From: an uncultured Duodenibacillus sp.
Lineage (GTDB): Bacteria; Pseudomonadota; Gammaproteobacteria; Burkholderiales; Burkholderiaceae_F
Length of the DNA stretch: 44,671 nucleotides
Assembly (NCBI GenBank): GCA_944388865.1
Contig: CALXKM010000005.1
Coordinates: 1-44,671 of the forward strand
Reading direction: 5' to 3'
The notes under the pieces were generated by a model. It saw nothing but the letters and a program-made list of their open reading frames with translations. It searched no databases and was not told where the DNA came from. Shown piece by piece: positions 1-44,671 of the stretch (position 1 is the stretch's first letter; every line of letters starts with the position of its first letter). Made by a program: the position numbers and the translations under genes.

Positions 1-126
1 AATAAGGACGCGATCCGGGTGCTTGAGCGAAGTCGATACGAAGAGTGGTGTCGGTTGAGGAAGGTAAAACCGCTGTCGGCAGCAACGCAGAGCAAGAAAG
101 CCAACAAGGTCAACAAAACGGCATAG
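1..126 (+). CDS. C-terminal end of an unidentified protein (partial, enters from left edge)
   Basis: The first reading frame is open from base 1 to a TAG at 124-126. It encodes a basic tail (…VLERSRYEEWCRLRKV… then Lys/Ala/Asn-rich), which looks like the disordered end of a larger protein. No motif identifies the family and only 41 residues are visible. The bases after it (127-345) show no convincing gene, only short charged reading frames that switch frame, as expected of decayed coding DNA. Confidence 0.3.
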   Translation, partial: NKDAIRVLERSRYEEWCRLRKVKPLSAATQSKKANKVNKTA

Positions 127-345
127 TTCGAAGAGCAATACGGCAAGAAATCAAACAGAAGAGAAATAAGGAAGGAACTCAAGAGACAGAAACACAAGAA
201 AACAATCCGCTAGGCGCTTTGCAGGGAGCTGAGCAGAGACCGTAGACAAAGGCGGCAAGCGAGAGCAAGCCGCGAATAGCCCACCGGGTCGAGTCGAAGC
301 CGATCACTCAGACGAGAGCAAAGAGTCGAAAGAAACGGCGCTGTT

Positions 346-507
346 GTGAATGAAAATACCGTTGAGCGCCGGACTGCTCTGGCGGAGCAATCCGCCAGGA
401 AGCAGAGCGAAAAAATGTTTGAAACTGCGCGGATGGAAGATTTGGCAGTTTTAGATAAACGGTGTGCAGCTTTCTGGCTGCCCAGAGAAACAGCGCCGCG
501 GTATTGA
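346..507 (+). CDS. Small ORF or decayed gene end, unknown
   Basis: A GTG-initiated frame of 53 residues ends at TGA 505-507. Its composition (VNENTVERRTALAEQ…, then METS-like helical residues and a Trp/Pro-rich tail) is protein-like, and it lies 35 bases before ogt. There is no clear ribosome binding site before the GTG. It may be the broken 3' end of whatever gene produced the reading frames at 1-345 rather than an independent gene. No family recognised. Confidence 0.22.
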   Translation: MNENTVERRTALAEQSARKQSEKMFETARMEDLAVLDKRCAAFWLPRETAPRY

Positions 508-542
508 TTTGCTGACACCATTTTGATTATCGGAGAATCCTT

Positions 543-1139
543 ATGACAACGAAAACAGTTCTCGGCACTTCTTTCAACTCCGAGTCAATCGTCGCCTTCA
601 AACTCCCTGTACCCTGCGGCGGTACCTTACTTCTAGGTTCTCAGCAAGACCGCCTTGTAGTGGCTGACTGGATGGACGGTTGGCACCACCAACGCATCAT
701 GAACCGACTGCTTCGGCACACGCAAGCGACGCTCATCTTTGGCAAAACTCCCGTCATTGAACGGGCCATTTCGTGGCTTAACGCCTATTTCGCCGGTAAC
801 CGCGATGCGCCCGACATTCCTCTGCACTTTTTCGGCACTCCGTTTCAACTTCGCATATGGAATGCACTACAGCGCATTCCATACGGCAAAACCATCACAT
901 ACGGCGAGCTCGCTGCTAGCGTAGGTTGTCCGCTGGGAACACGTGCTGCAGGCGTCGCTGTGGGCGAAAACCCGTTTTCAATCATCGTGCCCTGCCACCG
1001 CGTGGTCGGCAAAGATATGTCTGTGACGGGGTATGGGGGCGGCTATGCCGCCAAGAAGTTCCTTCTTGCTTTGGAGTTGGGAGTGACAGTCGATGCGCTT
1101 CCCTTTAAAAACTCAGTGCATCCGAAGGGCAAGATCTGA
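543..1139 (+). CDS. ogt: Methylated-DNA--[protein]-cysteine S-methyltransferase
   Basis: Suicide DNA-repair protein that moves an alkyl group from O6-alkylguanine (or O4-alkylthymine) to its own cysteine. The active-site motif IIVPCHRVVGKD is intact around residue 150. It is preceded by the helix-turn-helix/wing region (RIPYGKTITYGELAASVG) and followed by the GYGGG…K..LL..E tail of the Ada-C fold. The N-terminal ~80 residues are the degenerate ribonuclease-like domain seen in Ogt/AGT. Length (198 aa) is slightly longer than the usual 165-180 because of extra residues at both ends. Start: ATG at 543 after GGAGA at 533-537. It stands 53 bp before the next gene and may share a transcript with it. 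It looks like housekeeping/flank DNA rather than conjugative machinery. Confidence 0.93.
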   Translation: MTTKTVLGTSFNSESIVAFKLPVPCGGTLLLGSQQDRLVVADWMDGWHHQRIMNRLLRHTQATLIFGKTPVIERAISWLNAYFAGNRDAPDIPLHFFGTPFQLRIWNALQRIPYGKTITYGELAASVGCPLGTRAAGVAVGENPFSIIVPCHRVVGKDMSVTGYGGGYAAKKFLLALELGVTVDALPFKNSVHPKGKI

Positions 1140-1192
1140 CCGACAAGTTGGTTTCACTGCCAACCGCAATTTCAATATCTGGAGATATCTTC

Positions 1193-1567
1193 ATGACAAG
1201 AAACCGCCAATCAACCGGCAGCATTGCCGTGCTGTTTGAAGTGACACCCAAGCCTGGTTGCACGGAGCGCTATCTTGAAATCGCTTCACAGCTCAAACAA
1301 GATCTGGCGTGCATCCCCGGGTTTTCCGGTGTGGAGCGCTTCTCGAGCCTCACTACTCAAGGAAAGTATCTCAGCCTCTCGTTTTGGGACAGTGAAAAAG
1401 CTGCTTCTTGTTGGCGCAATCACGTGCTTCATCGCGCAGCTCAACTCGAAGGCCGTACAGCACTCTTTGCGGACTACAAGATCACTGTTGCGGTCGTGCA
1501 GCGCGCCTACACCGCCGAAAACCGCACACAGGCCCCGGCTGATTCTTCTGATTTTTTTCAGAGCTGA
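1193..1567 (+). CDS. Antibiotic biosynthesis monooxygenase (ABM) fold protein
   Basis: A 124-aa protein with the ABM ferredoxin-like pattern: VLFEVTPKPG at residues ~11-20, a helix with YLEIASQLK, PGFSGVERF, then YLSLSFWDSEKAASCW and a second strand/helix. ABM proteins are small dimeric oxygenases or unknown-function relatives, often acting on quinone-like or heme-like substrates; the substrate here cannot be told. The ATG at 1193 was chosen because GGAG lies 8 bases upstream (1181-1184); an in-frame start at 1148 has no such site. It follows ogt on the same strand. Confidence 0.72.
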   Translation: MTRNRQSTGSIAVLFEVTPKPGCTERYLEIASQLKQDLACIPGFSGVERFSSLTTQGKYLSLSFWDSEKAASCWRNHVLHRAAQLEGRTALFADYKITVAVVQRAYTAENRTQAPADSSDFFQS

Positions 1568-1608
1568 CAGATGGATCGATATTTCGTTTACGAACAAAGC
1601 GAAACAGA

Positions 1609-1743
1609 TTACTTTCTGGTTCCGTTGATCTGGATGCGGAGAATCCACCCTCTGGCAGTTCCGTTGTTTCTGACTTTCAGATAAAGCCCGTTTTCCACCA
1701 AGTGCCTGCCGTCCGGCAGCTTCATAACATCTGTTTGACGCAT
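1609..1743 (-). pseudogene. Truncated tyrosine-recombinase (DUF4102-type) integrase, N-terminal fragment
   Basis: Reading from ATG 1743 the peptide MRQTDVMKLPDGRHL…GLYLKVRNNG…GWILRIQINGTRK matches the arm-type DNA-binding start of phage/ICE integrases (typical pattern: LPDG..L.V...G.K.W.fRf..nGkr). It stops at TAA after 44 residues, just where the family normally continues with GLG. No catalytic domain (R-H-R-Y) follows. It is therefore a dead remnant of an integrase that once served an element at this site. Short direct repeats (1763-1782) and a tRNA-end-like sequence (1940-1957) lie immediately upstream, as expected at an integrase/att locus. Confidence 0.6.
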
Positions 1744-1762
1744 CCTACGCTCCGATTCATGC

Positions 1763-1782
1763 GATCCACTTTGTGATCCACT
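1763..1782. repeat. Two direct repeats of GATCCACT, 12-bp period
   Basis: GATCCACT occurs at 1763-1770 and 1775-1782, just upstream of the integrase remnant's start. Short direct repeats in this position are typical of arm-type or control sites for integrases. The functional reading is inference. Confidence 0.45.
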
Positions 1783-1898
1783 GTGATTATACAAATAGCA
1801 AAATCGAGCGCTCGTTTGAGCTGCTCTGAGACACAGTGAATCACCATGCAACAGCCTTTCAGGCCTTTATTTACAAGGCTTTCCGACCGATAGATATG

Positions 1899-1930
1899 AA
1901 AAACCCCGTAGACACAGCTCTACGGGGCTA
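1899..1930 (-). terminator. Rho-independent terminator
   Basis: Perfect 9-bp stem CCCCGTAGA (1904-1912) / TCTACGGGG (1919-1927) with a 6-base loop. On the minus strand it is followed by a T run (GGGGTTTTTC). It sits 12 bases beyond the tRNA 3'-end-like sequence in the direction a minus-strand tRNA would be transcribed, so it may be the original terminator of that tRNA gene. Confidence 0.7.
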
Positions 1931-1939
1931 TTTGTTTGG

Positions 1940-1957
1940 TGGCGGAGAAGGAGGGAT
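1940..1957 (-). other. Possible att core: duplicated 3' end of a tRNA gene
   Basis: Read on the minus strand these 18 bases (ATCCCTCCTTCTCCGCCA) are the typical T-arm/acceptor 3' end of a bacterial tRNA including CCA. The sequence to the right does not continue as a tRNA: the T-loop GTTCGA is missing. A natural terminator follows on the left. This is how the distal end of an element integrated into a tRNA 3' end looks: host DNA to the left, element to the right. The partner copy (with the intact tRNA) is not in the window, so this is inference. The rest of 1958-2200 holds nothing recognisable. Confidence 0.4.
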
Positions 1958-2200
1958 CTCAAGTTTCCCTACCAGCGTAGATTTTCTCCCATTTTCAGAC
2001 TCTATCCATCAATCTACCCATCAATCGTCTTACCAAGAACAAAATGAAGATTTGTTGATGATAGTCAACATACGTTGTTGCATCCTTCACCACTGACAAA
2101 TGTTCGAATCTCGTTTTGTCCGTCGAACTTGAACTCGGCTAGTGCTTCAAAATCTGAAATTTGGCTTCATAGCCTCGCGATCTTCCCGTGATACCCAAAA

Positions 2201-2250
2201 CAAAAAGCACCCGCCGGTCTGCCATTTTGGCAAGCGACGGATGCTTTTCT
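2201..2250 (-). terminator. Bidirectional hairpin terminator downstream of higB-like gene
   Basis: Arms AAAAGCATCCGTCG and CGGCGGGTGCTTTTT (minus-strand reading) form a long stem with few mismatches, T-rich on the minus-strand side. It lies 25 bases after the stop of the HigB-like toxin gene. Confidence 0.65.
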
Positions 2251-2275
2251 CGGGCTCTTTCAAGGGCCGAAATGT

Positions 2276-2563
2276 CTAGTGGTACTGGAGATAATCAAGG
2301 TCGCAAATTGTTCCATCGTTGGCCACTTTGAATGTCAGCCGCCAGCTTCCGCTGACTTTGACGCTAAGAGTGGAACTTTGAAACTGCTTTTTGACTGAAT
2401 GAAAGCCTGGAATTTCCATAAGTGCTTTCAGATTCCCGCCGCTCAACGACAACTGCGCAAGCAGAGTATTGAGCTTGGGAGCATGATGGCCTCCAATGCC
2501 GGCAACGCAACCTTCTTTGGCGAATCGTTCAAGCCCGGAATGCAGAAATGACTTAATTGCCAT
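2276..2563 (-). CDS. higB: HigB/RelE-ParE family toxin (orphan)
   Basis: A 95-aa protein starting MAIKSFLHSGLERFAKEG. The family hallmarks are present: an IPGFHSVKK segment, the strand VSGSWRLTF around residue 72, and the terminal signature DLDYLQYH (HigB family: ..vDYeDYH). HigB toxins are ribosome-associated mRNA endonucleases kept in check by a downstream XRE-type HigA. Here the gene is followed directly by a terminator and no HigA-like gene is found on either side, so it is an orphan, possibly trimmed by the neighbouring IS/att rearrangements. The ATG at 2563 fits the length of HigB toxins. A longer upstream frame exists but has Cys-rich unrelated sequence. Confidence 0.72.
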   Translation of the reverse strand: MAIKSFLHSGLERFAKEGCVAGIGGHHAPKLNTLLAQLSLSGGNLKALMEIPGFHSVKKQFQSSTLSVKVSGSWRLTFKVANDGTICDLDYLQYH

Positions 2564-2797
2564 AAGCGCTCTCCCGGACTCGGCGCCGCATTTCCGACAG
2601 ACTGTTGAGCATTGATGCACAACGCCTGCCGACTTCAAGTTGCGGCTTTTCTTTTTGGACATGGCAAGTGAGAATGAATTTTCGGCACTTCGTAAAGTTA
2701 CGTGCTGATGTATTACTTTAGGGGTAGAGTGCTGAGATCCAGAATTGCGCTCGCCGCTGGGCATCCCCGCCCATGGGACATGGGCGGGCAAGCCCGC

Positions 2798-2820
2798 AAT
2801 TGTGGCGCAAATTGTGGCGC
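2798..2820. repeat. Tandem direct repeat AATTGTGGCGC x2
   Basis: AATTGTGGCGC occurs at 2798-2808 and again at 2810-2820 with one base between. It lies between the toxin gene and the nested dyad at 2821-2873. Possibly a protein-binding (arm-type or partition-like) site; function unknown. Confidence 0.5.
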
Positions 2821-2873
2821 GTCAAGGTCGTCCAGAAATTTAATGGGGCATTAAATTTCTCTCCTCTCTTGAC
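2821..2873. other. Nested dyad with a perfect 12-bp palindromic stem
   Basis: Inner arms AGAAATTTAATG (2834-2845) and CATTAAATTTCT (2849-2860) are perfectly complementary around a GGG loop. Outer arms GTCAAG (2821-2826) and CTTGAC (2868-2873) flank them. No T run follows, so it is not an ordinary terminator. The stretch from here to the transposase start (2874-3055) is GC-rich and holds no gene I can support. Confidence 0.5.
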
Positions 2874-2980
2874 CCGTCAGGCGACGGTACCCGGGCGGCG
2901 CTGAGGGAGCGCTACGCGCGGGCGGGACGGGAGTGCAGGAGCCGGCTTTTCATCAGCTGTATGCTCAACTCGGCTGCCGC

Positions 2981-4642
2981 ACTGGCAATTTGTAAAAATG
3001 GCGAACTCTCTGTATGGTTACGGTCTTCCACAACTACAACCAAAGAAACTTCGCCATGGCGAATATTGTACCTGATTTGTCCAACCCGTCTGAGATCCTC
3101 CGTCTTATCCGTGAAATGCCCGTCGTCTCTCCGCGATGCAAAGTGGAGGATTCGCGGCTCTATCCTACGGTTCACGACTATCGACTCGAACAGCAGTTCC
3201 CCGGGGCCAGATGCATCGGCATGAAATGCCACGACGGTGAATGCCGCATCGCTCTTGTCATGAGCGATGCCGCTATCTGCCCGGATTGCGGCAAACCGTG
3301 TGGCAGCTATCACGGATACGGAACCCGCAAGCTTCGCGACTGTCCGTTCGCGGGGGCTGATTTTGTTGAGATTCAGCTTCGATACCGCCGTGTAAAGTGC
3401 ACTTGTGGCTGTACCAAGAGAGAATCCATTCCATGGCTGCCGACTCGCAAGCGTATGACTCTGCAGCTTCAGGCTCTCATTCAGCATGAACTGCGCATGG
3501 AGATGCCGATCAGCAAGATCGCCGAAACACACAACGTCAGCTGGCACACGGTTAAGGACGAGGACAAGACCCAGCTTGCTCATTACTTCAGCGACGTTGA
3601 CGTGTCGCGGCTGCGCCGTTTCGCGATAGATGAATTCGCTCTGCACAAGGGTCACAAGTACGCCACAACCTTCATGGATCTCGACACGGGAGCAATCTTC
3701 TACGTCGTCGAGGGCAAGACCGTCGAGGCTGTCAAACAGAGCTTTGAGCACCTGAAAGCCTGCGGCGTTCTGGATCAGATCGAAGCGGTCGCCTGCGACA
3801 TGAATGCAGGATTCCCAAAGCTGATCAAGCGCTACTGCCCGAACGCGGACTTGGTCTACGACCTGTTCCACGTCATTTCAAATTTCAAAGACGTGCTCAG
3901 GGAGGCTCGGCTGCAGGTTGTCAGGACGCTGGATGCGAAAGCCAAACGCGAGTTTGGCAGGCATCTCCGAGGAATTGAATGGTCGATTCTGATGCCGCGG
4001 GCACGTCTTACCGACAAGCGCCGTGAGGACCTTGATACCGTTCTGAAGCAGAACGAGCTGTTCGCTGCGCTCCAACCGCTTGTTCCGCTGATCAGGGAGA
4101 TCTGGCGAGCTCCTTCAGTGGAAGAAGCGGAAGCCCAGCTGACGCTAGCCTGCAAACTCCTCAAAGAGATCGGAAAGAAATACGACTTTGAGAAGGCCAA
4201 AAAGTTCGGACGGATGCTGAACCGCCGAAGACAGGGAATCCTGCAGGCGTGGAAGCACCGCATCGGTACCAACAGGCTTGAGGGGGCGAACAACAAGATC
4301 AAGGTCCTGAAGCGCTTGGCTTACGGCTACAGGGATTTCGAATACTTTGCTCTGAAGATCAAGAGCAGTATCGGCGGTTACTTCAACGTCATGCTCCGTT
4401 GCAGCCTCAGACGAAGTGAGGCCGTCCTGCCGGACGGCCTGATTAAGGACGTGCATCTTTCTTTCTCCGTCGGACGATTGTTTTCAAATAGACCGATGGT
4501 CAGCACTCAAATGCGTAGGAAGACCTACGGTCCTCCTCGTCCGCGTAAAAAGGACAAAGCTAAGGGGACGGGCACTACCTCTCAAGGGGTATCAAGCACG
4601 TAACAATGCGAAGAGGCGAATTTTCTGATTCTCGTGGCCAGT
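2981..4642. mobile_element. ISL3-family insertion sequence (ends tentative)
   Basis: Defined by the ISL3 transposase inside it. The outer ends are proposed from a partial inverted match: ACTGGC at 2981-2986 against GCCAGT at 4637-4642, with scattered identity continuing inward (AAAATnGCG…CTCT on both sides). No target-site duplication is visible at these coordinates, so the real ends may be some tens of bases away. It appears to sit in the final gene of the 4.7-15.3 kb operon. Confidence 0.35.
3056..4603 (+). CDS. ISL3-family transposase
   Basis: A 515-aa DDE transposase. The N-terminus (residues ~65-125) has the ISL3 zinc-finger pattern CPDCGKPC…CTCGCTKR. An HTH (ISKIAETHNVSWHTVKD) follows at ~165-182. 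The catalytic core starts at FAIDEFALHKGHKYAT (first Asp), then AVACDMNAGF…DLVYDLFHVI, and ends with RLEGANNKIKVLKRLAYGYRDFEYF, which carries the final Glu. All landmarks are intact, so the enzyme may be active. ATG 3056 was chosen over the in-frame 3014 start because the family begins near here. The C-terminal tail is Lys/Arg-rich. Confidence 0.93.
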   Translation: MANIVPDLSNPSEILRLIREMPVVSPRCKVEDSRLYPTVHDYRLEQQFPGARCIGMKCHDGECRIALVMSDAAICPDCGKPCGSYHGYGTRKLRDCPFAGADFVEIQLRYRRVKCTCGCTKRESIPWLPTRKRMTLQLQALIQHELRMEMPISKIAETHNVSWHTVKDEDKTQLAHYFSDVDVSRLRRFAIDEFALHKGHKYATTFMDLDTGAIFYVVEGKTVEAVKQSFEHLKACGVLDQIEAVACDMNAGFPKLIKRYCPNADLVYDLFHVISNFKDVLREARLQVVRTLDAKAKREFGRHLRGIEWSILMPRARLTDKRREDLDTVLKQNELFAALQPLVPLIREIWRAPSVEEAEAQLTLACKLLKEIGKKYDFEKAKKFGRMLNRRRQGILQAWKHRIGTNRLEGANNKIKVLKRLAYGYRDFEYFALKIKSSIGGYFNVMLRCSLRRSEAVLPDGLIKDVHLSFSVGRLFSNRPMVSTQMRRKTYGPPRPRKKDKAKGTGTTSQGVSST

Positions 4643-4740
4643 TCATCCATTGCTTCCAGTGGTTCGTGCGGGGATAGAACTTCGAATTCACCGCGAAGTG
4701 AATCGAAGGTGTCCTCACGTATTACGCGTAGTGAACTCAC
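4582..4740 (-). pseudogene. 5' fragment of the operon's last gene, cut by the ISL3 insertion
   Basis: A GTG at 4740 sits 5-10 bases after GGAGAC and is preceded by the same two-hairpin leader as every other gene of this operon. It opens a frame (VSSLRVIREDTFDSLRGE…PLEAMDELATRIRKFASS) that looks like real protein for about 40 residues. It then runs into the end of the IS and stops at 4582, overlapping the transposase 3' end. I read it as a gene interrupted by the insertion; its remainder is not recognisable left of the IS. Function unknown. Confidence 0.5.
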
Positions 4741-4744
4741 AAAA

Positions 4745-4803
4745 CGTCTCCAAAAGAAATGGGGACGCCCGCTCCCTGTCGGGGATTGGACATCCCCGAA
4801 GGG
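4745..4803 (-). promoter_or_regulatory. Two-hairpin intergenic leader, junction before the truncated 4740 gene
   Basis: Minus-strand reading. H1 is CCCTTCGGGGA / TCCCCGACAGGG (4774-4803). H2 is CGTCCCC / GGAGACG (4745-4767) with one mismatch; its 3' arm is the Shine-Dalgarno of the GTG start at 4740. Confidence 0.65.
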
Positions 4804-4811
4804 TTAAAAAA

Positions 4812-5438
4812 TTACGCTGCCAAACGTTCACGAGCTTCCGGCTTGAGCGTGTAAGTGCAGATGCACTCGAAGTCGTCATCTGTGAACTTGAGATCGGGCC
4901 ACTCGGCGTGCAGCTCTCTCTCGGCTTCTTCCTCGGAAAGGAATGGGCCTCGCAAGAAGCAATCGCTGGTGTTGATCTCATAGAGCCAGCCGTTCATCCA
5001 AGCCGTTGCAGCTTCAGCCAACTTGTTCATCTCGTATTCGACAAATGCCGAAGTGAAGATGTCGTTGACGTACTTCTTCCAGGCTTTTGCGTGAACAATA
5101 ATCACGCCGTTGAGGCCGGAGTCGAACCGACAAATTGGATCGTAGGCAGGGCTGATTCGGACCGCATACGCCGAGTGCTCGTAGATTTCAATAAAGAAAA
5201 CTCTATCCCCGACCTGCCGTGCCGCGCTGATGTCACGATTGACGTGTTCGTAGCGCTCCGATTCGGCTTCCTCGCGAAAGAACGATGAGAGGTGATCTGT
5301 TGCCAGATACACGTCGCAGCTCTTCTTGAGGCAGTCGTCGAAGAACTCAGACGAGTCATAGTCCATCGTGTCGGCGTAATCAATGGTGGCCGACAGTGAA
5401 CGCTCTGCGTTGTAGAACGTTTTTGCAAATTCAGACAT
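4812..5438 (-). CDS. Conserved-element hypothetical protein, acidic, 208 aa
   Basis: Unrecognised. The protein is acidic, rich in aromatic residues and has no signal peptide or membrane segment, so it is probably cytoplasmic. The N-terminus reads MSEFAKTFYNAERSLSATID and the second half has an SEEEAERELHAEWPDLKF stretch. ATG 5438 was chosen because a GGGGAT site lies ~8 bases upstream inside hairpin H2; an upstream extension reads through the intergenic hairpins and is not credible. It is the last intact gene of the operon before the IS. Co-transcription with ssb/bet/exo suggests a DNA-maintenance or anti-host role, but no motif supports a specific one. Confidence 0.7.
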   Translation of the reverse strand: MSEFAKTFYNAERSLSATIDYADTMDYDSSEFFDDCLKKSCDVYLATDHLSSFFREEAESERYEHVNRDISAARQVGDRVFFIEIYEHSAYAVRISPAYDPICRFDSGLNGVIIVHAKAWKKYVNDIFTSAFVEYEMNKLAEAATAWMNGWLYEINTSDCFLRGPFLSEEEAERELHAEWPDLKFTDDDFECICTYTLKPEARERLAA

Positions 5439-5505
5439 GTTTATCCCCAAAGAAAAAAACGGAGACAAACTCTCCCTGACGGGGATTGATTGTCCCCGCA
5501 CAGGG
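5439..5505 (-). promoter_or_regulatory. Two-hairpin intergenic leader before the 4812-5438 gene
   Basis: H1: CCCTGTGCGGGGA / TCCCCGTCAGGG (5474-5505). H2: GTTTGTCTCC / GGGGATAAAC (5439-5470), all ten positions paired when G-U wobbles are allowed; the 3' arm is the ribosome binding site and it abuts the ATG. Compared with the next leader upstream, the SD arm has changed (GGGGAT for GGAGAC) but pairing is kept. Confidence 0.75.
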
Positions 5506-5541
5506 TTGAATGAAAAAGTCCGTAGAGAATCGCAGATCGCG

Positions 5542-5883
5542 CTATTGCCCGAAACAAATCGAGGTTTGCGGCCAGAAGTAACACTCTTCGTTTTCGAAGG
5601 TATTTTCTTCCTCAATATCTCCGCCCTCCTCGCCGATTCTCAGGTAATGGTGCTGCACGTCCTTCAGAAAGTTCATGACAAAAGCCACGTTCTTCGAATC
5701 GTCGTACCACTTGCACCAATCGCAGGAAAGGATGACGATTCCATCATCACGTTCCCGCATCTTGTCCCAAAAATTCAGGAAGTCATTTTTGTCCTCGAAT
5801 GCCTTCGAGGAAACTGCCTCTTCCTGCATTTTTATCCAATCGTCGTGTTTGATCGCAACCGCGACCTCTGAGTAGTATCCCAT
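5542..5883 (-). CDS. Hypothetical protein, acidic, 113 aa
   Basis: Unrecognised. Begins MGYYSEVAVAIKHDDWIKMQ and contains CDWCKWYDDSKNVAFVMNFL around residues 55-75. The C-terminus is Glu-rich, then ECYFWPQTSICFGQ. No signal or membrane segment. The MGYYSEVAxAI opening recurs, as far as I recall, in small phage/plasmid proteins of unknown function. ATG 5883 with GGAGAC about 8 bases upstream. Middle member of four small unknown genes at the 3' end of the operon. Confidence 0.7.
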   Translation of the reverse strand: MGYYSEVAVAIKHDDWIKMQEEAVSSKAFEDKNDFLNFWDKMRERDDGIVILSCDWCKWYDDSKNVAFVMNFLKDVQHHYLRIGEEGGDIEEENTFENEECYFWPQTSICFGQ

Positions 5884-5886
5884 TTG

Positions 5887-5953
5887 TTGTCTCCAAAGAA
5901 AAAGCGGAGACAAACTTCCCCCGGCGGGGATTGATTGCCCCCGCACCGGGAAG
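5887..5953 (-). promoter_or_regulatory. Two-hairpin intergenic leader before the 5542-5883 gene
   Basis: H1: CTTCCCGGTGCGGGG / CCCCGCCGGGGGAAG (5915-5953). H2: TTGTCTCC / GGAGACAA (5887-5913), a perfect 8-bp stem whose 3' arm is the Shine-Dalgarno. Confidence 0.78.
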
Positions 5954-5961
5954 AGAAAAAT

Positions 5962-6309
5962 TTAGTGACCGAGCCGCGAGTCAAGGTCGATATCACTCAG
6001 GAATTGACTGAAATCGATCAAACCCTGCCGAAAATCAGCCATCCTCAAGAAGAGATCTTCGACTTCCTGAATGTCGCAGAAAAAGGTGACGTAATCGTCT
6101 GCCTTGCACCGCGTCATTTCGAGATCCGAATAAATCTCGCCGTCAAAGAGATGCCCGTAGGCATCGATCCACTTGGTAATCTCTTCTGCGGACATGAGTT
6201 TCGCGTTGAGCGAACGCCAGTTCGGCCCAGCAATATCCGCTAACCATTGGATGTTGGCATCCAAATAGGCCGTCAGCATTCTGCGAACAGCCGATAGAAC
6301 TTCAAACAT
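5962..6309 (-). CDS. Hypothetical protein, acidic, 115 aa
   Basis: Unrecognised. N-terminus MFEVLSAVRRMLTAYLDANI, middle SAEEITKWIDAYGHLFDGEIY, C-terminus rich in Asp/Phe (DFRQGLIDFSQFLSDIDLD). Predicted mostly helical and cytoplasmic. ATG 6309 was preferred because GGAGA of hairpin H2 lies ~8 bases upstream; the longer frame (to 6378) would translate the hairpins. Function unknown; co-operonic with recombination genes. Confidence 0.68.
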   Translation of the reverse strand: MFEVLSAVRRMLTAYLDANIQWLADIAGPNWRSLNAKLMSAEEITKWIDAYGHLFDGEIYSDLEMTRCKADDYVTFFCDIQEVEDLFLRMADFRQGLIDFSQFLSDIDLDSRLGH

Positions 6310-6370
6310 AAGAGTCTCCAGAAAAGCTCGGAGATCCTTATCCCTGTCGGGCTGGAGATCCCCGAGAGGG
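6310..6370 (-). promoter_or_regulatory. Two-hairpin intergenic leader before the 5962-6309 gene
   Basis: H1: CCCTCTCGGG / CCCGACAGGG (6342-6370), nine pairs and one C-C mismatch. H2: TCTCC / GGAGA with outer AAG / CTT (6310-6339); the 3' arm is the Shine-Dalgarno. Confidence 0.72.
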
Positions 6371-6390
6371 TGTTGCAAATGAGGTTGCCG

Positions 6391-6663
6391 CTATGCAATC
6401 CGGTGAACCGGTTGTTTGCACCGCATGGAAAGCCGATTGGCCTGATTTGCCAATCTCAGCAGTTCGAAATTGTCTGGATCGTCGCCTTCGGAACCGAGAA
6501 AAGCCTTGGAGAGCGTTTCCCCGACCTTTCGGGCGGCAATCGAGACAAGGTTCAGCCTGCGCAAGCTTTCCTGCCCTGTTGCTTCGCAATGGGCCTCCTC
6601 GGCAATTCTGTTGAGGTTCGCAAGAGCGGACATGGAACGAAGAATCAAAGTATTGTGTGACAT
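6391..6663 (-). CDS. Hypothetical helical protein, 90 aa
   Basis: Unrecognised. A small, probably all-helical protein (MSHNTLILRSMSALANLNRIAEEAH…, ending MRCKQPVHRIA). No signal peptide or metal motif. ATG 6663 follows AGGAG by 6 bases. It directly follows the primase gene in the operon, so a replication- or recombination-linked role is possible but not shown. Confidence 0.68.
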   Translation of the reverse strand: MSHNTLILRSMSALANLNRIAEEAHCEATGQESLRRLNLVSIAARKVGETLSKAFLGSEGDDPDNFELLRLANQANRLSMRCKQPVHRIA

Positions 6664-6728
6664 GGTTTTCTCCTTTGAATCACGGAAAAAACCACTCCCA
6701 TCACGGGATAGTTTTTCCCGTGCGGGTG
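6664..6728 (-). promoter_or_regulatory. Two-hairpin intergenic leader before the 6391-6663 gene
   Basis: H1: CACCCGCACGGGA / TCCCGTGATGGGAGTG (6693-6728). H2: GGTTTTTTCC / GGAGAAAACC (6664-6693), ten consecutive pairs (one T-G); the 3' arm contains the Shine-Dalgarno and ends at the base before ATG. Confidence 0.8.
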
Positions 6729-6751
6729 ACAATATTTTTGTGGTGCAGCTA

Positions 6752-8116
6752 TCAGGCGGCGGAGCTTGCCGTCAAGGCGTATGAGCCTCGATAGAAAGGA
6801 AATCCTTTGTCGCCATACTGTCGCAGGACGTCGTTCCAATCAGTACCTTTGTCGGATACTGTCAAAACGTCGTTTCCGGGCAGGAAGACAACAGCAGGAA
6901 TGCTTTCGGACAGCAGTTTTTCTCTCAACCTGAGAGCTGCTCTTTGACCTGTTTCCGAATGATCGTTATCAGCAAAGATGAACACGACCTTCGTACCGGC
7001 AGGCACCGATGCGTTGGCTAAACCTTGGGCGGAAACACAAGCCATGCACGGATAGCCGGTTGCTTTTTGAACAGAAAGAGCGGTTTCCATGCCTTCTGCC
7101 AGGCATAAGATGCCGTCGCGACCGATTGATCCAAAACGAATGGCTGCTCCATTGATCGAACGACCTGTCGGTACAGGCATGAGTTTCTTTGCCGGACCGA
7201 AGCCTATCTTCTGCCCTTCCGAGGTCAGATAGGTTCGGTGCAAAGTCACGAGTTCGCCTGCAGCATTCCTGACGGCACAAACCATGCAGGGAAATCTGCC
7301 GATCAGCTTTCCTTCGTCATCGAAGTACGGCTCATTGGCAAGAAAGCGGCAGTTATGGAGGATTTCCGGAGAATCGGGATAGATGCCCCGACTTTTCAGG
7401 TAAGTCGACAACGGAGCCTGCACCAGACTACTTGGCTTGATGACGGCAGCTTTTTCCCATTTGGCGGTGATGGAGCTTTCTCTACGAGCAGTTTCTTCTT
7501 CGGAGATTCTTGCTTGTTCGGCAAGCTCTACATCCGAAGCCGTTTTCTGCGCGGCCCAGAGGACTTTTTTGTACTCTTTGCCCTTGTAGGTGTAGCTCTT
7601 CGTGCCAAGTCGAGAAATTCTGGCGTTGTCGTCGATCTGGATGCCTGCTTCAGTGCAGGCTCTCTTTAGGTCGTTGCCCCAACAATTCTTCGTCTGGCCA
7701 TTTTCCAATCTAAGCTTGACGCAAAAGCACTGATTGCCGCTGCGAAGCGTTGATGTGCCCACAAAAAGCACCTTGCCGTCCATGCTCTCAATTTGAGATG
7801 CCGGGTCAATGCCTTCGGGTGCATTCAGGTAATCGGATACGGCTTTCAAGGCGGTGAAGAAGTTCCACCCATTGACTTTCATCAGAATATGCAAGCCGTC
7901 GAATGCGCCGCAGGTATTGCAGATGCACTGACCGGTCTTCTTGAAATCCCGAAAAAATCTAAAGCCGTCCGAGCCTCCGTGAATGGGGCATTCGCAGTGG
8001 CGTGGTGCAACTTCAATGGCTCGTTTCAGCGCCGGCGCAAGGTTGCTGAGAATTTCATCCCAACGGCCGGCAGCCAAGCGCAGCACCACTTCCGCGTCAA
8101 TTTTGTACTGAGACAT
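6752..8116 (-). CDS. Zinc-ribbon/TOPRIM primase-like protein
   Basis: A 454-aa DNA-primase-related protein. A P4-type zinc ribbon lies at residues 41-69 (C41-E-C43-P-I-H46 … C64-I-C66-N-T-C69). A central region with a second conserved block (KNCWGNDLKRACTEAG) follows. A TOPRIM domain occupies the C-terminal third, with GILCLAEGMETALS (catalytic Glu) and VVFIFADNDHSETGQRAA (DxD) as landmarks. Such proteins make primers during element replication or transfer, or act with plasmid helicases. No helicase domain is present. ATG 8116 follows AAGGAG. Operon neighbours ssb, exo and bet fit a role in copying single-stranded transfer DNA. Confidence 0.82.
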   Translation of the reverse strand: MSQYKIDAEVVLRLAAGRWDEILSNLAPALKRAIEVAPRHCECPIHGGSDGFRFFRDFKKTGQCICNTCGAFDGLHILMKVNGWNFFTALKAVSDYLNAPEGIDPASQIESMDGKVLFVGTSTLRSGNQCFCVKLRLENGQTKNCWGNDLKRACTEAGIQIDDNARISRLGTKSYTYKGKEYKKVLWAAQKTASDVELAEQARISEEETARRESSITAKWEKAAVIKPSSLVQAPLSTYLKSRGIYPDSPEILHNCRFLANEPYFDDEGKLIGRFPCMVCAVRNAAGELVTLHRTYLTSEGQKIGFGPAKKLMPVPTGRSINGAAIRFGSIGRDGILCLAEGMETALSVQKATGYPCMACVSAQGLANASVPAGTKVVFIFADNDHSETGQRAALRLREKLLSESIPAVVFLPGNDVLTVSDKGTDWNDVLRQYGDKGFPFYRGSYALTASSAA

Positions 8117-8140
8117 ATTTTTTCTCCTTGGTTGAGGTCT

Positions 8141-8190
8141 CTCTGAGGGTTCGAAGACCCTCAGAGGGACTTCTCGCCCCTCAGAGGGAT
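8141..8190 (-). promoter_or_regulatory. Intergenic hairpin cluster before the primase gene
   Basis: Minus-strand CTCTGAGGGT / ACCCTCAGAG is a perfect 10-bp stem (8141-8166). A further copy of CCCTCTGAGGGG lies just upstream, so two alternative stems are possible. The expected second hairpin over the Shine-Dalgarno is weak here (CCT / AGG). Confidence 0.65.
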
Positions 8191-8214
8191 GTATGAAGCT
8201 CGTTGAAAGCCGAA

Positions 8215-8655
8215 TCAGCAGGGAATGTCCTCATTGGGGAATGAATCCTGAGGAACAGGTGCTGACTGGCGTGAAGAACGAGCATTGGCACGTGATTGAT
8301 TGCCTTGGGCGGAGTGGGGATTCGCAAGAATTTGCAAATCTTCCACCGCAATAGACGCGCTGCGTCCCTTGTAGCCGTTGGCAAGCTCAACTTCGCGGTA
8401 CGAAAGTGAGCCCTGAACACATACGACAGTGCCTTTTTTGAGCACTTCGGCCAGCTTCGCGGCACGAGAGCCGAACAGCAGGCAATCGTGAAAGGTCGAT
8501 GCGTTTTCATAAGTGCCGTCTTGTTTCTTGGTGGAAACAGAGGTGGCGACGCTCAGAATCAGCATCGAAGTTCCGGATTTCGTGTTCTGAAGGCGAGCAT
8601 CCTGAGAAAGGCGACCGCAGAGGATCACCTGGGAAAACGAGCGGTAATGCAACAT
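8215..8655 (-). CDS. ssb: Single-stranded DNA-binding protein
   Basis: A 146-aa SSB with an N-terminal OB fold (residues ~5-110: VILCGRLSQDARLQNTKSGTSML, then FHDCLLFGSRAAKLAEVLKKGTVVCVQGSL). A Gln/Ser/Arg-rich linker and an acidic tip PNEDIPC follow. In SSBs the last residue of the tip is normally Phe (DDDIPF), which docks into partner proteins; here it is Cys, so host-partner docking may be altered. Conjugative elements of the SXT/IncA-C group carry ssb beside bet and exo, as here. ATG 8655; leader hairpins precede it. Confidence 0.92.
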   Translation of the reverse strand: MLHYRSFSQVILCGRLSQDARLQNTKSGTSMLILSVATSVSTKKQDGTYENASTFHDCLLFGSRAAKLAEVLKKGTVVCVQGSLSYREVELANGYKGRSASIAVEDLQILANPHSAQGNQSRANARSSRQSAPVPQDSFPNEDIPC

Positions 8656-8660
8656 TTTTG

Positions 8661-8726
8661 AATCTCCAAAAAGGAAATTGCAGACAACCCGCTTTCCCGG
8701 CAGGGAAAGCAGATTCCCTGCAAGGG
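8661..8726 (-). promoter_or_regulatory. Two-hairpin intergenic leader before ssb
   Basis: H1: GCAGGGAA / TTCCCTGC with outer CCC / GGG (8696-8726). H2: AATTTCC / GGAGATT (8661-8679), seven pairs with a TTTTT loop; the 3' arm is the Shine-Dalgarno. Confidence 0.75.
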
Positions 8727-8754
8727 TGAAAGAAAATATGAATTGAAAGAGAAA

Positions 8755-10584
8755 TCAGCAGAGACCTTTAAGAACCAATGCTTTGCTGATGGACATCAGT
8801 TTTTGCTGAAGGTCATCAAATCCTTGCAGTGTCTCGATGAGGTCAAAGCACTCCTTGAGGCTGTCGCTGCCGTCATAAGCATCAACGAGAATGCCGACGA
8901 GCGCACAGCCGGAACGCTTAAGTTCCTTGAGAATGGCTTGAGCGTCAAAAGTGACTCTTCCGTCGGTAATGACGAAAATCATCTTCTTGCGTTCGGGTCT
9001 TTGCGCGATTTCGGCAGCAGCACCAAGAACAGCTTCGGCAAGCGGTGTGCCGCCGTAGCTGCTGAGGGTTCCAAACAGATCGACATGCTTTTCGAGCTTG
9101 TCTTCGAAAGGAACGACCTTGATGTAGTTGCCCTGATTGTTATGGCAACCGGCAGCAGCGCTGGGAAAAACATTCAGTGTGGACTTGACAAACGAAATTG
9201 AGCGCAACGCGGTAAGCATTGCCAGGCAAGCGCGAATGGCTAACTCAGACTTAGGCCCGACAGATCCGGAAAGATCCAGAAGGATGCTTACCGAAGTGTC
9301 CACGGCATGAACCTCTTGTCGGCGTTCAAAAATTCTTGCCGAGCCGGTTGTAAGCCTGCTCATGCGCGAAAGACTGATTCTGCGACCGCGGTCAGCCGTG
9401 TAGTAGCCAGTTCTTGCTTTTGTCTGAATAGCCCCCAGAAGAGATCGTCTTGCAACGACGCTGTCTGCGAGGGCCTGCTCAAGCAGTTTCCTGCCTCTTT
9501 GTTTATCCCTATCAGGACAAGTGACATTAGGACATTTGTTGTCTTGAGTCACGCTTGTCGAGAAAGTGTATCTGGACTGATCGGTAGCGGCGCTTTTAGC
9601 GATCTTTTCACGAAGCTGTTCCGATAAGTCAATACTTTTGATGCTTTTGCTGCTGCTTTCAAGTGCCTTTTTTGCGTTGTCGGCATGTTTGTCTGATGCC
9701 GAATCGGAGCCAGATCCAGAATCTGTGCCGGAATCAGAGCTTGAGTTTTCATCAGCGGACGAATCGTTCGAACTGGACGATTGCGCTTCGCTGTTGGAAT
9801 CTGCCTGCTGTGCTTTCCGAGCATCATTTCCGAGATCAGTTCTCTTAGATGTGCCTTGGCCTTGATTGACGTTTTCATTGGCCTTCCCGTTCTCGTTTGT
9901 GTTCTCAGAGCCGGTTTCCGGGTTTTCGGAATTCGATTGCTGAGAACCGTCTGGTTGAAAACAGGGAGCGTCTTCTGCTTTCTTTTTGAGAATGGCAAGA
10001 AGTTTCTTAGCCATGTCGCAGACGTCGTCTGTACTACAAAGCTTGCCAAAGTTTGCAAGTACAGCATCAACCTTGGTCATAACGGCATCCCCAAAGAGCT
10101 TTTCTCCTCTGCGGCGCGCAACTTCGGCCGGCTTGGCAAAAAGGCGGTTGAAAGAGCTTTCGGTTGCAAATAAAGCGTATGAAACGAAGACCGTTGCCGG
10201 GTCCATGCGATTGATTGTTTTGAGCATGGATTGGAGCGACGGCTCGTAGCACTTGTTGAGCAAATAGTGCGCGCCGGCGTATTCGCCGATGATTCGCTTT
10301 TCGATTCTGGAATCTTCAAGCGCATTCATCAGTTTGAAGTGCAAGTCGCAGGAAGGCTTCGTCCGGAAGTTCGTGAAGCGAATGTGACTGGCTTCGTGAA
10401 CCATAAAACCGAGAAGTTCCTCGCGGCTGATGGCGCGTTCGTTCAATTTGAGCGGAAGCTCAATGACCCGACCGTTGGTACAGCAATTGGTGCCTAGCTC
10501 GACGCTGACGCCAAGCTTGTTTGCCAAGATGCTCGCCACCATCGGCAGGCTTTTAAGAAAATTCTGGTTCAGTTGCGTGTTCAT
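8755..10584 (-). CDS. CobT-like von Willebrand factor A domain protein
   Basis: A 609-aa protein. The N-terminal ~200 residues include a zincin-like HEASH motif (residues 63-67) in FMVHEASHIRF. A Ser/Asn/Asp-rich low-complexity linker (~205-300) follows. The C-terminal VWA domain has the MIDAS motif DLSGSVG, Thr in YGGTPLAEA and FVITDGRVTF. The arrangement is that of CobT-like subunits that pair with a MoxR/CobS AAA+ ATPase; such pairs act as metal chelatases or remodelling machines. The cognate ATPase is encoded four genes upstream in the same operon, as in SXT/IncA-C elements. The substrate is unknown. ATG 10584 with GAGG upstream; the upstream frame to 10617 would cover the hairpin. Confidence 0.85.
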   Translation of the reverse strand: MNTQLNQNFLKSLPMVASILANKLGVSVELGTNCCTNGRVIELPLKLNERAISREELLGFMVHEASHIRFTNFRTKPSCDLHFKLMNALEDSRIEKRIIGEYAGAHYLLNKCYEPSLQSMLKTINRMDPATVFVSYALFATESSFNRLFAKPAEVARRRGEKLFGDAVMTKVDAVLANFGKLCSTDDVCDMAKKLLAILKKKAEDAPCFQPDGSQQSNSENPETGSENTNENGKANENVNQGQGTSKRTDLGNDARKAQQADSNSEAQSSSSNDSSADENSSSDSGTDSGSGSDSASDKHADNAKKALESSSKSIKSIDLSEQLREKIAKSAATDQSRYTFSTSVTQDNKCPNVTCPDRDKQRGRKLLEQALADSVVARRSLLGAIQTKARTGYYTADRGRRISLSRMSRLTTGSARIFERRQEVHAVDTSVSILLDLSGSVGPKSELAIRACLAMLTALRSISFVKSTLNVFPSAAAGCHNNQGNYIKVVPFEDKLEKHVDLFGTLSSYGGTPLAEAVLGAAAEIAQRPERKKMIFVITDGRVTFDAQAILKELKRSGCALVGILVDAYDGSDSLKECFDLIETLQGFDDLQQKLMSISKALVLKGLC

Positions 10585-10585
10585 T

Positions 10586-10662
10586 GCTTTCACCTCGAAG
10601 AGCTGAAGCGAGAACACGCACCGTTTCGCATTTGCGAGAGGTTGTGTTCTCGCAAAGTGCGA
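10586..10662 (-). promoter_or_regulatory. Two-hairpin intergenic leader before the VWA gene
   Basis: H1: TCGCACTTTGCGAGA / TCTCGCAAATGCGA (10626-10662), a 14-bp stem with one bulged C. H2 (10586-10609): GCTT-CA-CTC / GAG-TG-AAGC with a TTC loop; GAGG of the ribosome site lies in the 3' arm. Confidence 0.75.
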
Positions 10663-10671
10663 TAAAGGGAC

Positions 10672-12018
10672 TCAAAAGGCTGACAGTTGGATTTGTGCCG
10701 GAGCCGGCGGAATGTCTGCAATTTCCTGAACTGCAGGTTCCTGTGAATCGGTTTCCGAAGAAACATCCTCAAAACACATTTCCAGCATCCGATTGAGCGT
10801 TTCAAGATCTTCCCCGTCGGTTTGACCGGACTTGTCCGTCTTTTCCGTGGTTTCGATCTTTGAAACGGCTGAGTGCTGGGGTTGCGGCGCCTCAAAACCC
10901 TCCTCGCAAACGGGACTGGTTTTGTCGGATGCTGCATTCTCGACTGAATTTTCAGCGGGAACCGGATCCAACGTAAGCTCGGGCTGCTTGGCTTCTTCTT
11001 TTGAGAAAGGAGAAACAGCATCGGGCTCGACAGCCGGCTCGTGAGTGATTGACTTTTGAGACTGGGCAGTTTCGACCGTACTCATCTGCGCAAAGGCCGG
11101 AAGCACATTTGCAAGATGAGCATTGAGCGTCAACTTTCCCGTGGCCACTTCAATCAGAAGCTGTTCGCTGCACAAAACGCCAAGAGAGGCATTGAGCGCA
11201 TTGAACTGATCAGCAGTGAATTTGCCGCGTGTCGGCATCAGGGCAAGCAATCGGTCAATAAGGTCAATGATGGGAGTCACCCCTCCATTGAGAAATCTCA
11301 GACCGTTTAACTTTTCCTTCATCACTTTCAAAGTCGACAGGGTTCGTTGGGAGAGATCGTCGGCACATTTTCCGGAAACGGAACGTTTGTGCAGAAGTCG
11401 AGAGCGTTTGGCAACGTCTTCGATTACCTCGCCGAACAAGCTGTCAACTGTTCTTTTGAGAGAGTCGGTTTTGTCGATTTCGGCCTCGGCAGGCACAAAT
11501 CGGAAAACCGCAAAGTCAGCGTTTATTTTCTGAGCTACGCTGCCCGCATTGGGTTGGGCGGCGCGGATCTGCTCTGCAAATTCCGGATTGCGGGCAATCC
11601 ACTCACGGCACTTCTCGTCCAGTGTAGAGGCGAGGCTGTCGCGGGCTTGGTTGTACTCATCGGCAATGTCTCGAAGTCCGGAGAGGATTTCAGGAGCCTT
11701 GTCGACGGGAAGAACAACGCCTTTGCAAAACGGCAGTCCGTGATCGGCCAGAAGAGTTTCAGCCCTCTTTTTGAGCGTGTCGAACACTCTCAAGTGAATT
11801 GGGTCGATGACTCTTTTTTGACCGTAATTTGCCGTTACCTCCTCGGGAGGCAGGTAGCCGTCTTTTCCAATCGTGTAGTCGGCGCGCTGCATGGTGGCAG
11901 TGCCTGTCCACTGACGGAAAAAGAGATAAATGACGCACAACTTCTGAGCTTTGAGCTCAACAGGAAGTTCGACGCAGCGTTCGGCTGCGGTGCTGGTGCT
12001 GGTTGTAACGTTTGTCAT
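10672..12018 (-). CDS. DUF3150-family protein
   Basis: A 448-aa protein resembling the DUF3150 family of conjugative elements. The N-terminus has LPVELKAQKLCVIYLFFRQWTGT and a YLPPEEVTANYGQKRVIDP block. The middle is helical and charged, with coiled-coil-like stretches. The last ~130 residues are Glu/Ser/Pro-rich and probably disordered. The family sits beside CobS- and VWA/CobT-type genes in SXT- and IncA/C-like elements; its biochemical role is unknown. ATG 12018 was chosen because GGAGA lies 8 bases upstream. Family call from gene order and N-terminal pattern. Confidence 0.72.
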   Translation of the reverse strand: MTNVTTSTSTAAERCVELPVELKAQKLCVIYLFFRQWTGTATMQRADYTIGKDGYLPPEEVTANYGQKRVIDPIHLRVFDTLKKRAETLLADHGLPFCKGVVLPVDKAPEILSGLRDIADEYNQARDSLASTLDEKCREWIARNPEFAEQIRAAQPNAGSVAQKINADFAVFRFVPAEAEIDKTDSLKRTVDSLFGEVIEDVAKRSRLLHKRSVSGKCADDLSQRTLSTLKVMKEKLNGLRFLNGGVTPIIDLIDRLLALMPTRGKFTADQFNALNASLGVLCSEQLLIEVATGKLTLNAHLANVLPAFAQMSTVETAQSQKSITHEPAVEPDAVSPFSKEEAKQPELTLDPVPAENSVENAASDKTSPVCEEGFEAPQPQHSAVSKIETTEKTDKSGQTDGEDLETLNRMLEMCFEDVSSETDSQEPAVQEIADIPPAPAQIQLSAF

Positions 12019-12024
12019 GATGAT

Positions 12025-12082
12025 TCTCCGAAGCCGAAGACACACATGACAATCCCCGACGAGGGCATCCGTGTACCCTCGG
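12025..12082 (-). promoter_or_regulatory. Intergenic hairpin leader before the DUF3150 gene
   Basis: H1: CCGAGGG / CCCTCGTCGG (12056-12082). H2 is modest: TCTTC / GGAGA (12025-12040) with one wobble, the 3' arm being the Shine-Dalgarno. Confidence 0.6.
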
Positions 12083-12100
12083 CAGAGGTTTAAAAATAAG

Positions 12101-13105
12101 TTACCAACAAAGGTTGTTTCGGTCATTCTGAATCGTGCGAATCGCTTCGCAGATCTCCTCGTTTGCCTCCGGCACGAAGTCGGTCGGAAACTCGGATTTG
12201 CTCAGATTGAACTTCTGAACCAAGTTGGAGTCGCGGCGGCAGTTGTCGATTTCGTCTTCAGTGAGCAGCAGCCCGCGCTTGGAGAGCACTTTTTTGTAGT
12301 CAATGCTTCCGCGCTGCGTGTACTGGCACACGGAGACGCCGTAGAAATCCGCATTCTTGAAATTGCCCATCAAAGCCAGAAGCTTTTGCTTGGGTTCTTC
12401 CAGAAGCTCGGTGAGGCGGTTGATTTCCTCTTTGATTCTGCGGAAATCGGCAGCGGCTCGTCCCCAGGCAATGAGATCATCGCCCTTGGGAACATAAATG
12501 TCGCGTTCAGGAATTTTTTCAGGCGCCTTGTCCTTCAAGATGTTCTTTTTCCAGAACTCCAGGCATTTGACCCTCATTTCCGAGATCATGGCTTCGTCTC
12601 TTTTGACGAGGAACTCTTTGATTCTCCCGTTTCCAAGAAAGAAAACCAACCATCCCTGAGAGGCGCCTGCAACCAGCATCTGCCACTGAACCTGCCAGCG
12701 ATAGTGCCGGTAGGCTTCAGAGTTTTCGCCTTTGGCTAGGACATCTTCCAATGTCGAGTCGCCCGGACATTTGATTTCGACAGGTTCGCCTGCCGAAGTC
12801 AGTCCGTCAAACGATGCACGGAAAATTCGATTTTCATCGGCTTCTCCGCACGTCGGCATAACGACGTCCGTGTGTTTCGTCATGAAGATGTCCCTGGCTT
12901 CGTCTTCGTGGTCAATACCGTACTGAACGTAGGGATTGCCGGAAAGATCAACAGGCAGCACTCTGCCGGTCTTCTCTGCCCAAACGCGCCAGGGCGTCAT
13001 GAACTCCGAGTGACCGCTGATGGCAACAGCCTCAGTTGCAGTGATGCCTTTGGTGCGCCAGTTGTGCCAAGGCTCGCTTCTTTGTTCAAGTTCAACGTAA
13101 ATCAT
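12101..13105 (-). CDS. exo: YqaJ/lambda-exonuclease-family recombination nuclease
   Basis: A 334-aa 5'-3' double-strand exonuclease partner of the Bet annealing protein. Hallmarks: SEPWHNWRTKGITATEAVAISG near the start, YVQYGIDHEDEARDIF, then the PD-(D/E)XK metal site RASFDGLT…GEPVEIKCPGD, and WQVQWQMLVAG (Q motif). A helical C-terminal third follows (~220-334). Paired with bet, 71 bp upstream, it forms a lambda-Red-like recombination unit, as in SXT ICEs where it promotes element hybridisation. ATG 13105 with AAGGA upstream. Confidence 0.92.
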   Translation of the reverse strand: MIYVELEQRSEPWHNWRTKGITATEAVAISGHSEFMTPWRVWAEKTGRVLPVDLSGNPYVQYGIDHEDEARDIFMTKHTDVVMPTCGEADENRIFRASFDGLTSAGEPVEIKCPGDSTLEDVLAKGENSEAYRHYRWQVQWQMLVAGASQGWLVFFLGNGRIKEFLVKRDEAMISEMRVKCLEFWKKNILKDKAPEKIPERDIYVPKGDDLIAWGRAAADFRRIKEEINRLTELLEEPKQKLLALMGNFKNADFYGVSVCQYTQRGSIDYKKVLSKRGLLLTEDEIDNCRRDSNLVQKFNLSKSEFPTDFVPEANEEICEAIRTIQNDRNNLCW

Positions 13106-13126
13106 GTCTTGTCCTTAAGAGAGGCC

Positions 13127-13163
13127 GGCAACGGCTTGCACCATTTGAGGCGCGGCCGTTGCC
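13127..13163 (-). promoter_or_regulatory. Intergenic hairpin between bet and exo
   Basis: H1: GGCAACGGC / GCCGTTGCC, a perfect 9-bp stem with a 19-base loop. A second hairpin over the AAGGA site is not convincing at this junction. Confidence 0.65.
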
Positions 13164-13176
13164 ATCACACGCGGTG

Positions 13177-14088
13177 TTACAGAGGCAGTTCTTTGGCTTC
13201 AGGAGATTCATCAGAGGCCGCTTCATTCTCAATATGAGCTTCAGCAGCATTGATGGCTTGACGCTGTACCTCGGAACGCGCCTGTTCAAGCTTGGCTACG
13301 ACGTAGGCCCGTTCTTCTCCTTGGAGACGCTCTGCGAATTTGAATGCCGGGGCAAAGTCGTTGCGATTGAGCGCAAGCGCAATTGCTTTTCCGGCAATTT
13401 CTTCGAGTTTGTCTTTGTCAAAAGAGACAGGCTTGTGAACGGGTTTCTGGATCGTGACCTGACCGTTAACCGCAACGGAGTTTCCGTTGAGATCTTCGAT
13501 GTCGATGACCTCGCCCGAGTCGCTCACTCCAACATCGGAAATCCCTGTTACGGGGAAGCTGAAGCGAATGGCTTGAATCAGTGCTCTGTGATGCAGCATG
13601 TGCCGTGGGCGGGAGCGCCATACGGGACTTGTGGCGACAAAAGCCTCGGTCATGTACACGCGCTCGGTGATGGGATGTGAAATACCCTTTTGCCAAATCG
13701 TGCATTCGCACCATTCAGGTACGGTGCCGACATTGGCAAGTTCAACGGTAGAGTCCGAATAACGGATTTCATAACCGTCAAACGCAGGCTGGCGGAGCAT
13801 GATGGCCTTCCAGCCGTCGACGCTCACCAGAGGCTGCACAACCCCGTTTTTCCCGCGGAAAGCCCAGATTTCGCGACGCATCGGATTGATGCCAAGTTGT
13901 TCGGCAACCATCAGAACGTACATCACTTCTTCCGGAGCAAATGCACGGCCGTTGGGTTCGGGTTTGAAACAGGTCTTGCTCATGGTGTTCCAGAGCTTGT
14001 CCGGATCAACCTTGAACTGCTCGGCCATTCTGACGATGATGCTGCGGTTGGGATCTTTGGCAGCAAGAGCTTGATTTTCGGTAGTCAT
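13177..14088 (-). CDS. bet: Phage recombination protein Bet (RecT/Redβ-type annealase)
   Basis: A 303-aa single-strand annealing protein. The core matches Bet: LGINPMRREIWAFRGKNGVVQPLVSVDGWKAI (given here in part), a cysteine-containing CECTIWQKG segment, PVWRSRPRHMLHHRALIQAIRFSFP and GISDV. A helical, Glu-rich tail begins at ~residue 215. It pairs with the downstream exonuclease and SSB for homologous recombination of the element. ATG 14088 carries GAGG 8-12 bases upstream inside hairpin H2; a longer frame to 14235 would overlap the leader. Confidence 0.92.
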   Translation of the reverse strand: MTTENQALAAKDPNRSIIVRMAEQFKVDPDKLWNTMSKTCFKPEPNGRAFAPEEVMYVLMVAEQLGINPMRREIWAFRGKNGVVQPLVSVDGWKAIMLRQPAFDGYEIRYSDSTVELANVGTVPEWCECTIWQKGISHPITERVYMTEAFVATSPVWRSRPRHMLHHRALIQAIRFSFPVTGISDVGVSDSGEVIDIEDLNGNSVAVNGQVTIQKPVHKPVSFDKDKLEEIAGKAIALALNRNDFAPAFKFAERLQGEERAYVVAKLEQARSEVQRQAINAAEAHIENEAASDESPEAKELPL

Positions 14089-14162
14089 TTTGTATCCTCG
14101 GAAAGCAACGCTCCCGAGAGTACAAAATCTTCCCCGAAGGGCCTGATTTTGATCCCTTCGGG
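14088..14162 (-). promoter_or_regulatory. Two-hairpin intergenic leader before bet
   Basis: H1: CCCGAAGGG / CCCTTCGGG, perfect 9 bp (14133-14162). H2 (14088-14127): TTTTGTACTCTCGG / CCGAGGATACAAAA, 13 of 14 positions paired, enclosing the GAGGA site and running to the first base of the ATG. Confidence 0.8.
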
Positions 14163-14185
14163 AGCGGTTGAAAAAAAAGTTTTTG

Positions 14186-15235
14186 TTAAGGCGTCGTTGA
14201 GGTATGTCCGGCTTCAGGGCCATTCCATGCCTCACCGAAAACGGTTAAGGCAATGGCGTTGGCTGCTTCGCACTCGGAGTCACTCAACTTGTTTAAGAAG
14301 AAGAGCTCCAGAGTCTTTTTCAGCGGCACCTTATCGCTTTGATAGAACTGAACCGTATTAGCCCAATTCACCAGAGAGCGAGTCGAAAAAGGAACGCTGA
14401 TCGAGGCAATGTTGTTGGCTGTGCCAACAAACGCTTTGCGCATTTCGGAAGCGAACTTGCACATGCGCTTGCGAATGGTTGCGGGAATGTTGGGAGCAAC
14501 ATTCTTGAGAATGCCTCGTTCGATTTCCTCTGAGGGGTAATCGACTTTGAGCATTCTGTAGCGGTCCATTGCAGCGACGTTTTGCTGTTGAACACCTTGG
14601 TAGAGACCGCTCATGTCCCCTGCACCATTGCTGTTGCCGGTGACAATCAAGCGAAACATCGGGTGCGGCTTGATGGCCTCGCCTTTGTTTTCCGCTACCA
14701 GAAGGTTTCTTCCCTCAATGACGTCGTTTAAAGCCGAAAGCTCGCCGGGACTGGCAAGATCGACTTCATTTAATACAAGAATCCAGCCGTTGCGCATTGC
14801 CATCGGTAGTGCGTTGTAGATGAATTTCATCGTAGGCTGCGTCTGATTCTCAGTCTGCGTTAAGCCCCACTGACCTTTGAGGTCGGTGAATTCAAAACGG
14901 TTGTTGAGAGTCAGATCAACGACGGGCCAGTTGAGCCGAGCCGCCACCTGCATGATTGCTGAAGTCTTGCCGCATCCCGTGGGGCCGGTAAGCCATAAGG
15001 CCGTACCTTGGGGATACATCAGAAAAATCAGCAGATCCTGCAAAAGAGAGCGGTCGAAGACGTAGTTCGGATCCTTTCTGGGAATGCGCGGGTTTGTCGT
15101 GTCCGAAAAACCGGTGCAGCGCCAGGCGGGATTGAACTTGTATTCTGAGCCGTCGGGATTGATGACGTGTTCAAAAGAAGCACCGGTGATTTCCGTGTAG
15201 AAATCCGTGCCTGCATTGTTTTGCGTCTGGGTCAT
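14186..15235 (-). CDS. MoxR/CobS-like AAA+ ATPase
   Basis: A 349-aa AAA+ ATPase. Walker A is GPTGCGKTS (84-92), Walker B ILVLNEVDLAS near 149-159, sensor-1-like RLIVTGNSNG, and arginine-containing MDRYRMLKV. These are the landmarks of CobS/CbbQ/MoxR proteins, which work with VWA (CobT-like) partners; that partner is encoded at 8755-10584. First gene of the operon. ATG 15235 follows GGAGAACACATC, with the GGAG buried in a perfect hairpin. Its leader (15304-15640) has no gene and probably carries the operon promoter. Confidence 0.88.
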   Translation of the reverse strand: MTQTQNNAGTDFYTEITGASFEHVINPDGSEYKFNPAWRCTGFSDTTNPRIPRKDPNYVFDRSLLQDLLIFLMYPQGTALWLTGPTGCGKTSAIMQVAARLNWPVVDLTLNNRFEFTDLKGQWGLTQTENQTQPTMKFIYNALPMAMRNGWILVLNEVDLASPGELSALNDVIEGRNLLVAENKGEAIKPHPMFRLIVTGNSNGAGDMSGLYQGVQQQNVAAMDRYRMLKVDYPSEEIERGILKNVAPNIPATIRKRMCKFASEMRKAFVGTANNIASISVPFSTRSLVNWANTVQFYQSDKVPLKKTLELFFLNKLSDSECEAANAIALTVFGEAWNGPEAGHTSTTP

Positions 15236-15238
15236 GAT

Positions 15239-15300
15239 GTGTTCTCCGAAAAAATCGGGGAACACTTCTGCCCCGTAAGGGGAAAGCATTCCCCTCAGGG
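15239..15300 (-). promoter_or_regulatory. Two-hairpin leader before the operon's first gene
   Basis: H1: GGGGAA / TTCCCC with outer CCCT / GGGG (15271-15300). H2 (15239-15265): GTGTTCCCCGA / TCGGAGAACAC, paired except one C-A position; GGAG of the ribosome site is in the 3' arm. The H1 3' arm (CGGGG) could instead pair with CCCCG of the H2 5' arm. Confidence 0.78.
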
Positions 15301-15636
15301 TAGATGGGCAAATGACGGTCAGACAGGAAAACTCCCGACTTCACGCATTCGCAAAGACAAGTCGCCAAAAATCGAACACCGGCGTGTTCGAGGCGGAAAG
15401 CAGAAAAATCAAAAACCGATTCGGACTGTCCTTGCCGCAAGGCTGGGACTCAGTATCGAAACGGGGCATTGAAAGATGTCAATGCAGACGTCCATAGGAA
15501 AAGCGCCTACGGTCACTCGCTGTTTAATTTTTATTAACCAAAGAAAACAGAGAAAACTCAGGGTCGCGATGCGACAGAAGTACGAGCGGATCGTAACACA
15601 GCAATTTTGACTTGTGTAGCACCTCTTTGAAAATGG
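15301..15636. other. Gene-free divergent region
   Basis: Between the minus-strand operon and the plus-strand genes. Short open frames here look like shadows and have no family signature. It probably contains the promoter of the CobS-to-unknown operon, but I cannot place -10/-35 elements securely. Confidence 0.5.
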
Positions 15637-15670
15637 CAGTTTTCTAAGCAAATCCTGCTTTTTGGGAGGC
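15637..15670. promoter_or_regulatory. Transfer-regulon box, copy 1 (AAGCA-N5-TGCTT)
   Basis: CAGTTTTCTAAGCA…TGCTTTTTGGGAGG closely matches the boxes at 43827-43857 and 24648-24674. The core AAGCAAATCCTGCTT (15646-15660) is a dyad. It lies ~85 bp before the plus-strand gene at 15748 and ~400 bp before the minus-strand operon. Read toward the minus strand it has the same polarity as the traN and trbI copies. Confidence 0.65.
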
Positions 15671-15747
15671 AGTCTCAGCCAATGGCATTGATAACCTCGA
15701 CTCGTTGGAGCGACGCCCGAAGTCGTTCCGTTTTCAAGGAATCGTCT

Positions 15748-16680
15748 ATGCCAGAAGCATTACCGGATAAAAACACATCAAGCGCCGGCTTGAGGGAAAA
15801 AGAAGCTAACAATCTCATTGCCGAGGAAACTCGGGAGAAAGTTTCAGTTGCAGAATCGGAAACGCAATCGAATCAGGACTCGGAGAAAAAGCCCTCGGCC
15901 GAGTCTGCGCCAAGTCGCCCGCGCAGCCGGCAACGAGCTCGCGACAACGCGCGAAATGCTCGACGCCGCCGTGAACCAAGACGGGAACTCTATGCCGACG
16001 CCTCAGTTCCGCGCGTCATCTATGAACGCCGACAAGGAACGACGGCGCATTCCCGCGCTTACCTCAAAAAGGCTCTGTGCCTGTACTCGGATCGAGCGCA
16101 GGTATTTTTTGAGAACAACTATGAGCGAGTCAACACGAACCTCATTGTGAGCACTTTGGTCGTGGAAGCTATCGGCGGTGAAAAATTTGCTCTGCAGATT
16201 GCCGAAATGCTCGACAGCAAGTTTTCCGCTTTGGAAAACGAGATGATGCGAGCAGTCAATGAACTCAAGCGCATTGCCAATGAAAAAGGCATTCCGGAGG
16301 AAAGTCAAGTTCCTTCTTATGACCATAAGCGCAACTACGAGCCGCCGCTGCATACGCCGCAGTCGGTTCAGTTCATGACGATTGTGTCGCTCTTTGACCG
16401 GATAGTGGCCAGGGTTGAAGGCGCCTGGATCAACAAGGTTGTGAGTTCTCAGACTCGGAAAGCATTGATTTCCAATTGGGAAAAACGACTGGTGAGGTTT
16501 GTGCAGGAACTTCAGCAGCTGCGAAACGAAGCCATGGAAACCGCACGCGGTGCAGGCTACGGGCCGCGCGCCAAGGCGATTGCCGATCAAGTCCGCAGCG
16601 AACAAAAAGCAGAGTTGGTGCAGGAAGATGTTGAAACAAACAGCACAGACGACACGCCGGAAAAGAGCGCGTCAGCTTGA
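15748..16680 (+). CDS. AcaB/DUF1845-like conjugative-element protein
   Basis: A 310-aa protein. The first ~90 residues are charged, Ser/Arg-rich and disordered (…RARDNARNARRRREPRREL). The folded remainder contains an RAYLKKALCLYSDRAQVFF block, FALQIAEMLDSKFSALE, and VQFMTIVSLFDRIVARVEGAWINKVV. This pattern resembles the DUF1845/AcaB and PFL_4669 families of ICEs and IncA/C plasmids, some of which regulate transfer genes; I am only moderately sure. ATG 15748 follows AAGGA by 8 bases. The 3' end overlaps the next gene by 53 bp, and the next protein shares the FD…E.AW segment, so the two may be diverged paralogues. Confidence 0.5.
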   Translation: MPEALPDKNTSSAGLREKEANNLIAEETREKVSVAESETQSNQDSEKKPSAESAPSRPRSRQRARDNARNARRRREPRRELYADASVPRVIYERRQGTTAHSRAYLKKALCLYSDRAQVFFENNYERVNTNLIVSTLVVEAIGGEKFALQIAEMLDSKFSALENEMMRAVNELKRIANEKGIPEESQVPSYDHKRNYEPPLHTPQSVQFMTIVSLFDRIVARVEGAWINKVVSSQTRKALISNWEKRLVRFVQELQQLRNEAMETARGAGYGPRAKAIADQVRSEQKAELVQEDVETNSTDDTPEKSASA

Positions 16681-17143
16681 GGTTGAGCGTACAGTTGCCA
16701 GCCTGCGGACTGCACGCGCGAAGATGATGGCACTGCGGTTTACTCGCACCTACGCAGGTCAGACTTTTACCCGTCTTGGGGAAGATTCTGACAAAGCTTT
16801 TCGACGTCTTTGGTTTGAACTCAGAGACATCGGAGCGAGGTTCAAGAAAAAGCTTGACGAGAAATCGCCGGGACTTTGTCTGGCAGAGTTTCCCGGGCCG
16901 CCGGAGGTTTTTGATCTTACGGAAGCAGGCGAGTTTCAACGACGTGCCTTTGAGGTTTTTTCTGCCTTTGATCTTGCGTTGGTACACATGGAATCGGCTT
17001 GGCTGCATCGAGCAGTGCCATACGGAGAGCATGCCAGCTGCATAACCAACTGCGAAGGTCGCATTTATGAAACTTTGCGGCGCGTCGCCAGGCGTTGTGC
17101 TGTTCAGATGCCTGTTAAGGAGACAGGACGTGGACTCTTTTAA
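16628..17143 (+). CDS. Hypothetical protein related to the preceding AcaB-like gene
   Basis: A 171-aa protein with a basic N-terminus (TRRKRARQLEVERTVASLR). The later segment FDLALVHMESAWLHRAVPYG aligns in spacing with FDRIVARVEGAWINKVV of the upstream protein, followed in both by a helix ending …C/NEGRI-ETLRRVARR. It may be a short paralogue or partner. Start: ATG 16628, overlapping the upstream gene by 53 bp; a later start is possible because the site before this ATG (AGGAAG) is too close. Cytoplasmic, no motif of known activity. Confidence 0.55.
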   Translation: MLKQTAQTTRRKRARQLEVERTVASLRTARAKMMALRFTRTYAGQTFTRLGEDSDKAFRRLWFELRDIGARFKKKLDEKSPGLCLAEFPGPPEVFDLTEAGEFQRRAFEVFSAFDLALVHMESAWLHRAVPYGEHASCITNCEGRIYETLRRVARRCAVQMPVKETGRGLF

Positions 17144-17705
17144 AGCCTGGACGGTCGCCTTCAGCTTGGTTTTCATTGCCATTGCTGCTCTGGTGCGGCT
17201 ATTTTCTCCGAAGTTTCCGAAGAGGTTCAGAGCAAGAGTTGTCTACGTCTACGACGGAGACACAATTTGCGTTCGTCATCGGTTTCGGAAACTGAGGATC
17301 AGGCTGCTCGGAATAGACGCTCCGGAGTCCGAGCAGGAATATGGGCACGAATCTCAGCAGTATCTTCAAAGTCTGGTTTTGCACAAAAAGGTAGAGATCC
17401 GTGCCATCGGCGTGGATATTTACGGCCGCTATTTGGGCAATGTTCTCTATGGTGACCGTGACGCCGGATGCGATTTGCTTGAAGCTGGACTTGCTTGGCC
17501 GTACTTCCGTTTCTTTGGAAATTTAAGTACCGAGGACAGAAAGCGGTACAGAGGCGTTTCCCGGCAGGCTTACCGCTGCCGGCGCGGATTGTGGCATCAG
17601 AAACAGCCGGTAGCTCCTTGGGTGTGGAGAAGAAATCATCGCTCGCTCTGGAGCCGCTTTCTTATTTGGATTCGTCGCTTTCTTCACTGGCTGGCGGGAT
17701 ATTGA
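17130..17705 (+). CDS. Membrane-anchored thermonuclease (SNase) family protein
   Basis: A 191-aa nuclease with an N-terminal membrane segment (FKAWTVAFSLVFIAIAALV, residues ~4-22), then an SNase domain: ARVVYVYDGDTICV, RKLRIRLLGIDAPE (catalytic Arg and Asp/Glu), DIYGRYLGNVLYG and DLLEAGLAW. The C-terminus is Trp/Arg-rich with another hydrophobic stretch. It would face the periplasm; nucleases of this type are common on conjugative plasmids (ParB/NucA-like). GTG 17130 was chosen because AAGGAG lies 7 bases upstream; it overlaps the previous gene by 14 bp. Confidence 0.85.
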   Translation: MDSFKAWTVAFSLVFIAIAALVRLFSPKFPKRFRARVVYVYDGDTICVRHRFRKLRIRLLGIDAPESEQEYGHESQQYLQSLVLHKKVEIRAIGVDIYGRYLGNVLYGDRDAGCDLLEAGLAWPYFRFFGNLSTEDRKRYRGVSRQAYRCRRGLWHQKQPVAPWVWRRNHRSLWSRFLIWIRRFLHWLAGY

Positions 17706-17748
17706 TTTCAAAAGCCTCGTGAGAAGGCTAATTTTGATAGAGGAATAC

Positions 17749-18057
17749 ATGCAGGAAAATTTTCGCAAACGATTGACGGAGTTCCAGCAAAAACGAGCAG
17801 AGCTCAATTCGGAATACGAGGTTTTGAAGCGCGAGGCCGTTGATCAGTGCCGAGAGCTTATTGAAGCGTTCGGACTGACGGCCGCCGATTTGAAGCTTGT
17901 GTCGACAAAGCCCACTGCAAGCCGTGGTCGTTCCAAGGCGAAGTACCGTAATCCCAAGGATGAAACGAAAACCTGGAGCGGCATCGGCGTTATGCCCGGG
18001 TGGTTCAAAGCAGCGCTTCAGGCAGGGTTCACAAAGGAGGATATGGAAATCCGATAA
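17749..18057 (+). CDS. H-NS family nucleoid protein
   Basis: A 102-aa H-NS-like protein. An N-terminal helical oligomerisation region (residues 1-50, FRKRLTEFQQKRAELNSEYEVL) is followed by a basic linker (ASRGRSKAKYRNPKDE) and the DNA-binding motif TWSGIGVMPGWFKAALQAG. This corresponds to the KYRNP..…TWSGRGRxPxWL signature of H-NS/Bv3F-type proteins. Plasmid-borne H-NS proteins commonly silence AT-rich acquired DNA; an AT-rich island lies just downstream (18.4-20.05 kb). ATG 17749 follows AGAGGA. Confidence 0.9.
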   Translation: MQENFRKRLTEFQQKRAELNSEYEVLKREAVDQCRELIEAFGLTAADLKLVSTKPTASRGRSKAKYRNPKDETKTWSGIGVMPGWFKAALQAGFTKEDMEIR

Positions 18058-18062
18058 AACTG

Positions 18063-18089
18063 CTACAACATCGTTGTACATTGTTGTAG
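18063..18089. promoter_or_regulatory. Dyad operator before the DinJ-like gene
   Basis: CTACAACA (18063-18070) and TGTTGTAG (18082-18089) form an inverted repeat centred ~25 bp upstream of the RelB/DinJ-like start, with a further TTGTACA inside. The position suits autoregulation by the antitoxin's ribbon-helix-helix domain. Confidence 0.6.
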
Positions 18090-18100
18090 TAAAGACTTTT

Positions 18101-18361
18101 ATGAATGCGACCGTTACGCTCAACACTAAGTTGACGCCCGATGAGAAGCAAAAATTTGTTGAAACTGCGGAAGCGCTTGGATTGTCCTCTTCAAGTGCGC
18201 TGAAGGTTCTGATTCGCAAATTCAATGAAGTCGGAGGGTTCCCATTCGAAGTACGCCGCTCTCCGACAATTGACTTCCAACACCCGAATTTGTTCCGACC
18301 TAAAGTGGAAGGTGAAGTCTCCGTGTTGCCAGCTTCATGGCGAGAAGAGGACGCTGAGTGA
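18101..18361 (+). CDS. RelB/DinJ-family antitoxin, without its toxin
   Basis: An 86-aa protein with an N-terminal ribbon-helix-helix region: MNATVTLNTKLTPDEKQKF, helix, AEALGLSSSSALKVLIRKFNEVGGFPFEV. This is the RelB/DinJ pattern (…LGLs.s.Al..fi.qi...gglPF). No YafQ/RelE-like toxin gene follows; only a 29-codon frame (from GTG 18362) remains before AT-rich DNA begins. It is therefore orphaned, or its toxin was lost when the downstream island was inserted. A dyad operator precedes it. Confidence 0.75.
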   Translation: MNATVTLNTKLTPDEKQKFVETAEALGLSSSSALKVLIRKFNEVGGFPFEVRRSPTIDFQHPNLFRPKVEGEVSVLPASWREEDAE

Positions 18362-18882
18362 GTGCGCACAATCGATGCCGCAACTCTATTAAGTCGTGAT
18401 GCGCTCGCTGTTGAGGTGGCACTGAAGGAGGTTGGTGCGCCGCTTGTTTGACATCACGGACAAAATCAGGGTATGTAAGAAATCAACCGGGCCATCGGCA
18501 AAGAACTACTCAAATTGGTTCTGGATATGGTTCTTCGAGCACTTTTTTCTTTGAACATGATTCTTAATCAGAAGGTGCTGTGAGGTCTATCACAAATAGA
18601 GTAACTCTGAAACACCTTAGTGGGCAGGTCTTATTTTGACAAGATGAATGGATCGTACACTAATGTGTTGCTCATTTATGAAATGTCCTGCTATCTTCTT
18701 AGGAATTCCTAATTTTTGGACCTCTATTGCAATGTCATGTATGGCTGTAGTCAGGAAATTTTGTCAATGCAGGTGAGGGGCGTGACAATGTTTACCTGAC
18801 TCAAAATACAAATGGATATTGAGTAGATGGAAATCGAGAATGTTAAGTTCAATCTTCTTGTAACTTGTCGAGGAATCTGTTT
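18362..18882. other. AT-rich stretch without a supported gene
   Basis: Starts with a 29-codon frame touching the antitoxin stop (VRTIDAATLLSRDALAVEVA…, stop 18449-18451), which could be a toxin relic. The rest is AT-rich with many stops in all frames. It probably contains the promoter of the exported-protein gene at 18883. Confidence 0.4.
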
Positions 18883-19959
18883 ATGCCTAAATTTTTATCA
18901 GCAAAAGTTGTTGTAGCTACCATATCTATATTTAGTAGCTGTGTATTGCAATCTGCGATTGCTGGTGCTGATGATCGGAATGTGAAGGAACTATTTGATT
19001 TTACTGTTAATGCAGTAAATAATGACGTTCATTTTGATCAGCTATGCTCTTCGAATAAATGTAATAAAAGACATGGGTTTGGGCCAGAGTGGTATAGCAT
19101 TAATACGAATGCTGGAGTAGCCAATTTTTACTTTGATCCAACGGGACATGTCATTCAGGCTTGGGTTGATTATTTGCCAAAAGAAAGTTTTAGCCTTATT
19201 AAGGCATCTTTAGATGAAATGCTTTCTGAGGGGAAAGAATCATTTCAGGTTCCAGATGAATACTTGAAAAATAAAGAATTGGCTAGATATTTCTACGATA
19301 AATTTGAGGTCATTTTGATAGAAGGGAGATCAGAATCTTTAACGTTCAAAGTGGATAGTTCCTTCGAGAGCTCTATGAAACGCATTGCGTCACTGATGGC
19401 AAAAGAGAAAAATCTTCAGTTGCGAGTGAAATTAGGGAAGGGCAGATATGAGAGAACAATTGTCCCTGGCTTGACAAATATAAAGAAAGTCAAAGATTTA
19501 GTTGTATTATCAGAACATAGTCGTAAATCTCCTTTCCAAGGTAAATTTGTCATAGGAGCATTGGGAGGATCAGTTTATACGTTTGATGTTTCTTCCGGAA
19601 ATAATGTCATATTAGGTTGGAAGCAAATTGCGAGTGATGATGAGCCAGAACAGTTTGAAGACAATCAAAGAATTGTGAATGAAATATTGAAGAATAATAA
19701 AAATTTAGTGAAAGATTCATCCTTTCCGGGCTCTTCAATTTCTCGATATTGCGTTAATGGTTCGTACTTCTTAGGGTGTATCTCTTGGCCAAATAATGGG
19801 ATTATTGGTCCTGCATATGTTGAAATTAAGGCGCCGACTTCATTTATTCGGAATGAAGAATTCAAAGATGCAAGAAATGAAATTAAAAGAATGATCAACG
19901 ATGATTCTAAGAAAGGAACAATTCCAGTAGATAAAAATGGCTTTATTGATTTAAAATAA
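18883..19959 (+). CDS. Unknown exported protein in an AT-rich island
   Basis: A 358-aa protein with a clear signal peptide (MPKFLSAKVVVATISIFSS… cleaved near SAIAGA). The mature part is Lys/Asn/Ser-rich with few cysteines (LCSSNKCNKRHG, YCVNGSYFLGCISW). I recognise no domain; the pattern AFYFDPTGHVIQAW-like strands suggests a beta-rich periplasmic fold. Base composition is far more AT-rich than all neighbours, marking recent acquisition. ATG 18883 was preferred over 18865 because it begins the signal peptide and GAGG lies upstream. It stands between the H-NS/antitoxin genes and TraU, in the opposite orientation to TraU. Confidence 0.65.
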   Translation: MPKFLSAKVVVATISIFSSCVLQSAIAGADDRNVKELFDFTVNAVNNDVHFDQLCSSNKCNKRHGFGPEWYSINTNAGVANFYFDPTGHVIQAWVDYLPKESFSLIKASLDEMLSEGKESFQVPDEYLKNKELARYFYDKFEVILIEGRSESLTFKVDSSFESSMKRIASLMAKEKNLQLRVKLGKGRYERTIVPGLTNIKKVKDLVVLSEHSRKSPFQGKFVIGALGGSVYTFDVSSGNNVILGWKQIASDDEPEQFEDNQRIVNEILKNNKNLVKDSSFPGSSISRYCVNGSYFLGCISWPNNGIIGPAYVEIKAPTSFIRNEEFKDARNEIKRMINDDSKKGTIPVDKNGFIDLK

Positions 19960-20070
19960 GATCAGTATATGAGTGAATAAAAGCTGAACGGGTGCTTACC
20001 ATGTTTTTGCGCATCACCAGTAGATAAAGTGTGCGCAAAGCACGGTATTCGATGTTGGCTACATTTTTGG

Positions 20071-21159
20071 TTACGATGAAGTGTTGCAACAGTCAATCCA
20101 TCGCCAGATCAGAAAAACAGGATCTTCTCCCACAGCAGGGATTGTTCGTCCAAGTGCCCACGTGTAGAGCATTTCGCCCATGACGTGATTGTCATCGGTT
20201 TCGGAAACCGGATGAAATACCTGAAAGCGGTATTGGTTTTTCGGAAGATACGGAGACATTTCACCGCCGCACATTACGTCGTCGCCGATGCTGCGCCATT
20301 CAAGGCCGCGTCGATGCAGTGCATACAAAGCTCGGGCGCTCATCAAGCTCGTCGTCATCATGATGTTTTCCCGGCTCAGGACATTGCCGGATGTCGGAAA
20401 CAGAACGCCCCATGATCCCGCACACCAGTAAAGCTCCTTGATGGGTTTGCCGATGTTGGCTCCGAATGCGTCCGGTATGCAGGCAATGGCACCCAAGGGC
20501 GAGGCAATGAGTGCGGCCTCCGGATGCGTAAAGAAGGCGATTTCGTCATTGTTCCAAGTCGGGTCGATTTCCGAAAGGTACATGATGTCCAAGTCCATGT
20601 AGCCGCCCGGATTGCAGTAGCCCGGAACCCACATGTCCATCATGGTCATCAGCGGGAAGCTGTAGAAATGATAGTGGCGATAGGTTTTGCCGTCGTTTTT
20701 GCTTTGATCCTGTTGGGACAGCTTTTGCTCCGTGCCTTGGTAGAGACGATTGAACGGGAACCGCAGACCGCCCAATACGCCCGAGCAGCCGCTTTGACGC
20801 TGCAGCTCAACCAATCGAGCCGGCTGCCATAGAGAGGTTCGAACGCCGAAACTGGGCAGGCCCAGATCGTCGTAGCACATGCATGCGCCGATGAGGGTGC
20901 TTGATGCGGAACCTGCAGGAATTCGATCCTTGTCGCCGGCAATCACAACCTTGGAAACGACGATGGGAAAGACGCAATCCCAGCAAACGCCTGAGATGAG
21001 CTTGCTGGAGAAAACCTCAGCGTCGTAACAACCTGGGCCGCCGGGACTGGTTTCACCGCTGGTGCTTGCTCCCGTGTCAACCTGAGCGGATGCCGCGCAA
21101 CTAAACGCCAGACAGCAAGCCGACAAAACCCCGCACAGGAATTTTTTCGCGACGATCAT
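20071..21159 (-). CDS. traU: Conjugal transfer protein TraU
   Basis: A 362-aa periplasmic T4SS assembly protein. Signal peptide (FLCGVLSACCLAFSCAASAQ), then the Cys-rich TraU core: VCWDCVFPI near residue 60, GACMCYDDLGLPSFGVRTSLWQPARLVE, MDMWVPGYCNPGG, SEIDPTWNNDE, LYWCAGSWGVLFP, and the terminal LIWRWIDCC. TraU is needed for DNA transfer and mating-pair formation in F-type systems. ATG 21159 overlaps the traW stop as ATGA, so the two are translationally coupled. It ends the T4SS operon in this window. Confidence 0.95.
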   Translation of the reverse strand: MIVAKKFLCGVLSACCLAFSCAASAQVDTGASTSGETSPGGPGCYDAEVFSSKLISGVCWDCVFPIVVSKVVIAGDKDRIPAGSASSTLIGACMCYDDLGLPSFGVRTSLWQPARLVELQRQSGCSGVLGGLRFPFNRLYQGTEQKLSQQDQSKNDGKTYRHYHFYSFPLMTMMDMWVPGYCNPGGYMDLDIMYLSEIDPTWNNDEIAFFTHPEAALIASPLGAIACIPDAFGANIGKPIKELYWCAGSWGVLFPTSGNVLSRENIMMTTSLMSARALYALHRRGLEWRSIGDDVMCGGEMSPYLPKNQYRFQVFHPVSETDDNHVMGEMLYTWALGRTIPAVGEDPVFLIWRWIDCCNTSS

Positions 21160-23633
21160 TTCGTGCCTCCATTTGCTTTTTCTTCTTTCGGGCCAAGTTC
21201 TCGCACAAGGAAAATATGACGCCTGTTGTCGGCCGTAACCACCGACGGGGTCTTCTCGATATGCCATTGATATTCCACTTCAGGCGTCATCAGGAAAACG
21301 TGCGAATCAAGCTTGTCGGCGAGAGCCTTGTAGCCGTCCCAATCCTTTTTCTTGTCAATCTGAGTGGCAATTAGCACAGGTTTGGAAAGGCCCTGTTGGG
21401 CGTGCTGGGCAAGGAAAGTTGCCACGCGCGACATTTCCTCTTCCGAAACAGGGTTGAAAATCAAAATCGTTTGCGTGAAAGGCCGAATGCGAAGCGGATT
21501 GACTCGCTCGCCAGCTCTGCGGATGTAGTTGCCGGCAAGATCCTTCAGATCCTTTTCAACCAGAATGGAGGGATCGATTTCGCGCACACGCTCGGCATCG
21601 GCCGTAGGCAGAACTTTGAATTCCTGCTTTTTCCAAAATCGCTTGGCGGCTTCTTTCTTCTTTTTGTCCCAATCAATTAGAGCTACGCGCTTTTTCATCT
21701 CCTCGATCATGTCGGGCTCGGCAATCTCAATGAGATTGCCTTGAACACCCAAATCGCCTTTTTCACCGGCTTCGATTTGCTCCATAAGCCATCTGTCGTT
21801 GTGCAGCCCGGCTACTTTTGCAACCAGAGGTGCAAATTTGCGGCCCGGCTTCATGTCGGGCGTCAACGTCAGAGGCGACGGTGAGCGCCCTACGCGAGCG
21901 ACTGCCGGCACGTGCGTAATGCCGTACTCACGGAAAAGCGTAGGATCGATGATGACGGAAGCAATGGGATCGACTGAGTTGGCAATGGCTTGAATCTTCT
22001 TGATGCCTTCATGAACGGTCATGCCACGGGGAACGCCGCGCATGACGAGCGTGACGTCGTTGCGGCCCTTATGGCGCTCGACAATGTCTTTGAGCACATC
22101 TTCGGAAAGCGAGTACGACACGAAGATGTAGGTTGCTTCTCCTTTTGGATCGGGAGGCGAGACTTCAATAACCTTTCCGGACAGCTGCTGCAGCTTCAGG
22201 TCGGCGTCGGGAATGGCCGTATAGATTTCCGGATTGGATTCGAGCATGTCGGCCAAGGCATTGACGACATTTGCCGGAGAGTCAGAGGAAGAAATGCTTC
22301 CGAGAATGGCCCGAACATCATCTTCAAACTGCTCCGGCGTCAGGCTTTTCTGGGTACGATTGACGACCTCGGCGGCAAATTCGGCCGGATCGAAATCCTT
22401 TTCCGAAGCCGACTGCAGGTAGGAATCTTCAGCACTGTCCTCGCCGGCTTCCTGCCGGCGGCTTTTCAGCTGAGAGGAATTTTTGCTTTTGATCTCATCA
22501 ACGAGCCGATCGTTTTCTTTTTTGATTTCAGCAATTATGTCGTTGAGCTCTTTTTCGTCGGCGGCATTGAGCCGTGGAGCCGGCACGCTGAAATCCTGCG
22601 CCGCAGCCGGAGAGATTCCGAAAATGAAACCTGCGAGCTGCTCCAAAGATTGCACCATGCCGGTCGTTTTGCCGTTTGGCTGCTTGCGGACTGTTCTGCC
22701 GCGCTTTTCCTTCGTAGGTTCCGGCGTTTGAGCGGACTCAGGCTCTTCTTCGAAGTTTTGCTGTGTCTTTCCGAAGAGGCTTTCAAGATCCTGCATGGTC
22801 GGAAGTGTCGCCGGATCGACAAAGACATCCGTCGGATTGCGGCGCAAATCCTCATCGGGATCAACCTGATACTGCTTCTTGGGCGGCGTGCGCTGAATTT
22901 TGGTGACGGCAGGATCTGCGACTTCCTTCTTGGGGGAGACGGACAGGCGCGTCTTCTGGCGAGTAATCGGACGCGCCTTGGGTTTCGGTTTTTCGACATT
23001 GTTGCTTAGATCGAGCCTTTTGCCGCGATAGTAGTAGACGAGCTTTCCGTTTTCTTTGCGAACGCCAACTTCCGGATCGGAGAGAATGGCGCTTTTTTCA
23101 GGCGTGGAGCCCGGCACGATGAAGTCTTTTGTTGTGATGGGGCCGTGCTTTTCGATGTATTCCTTTGTAGCCTTGTTCTTGGCCCTCCATTCGTCAAGCT
23201 GCGTTACCAAGCCCTCAGCTTCTCTCTTTTTTCGATGTTCTTCGTATTTGTAGCCCTGCGCCTGCAAGCCCTTGAAAACGATGGCGTGCCCCATAGCTTT
23301 GTCAATCTTGCGGCTCCACGTCGTCGGATGTCCGTTTTCGTCAACTCCTGCAGGCCCATCAATTCGCACGTCGTATCGAATTTTGGGAACAATGATGTTG
23401 GTTTGAACGCCGCCACCGCCGTGCATTTTTCCTTCAAGCGCCATTGAGCCGTCGGCGCGGCGCTTAATCCTCATGCCGCTTCTCGATTCGTCTTTTGCGG
23501 AAGGTGCAGAAGGCGGATTGACGATTGAGGGCGCTTCTTTGAACATGGATTGCTGATTTGTTTGCGCAAAGCTTGCGCAGGAACAGAAGGCGGCAATGAC
23601 GGCCGCAGCGACGGGCAGCTTAAAACAGGGCAT
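21156..23633 (-). CDS. traW: TrbC-TraW fusion, F-type T4SS assembly protein
   Basis: An 825-aa periplasmic protein. Signal peptide (LPVAAAVIAAFCSCASFAQ) is followed by a long charged, Pro-rich N-terminal region (~30-400). A TrbC-like domain follows: YIFVSYSLSEDVLKDIV, VTLVMRGVPRGMTVHEG, VIIDPTLFREYGITHVPAVARV. The C-terminal TraW domain has REIDPSILVEKDLKD, GERVNPLRIRPF, ILIFNPVSEEEM and KTPSVVTADN. Fusions of these two pilus-assembly proteins occur in SXT/IncA-C-like systems. ATG 23633 is preceded by GGGGAAAG and starts the signal peptide; 23657 is an alternative. It overlaps traF by 14 bp and traU by 4 bp. Confidence 0.88.
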   Translation of the reverse strand: MPCFKLPVAAAVIAAFCSCASFAQTNQQSMFKEAPSIVNPPSAPSAKDESRSGMRIKRRADGSMALEGKMHGGGGVQTNIIVPKIRYDVRIDGPAGVDENGHPTTWSRKIDKAMGHAIVFKGLQAQGYKYEEHRKKREAEGLVTQLDEWRAKNKATKEYIEKHGPITTKDFIVPGSTPEKSAILSDPEVGVRKENGKLVYYYRGKRLDLSNNVEKPKPKARPITRQKTRLSVSPKKEVADPAVTKIQRTPPKKQYQVDPDEDLRRNPTDVFVDPATLPTMQDLESLFGKTQQNFEEEPESAQTPEPTKEKRGRTVRKQPNGKTTGMVQSLEQLAGFIFGISPAAAQDFSVPAPRLNAADEKELNDIIAEIKKENDRLVDEIKSKNSSQLKSRRQEAGEDSAEDSYLQSASEKDFDPAEFAAEVVNRTQKSLTPEQFEDDVRAILGSISSSDSPANVVNALADMLESNPEIYTAIPDADLKLQQLSGKVIEVSPPDPKGEATYIFVSYSLSEDVLKDIVERHKGRNDVTLVMRGVPRGMTVHEGIKKIQAIANSVDPIASVIIDPTLFREYGITHVPAVARVGRSPSPLTLTPDMKPGRKFAPLVAKVAGLHNDRWLMEQIEAGEKGDLGVQGNLIEIAEPDMIEEMKKRVALIDWDKKKKEAAKRFWKKQEFKVLPTADAERVREIDPSILVEKDLKDLAGNYIRRAGERVNPLRIRPFTQTILIFNPVSEEEMSRVATFLAQHAQQGLSKPVLIATQIDKKKDWDGYKALADKLDSHVFLMTPEVEYQWHIEKTPSVVTADNRRHIFLVRELGPKEEKANGGTK

Positions 23634-24183
23634 AGGCTTTCCCCAGAATTTGTTCACGATGGATGGGCCCCCAGTATCGGGAGTCGAAACTCATGGGTTC
23701 TGTACCCATCACCCAGTATTCGTTGTTGCTCAGAACGCGGCGACCGAAGAATTTGGCCTTGTCGGCTTGGGCAATGCCGGCCAGATGAGGCATTCCCTTG
23801 GCCACTTCAACTCCGTTGATAAGGATTGTTTCGTCCGGACGAATTTCAACGGTGTCTCCGGGCATGCCGCGAAGATATTTGCCGACGACGGTACCGTTCT
23901 TGATGATCGGAGCGGCCTGACGAGAGATGTATGTCACGATCGCATCCCGTTCGGGGTGCTGATCCCTTTTGTCAACGAGCAGAAATCGAACGTCGAGGCA
24001 GCGCATCGTTTGTCTGTCCCACGCTATGGAAAAGTTGCTGTAAAACCAAGCGAAGGAAGAAACAACAATGGCAGCGCCGGCGGCAACGCATCCGGCCCAG
24101 CGCAGACGGTCGTGTTCTGAGGAAGTCAACAAGGGGTGAGCAAGACGCTTGCACCACGATACGAGCTTATTTGCTAGGGCCAT
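23620..24183 (-). CDS. traF: TraF/TrhF-type S26 signal peptidase
   Basis: A 187-aa inner-membrane peptidase of conjugative systems that matures pilin or TrbC-like substrates. One membrane helix lies at ~30-50 (GCVAAGAAIVVSSFAWFY). Family blocks follow: DVRFLLVDKRD, VGKYLRGMPGDTVEI (catalytic Lys region), and VMGTEPMSFDSRYWGPI. At the place where S26 enzymes have the Ser-Met-Pro nucleophile site, this sequence reads RCLD. The cysteine substitution is also typical of the TrhF branch as far as I recall, so activity may depend on Cys or be absent. ATG 24183 overlaps the TrbI-like gene by 17 bp. Confidence 0.85.
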   Translation of the reverse strand: MALANKLVSWCKRLAHPLLTSSEHDRLRWAGCVAAGAAIVVSSFAWFYSNFSIAWDRQTMRCLDVRFLLVDKRDQHPERDAIVTYISRQAAPIIKNGTVVGKYLRGMPGDTVEIRPDETILINGVEVAKGMPHLAGIAQADKAKFFGRRVLSNNEYWVMGTEPMSFDSRYWGPIHREQILGKAYALF

Positions 24184-24586
24184 CCGTCATTCCCTCTGTC
24201 AGATTGGGCGGGACGTAGCCTCCGACAAGAGACAAGTTGTCCGGAGCGCCTTCAACAAGCTCCGAGGGCGTCATGATGTACTCGTCCGGAGCCGCAATCA
24301 CCATGCGACTGTCAAGGACTACGTAGCCGCGTGCCTTGAGCATCGCAATGGCATGCCCCGAGTTCATAAACGCCTTCGTGTCGCCCTGAGCATTCATCTC
24401 CGTGATGGCCGCAGCAAGCTTGACCATGTCAACAACGGCAATCGGAGCGGGTGTTTCTTTGACCTGCGGGAAGAAATGAAAGTACAAAAGCGAGGCACTG
24501 AAGGCAGCACAAACGGAGATGACGGCTGTCGTTACGTGCGCACTTAGCGACGAGTGTTGTTTTTCCGGTGTTTGAATCTCTGACAT
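24167..24586 (-). CDS. trbI: TrbI-like (F-type) conjugal transfer protein
   Basis: A 139-aa bitopic inner-membrane protein. A short cytoplasmic tail is followed by one membrane helix (TTAVISVCAAFSASLLYFHF, ~19-38) and a periplasmic domain: APIAVVDMVKLAAAITEM, then LKARGYVVLDSRMVIAAPDEYIM. The Asp/Lys motif after the helix and the GYVVLDs..v.AAP block fit F-type TrbI/TraF-accompanying proteins. TrbI affects pilus length and retraction in F. First gene of the trbI-traF-traW-traU operon. ATG 24586 follows AAGGAT. Confidence 0.68.
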   Translation of the reverse strand: MSEIQTPEKQHSSLSAHVTTAVISVCAAFSASLLYFHFFPQVKETPAPIAVVDMVKLAAAITEMNAQGDTKAFMNSGHAIAMLKARGYVVLDSRMVIAAPDEYIMTPSELVEGAPDNLSLVGGYVPPNLTEGMTDGPSK

Positions 24587-24647
24587 ATCAATCCTTTTGG
24601 CAGATGTGTGGAAGTGATTGTCAGGCACGAGAAGGAACGGCTTGTTT

Positions 24648-24674
24648 ACTTCCTAAGCAGAAATTGCTTTTTCC
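24648..24674. promoter_or_regulatory. Transfer-regulon box, copy 2, upstream of trbI
   Basis: Bases 24650-24672 are identical over 23 bp to 43831-43853 upstream of traN, with the dyad core AAGCAGAAATTGCTT. It lies 64 bp upstream of the trbI start, a suitable position for an activator binding upstream of the promoter. The divergent gene at 24871 could be served too. Confidence 0.75.
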
Positions 24675-24764
24675 ATTGACAGGTCGGATTGGTTTTTGCG
24701 TCAGACTGGTTTTCCTATTGGGAAACAGCATTGGAGAAAATGCTCTATAAATACAATAATTATA

Positions 24765-24812
24765 TGTATATGTGCAAAATACCAATGATTGTGTACAATT
24801 TTTGCATATAAT
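24765..24812. promoter_or_regulatory. Operator/promoter of the tandem-HTH regulator
   Basis: TGCAAAAT (24773-24780) and ATTTTTGCA (24798-24806) form an inverted repeat extended by TATATG / CATATA. The second arm runs into a consensus -10 TATAAT at 24807-24812. This suggests a regulator, possibly the gene product itself, occludes its own promoter. Confidence 0.55.
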
Positions 24813-24870
24813 CTCCGAAGTGTTTCAACCGTAGCGTTGATGCTGCTTTTTTGGGGGAGACAGAAGGACG

Positions 24871-25419
24871 ATGCTGAGAGCGTACTTGAATGGTGAAATT
24901 GCCTGGCCCAAGTTTTCTGCCGATGAGGTTGCGCAAATCAGAAAAGACGCAAACCTCACCCGCAAGGGACTCGGAGCATTGCTGAAGGTGCCGGCAGAAA
25001 CCATACTGCGCTGGGAATCGGGGGCCGAAGATGTGCCGGACAGCATCAACATGGTCTTGTGCGTCATCTCAAAACTCGGAGTCGGCCTGTTCAGCCTGAT
25101 GAAGGCAGACTCCGGCAGCTTTGAACTCGTTGCCAGCCCCGACAAAAAGTCAAATCTGGCTCAAGGTCTGGACGATCCGCAGTACAACCTCGCTTCGGCC
25201 GGTGAAGATGCCCGCGTACCCGATTCGTTTGATCCGGAAACGATCAAAAGGCTTCGCCGGCGGTTGGGGATGAATCGGAGGGAGTTTTCGGAATTTGTCG
25301 GCATCTCGCTTGGGACTGCCGTCAATTGGGAAAATGGCTCCGTGGCTCCGAAGGGTGCTGCTTTGGCACTTTTGAAAATTTTGTGGAAGTGGGGCAAGCC
25401 CGCTCTTGATTTCAACTAA
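24871..25419 (+). CDS. Tandem XRE-type helix-turn-helix regulator
   Basis: A 182-aa protein made of two similar HTH units. The first, at ~20-75, has FSADEVAQIRKDANLTRKGL.ALLKV then ETILRWESG. The second, at ~120-175, has DPETIKRLRRRLGMNRREFSEFVGIS then GTAVNWENGSVAPKGAALALLKIL. Both carry the motif IrxlRxxxgmsrxxFaxxxgvsxxTxxxWExG of MqsA/HigA-like regulators, here duplicated in one chain so a monomer could bind a two-half operator. An inverted repeat overlaps its -10. It may regulate the divergent T4SS operon. ATG 24871 follows GAAGGA. Confidence 0.85.
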   Translation: MLRAYLNGEIAWPKFSADEVAQIRKDANLTRKGLGALLKVPAETILRWESGAEDVPDSINMVLCVISKLGVGLFSLMKADSGSFELVASPDKKSNLAQGLDDPQYNLASAGEDARVPDSFDPETIKRLRRRLGMNRREFSEFVGISLGTAVNWENGSVAPKGAALALLKILWKWGKPALDFN

Positions 25420-25446
25420 CTCTGGACTCAACAGGAAGTGAACAAA

Positions 25447-26370
25447 ATGTCCAAAACAATTCCGCTTATTGTCTGCGCCGCCATGTCTGCTTTATTGGCG
25501 GGATGCGCCACCTCTGTGTCGTATGACGACGGCCAGCGCGTCTACAACGAAAAACTGAGCCGCGCCAAGAACTTGGCCGATCCTTTTGGCTACAAGGATC
25601 TGCGCGATGTAAAGGCTCCGGACGGCATGAGCATCACCTCTGACGGCTCGCTGCTTCTTGACACTGCCGGTTGGGCTGCCAATTTCCACGCCGCAGCCGG
25701 AAGCGGACTCCTGCCGGGAACGAGCAACTGGGGCAGTGCTCTCGGCTGGGGGCTTGGCATCTCGCTGCTTTCAAGCGCCTTTGCTCCGACTCCGATTACG
25801 GAAAAGGATGCTGCTTTCGGTTATGTGCCTCTGAGCAAGGCTTCAACGTTGATTGAAGCCCGCAATCTCTTTGCAAAACAGTGGACGGAAGCAATGGCCT
25901 CGACGCTGCGCGAGCTTTATCCCAATGCGGAAATCGAAACCGACTACGCCGATTACAAGAAGACGATGCTCGTGGGAGCCTTCTACGTAGGTGCTGTGTC
26001 GATTAAGGATGAGTCGATTGGCTGCTTCGGATATAAGGGCGAAGATGCAAAGCGGCCAAGAGAAGATCATTGCACGGCCAGCATTGCGGTATTTACGCAA
26101 AAGGAAGTTTTGACGACTCCGCCTTCTTATTTTGGCGGGAATTCAGAACAGTCCTACCGTGTGGCAAGCTCTAGCATTTACACCTCGTCGGGACAGAAGA
26201 ACGCTGTTGACTGGACGAAAGTCATGGCTGCATCCGTCAAGTATCTGCCGGGACACACGGTTGTGTACGTAGCACCTCATAAAACGGAGGACGGTAAGAA
26301 GACGCCTCCGGTGGTGCTTGAGAAGGATCGGATCAATTTCTTCGTCAAACCGACCGTTCAAAATAAGTAA
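25447..26370 (+). CDS. Unknown lipoprotein, 307 aa
   Basis: Signal peptide with lipobox: IVCAAMSALLAGCATSVS (Cys ~20), so an outer- or inner-membrane lipoprotein. The mature part contains a Gly-rich hydrophobic stretch (WGSALGWGLGISLLSSAFAPTP, ~95-115), LFAKQWTEAMASTLRELYPNAEIE, a disulphide-capable pair (IGCFGYKG…DHCTAS), and a beta-rich C-terminus. I recognise no family. It follows the HTH gene by 27 bp on the same strand. ATG 25447 preferred over GTG 25438 because AGGAAG is correctly spaced. A bidirectional terminator follows. Confidence 0.7.
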   Translation: MSKTIPLIVCAAMSALLAGCATSVSYDDGQRVYNEKLSRAKNLADPFGYKDLRDVKAPDGMSITSDGSLLLDTAGWAANFHAAAGSGLLPGTSNWGSALGWGLGISLLSSAFAPTPITEKDAAFGYVPLSKASTLIEARNLFAKQWTEAMASTLRELYPNAEIETDYADYKKTMLVGAFYVGAVSIKDESIGCFGYKGEDAKRPREDHCTASIAVFTQKEVLTTPPSYFGGNSEQSYRVASSSIYTSSGQKNAVDWTKVMAASVKYLPGHTVVYVAPHKTEDGKKTPPVVLEKDRINFFVKPTVQNK

Positions 26371-26385
26371 GCCCTGTCAATTTCT

Positions 26386-26426
26386 TTTAAAAACGCCTCC
26401 CGCCGAATGGTTCGTCAGGAGGCGTT
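26386..26426. terminator. Bidirectional terminator
   Basis: Stem AACGCCTCC (26392-26400) / GGAGGCGTT (26418-26426), with TTTTAAAA beside it and a T run on the minus-strand side. It separates the lipoprotein gene (plus) from the toxin gene (minus). Confidence 0.8.
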
Positions 26427-26430
26427 CTCA

Positions 26431-26694
26431 CTACTCGTAGTGGCCTTTACACTGATAAATCGTCACAGATTCTTCGTCGAAAGCATAAACCAGGCGGTGT
26501 TCCTGATTAATGCGGCGGCTCCAGAAGCCCGCAAGGTCTTCCTTGAGCGGCTCCGGCTTACCCAAGCCTTCTGCCGGATGGCGAAGCGTATCCTCAATCA
26601 GTGAATTGATTTTTCGAAGGATCTTCTTGTCGTTTGTTTGCCAATCGACATAATCTGCCCAACCGTCAAGATGCCAACGCAACTGCATGCTCAT
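26431..26694 (-). CDS. yoeB: Txe/YoeB-family mRNA endonuclease toxin
   Basis: An 87-aa toxin. YoeB landmarks are all present: WADYVDWQTNDKKILRKINSLI, RHPAEGLGKPEPLK, then GFWSRRINQEHRLVYAF and the terminal CKGHYE (catalytic Glu/Arg/His set). YoeB cuts mRNA in the ribosome A site. The start overlaps the antitoxin stop as ATGA, typical of TA operons. ATG at 26694 or 26688. It forms an addiction module for the element. Confidence 0.93.
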   Translation of the reverse strand: MSMQLRWHLDGWADYVDWQTNDKKILRKINSLIEDTLRHPAEGLGKPEPLKEDLAGFWSRRINQEHRLVYAFDEESVTIYQCKGHYE

Positions 26695-26948
26695 TCCTTG
26701 ATCAAGTCGTGGCTGACGATGTTGCGACCTGCCAGATAATCATCGTGCAGGCGCTTGAGGTGCCGCATATTCGACGGAGAATAAAAGGGATCTGCCTTCG
26801 GTTGGAACGGCAGTCCGTTCTCCGCGACGAGTTGATTGAGAAAAACACGGATGGCGGTTGTGAGATCCATCCCCAGACGATTGCAGACGACCTGAGCATC
26901 GTCACGAAGACTTTGTTCGACGCGCAGTTGAATGGTTGCTGAAGTCAT
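26691..26948 (-). CDS. RelB/DinJ-family antitoxin
   Basis: An 85-aa ribbon-helix-helix antitoxin: SATIQLRVEQSLRDDAQVVCNRLGMDLTTAIRVFLNQLVAENGLPF (given in part), then a toxin-wrapping C-terminus with HLKRLHDDYLAGRNIVSHDLIKE. DinJ more often partners YafQ, and YefM partners YoeB, so this is a mixed DinJ-YoeB pairing, known from other genomes. ATG 26948. Confidence 0.9.
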   Translation of the reverse strand: MTSATIQLRVEQSLRDDAQVVCNRLGMDLTTAIRVFLNQLVAENGLPFQPKADPFYSPSNMRHLKRLHDDYLAGRNIVSHDLIKE

Positions 26949-26981
26949 GTTAGTTCCCTGCTTTAAACATTGATTTAGCAT

Positions 26982-26988
26982 TATTATA
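26982..26988 (-). promoter_or_regulatory. Probable -10 of the dinJ-yoeB operon
   Basis: Minus-strand TATAAT at 26988-26983, about 35 bp upstream of the antitoxin start. Confidence 0.45.
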
Positions 26989-27010
26989 GTCGCGGCAGAC
27001 GCTGAATTTT

Positions 27011-28291
27011 CTACATTGGCTCCACACGCATCAGTACCTTCCCCGTCAACAAGAACCAGACAGCTCCGAAAATGGCCGCGTGGTAGACAAACTCGTTTGA
27101 GCAGCACTGCTCAAGCTCTTCATTGCTCAAATGGGGACAGCCGCCTTTGCAGGAGGAAATCAAGAAGCAATTCTTGCAAACAGGACGCAGGGACCAATGC
27201 GTGAGGTTCGGATTCAAAATCTTCGAATAATTGTCCAGAGAGCCGATTTGCCAGATTGACACCGGCCTGTTGTGGCAGCTGCCGATTTTTCCGTCCAGCG
27301 TCACCGTCAGAGTGTTTTTGCGCATCTCATCGCAACGCCCCAGAATTTCTGAGGCAGGAATTCGGTGAATAAGCCGCTGCATCAAATTTTTGGCCATGTC
27401 GTCCAACGTCGGCCAGAGACCGGCTTGAGTAACAATGGCTTTGAAAATGGAGCTATCGAGGCTTCGAGCAGATTCCTTGTCGAAAGAACAGCCATCCATT
27501 TGGGCTCCGGAATAGCTGACGACGCCTTCAAAGCAAACAACGACGTCTTTGCTGAAGTGCATATCAAAGAAAGCTCTGATCTCTTCAAGATTGCTGTTTT
27601 TCGGGCTGAGAACGCACACAAAAGACATCGGAATGCCGAGCTTCGTGCTGGTTTCCAACAAATACAGCCAGACTTCTTTTACCTCCGGGTCAAACAGCGG
27701 ATCTTCATCATCGCGGAGAGAAAATCCCGGCCCATCGTGCGAAATCGAAATCTGAACCCGATGGAGGTTGAAAAAATCAACCATGTCCTTGGTAAGCAAA
27801 GATCCGTTGGTGATCATGCTGAGTTCGACAGCCTCGCCAAACTCCTCGCGCAAGCGAGGGATCAAAACCCTCAGAGTCTTCCAATAAACCAACGGCTCGC
27901 CACCCCACAGCTCAATGCAGGCATTGGGGGCAAGCTTGATGCCGGAAGCGTGAAATTTTTCAAAGAAGCCGTCAATAGTCTGAGGCCCGGGCACTTTATC
28001 CAAGGACGAGCGAAAAGCAGCCTGCAGGCAGTATTTGCAGTTGTAGTTGCAGGCCATGCCGAGCTGAATGCGAAGCTTTCGGATCAGCCGCCCCTTTTCG
28101 GTAATCGGGTTGTCAGCGCCGAAAATCGAAAAAGAAGGCGCTCTGGGGCGAGCGTAGTCGCTGAATCGTTCCTGAGTGCTGAAATCGATCAGCTCGCCGT
28201 CCTGATCAAAGATTTCACTGGTTTGATTGTCAAACACATAGTTGGAGGTTTCCTTGGTCTTGGGGTCCAGACAGGTGACATTGAAAAACAT
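27011..28291 (-). CDS. Radical SAM/SPASM-type maturase A (fifth gene of the set)
   Basis: A 426-aa radical SAM enzyme. The first ~90 residues form an extra N-terminal region (VTCLDPKTKETSNYVFDNQ…). The [4Fe-4S] loop is QLGMACNYNCKYCLQAA (CxxxCxxC). WGGEPLVYWKTL follows, then the SAM-core strands SMITNGSLLT and ISHDGPGF. The C-terminal auxiliary cluster region has GKIGSCHNRP, RPVCKNCFLISSCKGGCPH and EQCCSNEFVYH. SPASM enzymes modify Cys-containing peptides or proteins. Start ATG 28291 is 2 bp after the stop of gene B; an upstream frame to 28477 is a read-back into B. Closely related to gene C (same N-terminal region, same C-terminal …AVWFLLTG tail). Last gene of the operon. Confidence 0.9.
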   Translation of the reverse strand: MFFNVTCLDPKTKETSNYVFDNQTSEIFDQDGELIDFSTQERFSDYARPRAPSFSIFGADNPITEKGRLIRKLRIQLGMACNYNCKYCLQAAFRSSLDKVPGPQTIDGFFEKFHASGIKLAPNACIELWGGEPLVYWKTLRVLIPRLREEFGEAVELSMITNGSLLTKDMVDFFNLHRVQISISHDGPGFSLRDDEDPLFDPEVKEVWLYLLETSTKLGIPMSFVCVLSPKNSNLEEIRAFFDMHFSKDVVVCFEGVVSYSGAQMDGCSFDKESARSLDSSIFKAIVTQAGLWPTLDDMAKNLMQRLIHRIPASEILGRCDEMRKNTLTVTLDGKIGSCHNRPVSIWQIGSLDNYSKILNPNLTHWSLRPVCKNCFLISSCKGGCPHLSNEELEQCCSNEFVYHAAIFGAVWFLLTGKVLMRVEPM

Positions 28292-28293
28292 GC

Positions 28294-29406
28294 TTAATCC
28301 TCGGTGATTTGCGGCTTCTTGTAAAAACGGATTCCCTGCATCCGTGCGTCTTGAACCGTCTTCACAGATTCCTTCCAGTAGAGCTTTTCGGCCTCGCAGC
28401 AGATTCGCTGTCCCTTGCTCATCTTGTTGAGAGGACAGCCGTGCCGGCACAGGTAGTTGACCTCGCACTGGTCGCATTCGGGCTTCTGCCGGATGGCTTC
28501 TCGAAAGAGCTCATCGTTGCGCAGCAAAAGCGTTTCGTAGGGGTCGGTCACGCGGCCGATGACGCTGGCGCGGTTGTGGCAGGCATGTACGAATCCCAGA
28601 ATGTCCACGTTGATGTCCTTGCGCATAGGCAAGCACTCCGGATACCACTCTGCTGGCAGCCCGAGTTCCTGGCGACGCAGGAAACGCTCAACCGACGTCA
28701 CGCCGCGCTTGAGGCAGTTTCGAGCGGCCGTATTGGTTCTTCCGGATAGGAAGTCCGAAAGGTAGTTCATGCGGCAGCGTCGAAGATTTCTCTGAAAAGC
28801 CTCAAAGTCGTACCCGTACAGGTCGGCATCCATATCAAAGGTGCATTCGAGCGTGTACTGGTAGTGGATGTTGGTTTGCCCTACTTTTTCTCGAACGTAG
28901 CGTTCCAATGCGTAAGGATCGATGTTGTAGGCGTGCGTCGTGGTTCCGATGTCGCGTTTGTGAATCCTTTTGAAGCGCTCGCAGAAAGCCGGATCGTCAA
29001 GCACATTGACGCCGCGGACTTTGGCCGTCAGCGGCCCGTCATTGCTCACCGAATAGGCAATGCCGTGCTCGTTGATCCAATCGACTTTGTCATCGGTAAG
29101 AAGCACGCCGTTGGACATGATCCAGTAGTCGAAAGCCGCATCGCCCATTCGCTCAACAACCTCCTGAATCAGCGGCCAGTAAAGCAGCGGCTCCCCGCCC
29201 CAGAATACGAGCTGAGTACGGGTGTCTCTCTGGCTCATGTGCTCAAGATATGGCCAGACGTCTTTGTCGATGCGCTTGTTGAGCCGGGGCTGCGGAACGT
29301 CGGTTTCATAACAATGGCGGCACTTCAGGTTGCAGGCCGCACCCAGCATCAGATAGATCTTGCGAAGATCATTCTCTGTAAACACTTTTTGTTTTTGGGC
29401 TGTCAT
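28294..29406 (-). CDS. Radical SAM/SPASM-type maturase B (fourth gene)
   Basis: A 370-aa enzyme. Cluster loop LGAACNLKCRHCYETD near residue 20, FWGGEPLLYWPLI, SNGVLLTDDKVDW, VSNDGPLTAKVRGVNVL, then a long insertion and a Cys-rich end: DILGFVHACHN, CDQCEVNYLCRHGCPLNK, ICCEAEKLYW. The middle (…RGVNVLDDPAF…YNIDPYALERYV…YDFEAFQRNLRRC) mirrors gene D (…RGIDVLRNPKI…YNQDPYELIDTM…YDLEAWKRTCKRM), so B and D are paralogues. ATG 29406 overlaps the stop of gene C as ATGA (translational coupling). A longer frame to 29745 is antisense reuse of gene C. Confidence 0.9.
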   Translation of the reverse strand: MTAQKQKVFTENDLRKIYLMLGAACNLKCRHCYETDVPQPRLNKRIDKDVWPYLEHMSQRDTRTQLVFWGGEPLLYWPLIQEVVERMGDAAFDYWIMSNGVLLTDDKVDWINEHGIAYSVSNDGPLTAKVRGVNVLDDPAFCERFKRIHKRDIGTTTHAYNIDPYALERYVREKVGQTNIHYQYTLECTFDMDADLYGYDFEAFQRNLRRCRMNYLSDFLSGRTNTAARNCLKRGVTSVERFLRRQELGLPAEWYPECLPMRKDINVDILGFVHACHNRASVIGRVTDPYETLLLRNDELFREAIRQKPECDQCEVNYLCRHGCPLNKMSKGQRICCEAEKLYWKESVKTVQDARMQGIRFYKKPQITED

Positions 29407-30809
29407 CGCGCGTAAATGCTGAGTCGTTTGTCGAAAGAGAAAATCGGAAAGCTTGGAGTCGGCTTTTGGATAAATGTTCCCGTGAGCAAGTACCAGACGG
29501 CATAAAAAAAGGCGTAATGAAAGGCGAAATCGTTCGTGCAGCATCGAGCTTGCTGCGCGTCCGTGAGATCCGGGCAGCCTCCTTTGCAGGCCCCCAGAAC
29601 AAGGCACTGAGGACATTGGGGACGCACCGACCAATGACTGAAAAGCTTGTTGCTGATGCTTTCGTATTGGGTCAAGTGGCCAATGGAGAAGTCCGGCGCC
29701 GCTCGATTCTGGCAGCTGAGTACGTCTCCCTTGAGGTTGACGCACAACACGCGGGGATCGGCAGCATTGCAGTGGTAGCTAATCTGACTGGAGGGCGTAT
29801 GGTGAACAAATCGCCCCAGCAGATTCAAAATTCGCCGTTCGATTCCAGGCCATAGACCGGGCTCGGTGACAACGGCGCGCAAAACGCTGTCGCGCAAGGT
29901 ATTTGCGGCTTTTTCTCCGAGCAGACAGTCTGACGGCAAGTTGCCGAACTCTGCCGCGGCTCCTCCAAAAGCGAAGCTGACATCCTGAGCAAAGCGTTCC
30001 CAGAAGAATTGTCTCTGCTCAAAAAGATCGCAGTTGAGCGGATTGATGACCGAGAAAAAGGCCATGGGGATTTCTTTTTCCCTGCTCTTTTCAAAGAGGT
30101 ACAGCCACTGTGCACGGATCTCTTCGTTGTCCAGAGGATCTTGCGGATGCCTGAGCGCAAAGCCGGTGCCGTCGTGAGAGATGCTTACCTTAACGCAGTG
30201 TTCAAGCAGAAAATCCGACATCGAGCGGTCAAGCAGTACGCCGTTAGTGAAAAGACTGATGACGGTTTTCTCACCCCAGTGCTCCCGGAGCATCGGAATC
30301 AGTACTTTGAGCAACTTCCCGTAGACCAGAGGCTCTCCGCCCCATAGATCAATGAGGCCGTCGGGGTGCGGAGCAGCACCGGCAGCGTCAAACATCTCAA
30401 AAAAACGGTTGATGTCGTCGATGTTGGGCTGGGCTTCTTGGCGGTTGCGGTCGGCAGCCTGCAGGCAATAGCGACAGCGGTAGTTGCAGGCAAAGCCAAG
30501 CTGGATCTTGAGCTTTGAGATGCGCCTGGATTTGCCCTGCAGCGGGTTGTGACGGCTAAACGGAAAAGCTGTTGGAGGGCGGTTTTCGGCAAGGGAAATA
30601 CAGAGACGCTCTTTGGCATCTTTCGTTTCGGAAGCAACCGCCAGCGTTGACTCATGCCTGTTGAGCCGCGCCGGCAGATCACGCCCAAAGAGCTCCTTGA
30701 ACTCAAGCACTCGGCCGGACTCATCAACAACGCAATGATCCATGTTGTCAAAGACAAACTGACGAGGGCGACCGGTACCGTCCTCAACGCATTCAAGGTG
30801 AAATTTCAT
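29403..30809 (-). CDS. Radical SAM/SPASM-type maturase C (third gene)
   Basis: A 468-aa enzyme, paralogue of gene A with the same layout. N-terminal ~110 residues: LECVEDGTGRPRQFVFDNMD…. Cluster loop QLGFACNYRCRYCLQAA, WGGEPLVYGKLLK, SLFTNGVLLD, ISHDGTGF. Auxiliary cluster region: GDVLSCQNRAAPD, RPQCPQCLVLGACKGGCPDL, RCCTNDFAFHYAFFYAVWYLLTG. ATG 30809 lies 6 bp after gene D's stop. Having two A/C-type and three B/D/E-type enzymes in one operon suggests successive or different modifications, not simple redundancy. Confidence 0.9.
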   Translation of the reverse strand: MKFHLECVEDGTGRPRQFVFDNMDHCVVDESGRVLEFKELFGRDLPARLNRHESTLAVASETKDAKERLCISLAENRPPTAFPFSRHNPLQGKSRRISKLKIQLGFACNYRCRYCLQAADRNRQEAQPNIDDINRFFEMFDAAGAAPHPDGLIDLWGGEPLVYGKLLKVLIPMLREHWGEKTVISLFTNGVLLDRSMSDFLLEHCVKVSISHDGTGFALRHPQDPLDNEEIRAQWLYLFEKSREKEIPMAFFSVINPLNCDLFEQRQFFWERFAQDVSFAFGGAAAEFGNLPSDCLLGEKAANTLRDSVLRAVVTEPGLWPGIERRILNLLGRFVHHTPSSQISYHCNAADPRVLCVNLKGDVLSCQNRAAPDFSIGHLTQYESISNKLFSHWSVRPQCPQCLVLGACKGGCPDLTDAQQARCCTNDFAFHYAFFYAVWYLLTGTFIQKPTPSFPIFSFDKRLSIYAR

Positions 30810-30815
30810 AGGGAA

Positions 30816-32657
30816 TTACTCGCGGTTTGCCGATGACAGAAGATGAATTTGGATCTTCTTTTTTTGGTCCATCTTTCGCAGAAGATCCGGTGCCGACAGC
30901 TGTTGGCCGTCTTCCGGAAGAGCAGCCTGCAGAGCCGCCCGCAGCGGGTGATCGTCTGCGATTCCGCTATCGAGCACCACCTGTGTGAGGGCATCGAGCT
31001 GCGCGCCGATGCTGCCTTGATGCTCGTGCCAGTCGGTGTTGGCAATAAAGTCCTTTCTTGCCTGCATCCGGGCAAAGTATTGCTTGACGTTTTCACTGCA
31101 GCGACAGAACGCAGCGATGCTGTTTTCGTTTTCTTCAAGCAGCACGTTTTCAACTCCGGCAATGTCGTTGATCCGGCCGCGAAGGAAAATAAAGACCTCT
31201 TTGTCCGTGACGACGACTCGCCCGATTGAACCGTTTTGATCGGCAAAAACGTGACGCAGCGCAGCATTTCGGTTGTCGTAGCTGTGTTCTTCGTCACGAA
31301 CGTCTGTGCGCTGCAGCGTCGGTCGATACGAAATCGCCTGATAGCTCCACGGGACAAGCGCAAGCTCTACCTGCTGCTCGACGCGCCGGTTCAGCCAGGA
31401 GACTTTGTAGGTAAGCCGCAGCTTGTCTTCGGAAACATCAAGGGCATATTCAAAATCGCCCATCTTTCCATACGGAATCGCCTTATTTGCAGTCGCCTGG
31501 GCGGAGCGTCCGGAAGGCAACTGCTTCGGACGATGAAACACAACAACGCGCTTGCCGCTTTGAATCTGACTTTCGGAAGTTCCGAGTTTGTAAGCCTCAA
31601 ACCGCTTCATCACATCCCAGACGGAAGCAAAGAAAATCTTCTGAAACTCGCACTGCTTGCGAGCCTGCTCTGAGGCGGGCTCCAGAGGACACTTGCCGCG
31701 GCAAAACGCAAACCACTGACAGTCGGGACATTTGTCCTTCTTCTGCGCTGCCAACAAAGCGTCATGAATGCTGTCGGAAGCGCTGATGATGGCGTCGAGA
31801 TCATCGCTTACCGTGCCGAGCTTTCCTATGGCGTTGTCGCAGAACCAGACGTTTGCATCGAGGTCAAGATAAAGGTTGTTGCCGTTGATGCCGCACTGAG
31901 CGGTCACGTGCTGCCCTTCAACATAGTTGTAAAAGGAGTTGATGTATCCCCAGTAAAAAGCGGATTCCCAATGCTGCTTTTTGGGTTCTCCGACGAACTT
32001 GAATTGTTCCAAGGCGGCATCTGCCATGCGCTTGCAGGTACGTTTCCAAGCTTCAAGGTCATAGTCGAGGAGATCGGCCGGCATACCCTCATCAGCCGTG
32101 AGGAACATCATCTTGAACCGCATTTTCCGGCCGAAGACCTTTTCCATCGTGTCGATGAGCTCATAAGGATCCTGGTTGTACGGCGTGAGCACAGTCTCAA
32201 TGCTGGCTCGACGGACTTTCTTGTAAAGCTCGACTATCTTTGGATTGCGAAGAACATCAATGCCGCGGGTGGCCTCGGTCCATTTTCCGTCGTAGCTCAA
32301 AAGCACGCGAATGTCGTGCTCGTTGCAGAAGGCTACGATTTCCTCAGTGAGCAGCGATCCGTTGGTGACAATCGACCATTTGAGGTTCGGCCGGTCAACC
32401 CTTGCGACAACTTCCTTGATGGCATCAAAGTAAAGCAGCGGTTCTCCGCCGAAGAAATTCACTTTGAGTTCGCCCATTATCCCTTGCTGTCGCGGCTGAC
32501 GCTCCGCAAGCATCTGCAGGAAGTCGATGAGCTGAGAAGAAGGACTTTTGGTGAGATGCACCGGAGGATTGCATTTTTGTATGCAATATCTGCATTTGAA
32601 ATTACAAGCCTTTCCAAGAATGATGTAGACCTTTTGAACGTCAACGTAGGAATTCAT
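30816..32657 (-). CDS. Radical SAM/SPASM-type maturase D with an extra C-terminal domain (second gene)
   Basis: A 613-aa enzyme. Radical SAM part at residues ~1-390: LGKACNFKCRYCIQKC, FFGGEPLLYFDAI, VTNGSLLTEE, LSYDGKWTEATRG. Auxiliary-cluster part: AQCGINGNNLYLDLDANVWFCDNAIG, CPDCQWFAFCRGKCPLEPA, KQCEFQ. From ~400 to the end there is an additional domain (VVVFHRPKQ…, VVVTDKEVFIFLRGRIN, SIAAFCRCSENVKQYF, IGAQLDALTQVVLDSGI). This domain is homologous to the stand-alone protein at 37043-37864. It may bind the substrate or bring partners together. ATG 32657 overlaps the stop of gene E as ATGA. Confidence 0.9.
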   Translation of the reverse strand: MNSYVDVQKVYIILGKACNFKCRYCIQKCNPPVHLTKSPSSQLIDFLQMLAERQPRQQGIMGELKVNFFGGEPLLYFDAIKEVVARVDRPNLKWSIVTNGSLLTEEIVAFCNEHDIRVLLSYDGKWTEATRGIDVLRNPKIVELYKKVRRASIETVLTPYNQDPYELIDTMEKVFGRKMRFKMMFLTADEGMPADLLDYDLEAWKRTCKRMADAALEQFKFVGEPKKQHWESAFYWGYINSFYNYVEGQHVTAQCGINGNNLYLDLDANVWFCDNAIGKLGTVSDDLDAIISASDSIHDALLAAQKKDKCPDCQWFAFCRGKCPLEPASEQARKQCEFQKIFFASVWDVMKRFEAYKLGTSESQIQSGKRVVVFHRPKQLPSGRSAQATANKAIPYGKMGDFEYALDVSEDKLRLTYKVSWLNRRVEQQVELALVPWSYQAISYRPTLQRTDVRDEEHSYDNRNAALRHVFADQNGSIGRVVVTDKEVFIFLRGRINDIAGVENVLLEENENSIAAFCRCSENVKQYFARMQARKDFIANTDWHEHQGSIGAQLDALTQVVLDSGIADDHPLRAALQAALPEDGQQLSAPDLLRKMDQKKKIQIHLLSSANRE

Positions 32658-33652
32658 AGTACGAGCCCCGGAATTTGCATCATCAGTTGGTAGACGGCCG
32701 ACATCTGCTTGGCCAAATAGCAGTCGACGTCGTGCGTGTTGGAGAGGTAGCAGCCGCCTCGGCACTCCTCAAAAATCGGGCATGTCCGGCATTCTTCAGT
32801 TCGAATGAAGCGCTCAAAATCGACGGTCGAATCTGCGTGGATGGGAATGACTTTTTGGAAAATATTCCCGCAGACGTTTGTGGCGTCGAAGTTGTGATGG
32901 CAGCGGTAGATGTTGCCGTGCAGGTCAATGGACAAGCGGTCGTCGCGCACGCATTTGCCGCCTGTTCCCTTGGCCACTTCCTTTCGACGGTCGGACAGAA
33001 GCTGAGAGCATTGCCAACGAGCCCAGTCGTCTCCTTTGTGGGCTAAAGCGATGACATCGAACACAAGGTGCTCGACCAGTGCATCCACGTCTTCCTTGCT
33101 GAGGTAGCACTCCGGAGAACATCCGTCGTTTGCTCTTAGAAAGTGAAGGTAGAGCCTCGGCTTGAAGCCGTAACGGTCTTCCAGTTCATAGAACCGTTTG
33201 CGCAGAGCCCAGAACTCAATTTGTCCGTGCTCGATGATGGAGCTGATCGAAAAGTGATCCAGACGAAAAATCCGATCAAACTGTTCGTCTGTGAAGTCCC
33301 AATCGTGAGCAGATACGGTAGTCCAGACTTGGTGCGTATTAGCGTATTCGACGTATTCGTCGGTAAGGCGCCTGCCGTGTGTGGTAATGAAAAAGCCTTC
33401 TTCGGGAGCTCGATCCAGTTCCGTGAGGCTATCCATGATGCGGCGGATTTTTTCCCAATACAGCATGGGTTCTCCGCCCCAGAAGATCAGTCGGGCCGGA
33501 CGCTTGTCCGTTAAGTAGTCGGCAAACTTACGGCAGAAATCGTCAAGATCGGTGTGACGGTTGGCCGGAACATCGGTGCCGGTCTGCAGGCAGTACGGAC
33601 AATTTCTGTCGCAGGCGTTGCCAAGCAGTAGGTTTATCGTTTTGAGTTTCAT
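32654..33652 (-). CDS. Radical SAM/SPASM-type maturase E (first gene of the operon)
   Basis: A 332-aa enzyme. Cluster loop LGNACDRNCPYCLQTG at ~9-24, LIFWGGEPMLYWEKIRR, ITTHGRRLTDEYVEY, VSAHDWDFTDE. Auxiliary region: GKCVRDDRLSIDLHGNIYRCHHNF, ECRTCPIFEECRGGCYLSNTHDVDCYLAK. Smallest member of the set, with no N- or C-terminal extension. ATG 33652 taken as start; an in-frame TTG at 33661 also exists and neither has a strong ribosome site. Preceded by a regulatory dyad like those of the transfer operons. Confidence 0.9.
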   Translation of the reverse strand: MKLKTINLLLGNACDRNCPYCLQTGTDVPANRHTDLDDFCRKFADYLTDKRPARLIFWGGEPMLYWEKIRRIMDSLTELDRAPEEGFFITTHGRRLTDEYVEYANTHQVWTTVSAHDWDFTDEQFDRIFRLDHFSISSIIEHGQIEFWALRKRFYELEDRYGFKPRLYLHFLRANDGCSPECYLSKEDVDALVEHLVFDVIALAHKGDDWARWQCSQLLSDRRKEVAKGTGGKCVRDDRLSIDLHGNIYRCHHNFDATNVCGNIFQKVIPIHADSTVDFERFIRTEECRTCPIFEECRGGCYLSNTHDVDCYLAKQMSAVYQLMMQIPGLVL

Positions 33653-33731
33653 GAGATTCAAAATTCACCGCAAAAGCGGCGAGAAAGTGGGCTTGAATCT
33701 CAAGATTAGATGCGGGTCGAACGCGCACTGG

Positions 33732-33765
33732 CACTTTAGAAAGCAAGTTTTGCTACGTTGGCTCG
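33732..33765. promoter_or_regulatory. Transfer-regulon box, copy 4 (near-match) upstream of the radical SAM operon
   Basis: AAGCAAGTTTTGCT at 33741-33754 has the dyad AAGCA-N5-TGCT with one end base changed. Toward the gene it continues AAAGTGCCA, matching AAACTGCCA in the 15.6-kb copy, and CCAA on the other side is also shared. It lies 89 bp before the first radical SAM gene, the same distance as the traN box from traN. Confidence 0.55.
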
Positions 33766-33785
33766 TTTTAAGGGAGCGGATTTGA

Positions 33786-33828
33786 AAATAAAAACCCGCA
33801 GAAGATTTGAAATGCTCTCCTGCGGGCC
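33786..33828 (-). terminator. Rho-independent terminator of the autotransporter gene
   Basis: Minus-strand stem CCCGCAGGAGA / TCTTCTGCGGG followed by TTTTTATTTTC, starting ~25 bp after the autotransporter stop. It separates that gene from the radical SAM operon, which must then have its own promoter within 33653-33785. Confidence 0.85.
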
Positions 33829-33852
33829 GATTACTTCGAGGTCACGTACAAG

Positions 33853-35883
33853 TTAGAACATGTACTTTGCAGCGATGTTGAATCGATAGTCGGTATCGAT
33901 ATCGCCGCCAACGGTCTTGCTCAGGTCAATGGCAAGCATCGATGAATCCGTCATGCGGTATGTGCCGCCAACGCCGAATTCACCCCAGGTACCGGCAAGT
34001 TCCTGAGAGAAATTGCGCCACTGGCTGCCGGCAGACAGTGCACGGGCTCTGCCTTCAACATCGCCCTTGAAGTCATGAGCAACGAAGGCACGGCCATAAA
34101 CCGAGGCACGATCCTGTGCAAAGTTGCCGCCGAACATCACGCCTGCGCGACCGATCAAGCTTTCGACCGAATCCAGATCGACTTCACGGTTGCTGGTAGT
34201 GGTCGAGTCGCTATCGAGATAGCTGTAAACCAAGCCGATCTGCGGCTCAATGAACAGGGTTTCACCGCTGAAGCGATGGCCGGCTTCCACACCGAAGATG
34301 TAGCCCATCTGATCAACGTCACCGGAGTCAGCAACACCGGTGGTGGTTGCAAAATCAAAGTCGGACTGAACCTGGCCGATCTTGGCCATAACATCAAGGA
34401 AGCAGCCGTTGTCGTTCATGTACGTAGCGTACAGGCCGAGGGTGTACTTCTTGTTGTCGGTCTGGCCGGCTTCAAAATCGCCGTCACCGTCGCCGTAGGC
34501 AAACGAAGCGCCAAGAACCCAAGAGGACTGGCCGACAGGCATATCAAAGCCAAGTTCGACGGTATTCATCTTGAGTTCACCCCAGGAGTCATCCTTGGAA
34601 AGCTTGCCGCCGTTGTAGCGAACCCATGCGCCGAGATCCGTCGGACGGGTACGAATAGCGCCCATGCGGTCGGTGAGCGTGGACAATTCCGTTCTCCAAG
34701 CCATGGCATTCAAAGCGGCCAATTCCTTGGTCGAATCAGCAACGGTCGAAGTTGTGAACGTCGTGGAAGCATTGCCGTTGGCGTCCACGTTATAGGTGAT
34801 TTCGCCCGTGGTTACCGTTTCTTCAATCTTGCCGCTATAAGCACCCTGCGTATCCGGAGTGTCGCCTTCAACGGAGACATTCTGGTTGAAGAATGTTGCA
34901 ACGTCGCCAGCAGAACCGATGGAGTCGGCAACATTGCCGCCGAACGTGACCGACACTGCGTCGCTCTCACCGACGCCTGCTACATCAACCACCGGAACAG
35001 TGCCGTTGCCTGCGTGGTCGGAGTAGATCGACAGATTTCCGTTAACAGCATCAGCCTGCATAGTGCGGCCGTTGCCGATGAGGCGCATTTCAGACGTACC
35101 GGTCGCGGAGATTTGAGCAAAACTGTAGGACGTCTGATCGCCGGTGAATTCCACATCGCTATCCGTAAGGGTAAGCGTGCCGATTCTTTCGCCAACCAGC
35201 TCAAGCTGTGTATTCGTGTTATCAGCATTAAGAGCAATGGTCAGATCAGTTTGCGCCCCCATTTCTACCGCACCCACAACGTGGGAGTCACCCGAAAGCG
35301 TCACTGCTGTACCATCCCGAAGCGCAACAATTGCTTTGGCACCATCTTCGGCAATGATAGTGCTGGTATTGGTAATTGACGCAGTACCCTCTGCGCCGGT
35401 ATCTGCCCATACGAGAATACCGTTGGCATTAGTGCCCTTGACGTAAATATTGCCGTTATTGATAACGGTATCAGTAGCATTGGCTCCCATCGCCGAAACT
35501 TGAACACCGTTCTGTGCATCAACGAAAATAGAGCCGTTATTGGTTGCGGTGAGGTTGTTGTGATAAGCCGCGGTCATGCCGACCATAGAGTAGTCAGACG
35601 AGCCGCCTTGAACATAAATTAGGCCATTGTTAACAACGTTATCGGTCGTTGAATGAAGCCCGTTGACGGTATAGTTCCCGGTAGCTGCCGCGATTAAATG
35701 CAATGTTTCGTTTGCACCCAAACTAGCAGACTGGTGCAGAACGCCGCCACCGTTGGGAGCTCCGTCGCCTTCATAATCCCAGTCCTGATTTGACGTCACT
35801 GAGTCCCAGGATGTCCAATCCTGAGCAGCTGCAGAACCAACGAAGGCACCAAGAATGGCCAAGGCTATCGTTGTTTTTTTCAT
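33853..35883 (-). CDS. Autotransporter (type Va) with short passenger
   Basis: A 676-aa surface protein. Signal peptide MKKTTIALAILGAFVGSAAAQ. The passenger (~22-390) is rich in Asn/Thr/Gly with repeated VxNNGxIYVxG-type strands, as expected for a beta helix. A C-terminal ~280-residue beta-barrel starts near LAALNAMAWRTELSTLTDRM and ends with the outer-membrane signature …YRFNIAAKYMF. Likely an adhesin or surface display protein; no protease triad is evident. It has its own terminator and a promoter region containing a G9 tract. Located between the two halves of the Hint/radical SAM cargo. Confidence 0.92.
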   Translation of the reverse strand: MKKTTIALAILGAFVGSAAAQDWTSWDSVTSNQDWDYEGDGAPNGGGVLHQSASLGANETLHLIAAATGNYTVNGLHSTTDNVVNNGLIYVQGGSSDYSMVGMTAAYHNNLTATNNGSIFVDAQNGVQVSAMGANATDTVINNGNIYVKGTNANGILVWADTGAEGTASITNTSTIIAEDGAKAIVALRDGTAVTLSGDSHVVGAVEMGAQTDLTIALNADNTNTQLELVGERIGTLTLTDSDVEFTGDQTSYSFAQISATGTSEMRLIGNGRTMQADAVNGNLSIYSDHAGNGTVPVVDVAGVGESDAVSVTFGGNVADSIGSAGDVATFFNQNVSVEGDTPDTQGAYSGKIEETVTTGEITYNVDANGNASTTFTTSTVADSTKELAALNAMAWRTELSTLTDRMGAIRTRPTDLGAWVRYNGGKLSKDDSWGELKMNTVELGFDMPVGQSSWVLGASFAYGDGDGDFEAGQTDNKKYTLGLYATYMNDNGCFLDVMAKIGQVQSDFDFATTTGVADSGDVDQMGYIFGVEAGHRFSGETLFIEPQIGLVYSYLDSDSTTTSNREVDLDSVESLIGRAGVMFGGNFAQDRASVYGRAFVAHDFKGDVEGRARALSAGSQWRNFSQELAGTWGEFGVGGTYRMTDSSMLAIDLSKTVGGDIDTDYRFNIAAKYMF

Positions 35884-35996
35884 CTTTGATTGTCCAATTC
35901 GAATTGATGGTTTGCGAAATTGCCTAAAGGGCTTTGCTGAGAGGAGAGATCACCGCCAAATGTTTTGGGTAGCGATACCCTCCATGGCTCACGGTA

Positions 35997-36023
35997 CCCC
36001 CCCCCTCGGAAACCTTTTGTCAA
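35997..36023 (-). promoter_or_regulatory. Putative phase-variable promoter with G9 tract
   Basis: On the coding (minus) strand TTGACA (36023-36018) is followed by 12 bases, then nine consecutive G (36005-35997), then TACCGT. The homopolymer therefore lies in what would be the -35/-10 spacer, ~115 bp upstream of the autotransporter start. Spacer length as read (21) is longer than optimal. The remainder of 35884-36141 has no gene. Confidence 0.5.
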
Positions 36024-36141
36024 TCAGGGTGTTGTTGTTTTTTCATGGGGGTTTTCCCTTGGCGATTACACTGGTCTTAATTGGCTCTTGTGTTGTGAAA
36101 CTTCACACCCCAATACATTGTCTGCAGAATCTGTGTCCGAA

Positions 36142-37059
36142 CTAAATTTGTGAAGAAACTCGAAGAGAGCATTCGGCAATGCTTGTCTGGAACATGTTGG
36201 CCACTTTCACACGCAAGGTTTCGCCATCTTCAAGACCTAATGCCATGACTCGGAAATGCCCTACGCCATTGACGACGGAAAGACGCCGATGAGGCGCGTA
36301 GCCGTCAACGGGCTCGATCCGGTAACCGTCCCAGGAGACGTCAAAAGCTCTTTGCCCCGTGCGGCCATCCACAACCTCGAAGATGAAATCTGCCCAGCCA
36401 TCAGGCCGCACAACCGGGGCTTTCGAAATCAATCTGTAGTCGAGATTGAGCCACTTAGAGTTGCCGCCGCGCATGACATCGACTGCGTTCCAAGGCTCTC
36501 CCAGATCTTTCAGGTTCGTAAAAAGCTTTGTAGTTGGAGCCGTCGTGATGGAACGGGAGCACTCCGTGAGCGGTGCATCGGAGTTTCGGACCCACAAGTC
36601 AAAGCACCAAATGCCGCCCAAATGCCGAATCAGCTCGGCCGTGTTTCGCTTGCTGAGGCTGGTGAGCGCTCCCTTGGGGTCGATCTGAAGCCCTCTGGCC
36701 GGATCGTAGTGAAACACCAGATGCACTCCCGGCTTCCACCAGTGCTTATAAGGAGATTCGCGCTTATCGAGCACGGCCTCAGCGTAAATGGCGTAGCGCT
36801 CTCCGTGCTCATCCAGAAATACCTGCCGAGCCTCGGAAATCGGCACAAATGGAGCCGCTAGTCGCTCTGTTGTCAGAAGCTCTGTGATCGGACGCTCTTG
36901 GACGTTTGCAGGAAGTTCGCCGCCCCGCAAACACGTCAGAAACCGCAGAGCGGCCCGGTTTTCGTCAATCGCAATAGCCATCGCTTCAACAGGAAGCGAA
37001 TCTGCCAAAACATGTCTGAAAGCTGTCAAGGCACTGCTCCGGTCAGTAGGAAGAATCAA
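36142..37059 (-). CDS. Unknown protein of the Hint/radical SAM cargo, ~305 aa
   Basis: Unrecognised. Soluble and without a signal peptide. The N-terminal part is helical (TAFRHVLADSLPVEAMAIAID); then ERYAIYAEAVLDKR, HWWKPGVHLVFHYDPARG, IWCFDLWVRN; then a beta-rich C-terminal third (ADFIFEVVDGRTGQRAFDVSWDGYRIE, HFRVMALGLEDGETLRVKV). The start is uncertain: TTG 37059 overlaps the preceding gene by 17 bp, while the first ATG is at 36981. It is the last gene of the traN-hint-hint-accessory series before the autotransporter promoter. Could be a processing partner or immunity-like factor; nothing in the sequence decides. Confidence 0.6.
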   Translation of the reverse strand: MILPTDRSSALTAFRHVLADSLPVEAMAIAIDENRAALRFLTCLRGGELPANVQERPITELLTTERLAAPFVPISEARQVFLDEHGERYAIYAEAVLDKRESPYKHWWKPGVHLVFHYDPARGLQIDPKGALTSLSKRNTAELIRHLGGIWCFDLWVRNSDAPLTECSRSITTAPTTKLFTNLKDLGEPWNAVDVMRGGNSKWLNLDYRLISKAPVVRPDGWADFIFEVVDGRTGQRAFDVSWDGYRIEPVDGYAPHRRLSVVNGVGHFRVMALGLEDGETLRVKVANMFQTSIAECSLRVSSQI

Positions 37060-37864
37060 CGCCGCGCACGAGCTGCTTGTACTTCAAGCGTTCCTGCAGC
37101 TTGTCGAGAGTGACGTTCTTTTGAATGGCAAATTTCCTTGATGCTTCCAGGAACTTGAGCAGGTTTTTATCTCGGACAATTCCTGCCGAAAGGATGATTT
37201 CCGTGAGCACATCGACCTGAGCTTCCAAATAACCGATCTGCTTGTAAAGATCCACTGCTCCGAGCTTCTTTCTGCGCTCATTGATGTCTTCAATGAAGCG
37301 TTTAACCTTGGATGAGTAGTGCCGGAAAGCAGCAGCGGAATCCTGCTCATCGTTGACGATGATGTTTTTGAAGCCTTGGATATTGGGAATCCGACCGCGA
37401 AGATACAAAAGTGTTTCCGTGTCGGTGACAACCATTTTGGCAATGAAGTTCTGGGCTGAATTTTCAACGTGGCTTCGTGTTGGATTGAAGGCAGTTGAAT
37501 TGACAACTTCGATCTTGCCGGTGCTCGGCTGATAAAACACATTGAACATCGACCACGGCTGTTGAGGAATGCGGAAGGTTTCCTTTACCGGGATCAGCCC
37601 CAGATACTTTGCCTCAAGCGTGACGCGAACGCCTTTTTCAACCTCCTTGACCTGGTACTTGAATTCCGACAGGCCGTCCGGGCGTTCTGGTTTCGTCTGC
37701 TGATTTGAAGACGCTTCAGGCAGGGGCGGGGCGATTACTTCGAAGCCGGCTGGAGGCGTGGGTGAGGAGATCTTAGGAGCCTTTGATGGTGCGTCTGTTT
37801 TATTTGCAAGGTTTGCACTGTTTCCACGCTTGGTGTGGGAGCGATGAAAAATGATGAGGGACAC
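37043..37864 (-). CDS. Stand-alone homologue of the maturase D C-terminal domain
   Basis: A 273-aa protein. After a Pro/Ala/Ser-rich linker (to ~75) the body matches the C-terminal extension of maturase D block by block. VSLIIFHRSHTK matches VVVFHRPKQ; FKYQVKEVEKGVRVTLEAKYL matches FEYALDVSEDKLRLTYKVSWL. VVTDTETLLYLRGRIPNIQGFKN matches VVTDKEVFIFLRGRINDIAGVEN; SAAAFRHYSSKVKRFI matches SIAAFCRCSENVKQYF. LEAQVDVLTEIILSAGIVRDKNLL matches IGAQLDALTQVVLDSGIADDHPLR. GTG 37864 was chosen since AAGGAG lies 6 bases upstream. It lies 14 bp after Hint protein 1. No enzymatic motif; probably a binding/scaffold subunit. Confidence 0.75.
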   Translation of the reverse strand: MSLIIFHRSHTKRGNSANLANKTDAPSKAPKISSPTPPAGFEVIAPPLPEASSNQQTKPERPDGLSEFKYQVKEVEKGVRVTLEAKYLGLIPVKETFRIPQQPWSMFNVFYQPSTGKIEVVNSTAFNPTRSHVENSAQNFIAKMVVTDTETLLYLRGRIPNIQGFKNIIVNDEQDSAAAFRHYSSKVKRFIEDINERRKKLGAVDLYKQIGYLEAQVDVLTEIILSAGIVRDKNLLKFLEASRKFAIQKNVTLDKLQERLKYKQLVRGVDSSY

Positions 37865-37878
37865 GGAAATCTCCTTAA

Positions 37879-38919
37879 TTAGAGTTGGCGGCAAAGCAAA
37901 ACATTCAAGCCGTCTTTGGTCATTGCCCAGCCCCCTGATTCGACGATGGGGCTGTAGGTTCGAGTGTCGCTGGATAGGTTGCTCACGGGAAGGAAGGCTT
38001 TTTCATCAACCCGAATCAGTTTGTCCAGTGCCGGATTGGCGTAGCTGCCGATTACTCCATTAGGAGCATTCAGGAGATCTCTGCTTCGCAGGTAATCGGT
38101 TTCGGATCTCACCGTTGGCATTCCCTTGTGAAGGATGATGTGTTCTTGGGTGAGCCAGGTGTCGGAGTGCCCGGCAACGGTTACGGCCTTGCGGTACCCC
38201 AGCGTGTTTATGGCAACAGCGACAACTTTGTGTATGCCGTCAATACCGATCAACATGTCGCCCGGCACGATGGATTCAACGGGTTTAGGCCCGGACGTGG
38301 TCATCAGCTCAGCCTTAATGAAACAGCCGCTGTCATCGCCGCAGTTGCAGCAGTTGCAGTTGCAATTGCAGTTGTATTTTTTCTGCCAATATCCGACCTT
38401 GATTGCACGGCCATAGGCGTCTCTTTGAACTGCGGTGTAGTTGGATTTGAGACTCCCGCTTCCGGTTGTAACCAGCACATCCGTTCCGTACAAAATGGCC
38501 GCACCGATGGATGGCATAGAACTTGTCACCTCTGTCTTCAAGATATAGTCAACGTAGTCGCCGTTGAGAACCGGAATTTTTGTGGCGGAGATGTTCTTGT
38601 TTAGCCGCAGTTGCTTGCCGTTCCACTTGGTGGAATTGACTGCATCGCCACCATCGACCAGGGCGAGTGCTCGCGGAGGTACGTTTTGCGGAACTTCGAT
38701 GCAGTCGCAAGCCTGCGTGCCGTCGCCGCGCGGCATGCCGCCGTTGGGGCAGATTGCGTTGCAGTCGGGAGCCGGCAGACACGAGCAGGAAGCATCTGCG
38801 GCCACCGCCGGCCGCGAAGCCGTTGCACCGGCAAGCAATGCGCCGAGCAAAGCCTTTCTGCGCGAAAGCTTGAATCTTCCGGCGGAAGAGTTTTTTGAGG
38901 CAATGATGTTTTCTTGCAT
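37879..38919 (-). CDS. Tat-like exported protein with Cys-Asn tract and Hint domain (copy 1)
   Basis: 346 aa. (1) Twin-arginine-like signal LSRRKALLGALLAG…AVAA (~18-41). (2) Cys-rich start CSCLPAPDCNAICPNGG…ACDC. (3) A ~110-residue domain with DYVDYILKTEV and GAAILYGTDVLVTTGSGSL. (4) YNCNCNCNCCNCGDDSG at ~190-206. (5) A Hint (hedgehog/intein) domain from the next residue, Cys-Phe: GCFIKAELMTTSGPKPVESI, VPGDMLIGIDG, LTQEHII, ending LLCRQL. Hint domains cleave or activate the bond before their first Cys, so the N-terminal product would end in the Cys-Asn tract. There is no C-terminal His-Asn and no extein, so it is not a splicing intein. ATG 38919. Confidence 0.8.
   Translation of the reverse strand: MQENIIASKNSSAGRFKLSRRKALLGALLAGATASRPAVAADASCSCLPAPDCNAICPNGGMPRGDGTQACDCIEVPQNVPPRALALVDGGDAVNSTKWNGKQLRLNKNISATKIPVLNGDYVDYILKTEVTSSMPSIGAAILYGTDVLVTTGSGSLKSNYTAVQRDAYGRAIKVGYWQKKYNCNCNCNCCNCGDDSGCFIKAELMTTSGPKPVESIVPGDMLIGIDGIHKVVAVAINTLGYRKAVTVAGHSDTWLTQEHIILHKGMPTVRSETDYLRSRDLLNAPNGVIGSYANPALDKLIRVDEKAFLPVSNLSSDTRTYSPIVESGGWAMTKDGLNVLLCRQL
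38341..38374 (-). repeat. AACTGC hexamer repeats coding the Cys-Asn tract (copy 1)
   Basis: The tract is built from AAC-TGC codon pairs; only one AAT-type variation breaks it. Such 6-bp repeats can expand or contract in frame by slippage, changing the number of Cys-Asn units. Confidence 0.7.
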
Positions 38920-38970
38920 GACAACGTAAGCCTGAAAGTTTGTTTGTTTGGTCGTTGTGCTTTGGATGGA

Positions 38971-40032
38971 TCAATCGTCGATTTTTCGACAAAGCAAAAC
39001 GGATAGGCCGCTTTCTGTCATTGCCCAGCATCCCCCGATGACAATGGGGCTGTAGGTTGGCGTTTCAGGCGGAAGGTCTTCTTCGATTTCAAAGTAAGTC
39101 GGATCAGTTGCGACGACGGAGTCCAGGTTTTCAGAGACATAAACTCCCGTCACGCCATTGGCTGCTTCTATGGGAAGCTTGTTGCGCTCATAGTTTTCTT
39201 GGCTGGTGACAATGAGCTTGTGACCATTGAGGATGATGTGCTCTTCCGTCAAGAGAACATCAGGATGGCCTTTCGGAATAATCGCTTTGCGTTTTCCAAG
39301 CGTATTGACGGCCACACCGACGACCGGATGGATGCCGTCAATGCCAATTAACTTATCGCCGGGAACAATATCCTTGACGGATTTGAACCCGTCCTCCGTC
39401 ATCAGTTTGGCACTGATAAAGCAGCCGCCGTCATCGCCGCAGTTGCAGCAATTGCAGTTGCAATTGCAGTTGTATTTTTTCTGCCAATATCCGACCTTGA
39501 TGACACGGCCATAGTCGTCTCTTTGAACCGCAGTGTAGTTGGATTTGAGACTCCCGCTTCCGGTTGTAACCAGCACATCCGTTCCGTACAAAATGGCCGC
39601 ACCGATGGATGGCAGTGAACCAGTTATTTCCGACTTCAAGATGTAGTCGACGTAATCGCCATCAAAGACAAGAATCTTGTCAGCCGAAGTATTCTTGTTG
39701 AGTCGCAGCTGCTTGCCTCCCCATTTGGTGGCATTGACCGCATCGCCGCCATCGACCAGAGCAAGCGCTCGCGGAGGTACGTTTTGCGGAACTTCAATGC
39801 AGTCGCAAGCCTGCGTGCCGTCGCCGCGCGGCGTGCCGCCGTTGGGACAGATCGCATTGCAGTCGGGAGCCGGCAGACACGAGCATGAAGCATCTGCGGC
39901 CATCGCCGGCCGCGAAGCCGTTGCGCCGGCAAGCAGTGCGCCGAGCAAAGCCTGCCGTCTCGAAAGTTTCTTTACGTTGGGTGATTGAATTTCCGTCATG
40001 TGTTTTGCGGCGATTGCGTTGGCCGCCTCCAT
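38971..40032 (-). CDS. Tat-like exported protein with Cys-Asn tract and Hint domain (copy 2)
   Basis: 353 aa, paralogue of copy 1 and 51 bp upstream of it. The signal (LSRRQALLGALLAG…AMAA), Cys-rich start, middle domain and YNCNCNCNCCNCGDDGG tract are almost identical to copy 1. The Hint domain (GCFISAKLMTEDGFKSVKDI, VPGDKLIGIDGIHPV, LLTEEHIILNG) is clearly diverged and ends CRKIDD. Start ATG 40032 or 39999; neither has a strong ribosome site and the signal is complete in both. It follows traN by 103 bp on the same strand, so it may be read with traN. Substrate role for the radical SAM enzymes is inference from the tract and the neighbourhood. Confidence 0.8.
   Translation of the reverse strand: MEAANAIAAKHMTEIQSPNVKKLSRRQALLGALLAGATASRPAMAADASCSCLPAPDCNAICPNGGTPRGDGTQACDCIEVPQNVPPRALALVDGGDAVNATKWGGKQLRLNKNTSADKILVFDGDYVDYILKSEITGSLPSIGAAILYGTDVLVTTGSGSLKSNYTAVQRDDYGRVIKVGYWQKKYNCNCNCNCCNCGDDGGCFISAKLMTEDGFKSVKDIVPGDKLIGIDGIHPVVGVAVNTLGKRKAIIPKGHPDVLLTEEHIILNGHKLIVTSQENYERNKLPIEAANGVTGVYVSENLDSVVATDPTYFEIEEDLPPETPTYSPIVIGGCWAMTESGLSVLLCRKIDD
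39439..39472 (-). repeat. AACTGC hexamer repeats coding the Cys-Asn tract (copy 2)
   Basis: Same organisation as the repeat in copy 1 with one silent difference (AATTGC position shifted). The coding DNA from the tract to the signal peptide is a long direct repeat between the two genes. Confidence 0.7.
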
Positions 40033-40135
40033 GTAGGTTGGAAAAGGTTACTGTTTGCTCAACTGCGCACGACGCTCCGGAAAGCAGCTTTTCCTACGAA
40101 GAAAAGAGCTGACGGACCGAAGCGCCTCCCGGCAC

Positions 40136-43100
40136 TTACTTTTTCCCATACGGGCAAACAGCGCTGTTGCAGTTGTTTGCTCCATCCTTCAAAAAGCCGT
40201 AGGGACAGTTGCCTGTGGTGCAAACGTGCAGCGGGTTGTCGCCCTGCGACGTCGGATAACCACCGTATTTGCAGGTATCGTCGCAAGCGCCGATCATGCA
40301 CTCGCAGTCCGTCTTCGTTTGTCCAAGGCTTGCACAAGCGATAACCTTGTTGCCGTCTCTGCAGACAAATTCACCGGGCAAACACGAGCAGTAGTTCTGC
40401 TCCAGAGCGTGTTCGCAGATCTTTTGCGTAAACGTGCCTGAGGAATCCGTGCAGACGTAGCGGTTCAAGTAAGTGGTTCCGCCGATGATCTTGGCGTACT
40501 CCTCCAGAGCCTTGATGTAGGACTCTTGCGAATAGATCGACGAGCAGTCGATTTGCTCGTTTACCTGAGTGCAGCGATAGCCGTTTTCCCAATACTCTCC
40601 AGCTGTGGGCTTGTTGCCCAACAACTCGCCAAGAGAGTTTTGGTAGGCAAGATCCTCGCAGTCAATAAGCAGACCGTTGTGCCGACAGACAAGTGCCGTG
40701 GTGGCTTCTTCGCCGCAACCGCCTCGAACAGTGACGCCGTTGCCCAAAACAAGCGTCAGGCACTTGGCGCCTTCGGTGCGAAGTCCGTCCACATCCTGCC
40801 CGTTGAGTTTTTCTTCTGCACGCTCCAACACGTTCTTGCGGTCAGCGGAACTCTTTGCGGCTTTGGCCTTCAAGCTCATTATCGAAGCCGTGTTCGCAGA
40901 GGAATCAGTTGAGCCATCGGCGTGATCAGGGATGCCCCAGTCGGATGCAACCCCCATCGTCCCTGTCCAGTTCAAGCGGCTTGCCGCTCCCGTGAGTGTA
41001 TCCATGTCGATGCCGTCGGCTGTTTTGGCGTTGCCGGTTGAAATCAGCAAAGCCGTCCACTCATCCAGGTTGATGAGATCCCAGTTGATTTCCGCAACAG
41101 CTTCCAGAGGGATGCCGCCGCAGTTGGGATGTTCAGGATCACCCCATGTATCGTTGCCGTACTTGGCAAGAATTTCTGGTTGCGTTGCCTTGATCTGCTC
41201 GTTGACAATTCGTCCCAGTGGCGATTGGAAGCAGCAGTAGACACGGTGTTTCACGATGCAGATGCCGAGCTTTTTATCTTCGCAGTAGCTGCCGACATAG
41301 TGGCAGTTCTTGGTATCGCGCTTGCTGACAGTTTCGTACTCCTCTTCTTCGCACTTGTAGACGAGTTGGATGACGAGGTTGGCAACCTGATAGGCAAGGT
41401 AAACCCAGCCGACAACGGCCATCACGGTACCAATGGCTTGCGTGGCTGCGTTTTCAGCAGCCAATTGCCCGCCGCCCGCAGCTACGCCTCCTTCGACTGT
41501 TCCTCCGAAGCCGCATTCAGAAAGAATTTTGGTCAGAATCTTGCGGGCGAATTCCTTGATCTTGCCCATGACCATTTCCTTGAACCACTTAAATGGTGCG
41601 GCAAGGTAGTCCATTGCGCCGTAGATATTGTCGATGACCGACGAGAAGGCGTCTCCCAGATATTCCATGCCGCCGCGCAGCACATCTTTGATCTGCCCGA
41701 CAGTCATGGCGTACTGACCGGAAAGCTGTGCGGCAAGGCCCGTTTCCACCTGGTTGATGATGAAGTGTTCGCCCAAGGCCATCGTTGCCTGATGCGCAGA
41801 GGATGCACTCATCAGCATGGCAATGTATTCGCCCACACCTGGCCCGCCGCCGGGATTTTCGCAGCAGTCTTGCCAACCTCCGACGGCGATTTTGCAATAC
41901 CCCTCGGTGCCGCCGAATACGGTACAGGTCACGTTCTCATCACCGGTCGGTTTGCCGTCTTCGTCCAAACCGGCGCAGGACATGTCCTGCCCCATCTGCT
42001 GCAGAGCATTGAGAAGCGCGTTGACCTTGGCAAAGTCCGTGCTGTAGGTTCGGTCGACATTGATGCACTCTTCGCCCAGACAGGCAATGCCGTCGCAGTC
42101 GTATGTCGTATCTGCCTGAACTGTGTCGACTTTGACGTCCTTGCCGCAGTCATAAACCACGTCGTTGACATAGCAGGTGCCGGATGCTCCGGTCATGCCG
42201 GGCGTGCACTCGGAAGAGACGAATTTGCAGCCTTGATCCTTGTATTTGGTGCAAGTATCGAGATTGCCGCCGATGTTTTCACCGCCGCAGACTTCTTCGT
42301 AAATGGCTTCGCCCTTGTCATTGAAGCCAACGAGCGCTTTCCAACAGCCGGTATCGCCTTTGTTGAAAGTGAACTTGGAGGTAACTTTGACCTTGCGGCA
42401 GAACTTGCTGACGCTTCCTTTATTAAAAGGAGTCTCGCTCAGATGTTTGTCGCAGACACGGGCTCCATTGATCCAGGCGCACCCGCTGGAATCGATTTCG
42501 GGCATTTCCACGCATTTGACTTCACCCTCGGCCATTCCGTCATCAATGCCAACGGCGGCGTCCACACAGTCCTTGGGCTTCCAAACGTCGTCAATGACGA
42601 TTTTGTCGGGATCGTAGTAGATCTTGATGCGGCCATAGCCTTCACCCTCACCGGAAACCGAAACGCGGATTTTGAAGTTGACAAGGGAATCCCTTTCGAT
42701 GTCTCGGAAAAGATGGGTTACGTCAACATTGGGGCTTCGCTCCCATGAGGTGCTGAGTTCGCACGAACCGCCCGTTTCAGGCGGGAAATAATTGGGGTTT
42801 GTTTGCCAGTCGTTGGGGCCGGTCCAAATCAGGGTTTCTTTTCCCGGTGGGCCGGCGTAGACCATCATGTAGTCGTCCCACTTTGCATATTCAAAAACGG
42901 CTTTTGTGATTGCCTGAGGGTTTCCGACTTTGACCCGAGTCCATTCTTCGAAAACGGTGCACCAGCCGCTCCAATAGTTGTCGCCGACCTTGCCGATCCA
43001 AAGCTGCGTGCAGCCGTCGCCGCAACTGTCGATATTGAACGGGCCGTCTGCCCATTCGACAATGCCGGTTGTGTAGTTGTGCGTGATTTCGCAGGTAACG

Positions 43101-43741
43101 GATCGATCAATAACCTGCTGGCACTGCTTCAGATCCTCAACGTGAACGTATTCATACTGAGAATCCAATGCGGAATTTGCATCACACGAGACTAAGTCCT
43201 TGAGGACGTTTTCCATGTCACCCAGAATTTCCTGAGTCTTCTCAAGGAAAATTTCGTTTGACAGATCCTCCTTGTCGCGCTTGGCCATGTCGACGAGGAT
43301 GGCGTAAACCTCGCCTTCAAGCGTGGGGCTGTCCATTTCGGAGTCGGCAAAAAGCTTGTCCTTCTGCTCTCCGCCGACTTCGGTCATCTTCTCATCGTCG
43401 TTGTAGAGGTTCTTCTGGTTTTCGAAGTCCTCTGCGGTGTATGAGTAGCGGATGTTTTTGCCGTTGTCTGCCGGCGCAAGGCTGTCCTTGGTGATTTCGA
43501 CGTCCGAATCACCTGCTTTGAAGCGAATGGTGGTGCCGTCAAAGGTTGGCGCTGCTGAAGCCGCACCGCTTCCCAATTCCTTGCCGAATTGATTGGCTTG
43601 CTTGCCGAACTCGCCGAGATTCTGCGTCTGGTCGGCAATGCTTTCTGCGGCCGCAATGTTGAGGCCGACCTGCGTGAAGCCGATGACAAACGCCATCAGC
43701 GAGCAGACGGTCTTTTTGAAGAAGATTTTTGAAGGTCTCAT
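40136..43741 (-). CDS. traN: Mating-pair stabilisation protein TraN
   Basis: A 1201-aa outer-membrane adhesin of F-type conjugation. Signal region SLMAFVIGFTQVGLNIAAAES. A very Cys-rich body follows, with the conserved TraN block KLGICIVKHRVYCCFQSPLGRIVNEQ in the C-terminal third. A hydrophobic/amphipathic central part lies at ~690-830. TraN recognises the recipient surface and stabilises the mating pair; length is in the range of large SXT/IncA-C-type TraN proteins. The last ~90 residues are an extra Cys-rich tail (NYCSCLPGEFVC…GACDDTCKYGGYPTSQGD…VCPYGKK) that recalls the N-terminus of the two Hint proteins. ATG 43741. It is separated from the other tra genes by the 16-kb cargo and the 24-27 kb genes. 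Confidence 0.92.
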   Translation of the reverse strand: MRPSKIFFKKTVCSLMAFVIGFTQVGLNIAAAESIADQTQNLGEFGKQANQFGKELGSGAASAAPTFDGTTIRFKAGDSDVEITKDSLAPADNGKNIRYSYTAEDFENQKNLYNDDEKMTEVGGEQKDKLFADSEMDSPTLEGEVYAILVDMAKRDKEDLSNEIFLEKTQEILGDMENVLKDLVSCDANSALDSQYEYVHVEDLKQCQQVIDRSVTCEITHNYTTGIVEWADGPFNIDSCGDGCTQLWIGKVGDNYWSGWCTVFEEWTRVKVGNPQAITKAVFEYAKWDDYMMVYAGPPGKETLIWTGPNDWQTNPNYFPPETGGSCELSTSWERSPNVDVTHLFRDIERDSLVNFKIRVSVSGEGEGYGRIKIYYDPDKIVIDDVWKPKDCVDAAVGIDDGMAEGEVKCVEMPEIDSSGCAWINGARVCDKHLSETPFNKGSVSKFCRKVKVTSKFTFNKGDTGCWKALVGFNDKGEAIYEEVCGGENIGGNLDTCTKYKDQGCKFVSSECTPGMTGASGTCYVNDVVYDCGKDVKVDTVQADTTYDCDGIACLGEECINVDRTYSTDFAKVNALLNALQQMGQDMSCAGLDEDGKPTGDENVTCTVFGGTEGYCKIAVGGWQDCCENPGGGPGVGEYIAMLMSASSAHQATMALGEHFIINQVETGLAAQLSGQYAMTVGQIKDVLRGGMEYLGDAFSSVIDNIYGAMDYLAAPFKWFKEMVMGKIKEFARKILTKILSECGFGGTVEGGVAAGGGQLAAENAATQAIGTVMAVVGWVYLAYQVANLVIQLVYKCEEEEYETVSKRDTKNCHYVGSYCEDKKLGICIVKHRVYCCFQSPLGRIVNEQIKATQPEILAKYGNDTWGDPEHPNCGGIPLEAVAEINWDLINLDEWTALLISTGNAKTADGIDMDTLTGAASRLNWTGTMGVASDWGIPDHADGSTDSSANTASIMSLKAKAAKSSADRKNVLERAEEKLNGQDVDGLRTEGAKCLTLVLGNGVTVRGGCGEEATTALVCRHNGLLIDCEDLAYQNSLGELLGNKPTAGEYWENGYRCTQVNEQIDCSSIYSQESYIKALEEYAKIIGGTTYLNRYVCTDSSGTFTQKICEHALEQNYCSCLPGEFVCRDGNKVIACASLGQTKTDCECMIGACDDTCKYGGYPTSQGDNPLHVCTTGNCPYGFLKDGANNCNSAVCPYGKK

Positions 43742-43826
43742 GCCTCGTACCCGAAAAAATTCCCGGATGCTCTGGACGCATTCCGAGCCGTAGGCAAAGA
43801 CTAGGGAAAGAGGAAAGCAGACTTGT

Positions 43827-43857
43827 CAGTTTCCTAAGCAGAAATTGCTTTTTGGAG
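43827..43857. promoter_or_regulatory. Transfer-regulon box, copy 3, upstream of traN
   Basis: Contains the dyad AAGCAGAAATTGCTT (43836-43850) inside a 23-bp identity with the box upstream of trbI. It also shares CAGTTT…CTAAGCA and TGCTTTTTGG with the 15.6-kb copy. It lies 90 bp upstream of traN and ~130 bp upstream of the divergent gene at 43986. Confidence 0.75.
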
Positions 43858-43957
43858 AAGCAATGCAAAACGGAAGAACGCTTGAGCTTGCACTGTAAGG
43901 AGAAAGAAGGGCGTTTCTACTCTGGACAGATAGCCTAGTGAGTTGTACATTTACATA

Positions 43958-43975
43958 ATTGATTAATTAATCAAT
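43958..43975. promoter_or_regulatory. 18-bp perfect palindrome, probable operator
   Basis: ATTGATTAATTAATCAAT is perfectly self-complementary and ends 10 bp before the start of the ribbon-helix-helix gene. This is a typical autoregulatory operator position for that protein class. Confidence 0.6.
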
Positions 43976-43985
43976 ATAGCGAGCG

Positions 43986-44204
43986 ATGCTAAATCTATTC
44001 AAAAGCCAGTCCGCAGAATCGGAAACTGAAAACAATTCTGCCCATGCAGGAGTGGATACCGAGGTGAAGCGCACCACACTTTCGTTGTCGCTGACGGTTA
44101 GAGATAAGAAGGCGCTTAAGCTGTTGGCTGCGGAGCGTGGAACTACCATTGCGGCGATCATCCACGAGTGGATTACGGAACACACAGCGAAAAGGGAGAA
44201 GTAA
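43986..44204 (+). CDS. Small ribbon-helix-helix-type DNA-binding protein
   Basis: A 72-aa protein with an acidic, disordered N-terminal third. It is followed by RTTLSLSLTVRDKKALKLLAAERGTTIAAIIHEWITEHTAKREK (in part), the strand-helix-helix pattern of CopG/Arc/ParG-like regulators. The stop TAA touches the ATG of the next gene, so the two are coupled. Its likely operator is the palindrome just upstream. Probably controls the following methyltransferase/restriction gene. Confidence 0.75.
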   Translation: MLNLFKSQSAESETENNSAHAGVDTEVKRTTLSLSLTVRDKKALKLLAAERGTTIAAIIHEWITEHTAKREK

Positions 44205-44671
44205 ATGAACGCCGTAGAAATTGAGGCCGCAGTTTCTGAACTCGCGGCCGAGCCGTTCGATGCGAAGGAGTTTCCTTTCCGATTCCTTGCTGCATACGAC
44301 AACAAGGAGACGACGCTCTCAAAGTTGCGCGCGGGTCCGACGAACAAGTCGGATGTCGAGGGCGGTGTGCTCCAGCGCAACAACGTCCACATCCTGGTGA
44401 CGGAGCCGGGCAAGGTGTCGGCGGGCCTCGTGAAGCTCAAACTTTCTGCAGCAACGACGAAGCACAAGTGTGCGTTCGTTGTCGCGACGGACGGCGAAAC
44501 GTTTGAGGCCGAGCATTTGTCTTCCGGCGAGACGGTCGCCTGCGAATACTCTCAGTTCCCCGACCACTTCGGCTTTTTCCTTCCGCTTGCGGGCATCACA
44601 ACCGTGCGGTCGATTCGAGAGAACGCTTTCGACATCAAGGCGGTTGGTCGACTCAATCGTCTCTACCTTGA
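44205..44671 (+). CDS. MmeI-like class I DNA methyltransferase / type IIL restriction enzyme, N-terminus (runs off window)
   Basis: 155 codons are visible. The sequence follows the MmeI N-terminal pattern: VEIEAAVSELAAEPFDAKEFPFRFLAAYDNKETTL (in part), NKSDVEGGVLQRNNVHIL, VVATDGETFEAEHLSSGETVACEY, PDHFGFFLPLAGITTV, IRENAFDIKAVGRLNRLY. Proteins of this family combine an N-terminal nuclease region with a gamma-type adenine methyltransferase; solitary methyltransferase relatives also exist. The catalytic NPPY motif would lie beyond the window. ATG 44205 follows AGGGAGAAG and directly abuts the regulator's stop codon. Confidence 0.82.
   Translation, partial: MNAVEIEAAVSELAAEPFDAKEFPFRFLAAYDNKETTLSKLRAGPTNKSDVEGGVLQRNNVHILVTEPGKVSAGLVKLKLSAATTKHKCAFVVATDGETFEAEHLSSGETVACEYSQFPDHFGFFLPLAGITTVRSIRENAFDIKAVGRLNRLYL

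What the first reader, a model, noticed from the sequence alone, without database searches (positions are those of the whole stretch)
27011..40032. Candidate undescribed system: five radical SAM maturases with two Hint-domain Cys-Asn-tract proteins on a conjugative element
Seen: five contiguous radical SAM genes, each with CxxxCxxC and C-terminal Cys clusters, sit near two exported paralogues. Each paralogue carries a Cys-Asn repeat tract directly before a Hint domain. Known: SPASM-type radical SAM enzymes install thioether or other crosslinks on Cys-containing peptides, and Hint domains cleave or transfer at their first Cys. Inference: the enzymes modify the tract, Tat exports the folded protein, and the Hint domain releases it or attaches it to a surface acceptor. 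I do not recognise a described RiPP or maturation family that combines these parts.
Basis: partly seen in the sequence, partly recalled or inferred. Interest (0 to 1): 0.92.

Follow-up and report, generated by a model that had tools for sequence, protein, structure and literature searches.

The report
Phage-derived cysteine-tail maturation cassette
A conjugative element in a bacterium carries enzymes and exported proteins that belong to a widespread, apparently undescribed phage system in which tail-fibre tips ending in Cys-Asn repeats are paired with their own radical SAM enzymes.

Summary
Five open radical SAM/SPASM genes lie end to end (R1-R5, 33652-27011) near two 71% identical proteins (H1, H2) carrying YNCNCNCNCCNCG just before a Hint domain, on an element with F-type transfer genes. 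New here: this is one version of a large phage system. Prophages of the same bacterial family, Achromobacter phages and many IMG/VR contigs carry the same rSAM family beside fibre-like proteins that END in a Cys-Asn tract. In DNA-pattern searches 37 of 38 C-terminal CNCNCNC proteins with at least 3 kb downstream have the rSAM (0 of 43 pattern hits outside ORFs), as do 12 of 13 CxCxC-Hint proteins with at least 1.4 kb downstream. In reverse, 79 of 90 rSAM loci have a tract protein on the same strand, 5 of 90 on the other. Some prophage tract proteins stop at CGDD, where the window's Hint begins, so the Hint probably cleaves to expose the same tip. Best explanation: cytoplasmic SPASM enzymes crosslink the tract (Cys-Asn thioethers likeliest), Tat exports the protein, the Hint trims it, and the hardened tip serves a surface or mating adhesin. 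Chemistry, export and function are inferred. Eight paper searches found nothing linking these parts.

The parts
40136..43741 (-). TraN, mating-pair stabilisation protein of the F-type T4SS; ends 103 bases upstream of H1
   Evidence: PF06986 E 1e-32; gap
38971..40032 (-). H1, 353 aa: Tat-like signal, Cys-rich module, middle domain, Cys-Asn tract, Hint domain
39895..39969 (-). H1 twin-arginine-type signal (KLSRRQALLGALLAGATASRPAMAA)
   Evidence: sequence by eye; Pfam TAT_signal E 0.46, below cut-off
39436..39471 (-). H1 Cys-Asn tract NCNCNCNCCNCG (residues 188-199)
38974..39423 (-). H1 Hint domain, residues 204-353; C204, D226, H265
   Evidence: alignment with tract-Hint proteins; model confident from residue 202; inteins and BIL domains top Foldseek hits
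37879..38919 (-). H2, 346 aa paralogue of H1
   Evidence: 71% identity
38338..38373 (-). H2 Cys-Asn tract (residues 183-194)
37882..38325 (-). H2 Hint domain from C199
   Evidence: alignment only
37043..37894 (-). X283, homologous to the C-terminal domain of R2; weakly similar to the protein that follows tract-Hint fibres in Achromobacter-type phages
   Evidence: 29% over 201 aa, E 8e-25; phage-only profile hits it best in the window, E 4e-4
36142..37059 (-). X305, accessory protein with a C-terminal Ig-like domain, encoded beside many tract fibres
   Evidence: 48% to prophage homologue, E 5e-99; model pLDDT 83; fold search
33853..35883 (-). autotransporter that separates X305 from R1 here; probably an insertion, not part of the core
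   Evidence: PF03797 E 1e-40; X305 and R1 overlap or adjoin in L038, L039, L040, L101
32654..33652 (-). R1, rSAM/SPASM
   Evidence: PF04055; TIGR04085; 50% to prophage R1
30816..32657 (-). R2, rSAM/SPASM with X283-like C-terminal domain
29403..30809 (-). R3, rSAM/SPASM, R5 family
28294..29406 (-). R4, rSAM/SPASM, R2 family
27011..28291 (-). R5, rSAM/SPASM, family associated with tract fibres

Best explanation
The cassette is a conjugative-element version of a phage tail-fibre-tip maturation system. In the cytoplasm the SPASM radical SAM enzymes modify the Cys-Asn tract of H1 and H2, most likely by joining Cys sulfur to a side-chain carbon of neighbouring Asn/Asp (ranthipeptide-type thioethers), which would turn the repeat into a rigid, protease-resistant tip. 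X305 and X283 would be dedicated partners that fold or present the substrate. The folded, modified proteins leave by Tat. The Hint domain performs an N-S shift at G203-C204 (H1) and is cleaved off, leaving the tract at the C terminus as in the phage proteins. The tip would then serve as a receptor-binding or adhesive end on the cell surface, plausibly helping TraN-dependent mating. Shown: gene content, homology, Hint fold, co-occurrence of tract and enzymes. Inferred: chemistry, Tat export, cleavage product, roles of X305 and X283, role in mating.
For: Homology and order: window X305 and R1 are 48% and 50% identical to genes of prophage G049:C47, where they follow Cys-tract genes; tract gene-X305-R1-R5 order recurs in L038, L040 and L101 and L182; R3/R5 nest with prophage R5 proteins (97/97). 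Forward test: 37 of 38 C-terminal CNCNCNC proteins with >=3 kb downstream have the rSAM, against 0 of 43 pattern hits outside ORFs; the 37 enzymes fall into 22 single-linkage clusters at 70% identity. Hint form: 12 of 13 with >=1.4 kb downstream. Reverse: 79 of 90 same strand, 5 of 90 opposite. Of 9 tract proteins tested, 5 match PHROG tail or tail-fibre families clearly and 1 weakly; Mtd_N and Peptidase_S74 in one each. Two of 7 prophage tract proteins end CGDDSS and CGDDN and one CNDDNCGE; H1/H2 read CGDDxG and then the Hint Cys. Hint fold. PapB is the top NCBIfam model for all five window enzymes. Asn or Asp fills 275 of 359 CxC gaps.
Against: No biochemical data. PapB similarity is far below its cut-off (at best 87.9 of 340 bits), other SPASM models score close, and nif11 is the top model for L101 R5, so the chemistry is weakly pointed to. 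The Asn count comes from tails picked by a rule that asks for one NCxC, so it is somewhat biased. 11 of 90 rSAM loci show no tract by that rule. 13 of 57 tract proteins have no rSAM in the fetched stretch, 12 of them with under 3 kb downstream. H1/H2 have no detectable relatives outside this genome, so their middle domain is not shown to be fibre-like. Four of 7 prophage tract proteins end unlike CGDD. X283 to phage-protein homology is marginal. Tat signal not above cut-off. An autotransporter interrupts the cassette.
Confidence: 0.66

Rival explanations
1. The Cys-Asn tract is a metal or Fe-S binding or disulfide tip, and the rSAM enzymes insert sulfur, assemble a cofactor, or act on something else.
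For: Alternating Cys could bind soft metals; the enzyme family's chemistry is not established.
Against: SPASM enzymes of known function act on peptides or proteins (general knowledge); Asn/Asp dominate the CxC gaps (275 of 359, with the bias told above), which a plain metal site would not need.
Confidence: 0.15
2. The Hint domain does not just hydrolyse: it passes the modified tract to a nucleophile (lipid, peptidoglycan or another protein), hedgehog-style, to anchor it on the surface.
For: H1/H2 lack a splicing C terminus (they end LLCRKIDD and LLCRQL); I saw no other anchor in H1/H2.
Against: The 57 tract proteins have no Hint and end at or within 31 residues of the tract, so exposure of the tract is the shared outcome.
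Confidence: 0.3
3. The tract is a RiPP core: it is cut out and exported as a small peptide, for example an antimicrobial.
For: rSAM/SPASM plus a Cys-rich tract resembles RiPP maturation.
Against: Tracts lie at the end of proteins of about 70 to 900 aa (stop-to-stop lengths), several of them tail fibres, and none of the cassette proteins scanned matched a leader peptidase or peptide exporter family.
Confidence: 0.07
4. The cassette is inert cargo: a phage tail module stranded on the element.
For: H1/H2 found in no other genome searched; an autotransporter sits inside.
Against: All genes are open; H1/H2 are duplicated with identical tracts and carry a Tat-type signal and Cys-rich module that I did not see in the phage proteins looked at; R3, R4 and R5 have relatives in the same order in a sister species (L037).
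Confidence: 0.1

Closest known systems
PapB / ranthipeptide maturases (NF047865)
   Same: SPASM rSAM; top NCBIfam model for all five window enzymes; the start of the abstract of PMC9413430 (listing only) says PapB forms Cys/Asp or Cys/Glu thioethers, close to what a Cys-Asn/Asp tract would need
   Different: 87.9 bits at best against a cut-off of 340; substrates here are large fibre-like or exported proteins, not small precursors
QhpD (quinohemoprotein amine dehydrogenase maturase, TIGR03906)
   Same: SPASM rSAM that modifies a protein subunit at Cys and acidic residues (chemistry recalled)
   Different: At best 73 bits against 453; I saw no amine dehydrogenase gene here
Achromobacter phage 2-1 gp27-gp28-gp29, and phage JWF
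   Same: tail fibre with an NCNCDCNCSC tract directly before a Hint domain, a small protein overlapping its end, then an R5-type rSAM
   Different: one rSAM, no Tat signal seen; annotated as hypothetical, Hom_end-associated Hint family, radical SAM or sulfatase-maturating proteins
PHROG 1802 (phage radical SAM, no function)
   Same: matches R1, R2 and R3, the three rSAMs given to that scan, R2 at E 4.5e-40
   Different: no substrate or function assigned
His-Xaa-Ser system (HxsABCD)
   Same: two rSAM enzymes with a repeat-bearing target (recalled)
   Different: HxsB model 54.7 bits at best against 370; different repeat
Bacterial intein-like (BIL) and hedgehog-type Hint domains
   Same: fold, first Cys and a conserved His
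   Different: placed directly after an rSAM-associated Cys-Asn tract

Membership tests
Radical SAM superfamily | PF04055 above gathering score and CxxxCxxC | tested here: met
   36.9, 41.7, 32.8, 38.3, 30.1 bits against 29.5; one CxxxCxxC in each
SPASM subfamily | TIGR04085 above 27 bits | tested here: met
   R1 40.3, R2 36.2, R3 33.1 bits; R4 C-terminal part 32.9 bits; R5 matches at E<=1e-5, bits not shown
PapB ranthipeptide maturase | NF047865 above 340 bits | tested here: not met
   60.1-87.9 bits
PapB ranthipeptide maturase | Cys to Asp/Glu side-chain thioether formed | not testable with these tools
   needs MS
HxsB | TIGR03978 above 370 bits | tested here: not met
   31.9-54.7 bits
Any NCBIfam rSAM equivalog | score above the curated cut-off | tested here: not met
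   none among the best 25 rows shown for each of the five
Hint superfamily | Hint fold, N-terminal Cys, conserved Asp and His | tested here: met
   C204, F205, D226, H265 invariant in 9 aligned proteins; Foldseek best hit gp41-1 intein E 7e-5, TMt 0.66; no Pfam Hint match
Intein (splicing) | C-terminal His-Asn followed by Cys/Ser/Thr | tested here: not met
   H1 ends ...LLCRKIDD, H2 ...LLCRQL
Phage tract-fibre/rSAM system (defined here) | Cys-Asn tract protein near R5-family rSAM, with X305 | tested here: met
   window has tract, R5 family and X305
Phage tract-fibre/rSAM system (defined here) | tract protein is a tail fibre | tested here: inconclusive
   no PHROG or Pfam fibre hit for H1/H2
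F-type conjugative element | TraN, TraU, TrbC | tested here: met

The most novel reading that the evidence does not exclude
Many tailed phages finish the tips of their tail fibres with a dedicated radical-SAM modification of C-terminal Cys-Asn repeats, a class of virion maturation not yet described, sometimes unmasked by a self-cleaving Hint domain; at least one conjugative element has taken over this module to build exported, chemically hardened adhesins for mating.
Probability: 0.55. Interest if true: 0.94.

Novelty: new variant of a known kind. Interest (0 to 1): 0.88.

Why it matters
It gives a testable substrate to a large set of unassigned phage radical SAM genes (PHROG 1802 has no function) and suggests that host-recognition fibres can be chemically crosslinked after translation, which would change how receptor-binding tips are modelled and annotated. 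The Achromobacter phages offer a small three-gene unit for a test. For conjugation it suggests that adhesin chemistry can move between phage tails and mating machinery. It could also give new enzymes that make Cys-Asn/Asp crosslinks in long repeats.

Tried and rejected
Tried without result: relatives of H1/H2 in 67 family genomes, 399 order genomes (two weak hits, E 2e-4 to the signal region and 1e-3, taken as chance and not followed), genome contigs, IMG/VR, plasmids, phages; the exact H1 tract pattern in IMG/VR. X283 in 399 order genomes: only this genome. R2 in plasmids: 21 records with distant rSAM proteins, none covering 80% of it.

Rejected: a RiPP precursor reading (tract sits on larger, often fibre-like proteins); viperin-like defence (34.6-63.8 bits against a cut-off of 180); scorpion-toxin hits of the H1 Cys-rich module (E 0.06 or worse), taken as Cys chance. 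Homology of that module with the C terminus of TraN is suggestive only (27 of 500 shuffles as good, 41 of 500 against all of TraN).

Rules and controls that did not go as planned. First reverse rule (CxCxCxC ORF on the rSAM strand): 28 of 47 strong genome loci, 47 of 78 viral, 3 of 32 weak genome loci. A laxer rule (any Cys-rich tail) gave 43 of 47, 64 of 78 and 19 of 32, too unspecific to use. One search showed shorter real tracts that the first rule missed, so one search used a third rule, fixed after seeing these data: 32 of 47, 57 of 78, 6 of 32. I meant the weak loci (L227-L258) as a control, but their hits look like real tract proteins, so they are no clean control; I rely on the opposite strand (0 of 32 and 5 of 58 with room) and on pattern hits outside ORFs. 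By eye the third rule still misses at least L192 (tract-Hint) and L216.

The one of 38 without rSAM is L163, a 64-residue ORF that is probably not a gene. Of the 20 other ORFs 1 has the rSAM, 0 of the 6 with room. The 1.4 kb limit for the Hint set was chosen after seeing the data; of the 17 loci, 16 have the ORF and 12 the rSAM. Some contigs occur in more than one search. In the reverse test 78 of the 80 viral loci listed were examined (L071, L092 had been fetched earlier) and all 79 genome loci, split by list order into 47 and 32; 90 of the 125 strong loci have >=3 kb upstream. The X283 hits came from a profile that holds the Achromobacter protein and are not independent.

Papers: ten searches; eight bear on novelty, two on background. 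Listings were partial (15 of 30; 10 of 18; 10 of 14; 6 of 192). Passages read: PMC7029224, PMC6591296, PMC3556154. All others: listing and start of abstract only. In none did I see rSAM linked to a tail-fibre Cys tract; most subscription papers and preprints are not in the library.
Full report
What is in the window. On the minus strand, downstream of TraN (PF06986), lie H1 and H2, then X283 and X305 (each overlapping the previous gene), an autotransporter, and five rSAM genes R1-R5. All five pass Pfam Radical_SAM, each has one CxxxCxxC and a C-terminal Cys cluster, R1-R4 pass the SPASM model and R5 matches it, and none passes a curated NCBIfam rSAM equivalog among the 25 rows shown for each. 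R3 and R5 are 40% identical, R2 and R4 30%, and R2 carries an extra domain homologous to X283. TraU, TrbC and an S26 peptidase elsewhere in the window mark an F-type transfer system. The window is contig 5 of a 2.49 Mb genome. A genome of the same family, G046, is probably Mesosutterella porci (contig G046:C6 and L223 have the same length, 55441, and the same match), which NCBI places in Sutterellaceae; the window's own genus was not named.

H1 and H2. They share a Tat-like signal, a small Cys-rich module, a middle domain without relatives, the tract YNCNCNCNCCNCGDD and a C-terminal domain that begins with Cys-Phe. Pfam and NCBIfam see no Hint, but an alignment with seven tract-Hint proteins from phages and bacteria keeps C204, F205, D226, V237 and H265 invariant, the model of H1 is confident only from residue 202 on (residues 1-201 below 50), and the best PDB matches are inteins and bacterial intein-like domains (gp41-1 intein E 7e-5). 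The C terminus lacks the His-Asn of splicing inteins, so cleavage rather than splicing is expected.

Where the module comes from. PHROG 1802 led to rSAM clusters in same-family genomes. In G043:C1 (L040) baseplate hub and wedge genes (PHROG E 1e-55 or better) and fibre-like genes are followed by three small proteins ending in Cys tracts, then X305, R1 and R5. In G049:C47 (L038) a tail-fibre gene is followed by three such proteins, X305, R1, R5 and an endolysin. In G049:C135 (L039), beside an endolysin and DNA ligase of phage type, a 409 aa protein ends RYKANCNCDCRCDCDCNDDNCGE and is followed by X305 and R1, with R5 3.6 kb upstream of it. Window X305 and R1 are 48% and 50% identical to those of L038 (E 5e-99, 1e-119), and R3/R5 nest with prophage R5 proteins. 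A sister species (G014, L037) holds relatives of R3, R4 and R5 in the same order on a 4.7 kb contig. Across 67 family genomes X305 is found in 4, the Cys-[Asn/Asp] pattern in 4, H1 in 1, while the TraN domain is found in 26: the cassette looks accessory.

Tract and enzyme belong together. Profile HMMs built from the window, the prophages, L037 and Achromobacter phage 2-1 were then applied. Of 57 proteins that end at or near the tract, 44 have an rSAM of this family in the fetched stretch; of the 38 with at least 3 kb downstream, 37 do. In 43 loci the pattern lies outside any ORF of 40 aa and none has any hit; of 20 other ORFs 1 has (L078, which looks like a real tract protein), and 0 of the 6 with room. 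The 37 enzymes form 31 clusters at 90%, 22 at 70% and 7 at 50% identity. A scan for a tract fused to a Hint start (CxCxCFPAGT) gave 17 loci; 16 are in ORFs, 12 have the rSAM, and of 13 with at least 1.4 kb downstream 12 do. Starting instead from an alignment of 15 enzymes, 79 of 90 loci with 3 kb upstream have a tract protein on the same strand and 5 of 90 on the other. Records with both include Limnohabitans, Magnetospirillum, Thalassovita, Bradyrhizobium, Halomonas and Paraburkholderia, and MAGs labelled Prosthecobacter, Bdellovibrio and Mailhella.

The tract proteins are mostly tail fibres. Of nine tested, PHROG tail or tail-fibre families match L101 (E 2e-13), L059 (3e-6), L040 (9e-6), L054 (9e-7), L226 (2e-25) and, weakly, L227 (0.025); L192 had no match, L039 and L323 matched only families without function. 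Mtd_N matches L040 and Peptidase_S74 L226. Achromobacter phage 2-1 shows the Hint form in a named phage: gp27 fibre-tract-Hint, gp28, gp29 rSAM, and JWF shares all three. Hint-like proteins of Providencia phage PSTNGR1 and Vibrio phage 13VV501A turned up by similarity to the end of gp27; the 16 kb fetched around each show no rSAM of this family and no CxCxC on the strand of that protein, in keeping with the tract, not the Hint, calling for the enzyme.

How it probably works. Of seven prophage tract proteins two end ...DCGDDSS and ...QCGDDN and one ...CNDDNCGE; the other four end in other Cys-rich ways. H1 and H2 read ...CNCGDDxG and then the Hint Cys, and the Mailhella protein L227 reads ...CDCGDN and then the Hint Cys. 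Hydrolysis at that Cys would give the same kind of end. The residues between cysteines are Asn 230, Asp 45, Ala 41 of 359 (the rule asks for one NCxC, so Asn is somewhat favoured). PapB, a former of Cys-Asp/Glu thioethers (start of the abstract of PMC9413430), is the top NCBIfam model for all five window enzymes but far below its cut-off, and other SPASM models score close. I therefore propose Cys-Asn/Asp side-chain thioethers as the likeliest chemistry, at modest confidence. Tat export of a folded, crosslinked protein is consistent with cytoplasmic SPASM chemistry but rests on the signal by eye. X305 has an Ig-like C-terminal domain and is often the gene next to the tract gene (28 of 57 tract loci carry it); X283 follows H2 as gp28 follows gp27, with marginal homology. 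The position beside TraN suggests a role in mating; nothing here tests it.

Novelty. Eight paper searches (listings partly seen) found no account linking radical SAM genes to tail-fibre Cys tracts; one paper notes radical SAM gene cassettes in the host-recognition cluster of pelagimyophages (PMC7029224, two passages). I rate the system a new variant of SPASM-enzyme/Cys-substrate pairing, with a substrate class, phage tail-fibre tips, that is new as far as I could find.

Noticed in passing
window 35997-36005 (-): A run of nine G lies about 115 bases upstream of the autotransporter start, a possible phase-variation tract.
   Followed up: no
window 33785-33826 (-): A GC-rich inverted repeat plus T run follows the autotransporter (by eye; the scan does not list it), so R1-R5 may be a separate transcript.
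   Followed up: partly
window 40241-40309 and 39817-39885 (-): The C terminus of TraN (CECMIGACDDTCKYGGYPTSQG) resembles the Cys-rich module of H1/H2 (CSCLPAPDCNAICPNGGTPRGDG); 27 of 500 shuffles score as well.
   Followed up: partly
window 6752-15289 (-): Toprim primase, VWA/CobT-like, DUF3150, YqaJ exonuclease, RecT and AAA genes, a set that recalls SXT/R391 or IncA/C-type elements (recalled).
   Followed up: no
window 18001-20000: G+C drops to 0.35-0.43 against 0.50-0.56 elsewhere, with an ORF (18865-19959) without Pfam match.
   Followed up: no
window 26431-26948 (-): A YoeB-type toxin (PF06769 E 7e-36) and RelB-type antitoxin (PF04221 E 9e-6) lie directly downstream of R5.
   Followed up: partly
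L037: A sister species carries relatives of R3, R4 and R5 in the same order on a 4.7 kb contig; its substrate gene was not found.
   Followed up: partly
L039:13322-15748: An anaerobic ribonucleotide reductase gene (PF13597 E 3e-166, with a weak intein-splicing match, E 0.002) lies between the tract gene and the R5 gene of a prophage.
   Followed up: partly
L040:8642-10029; L038:6568-7964; L231:4568-5873: A second tract type, HC(T/S)YC(T/S)YC repeats with Cys every third residue, sometimes followed by a CNC tail, occurs with the same or related enzymes.
   Followed up: partly
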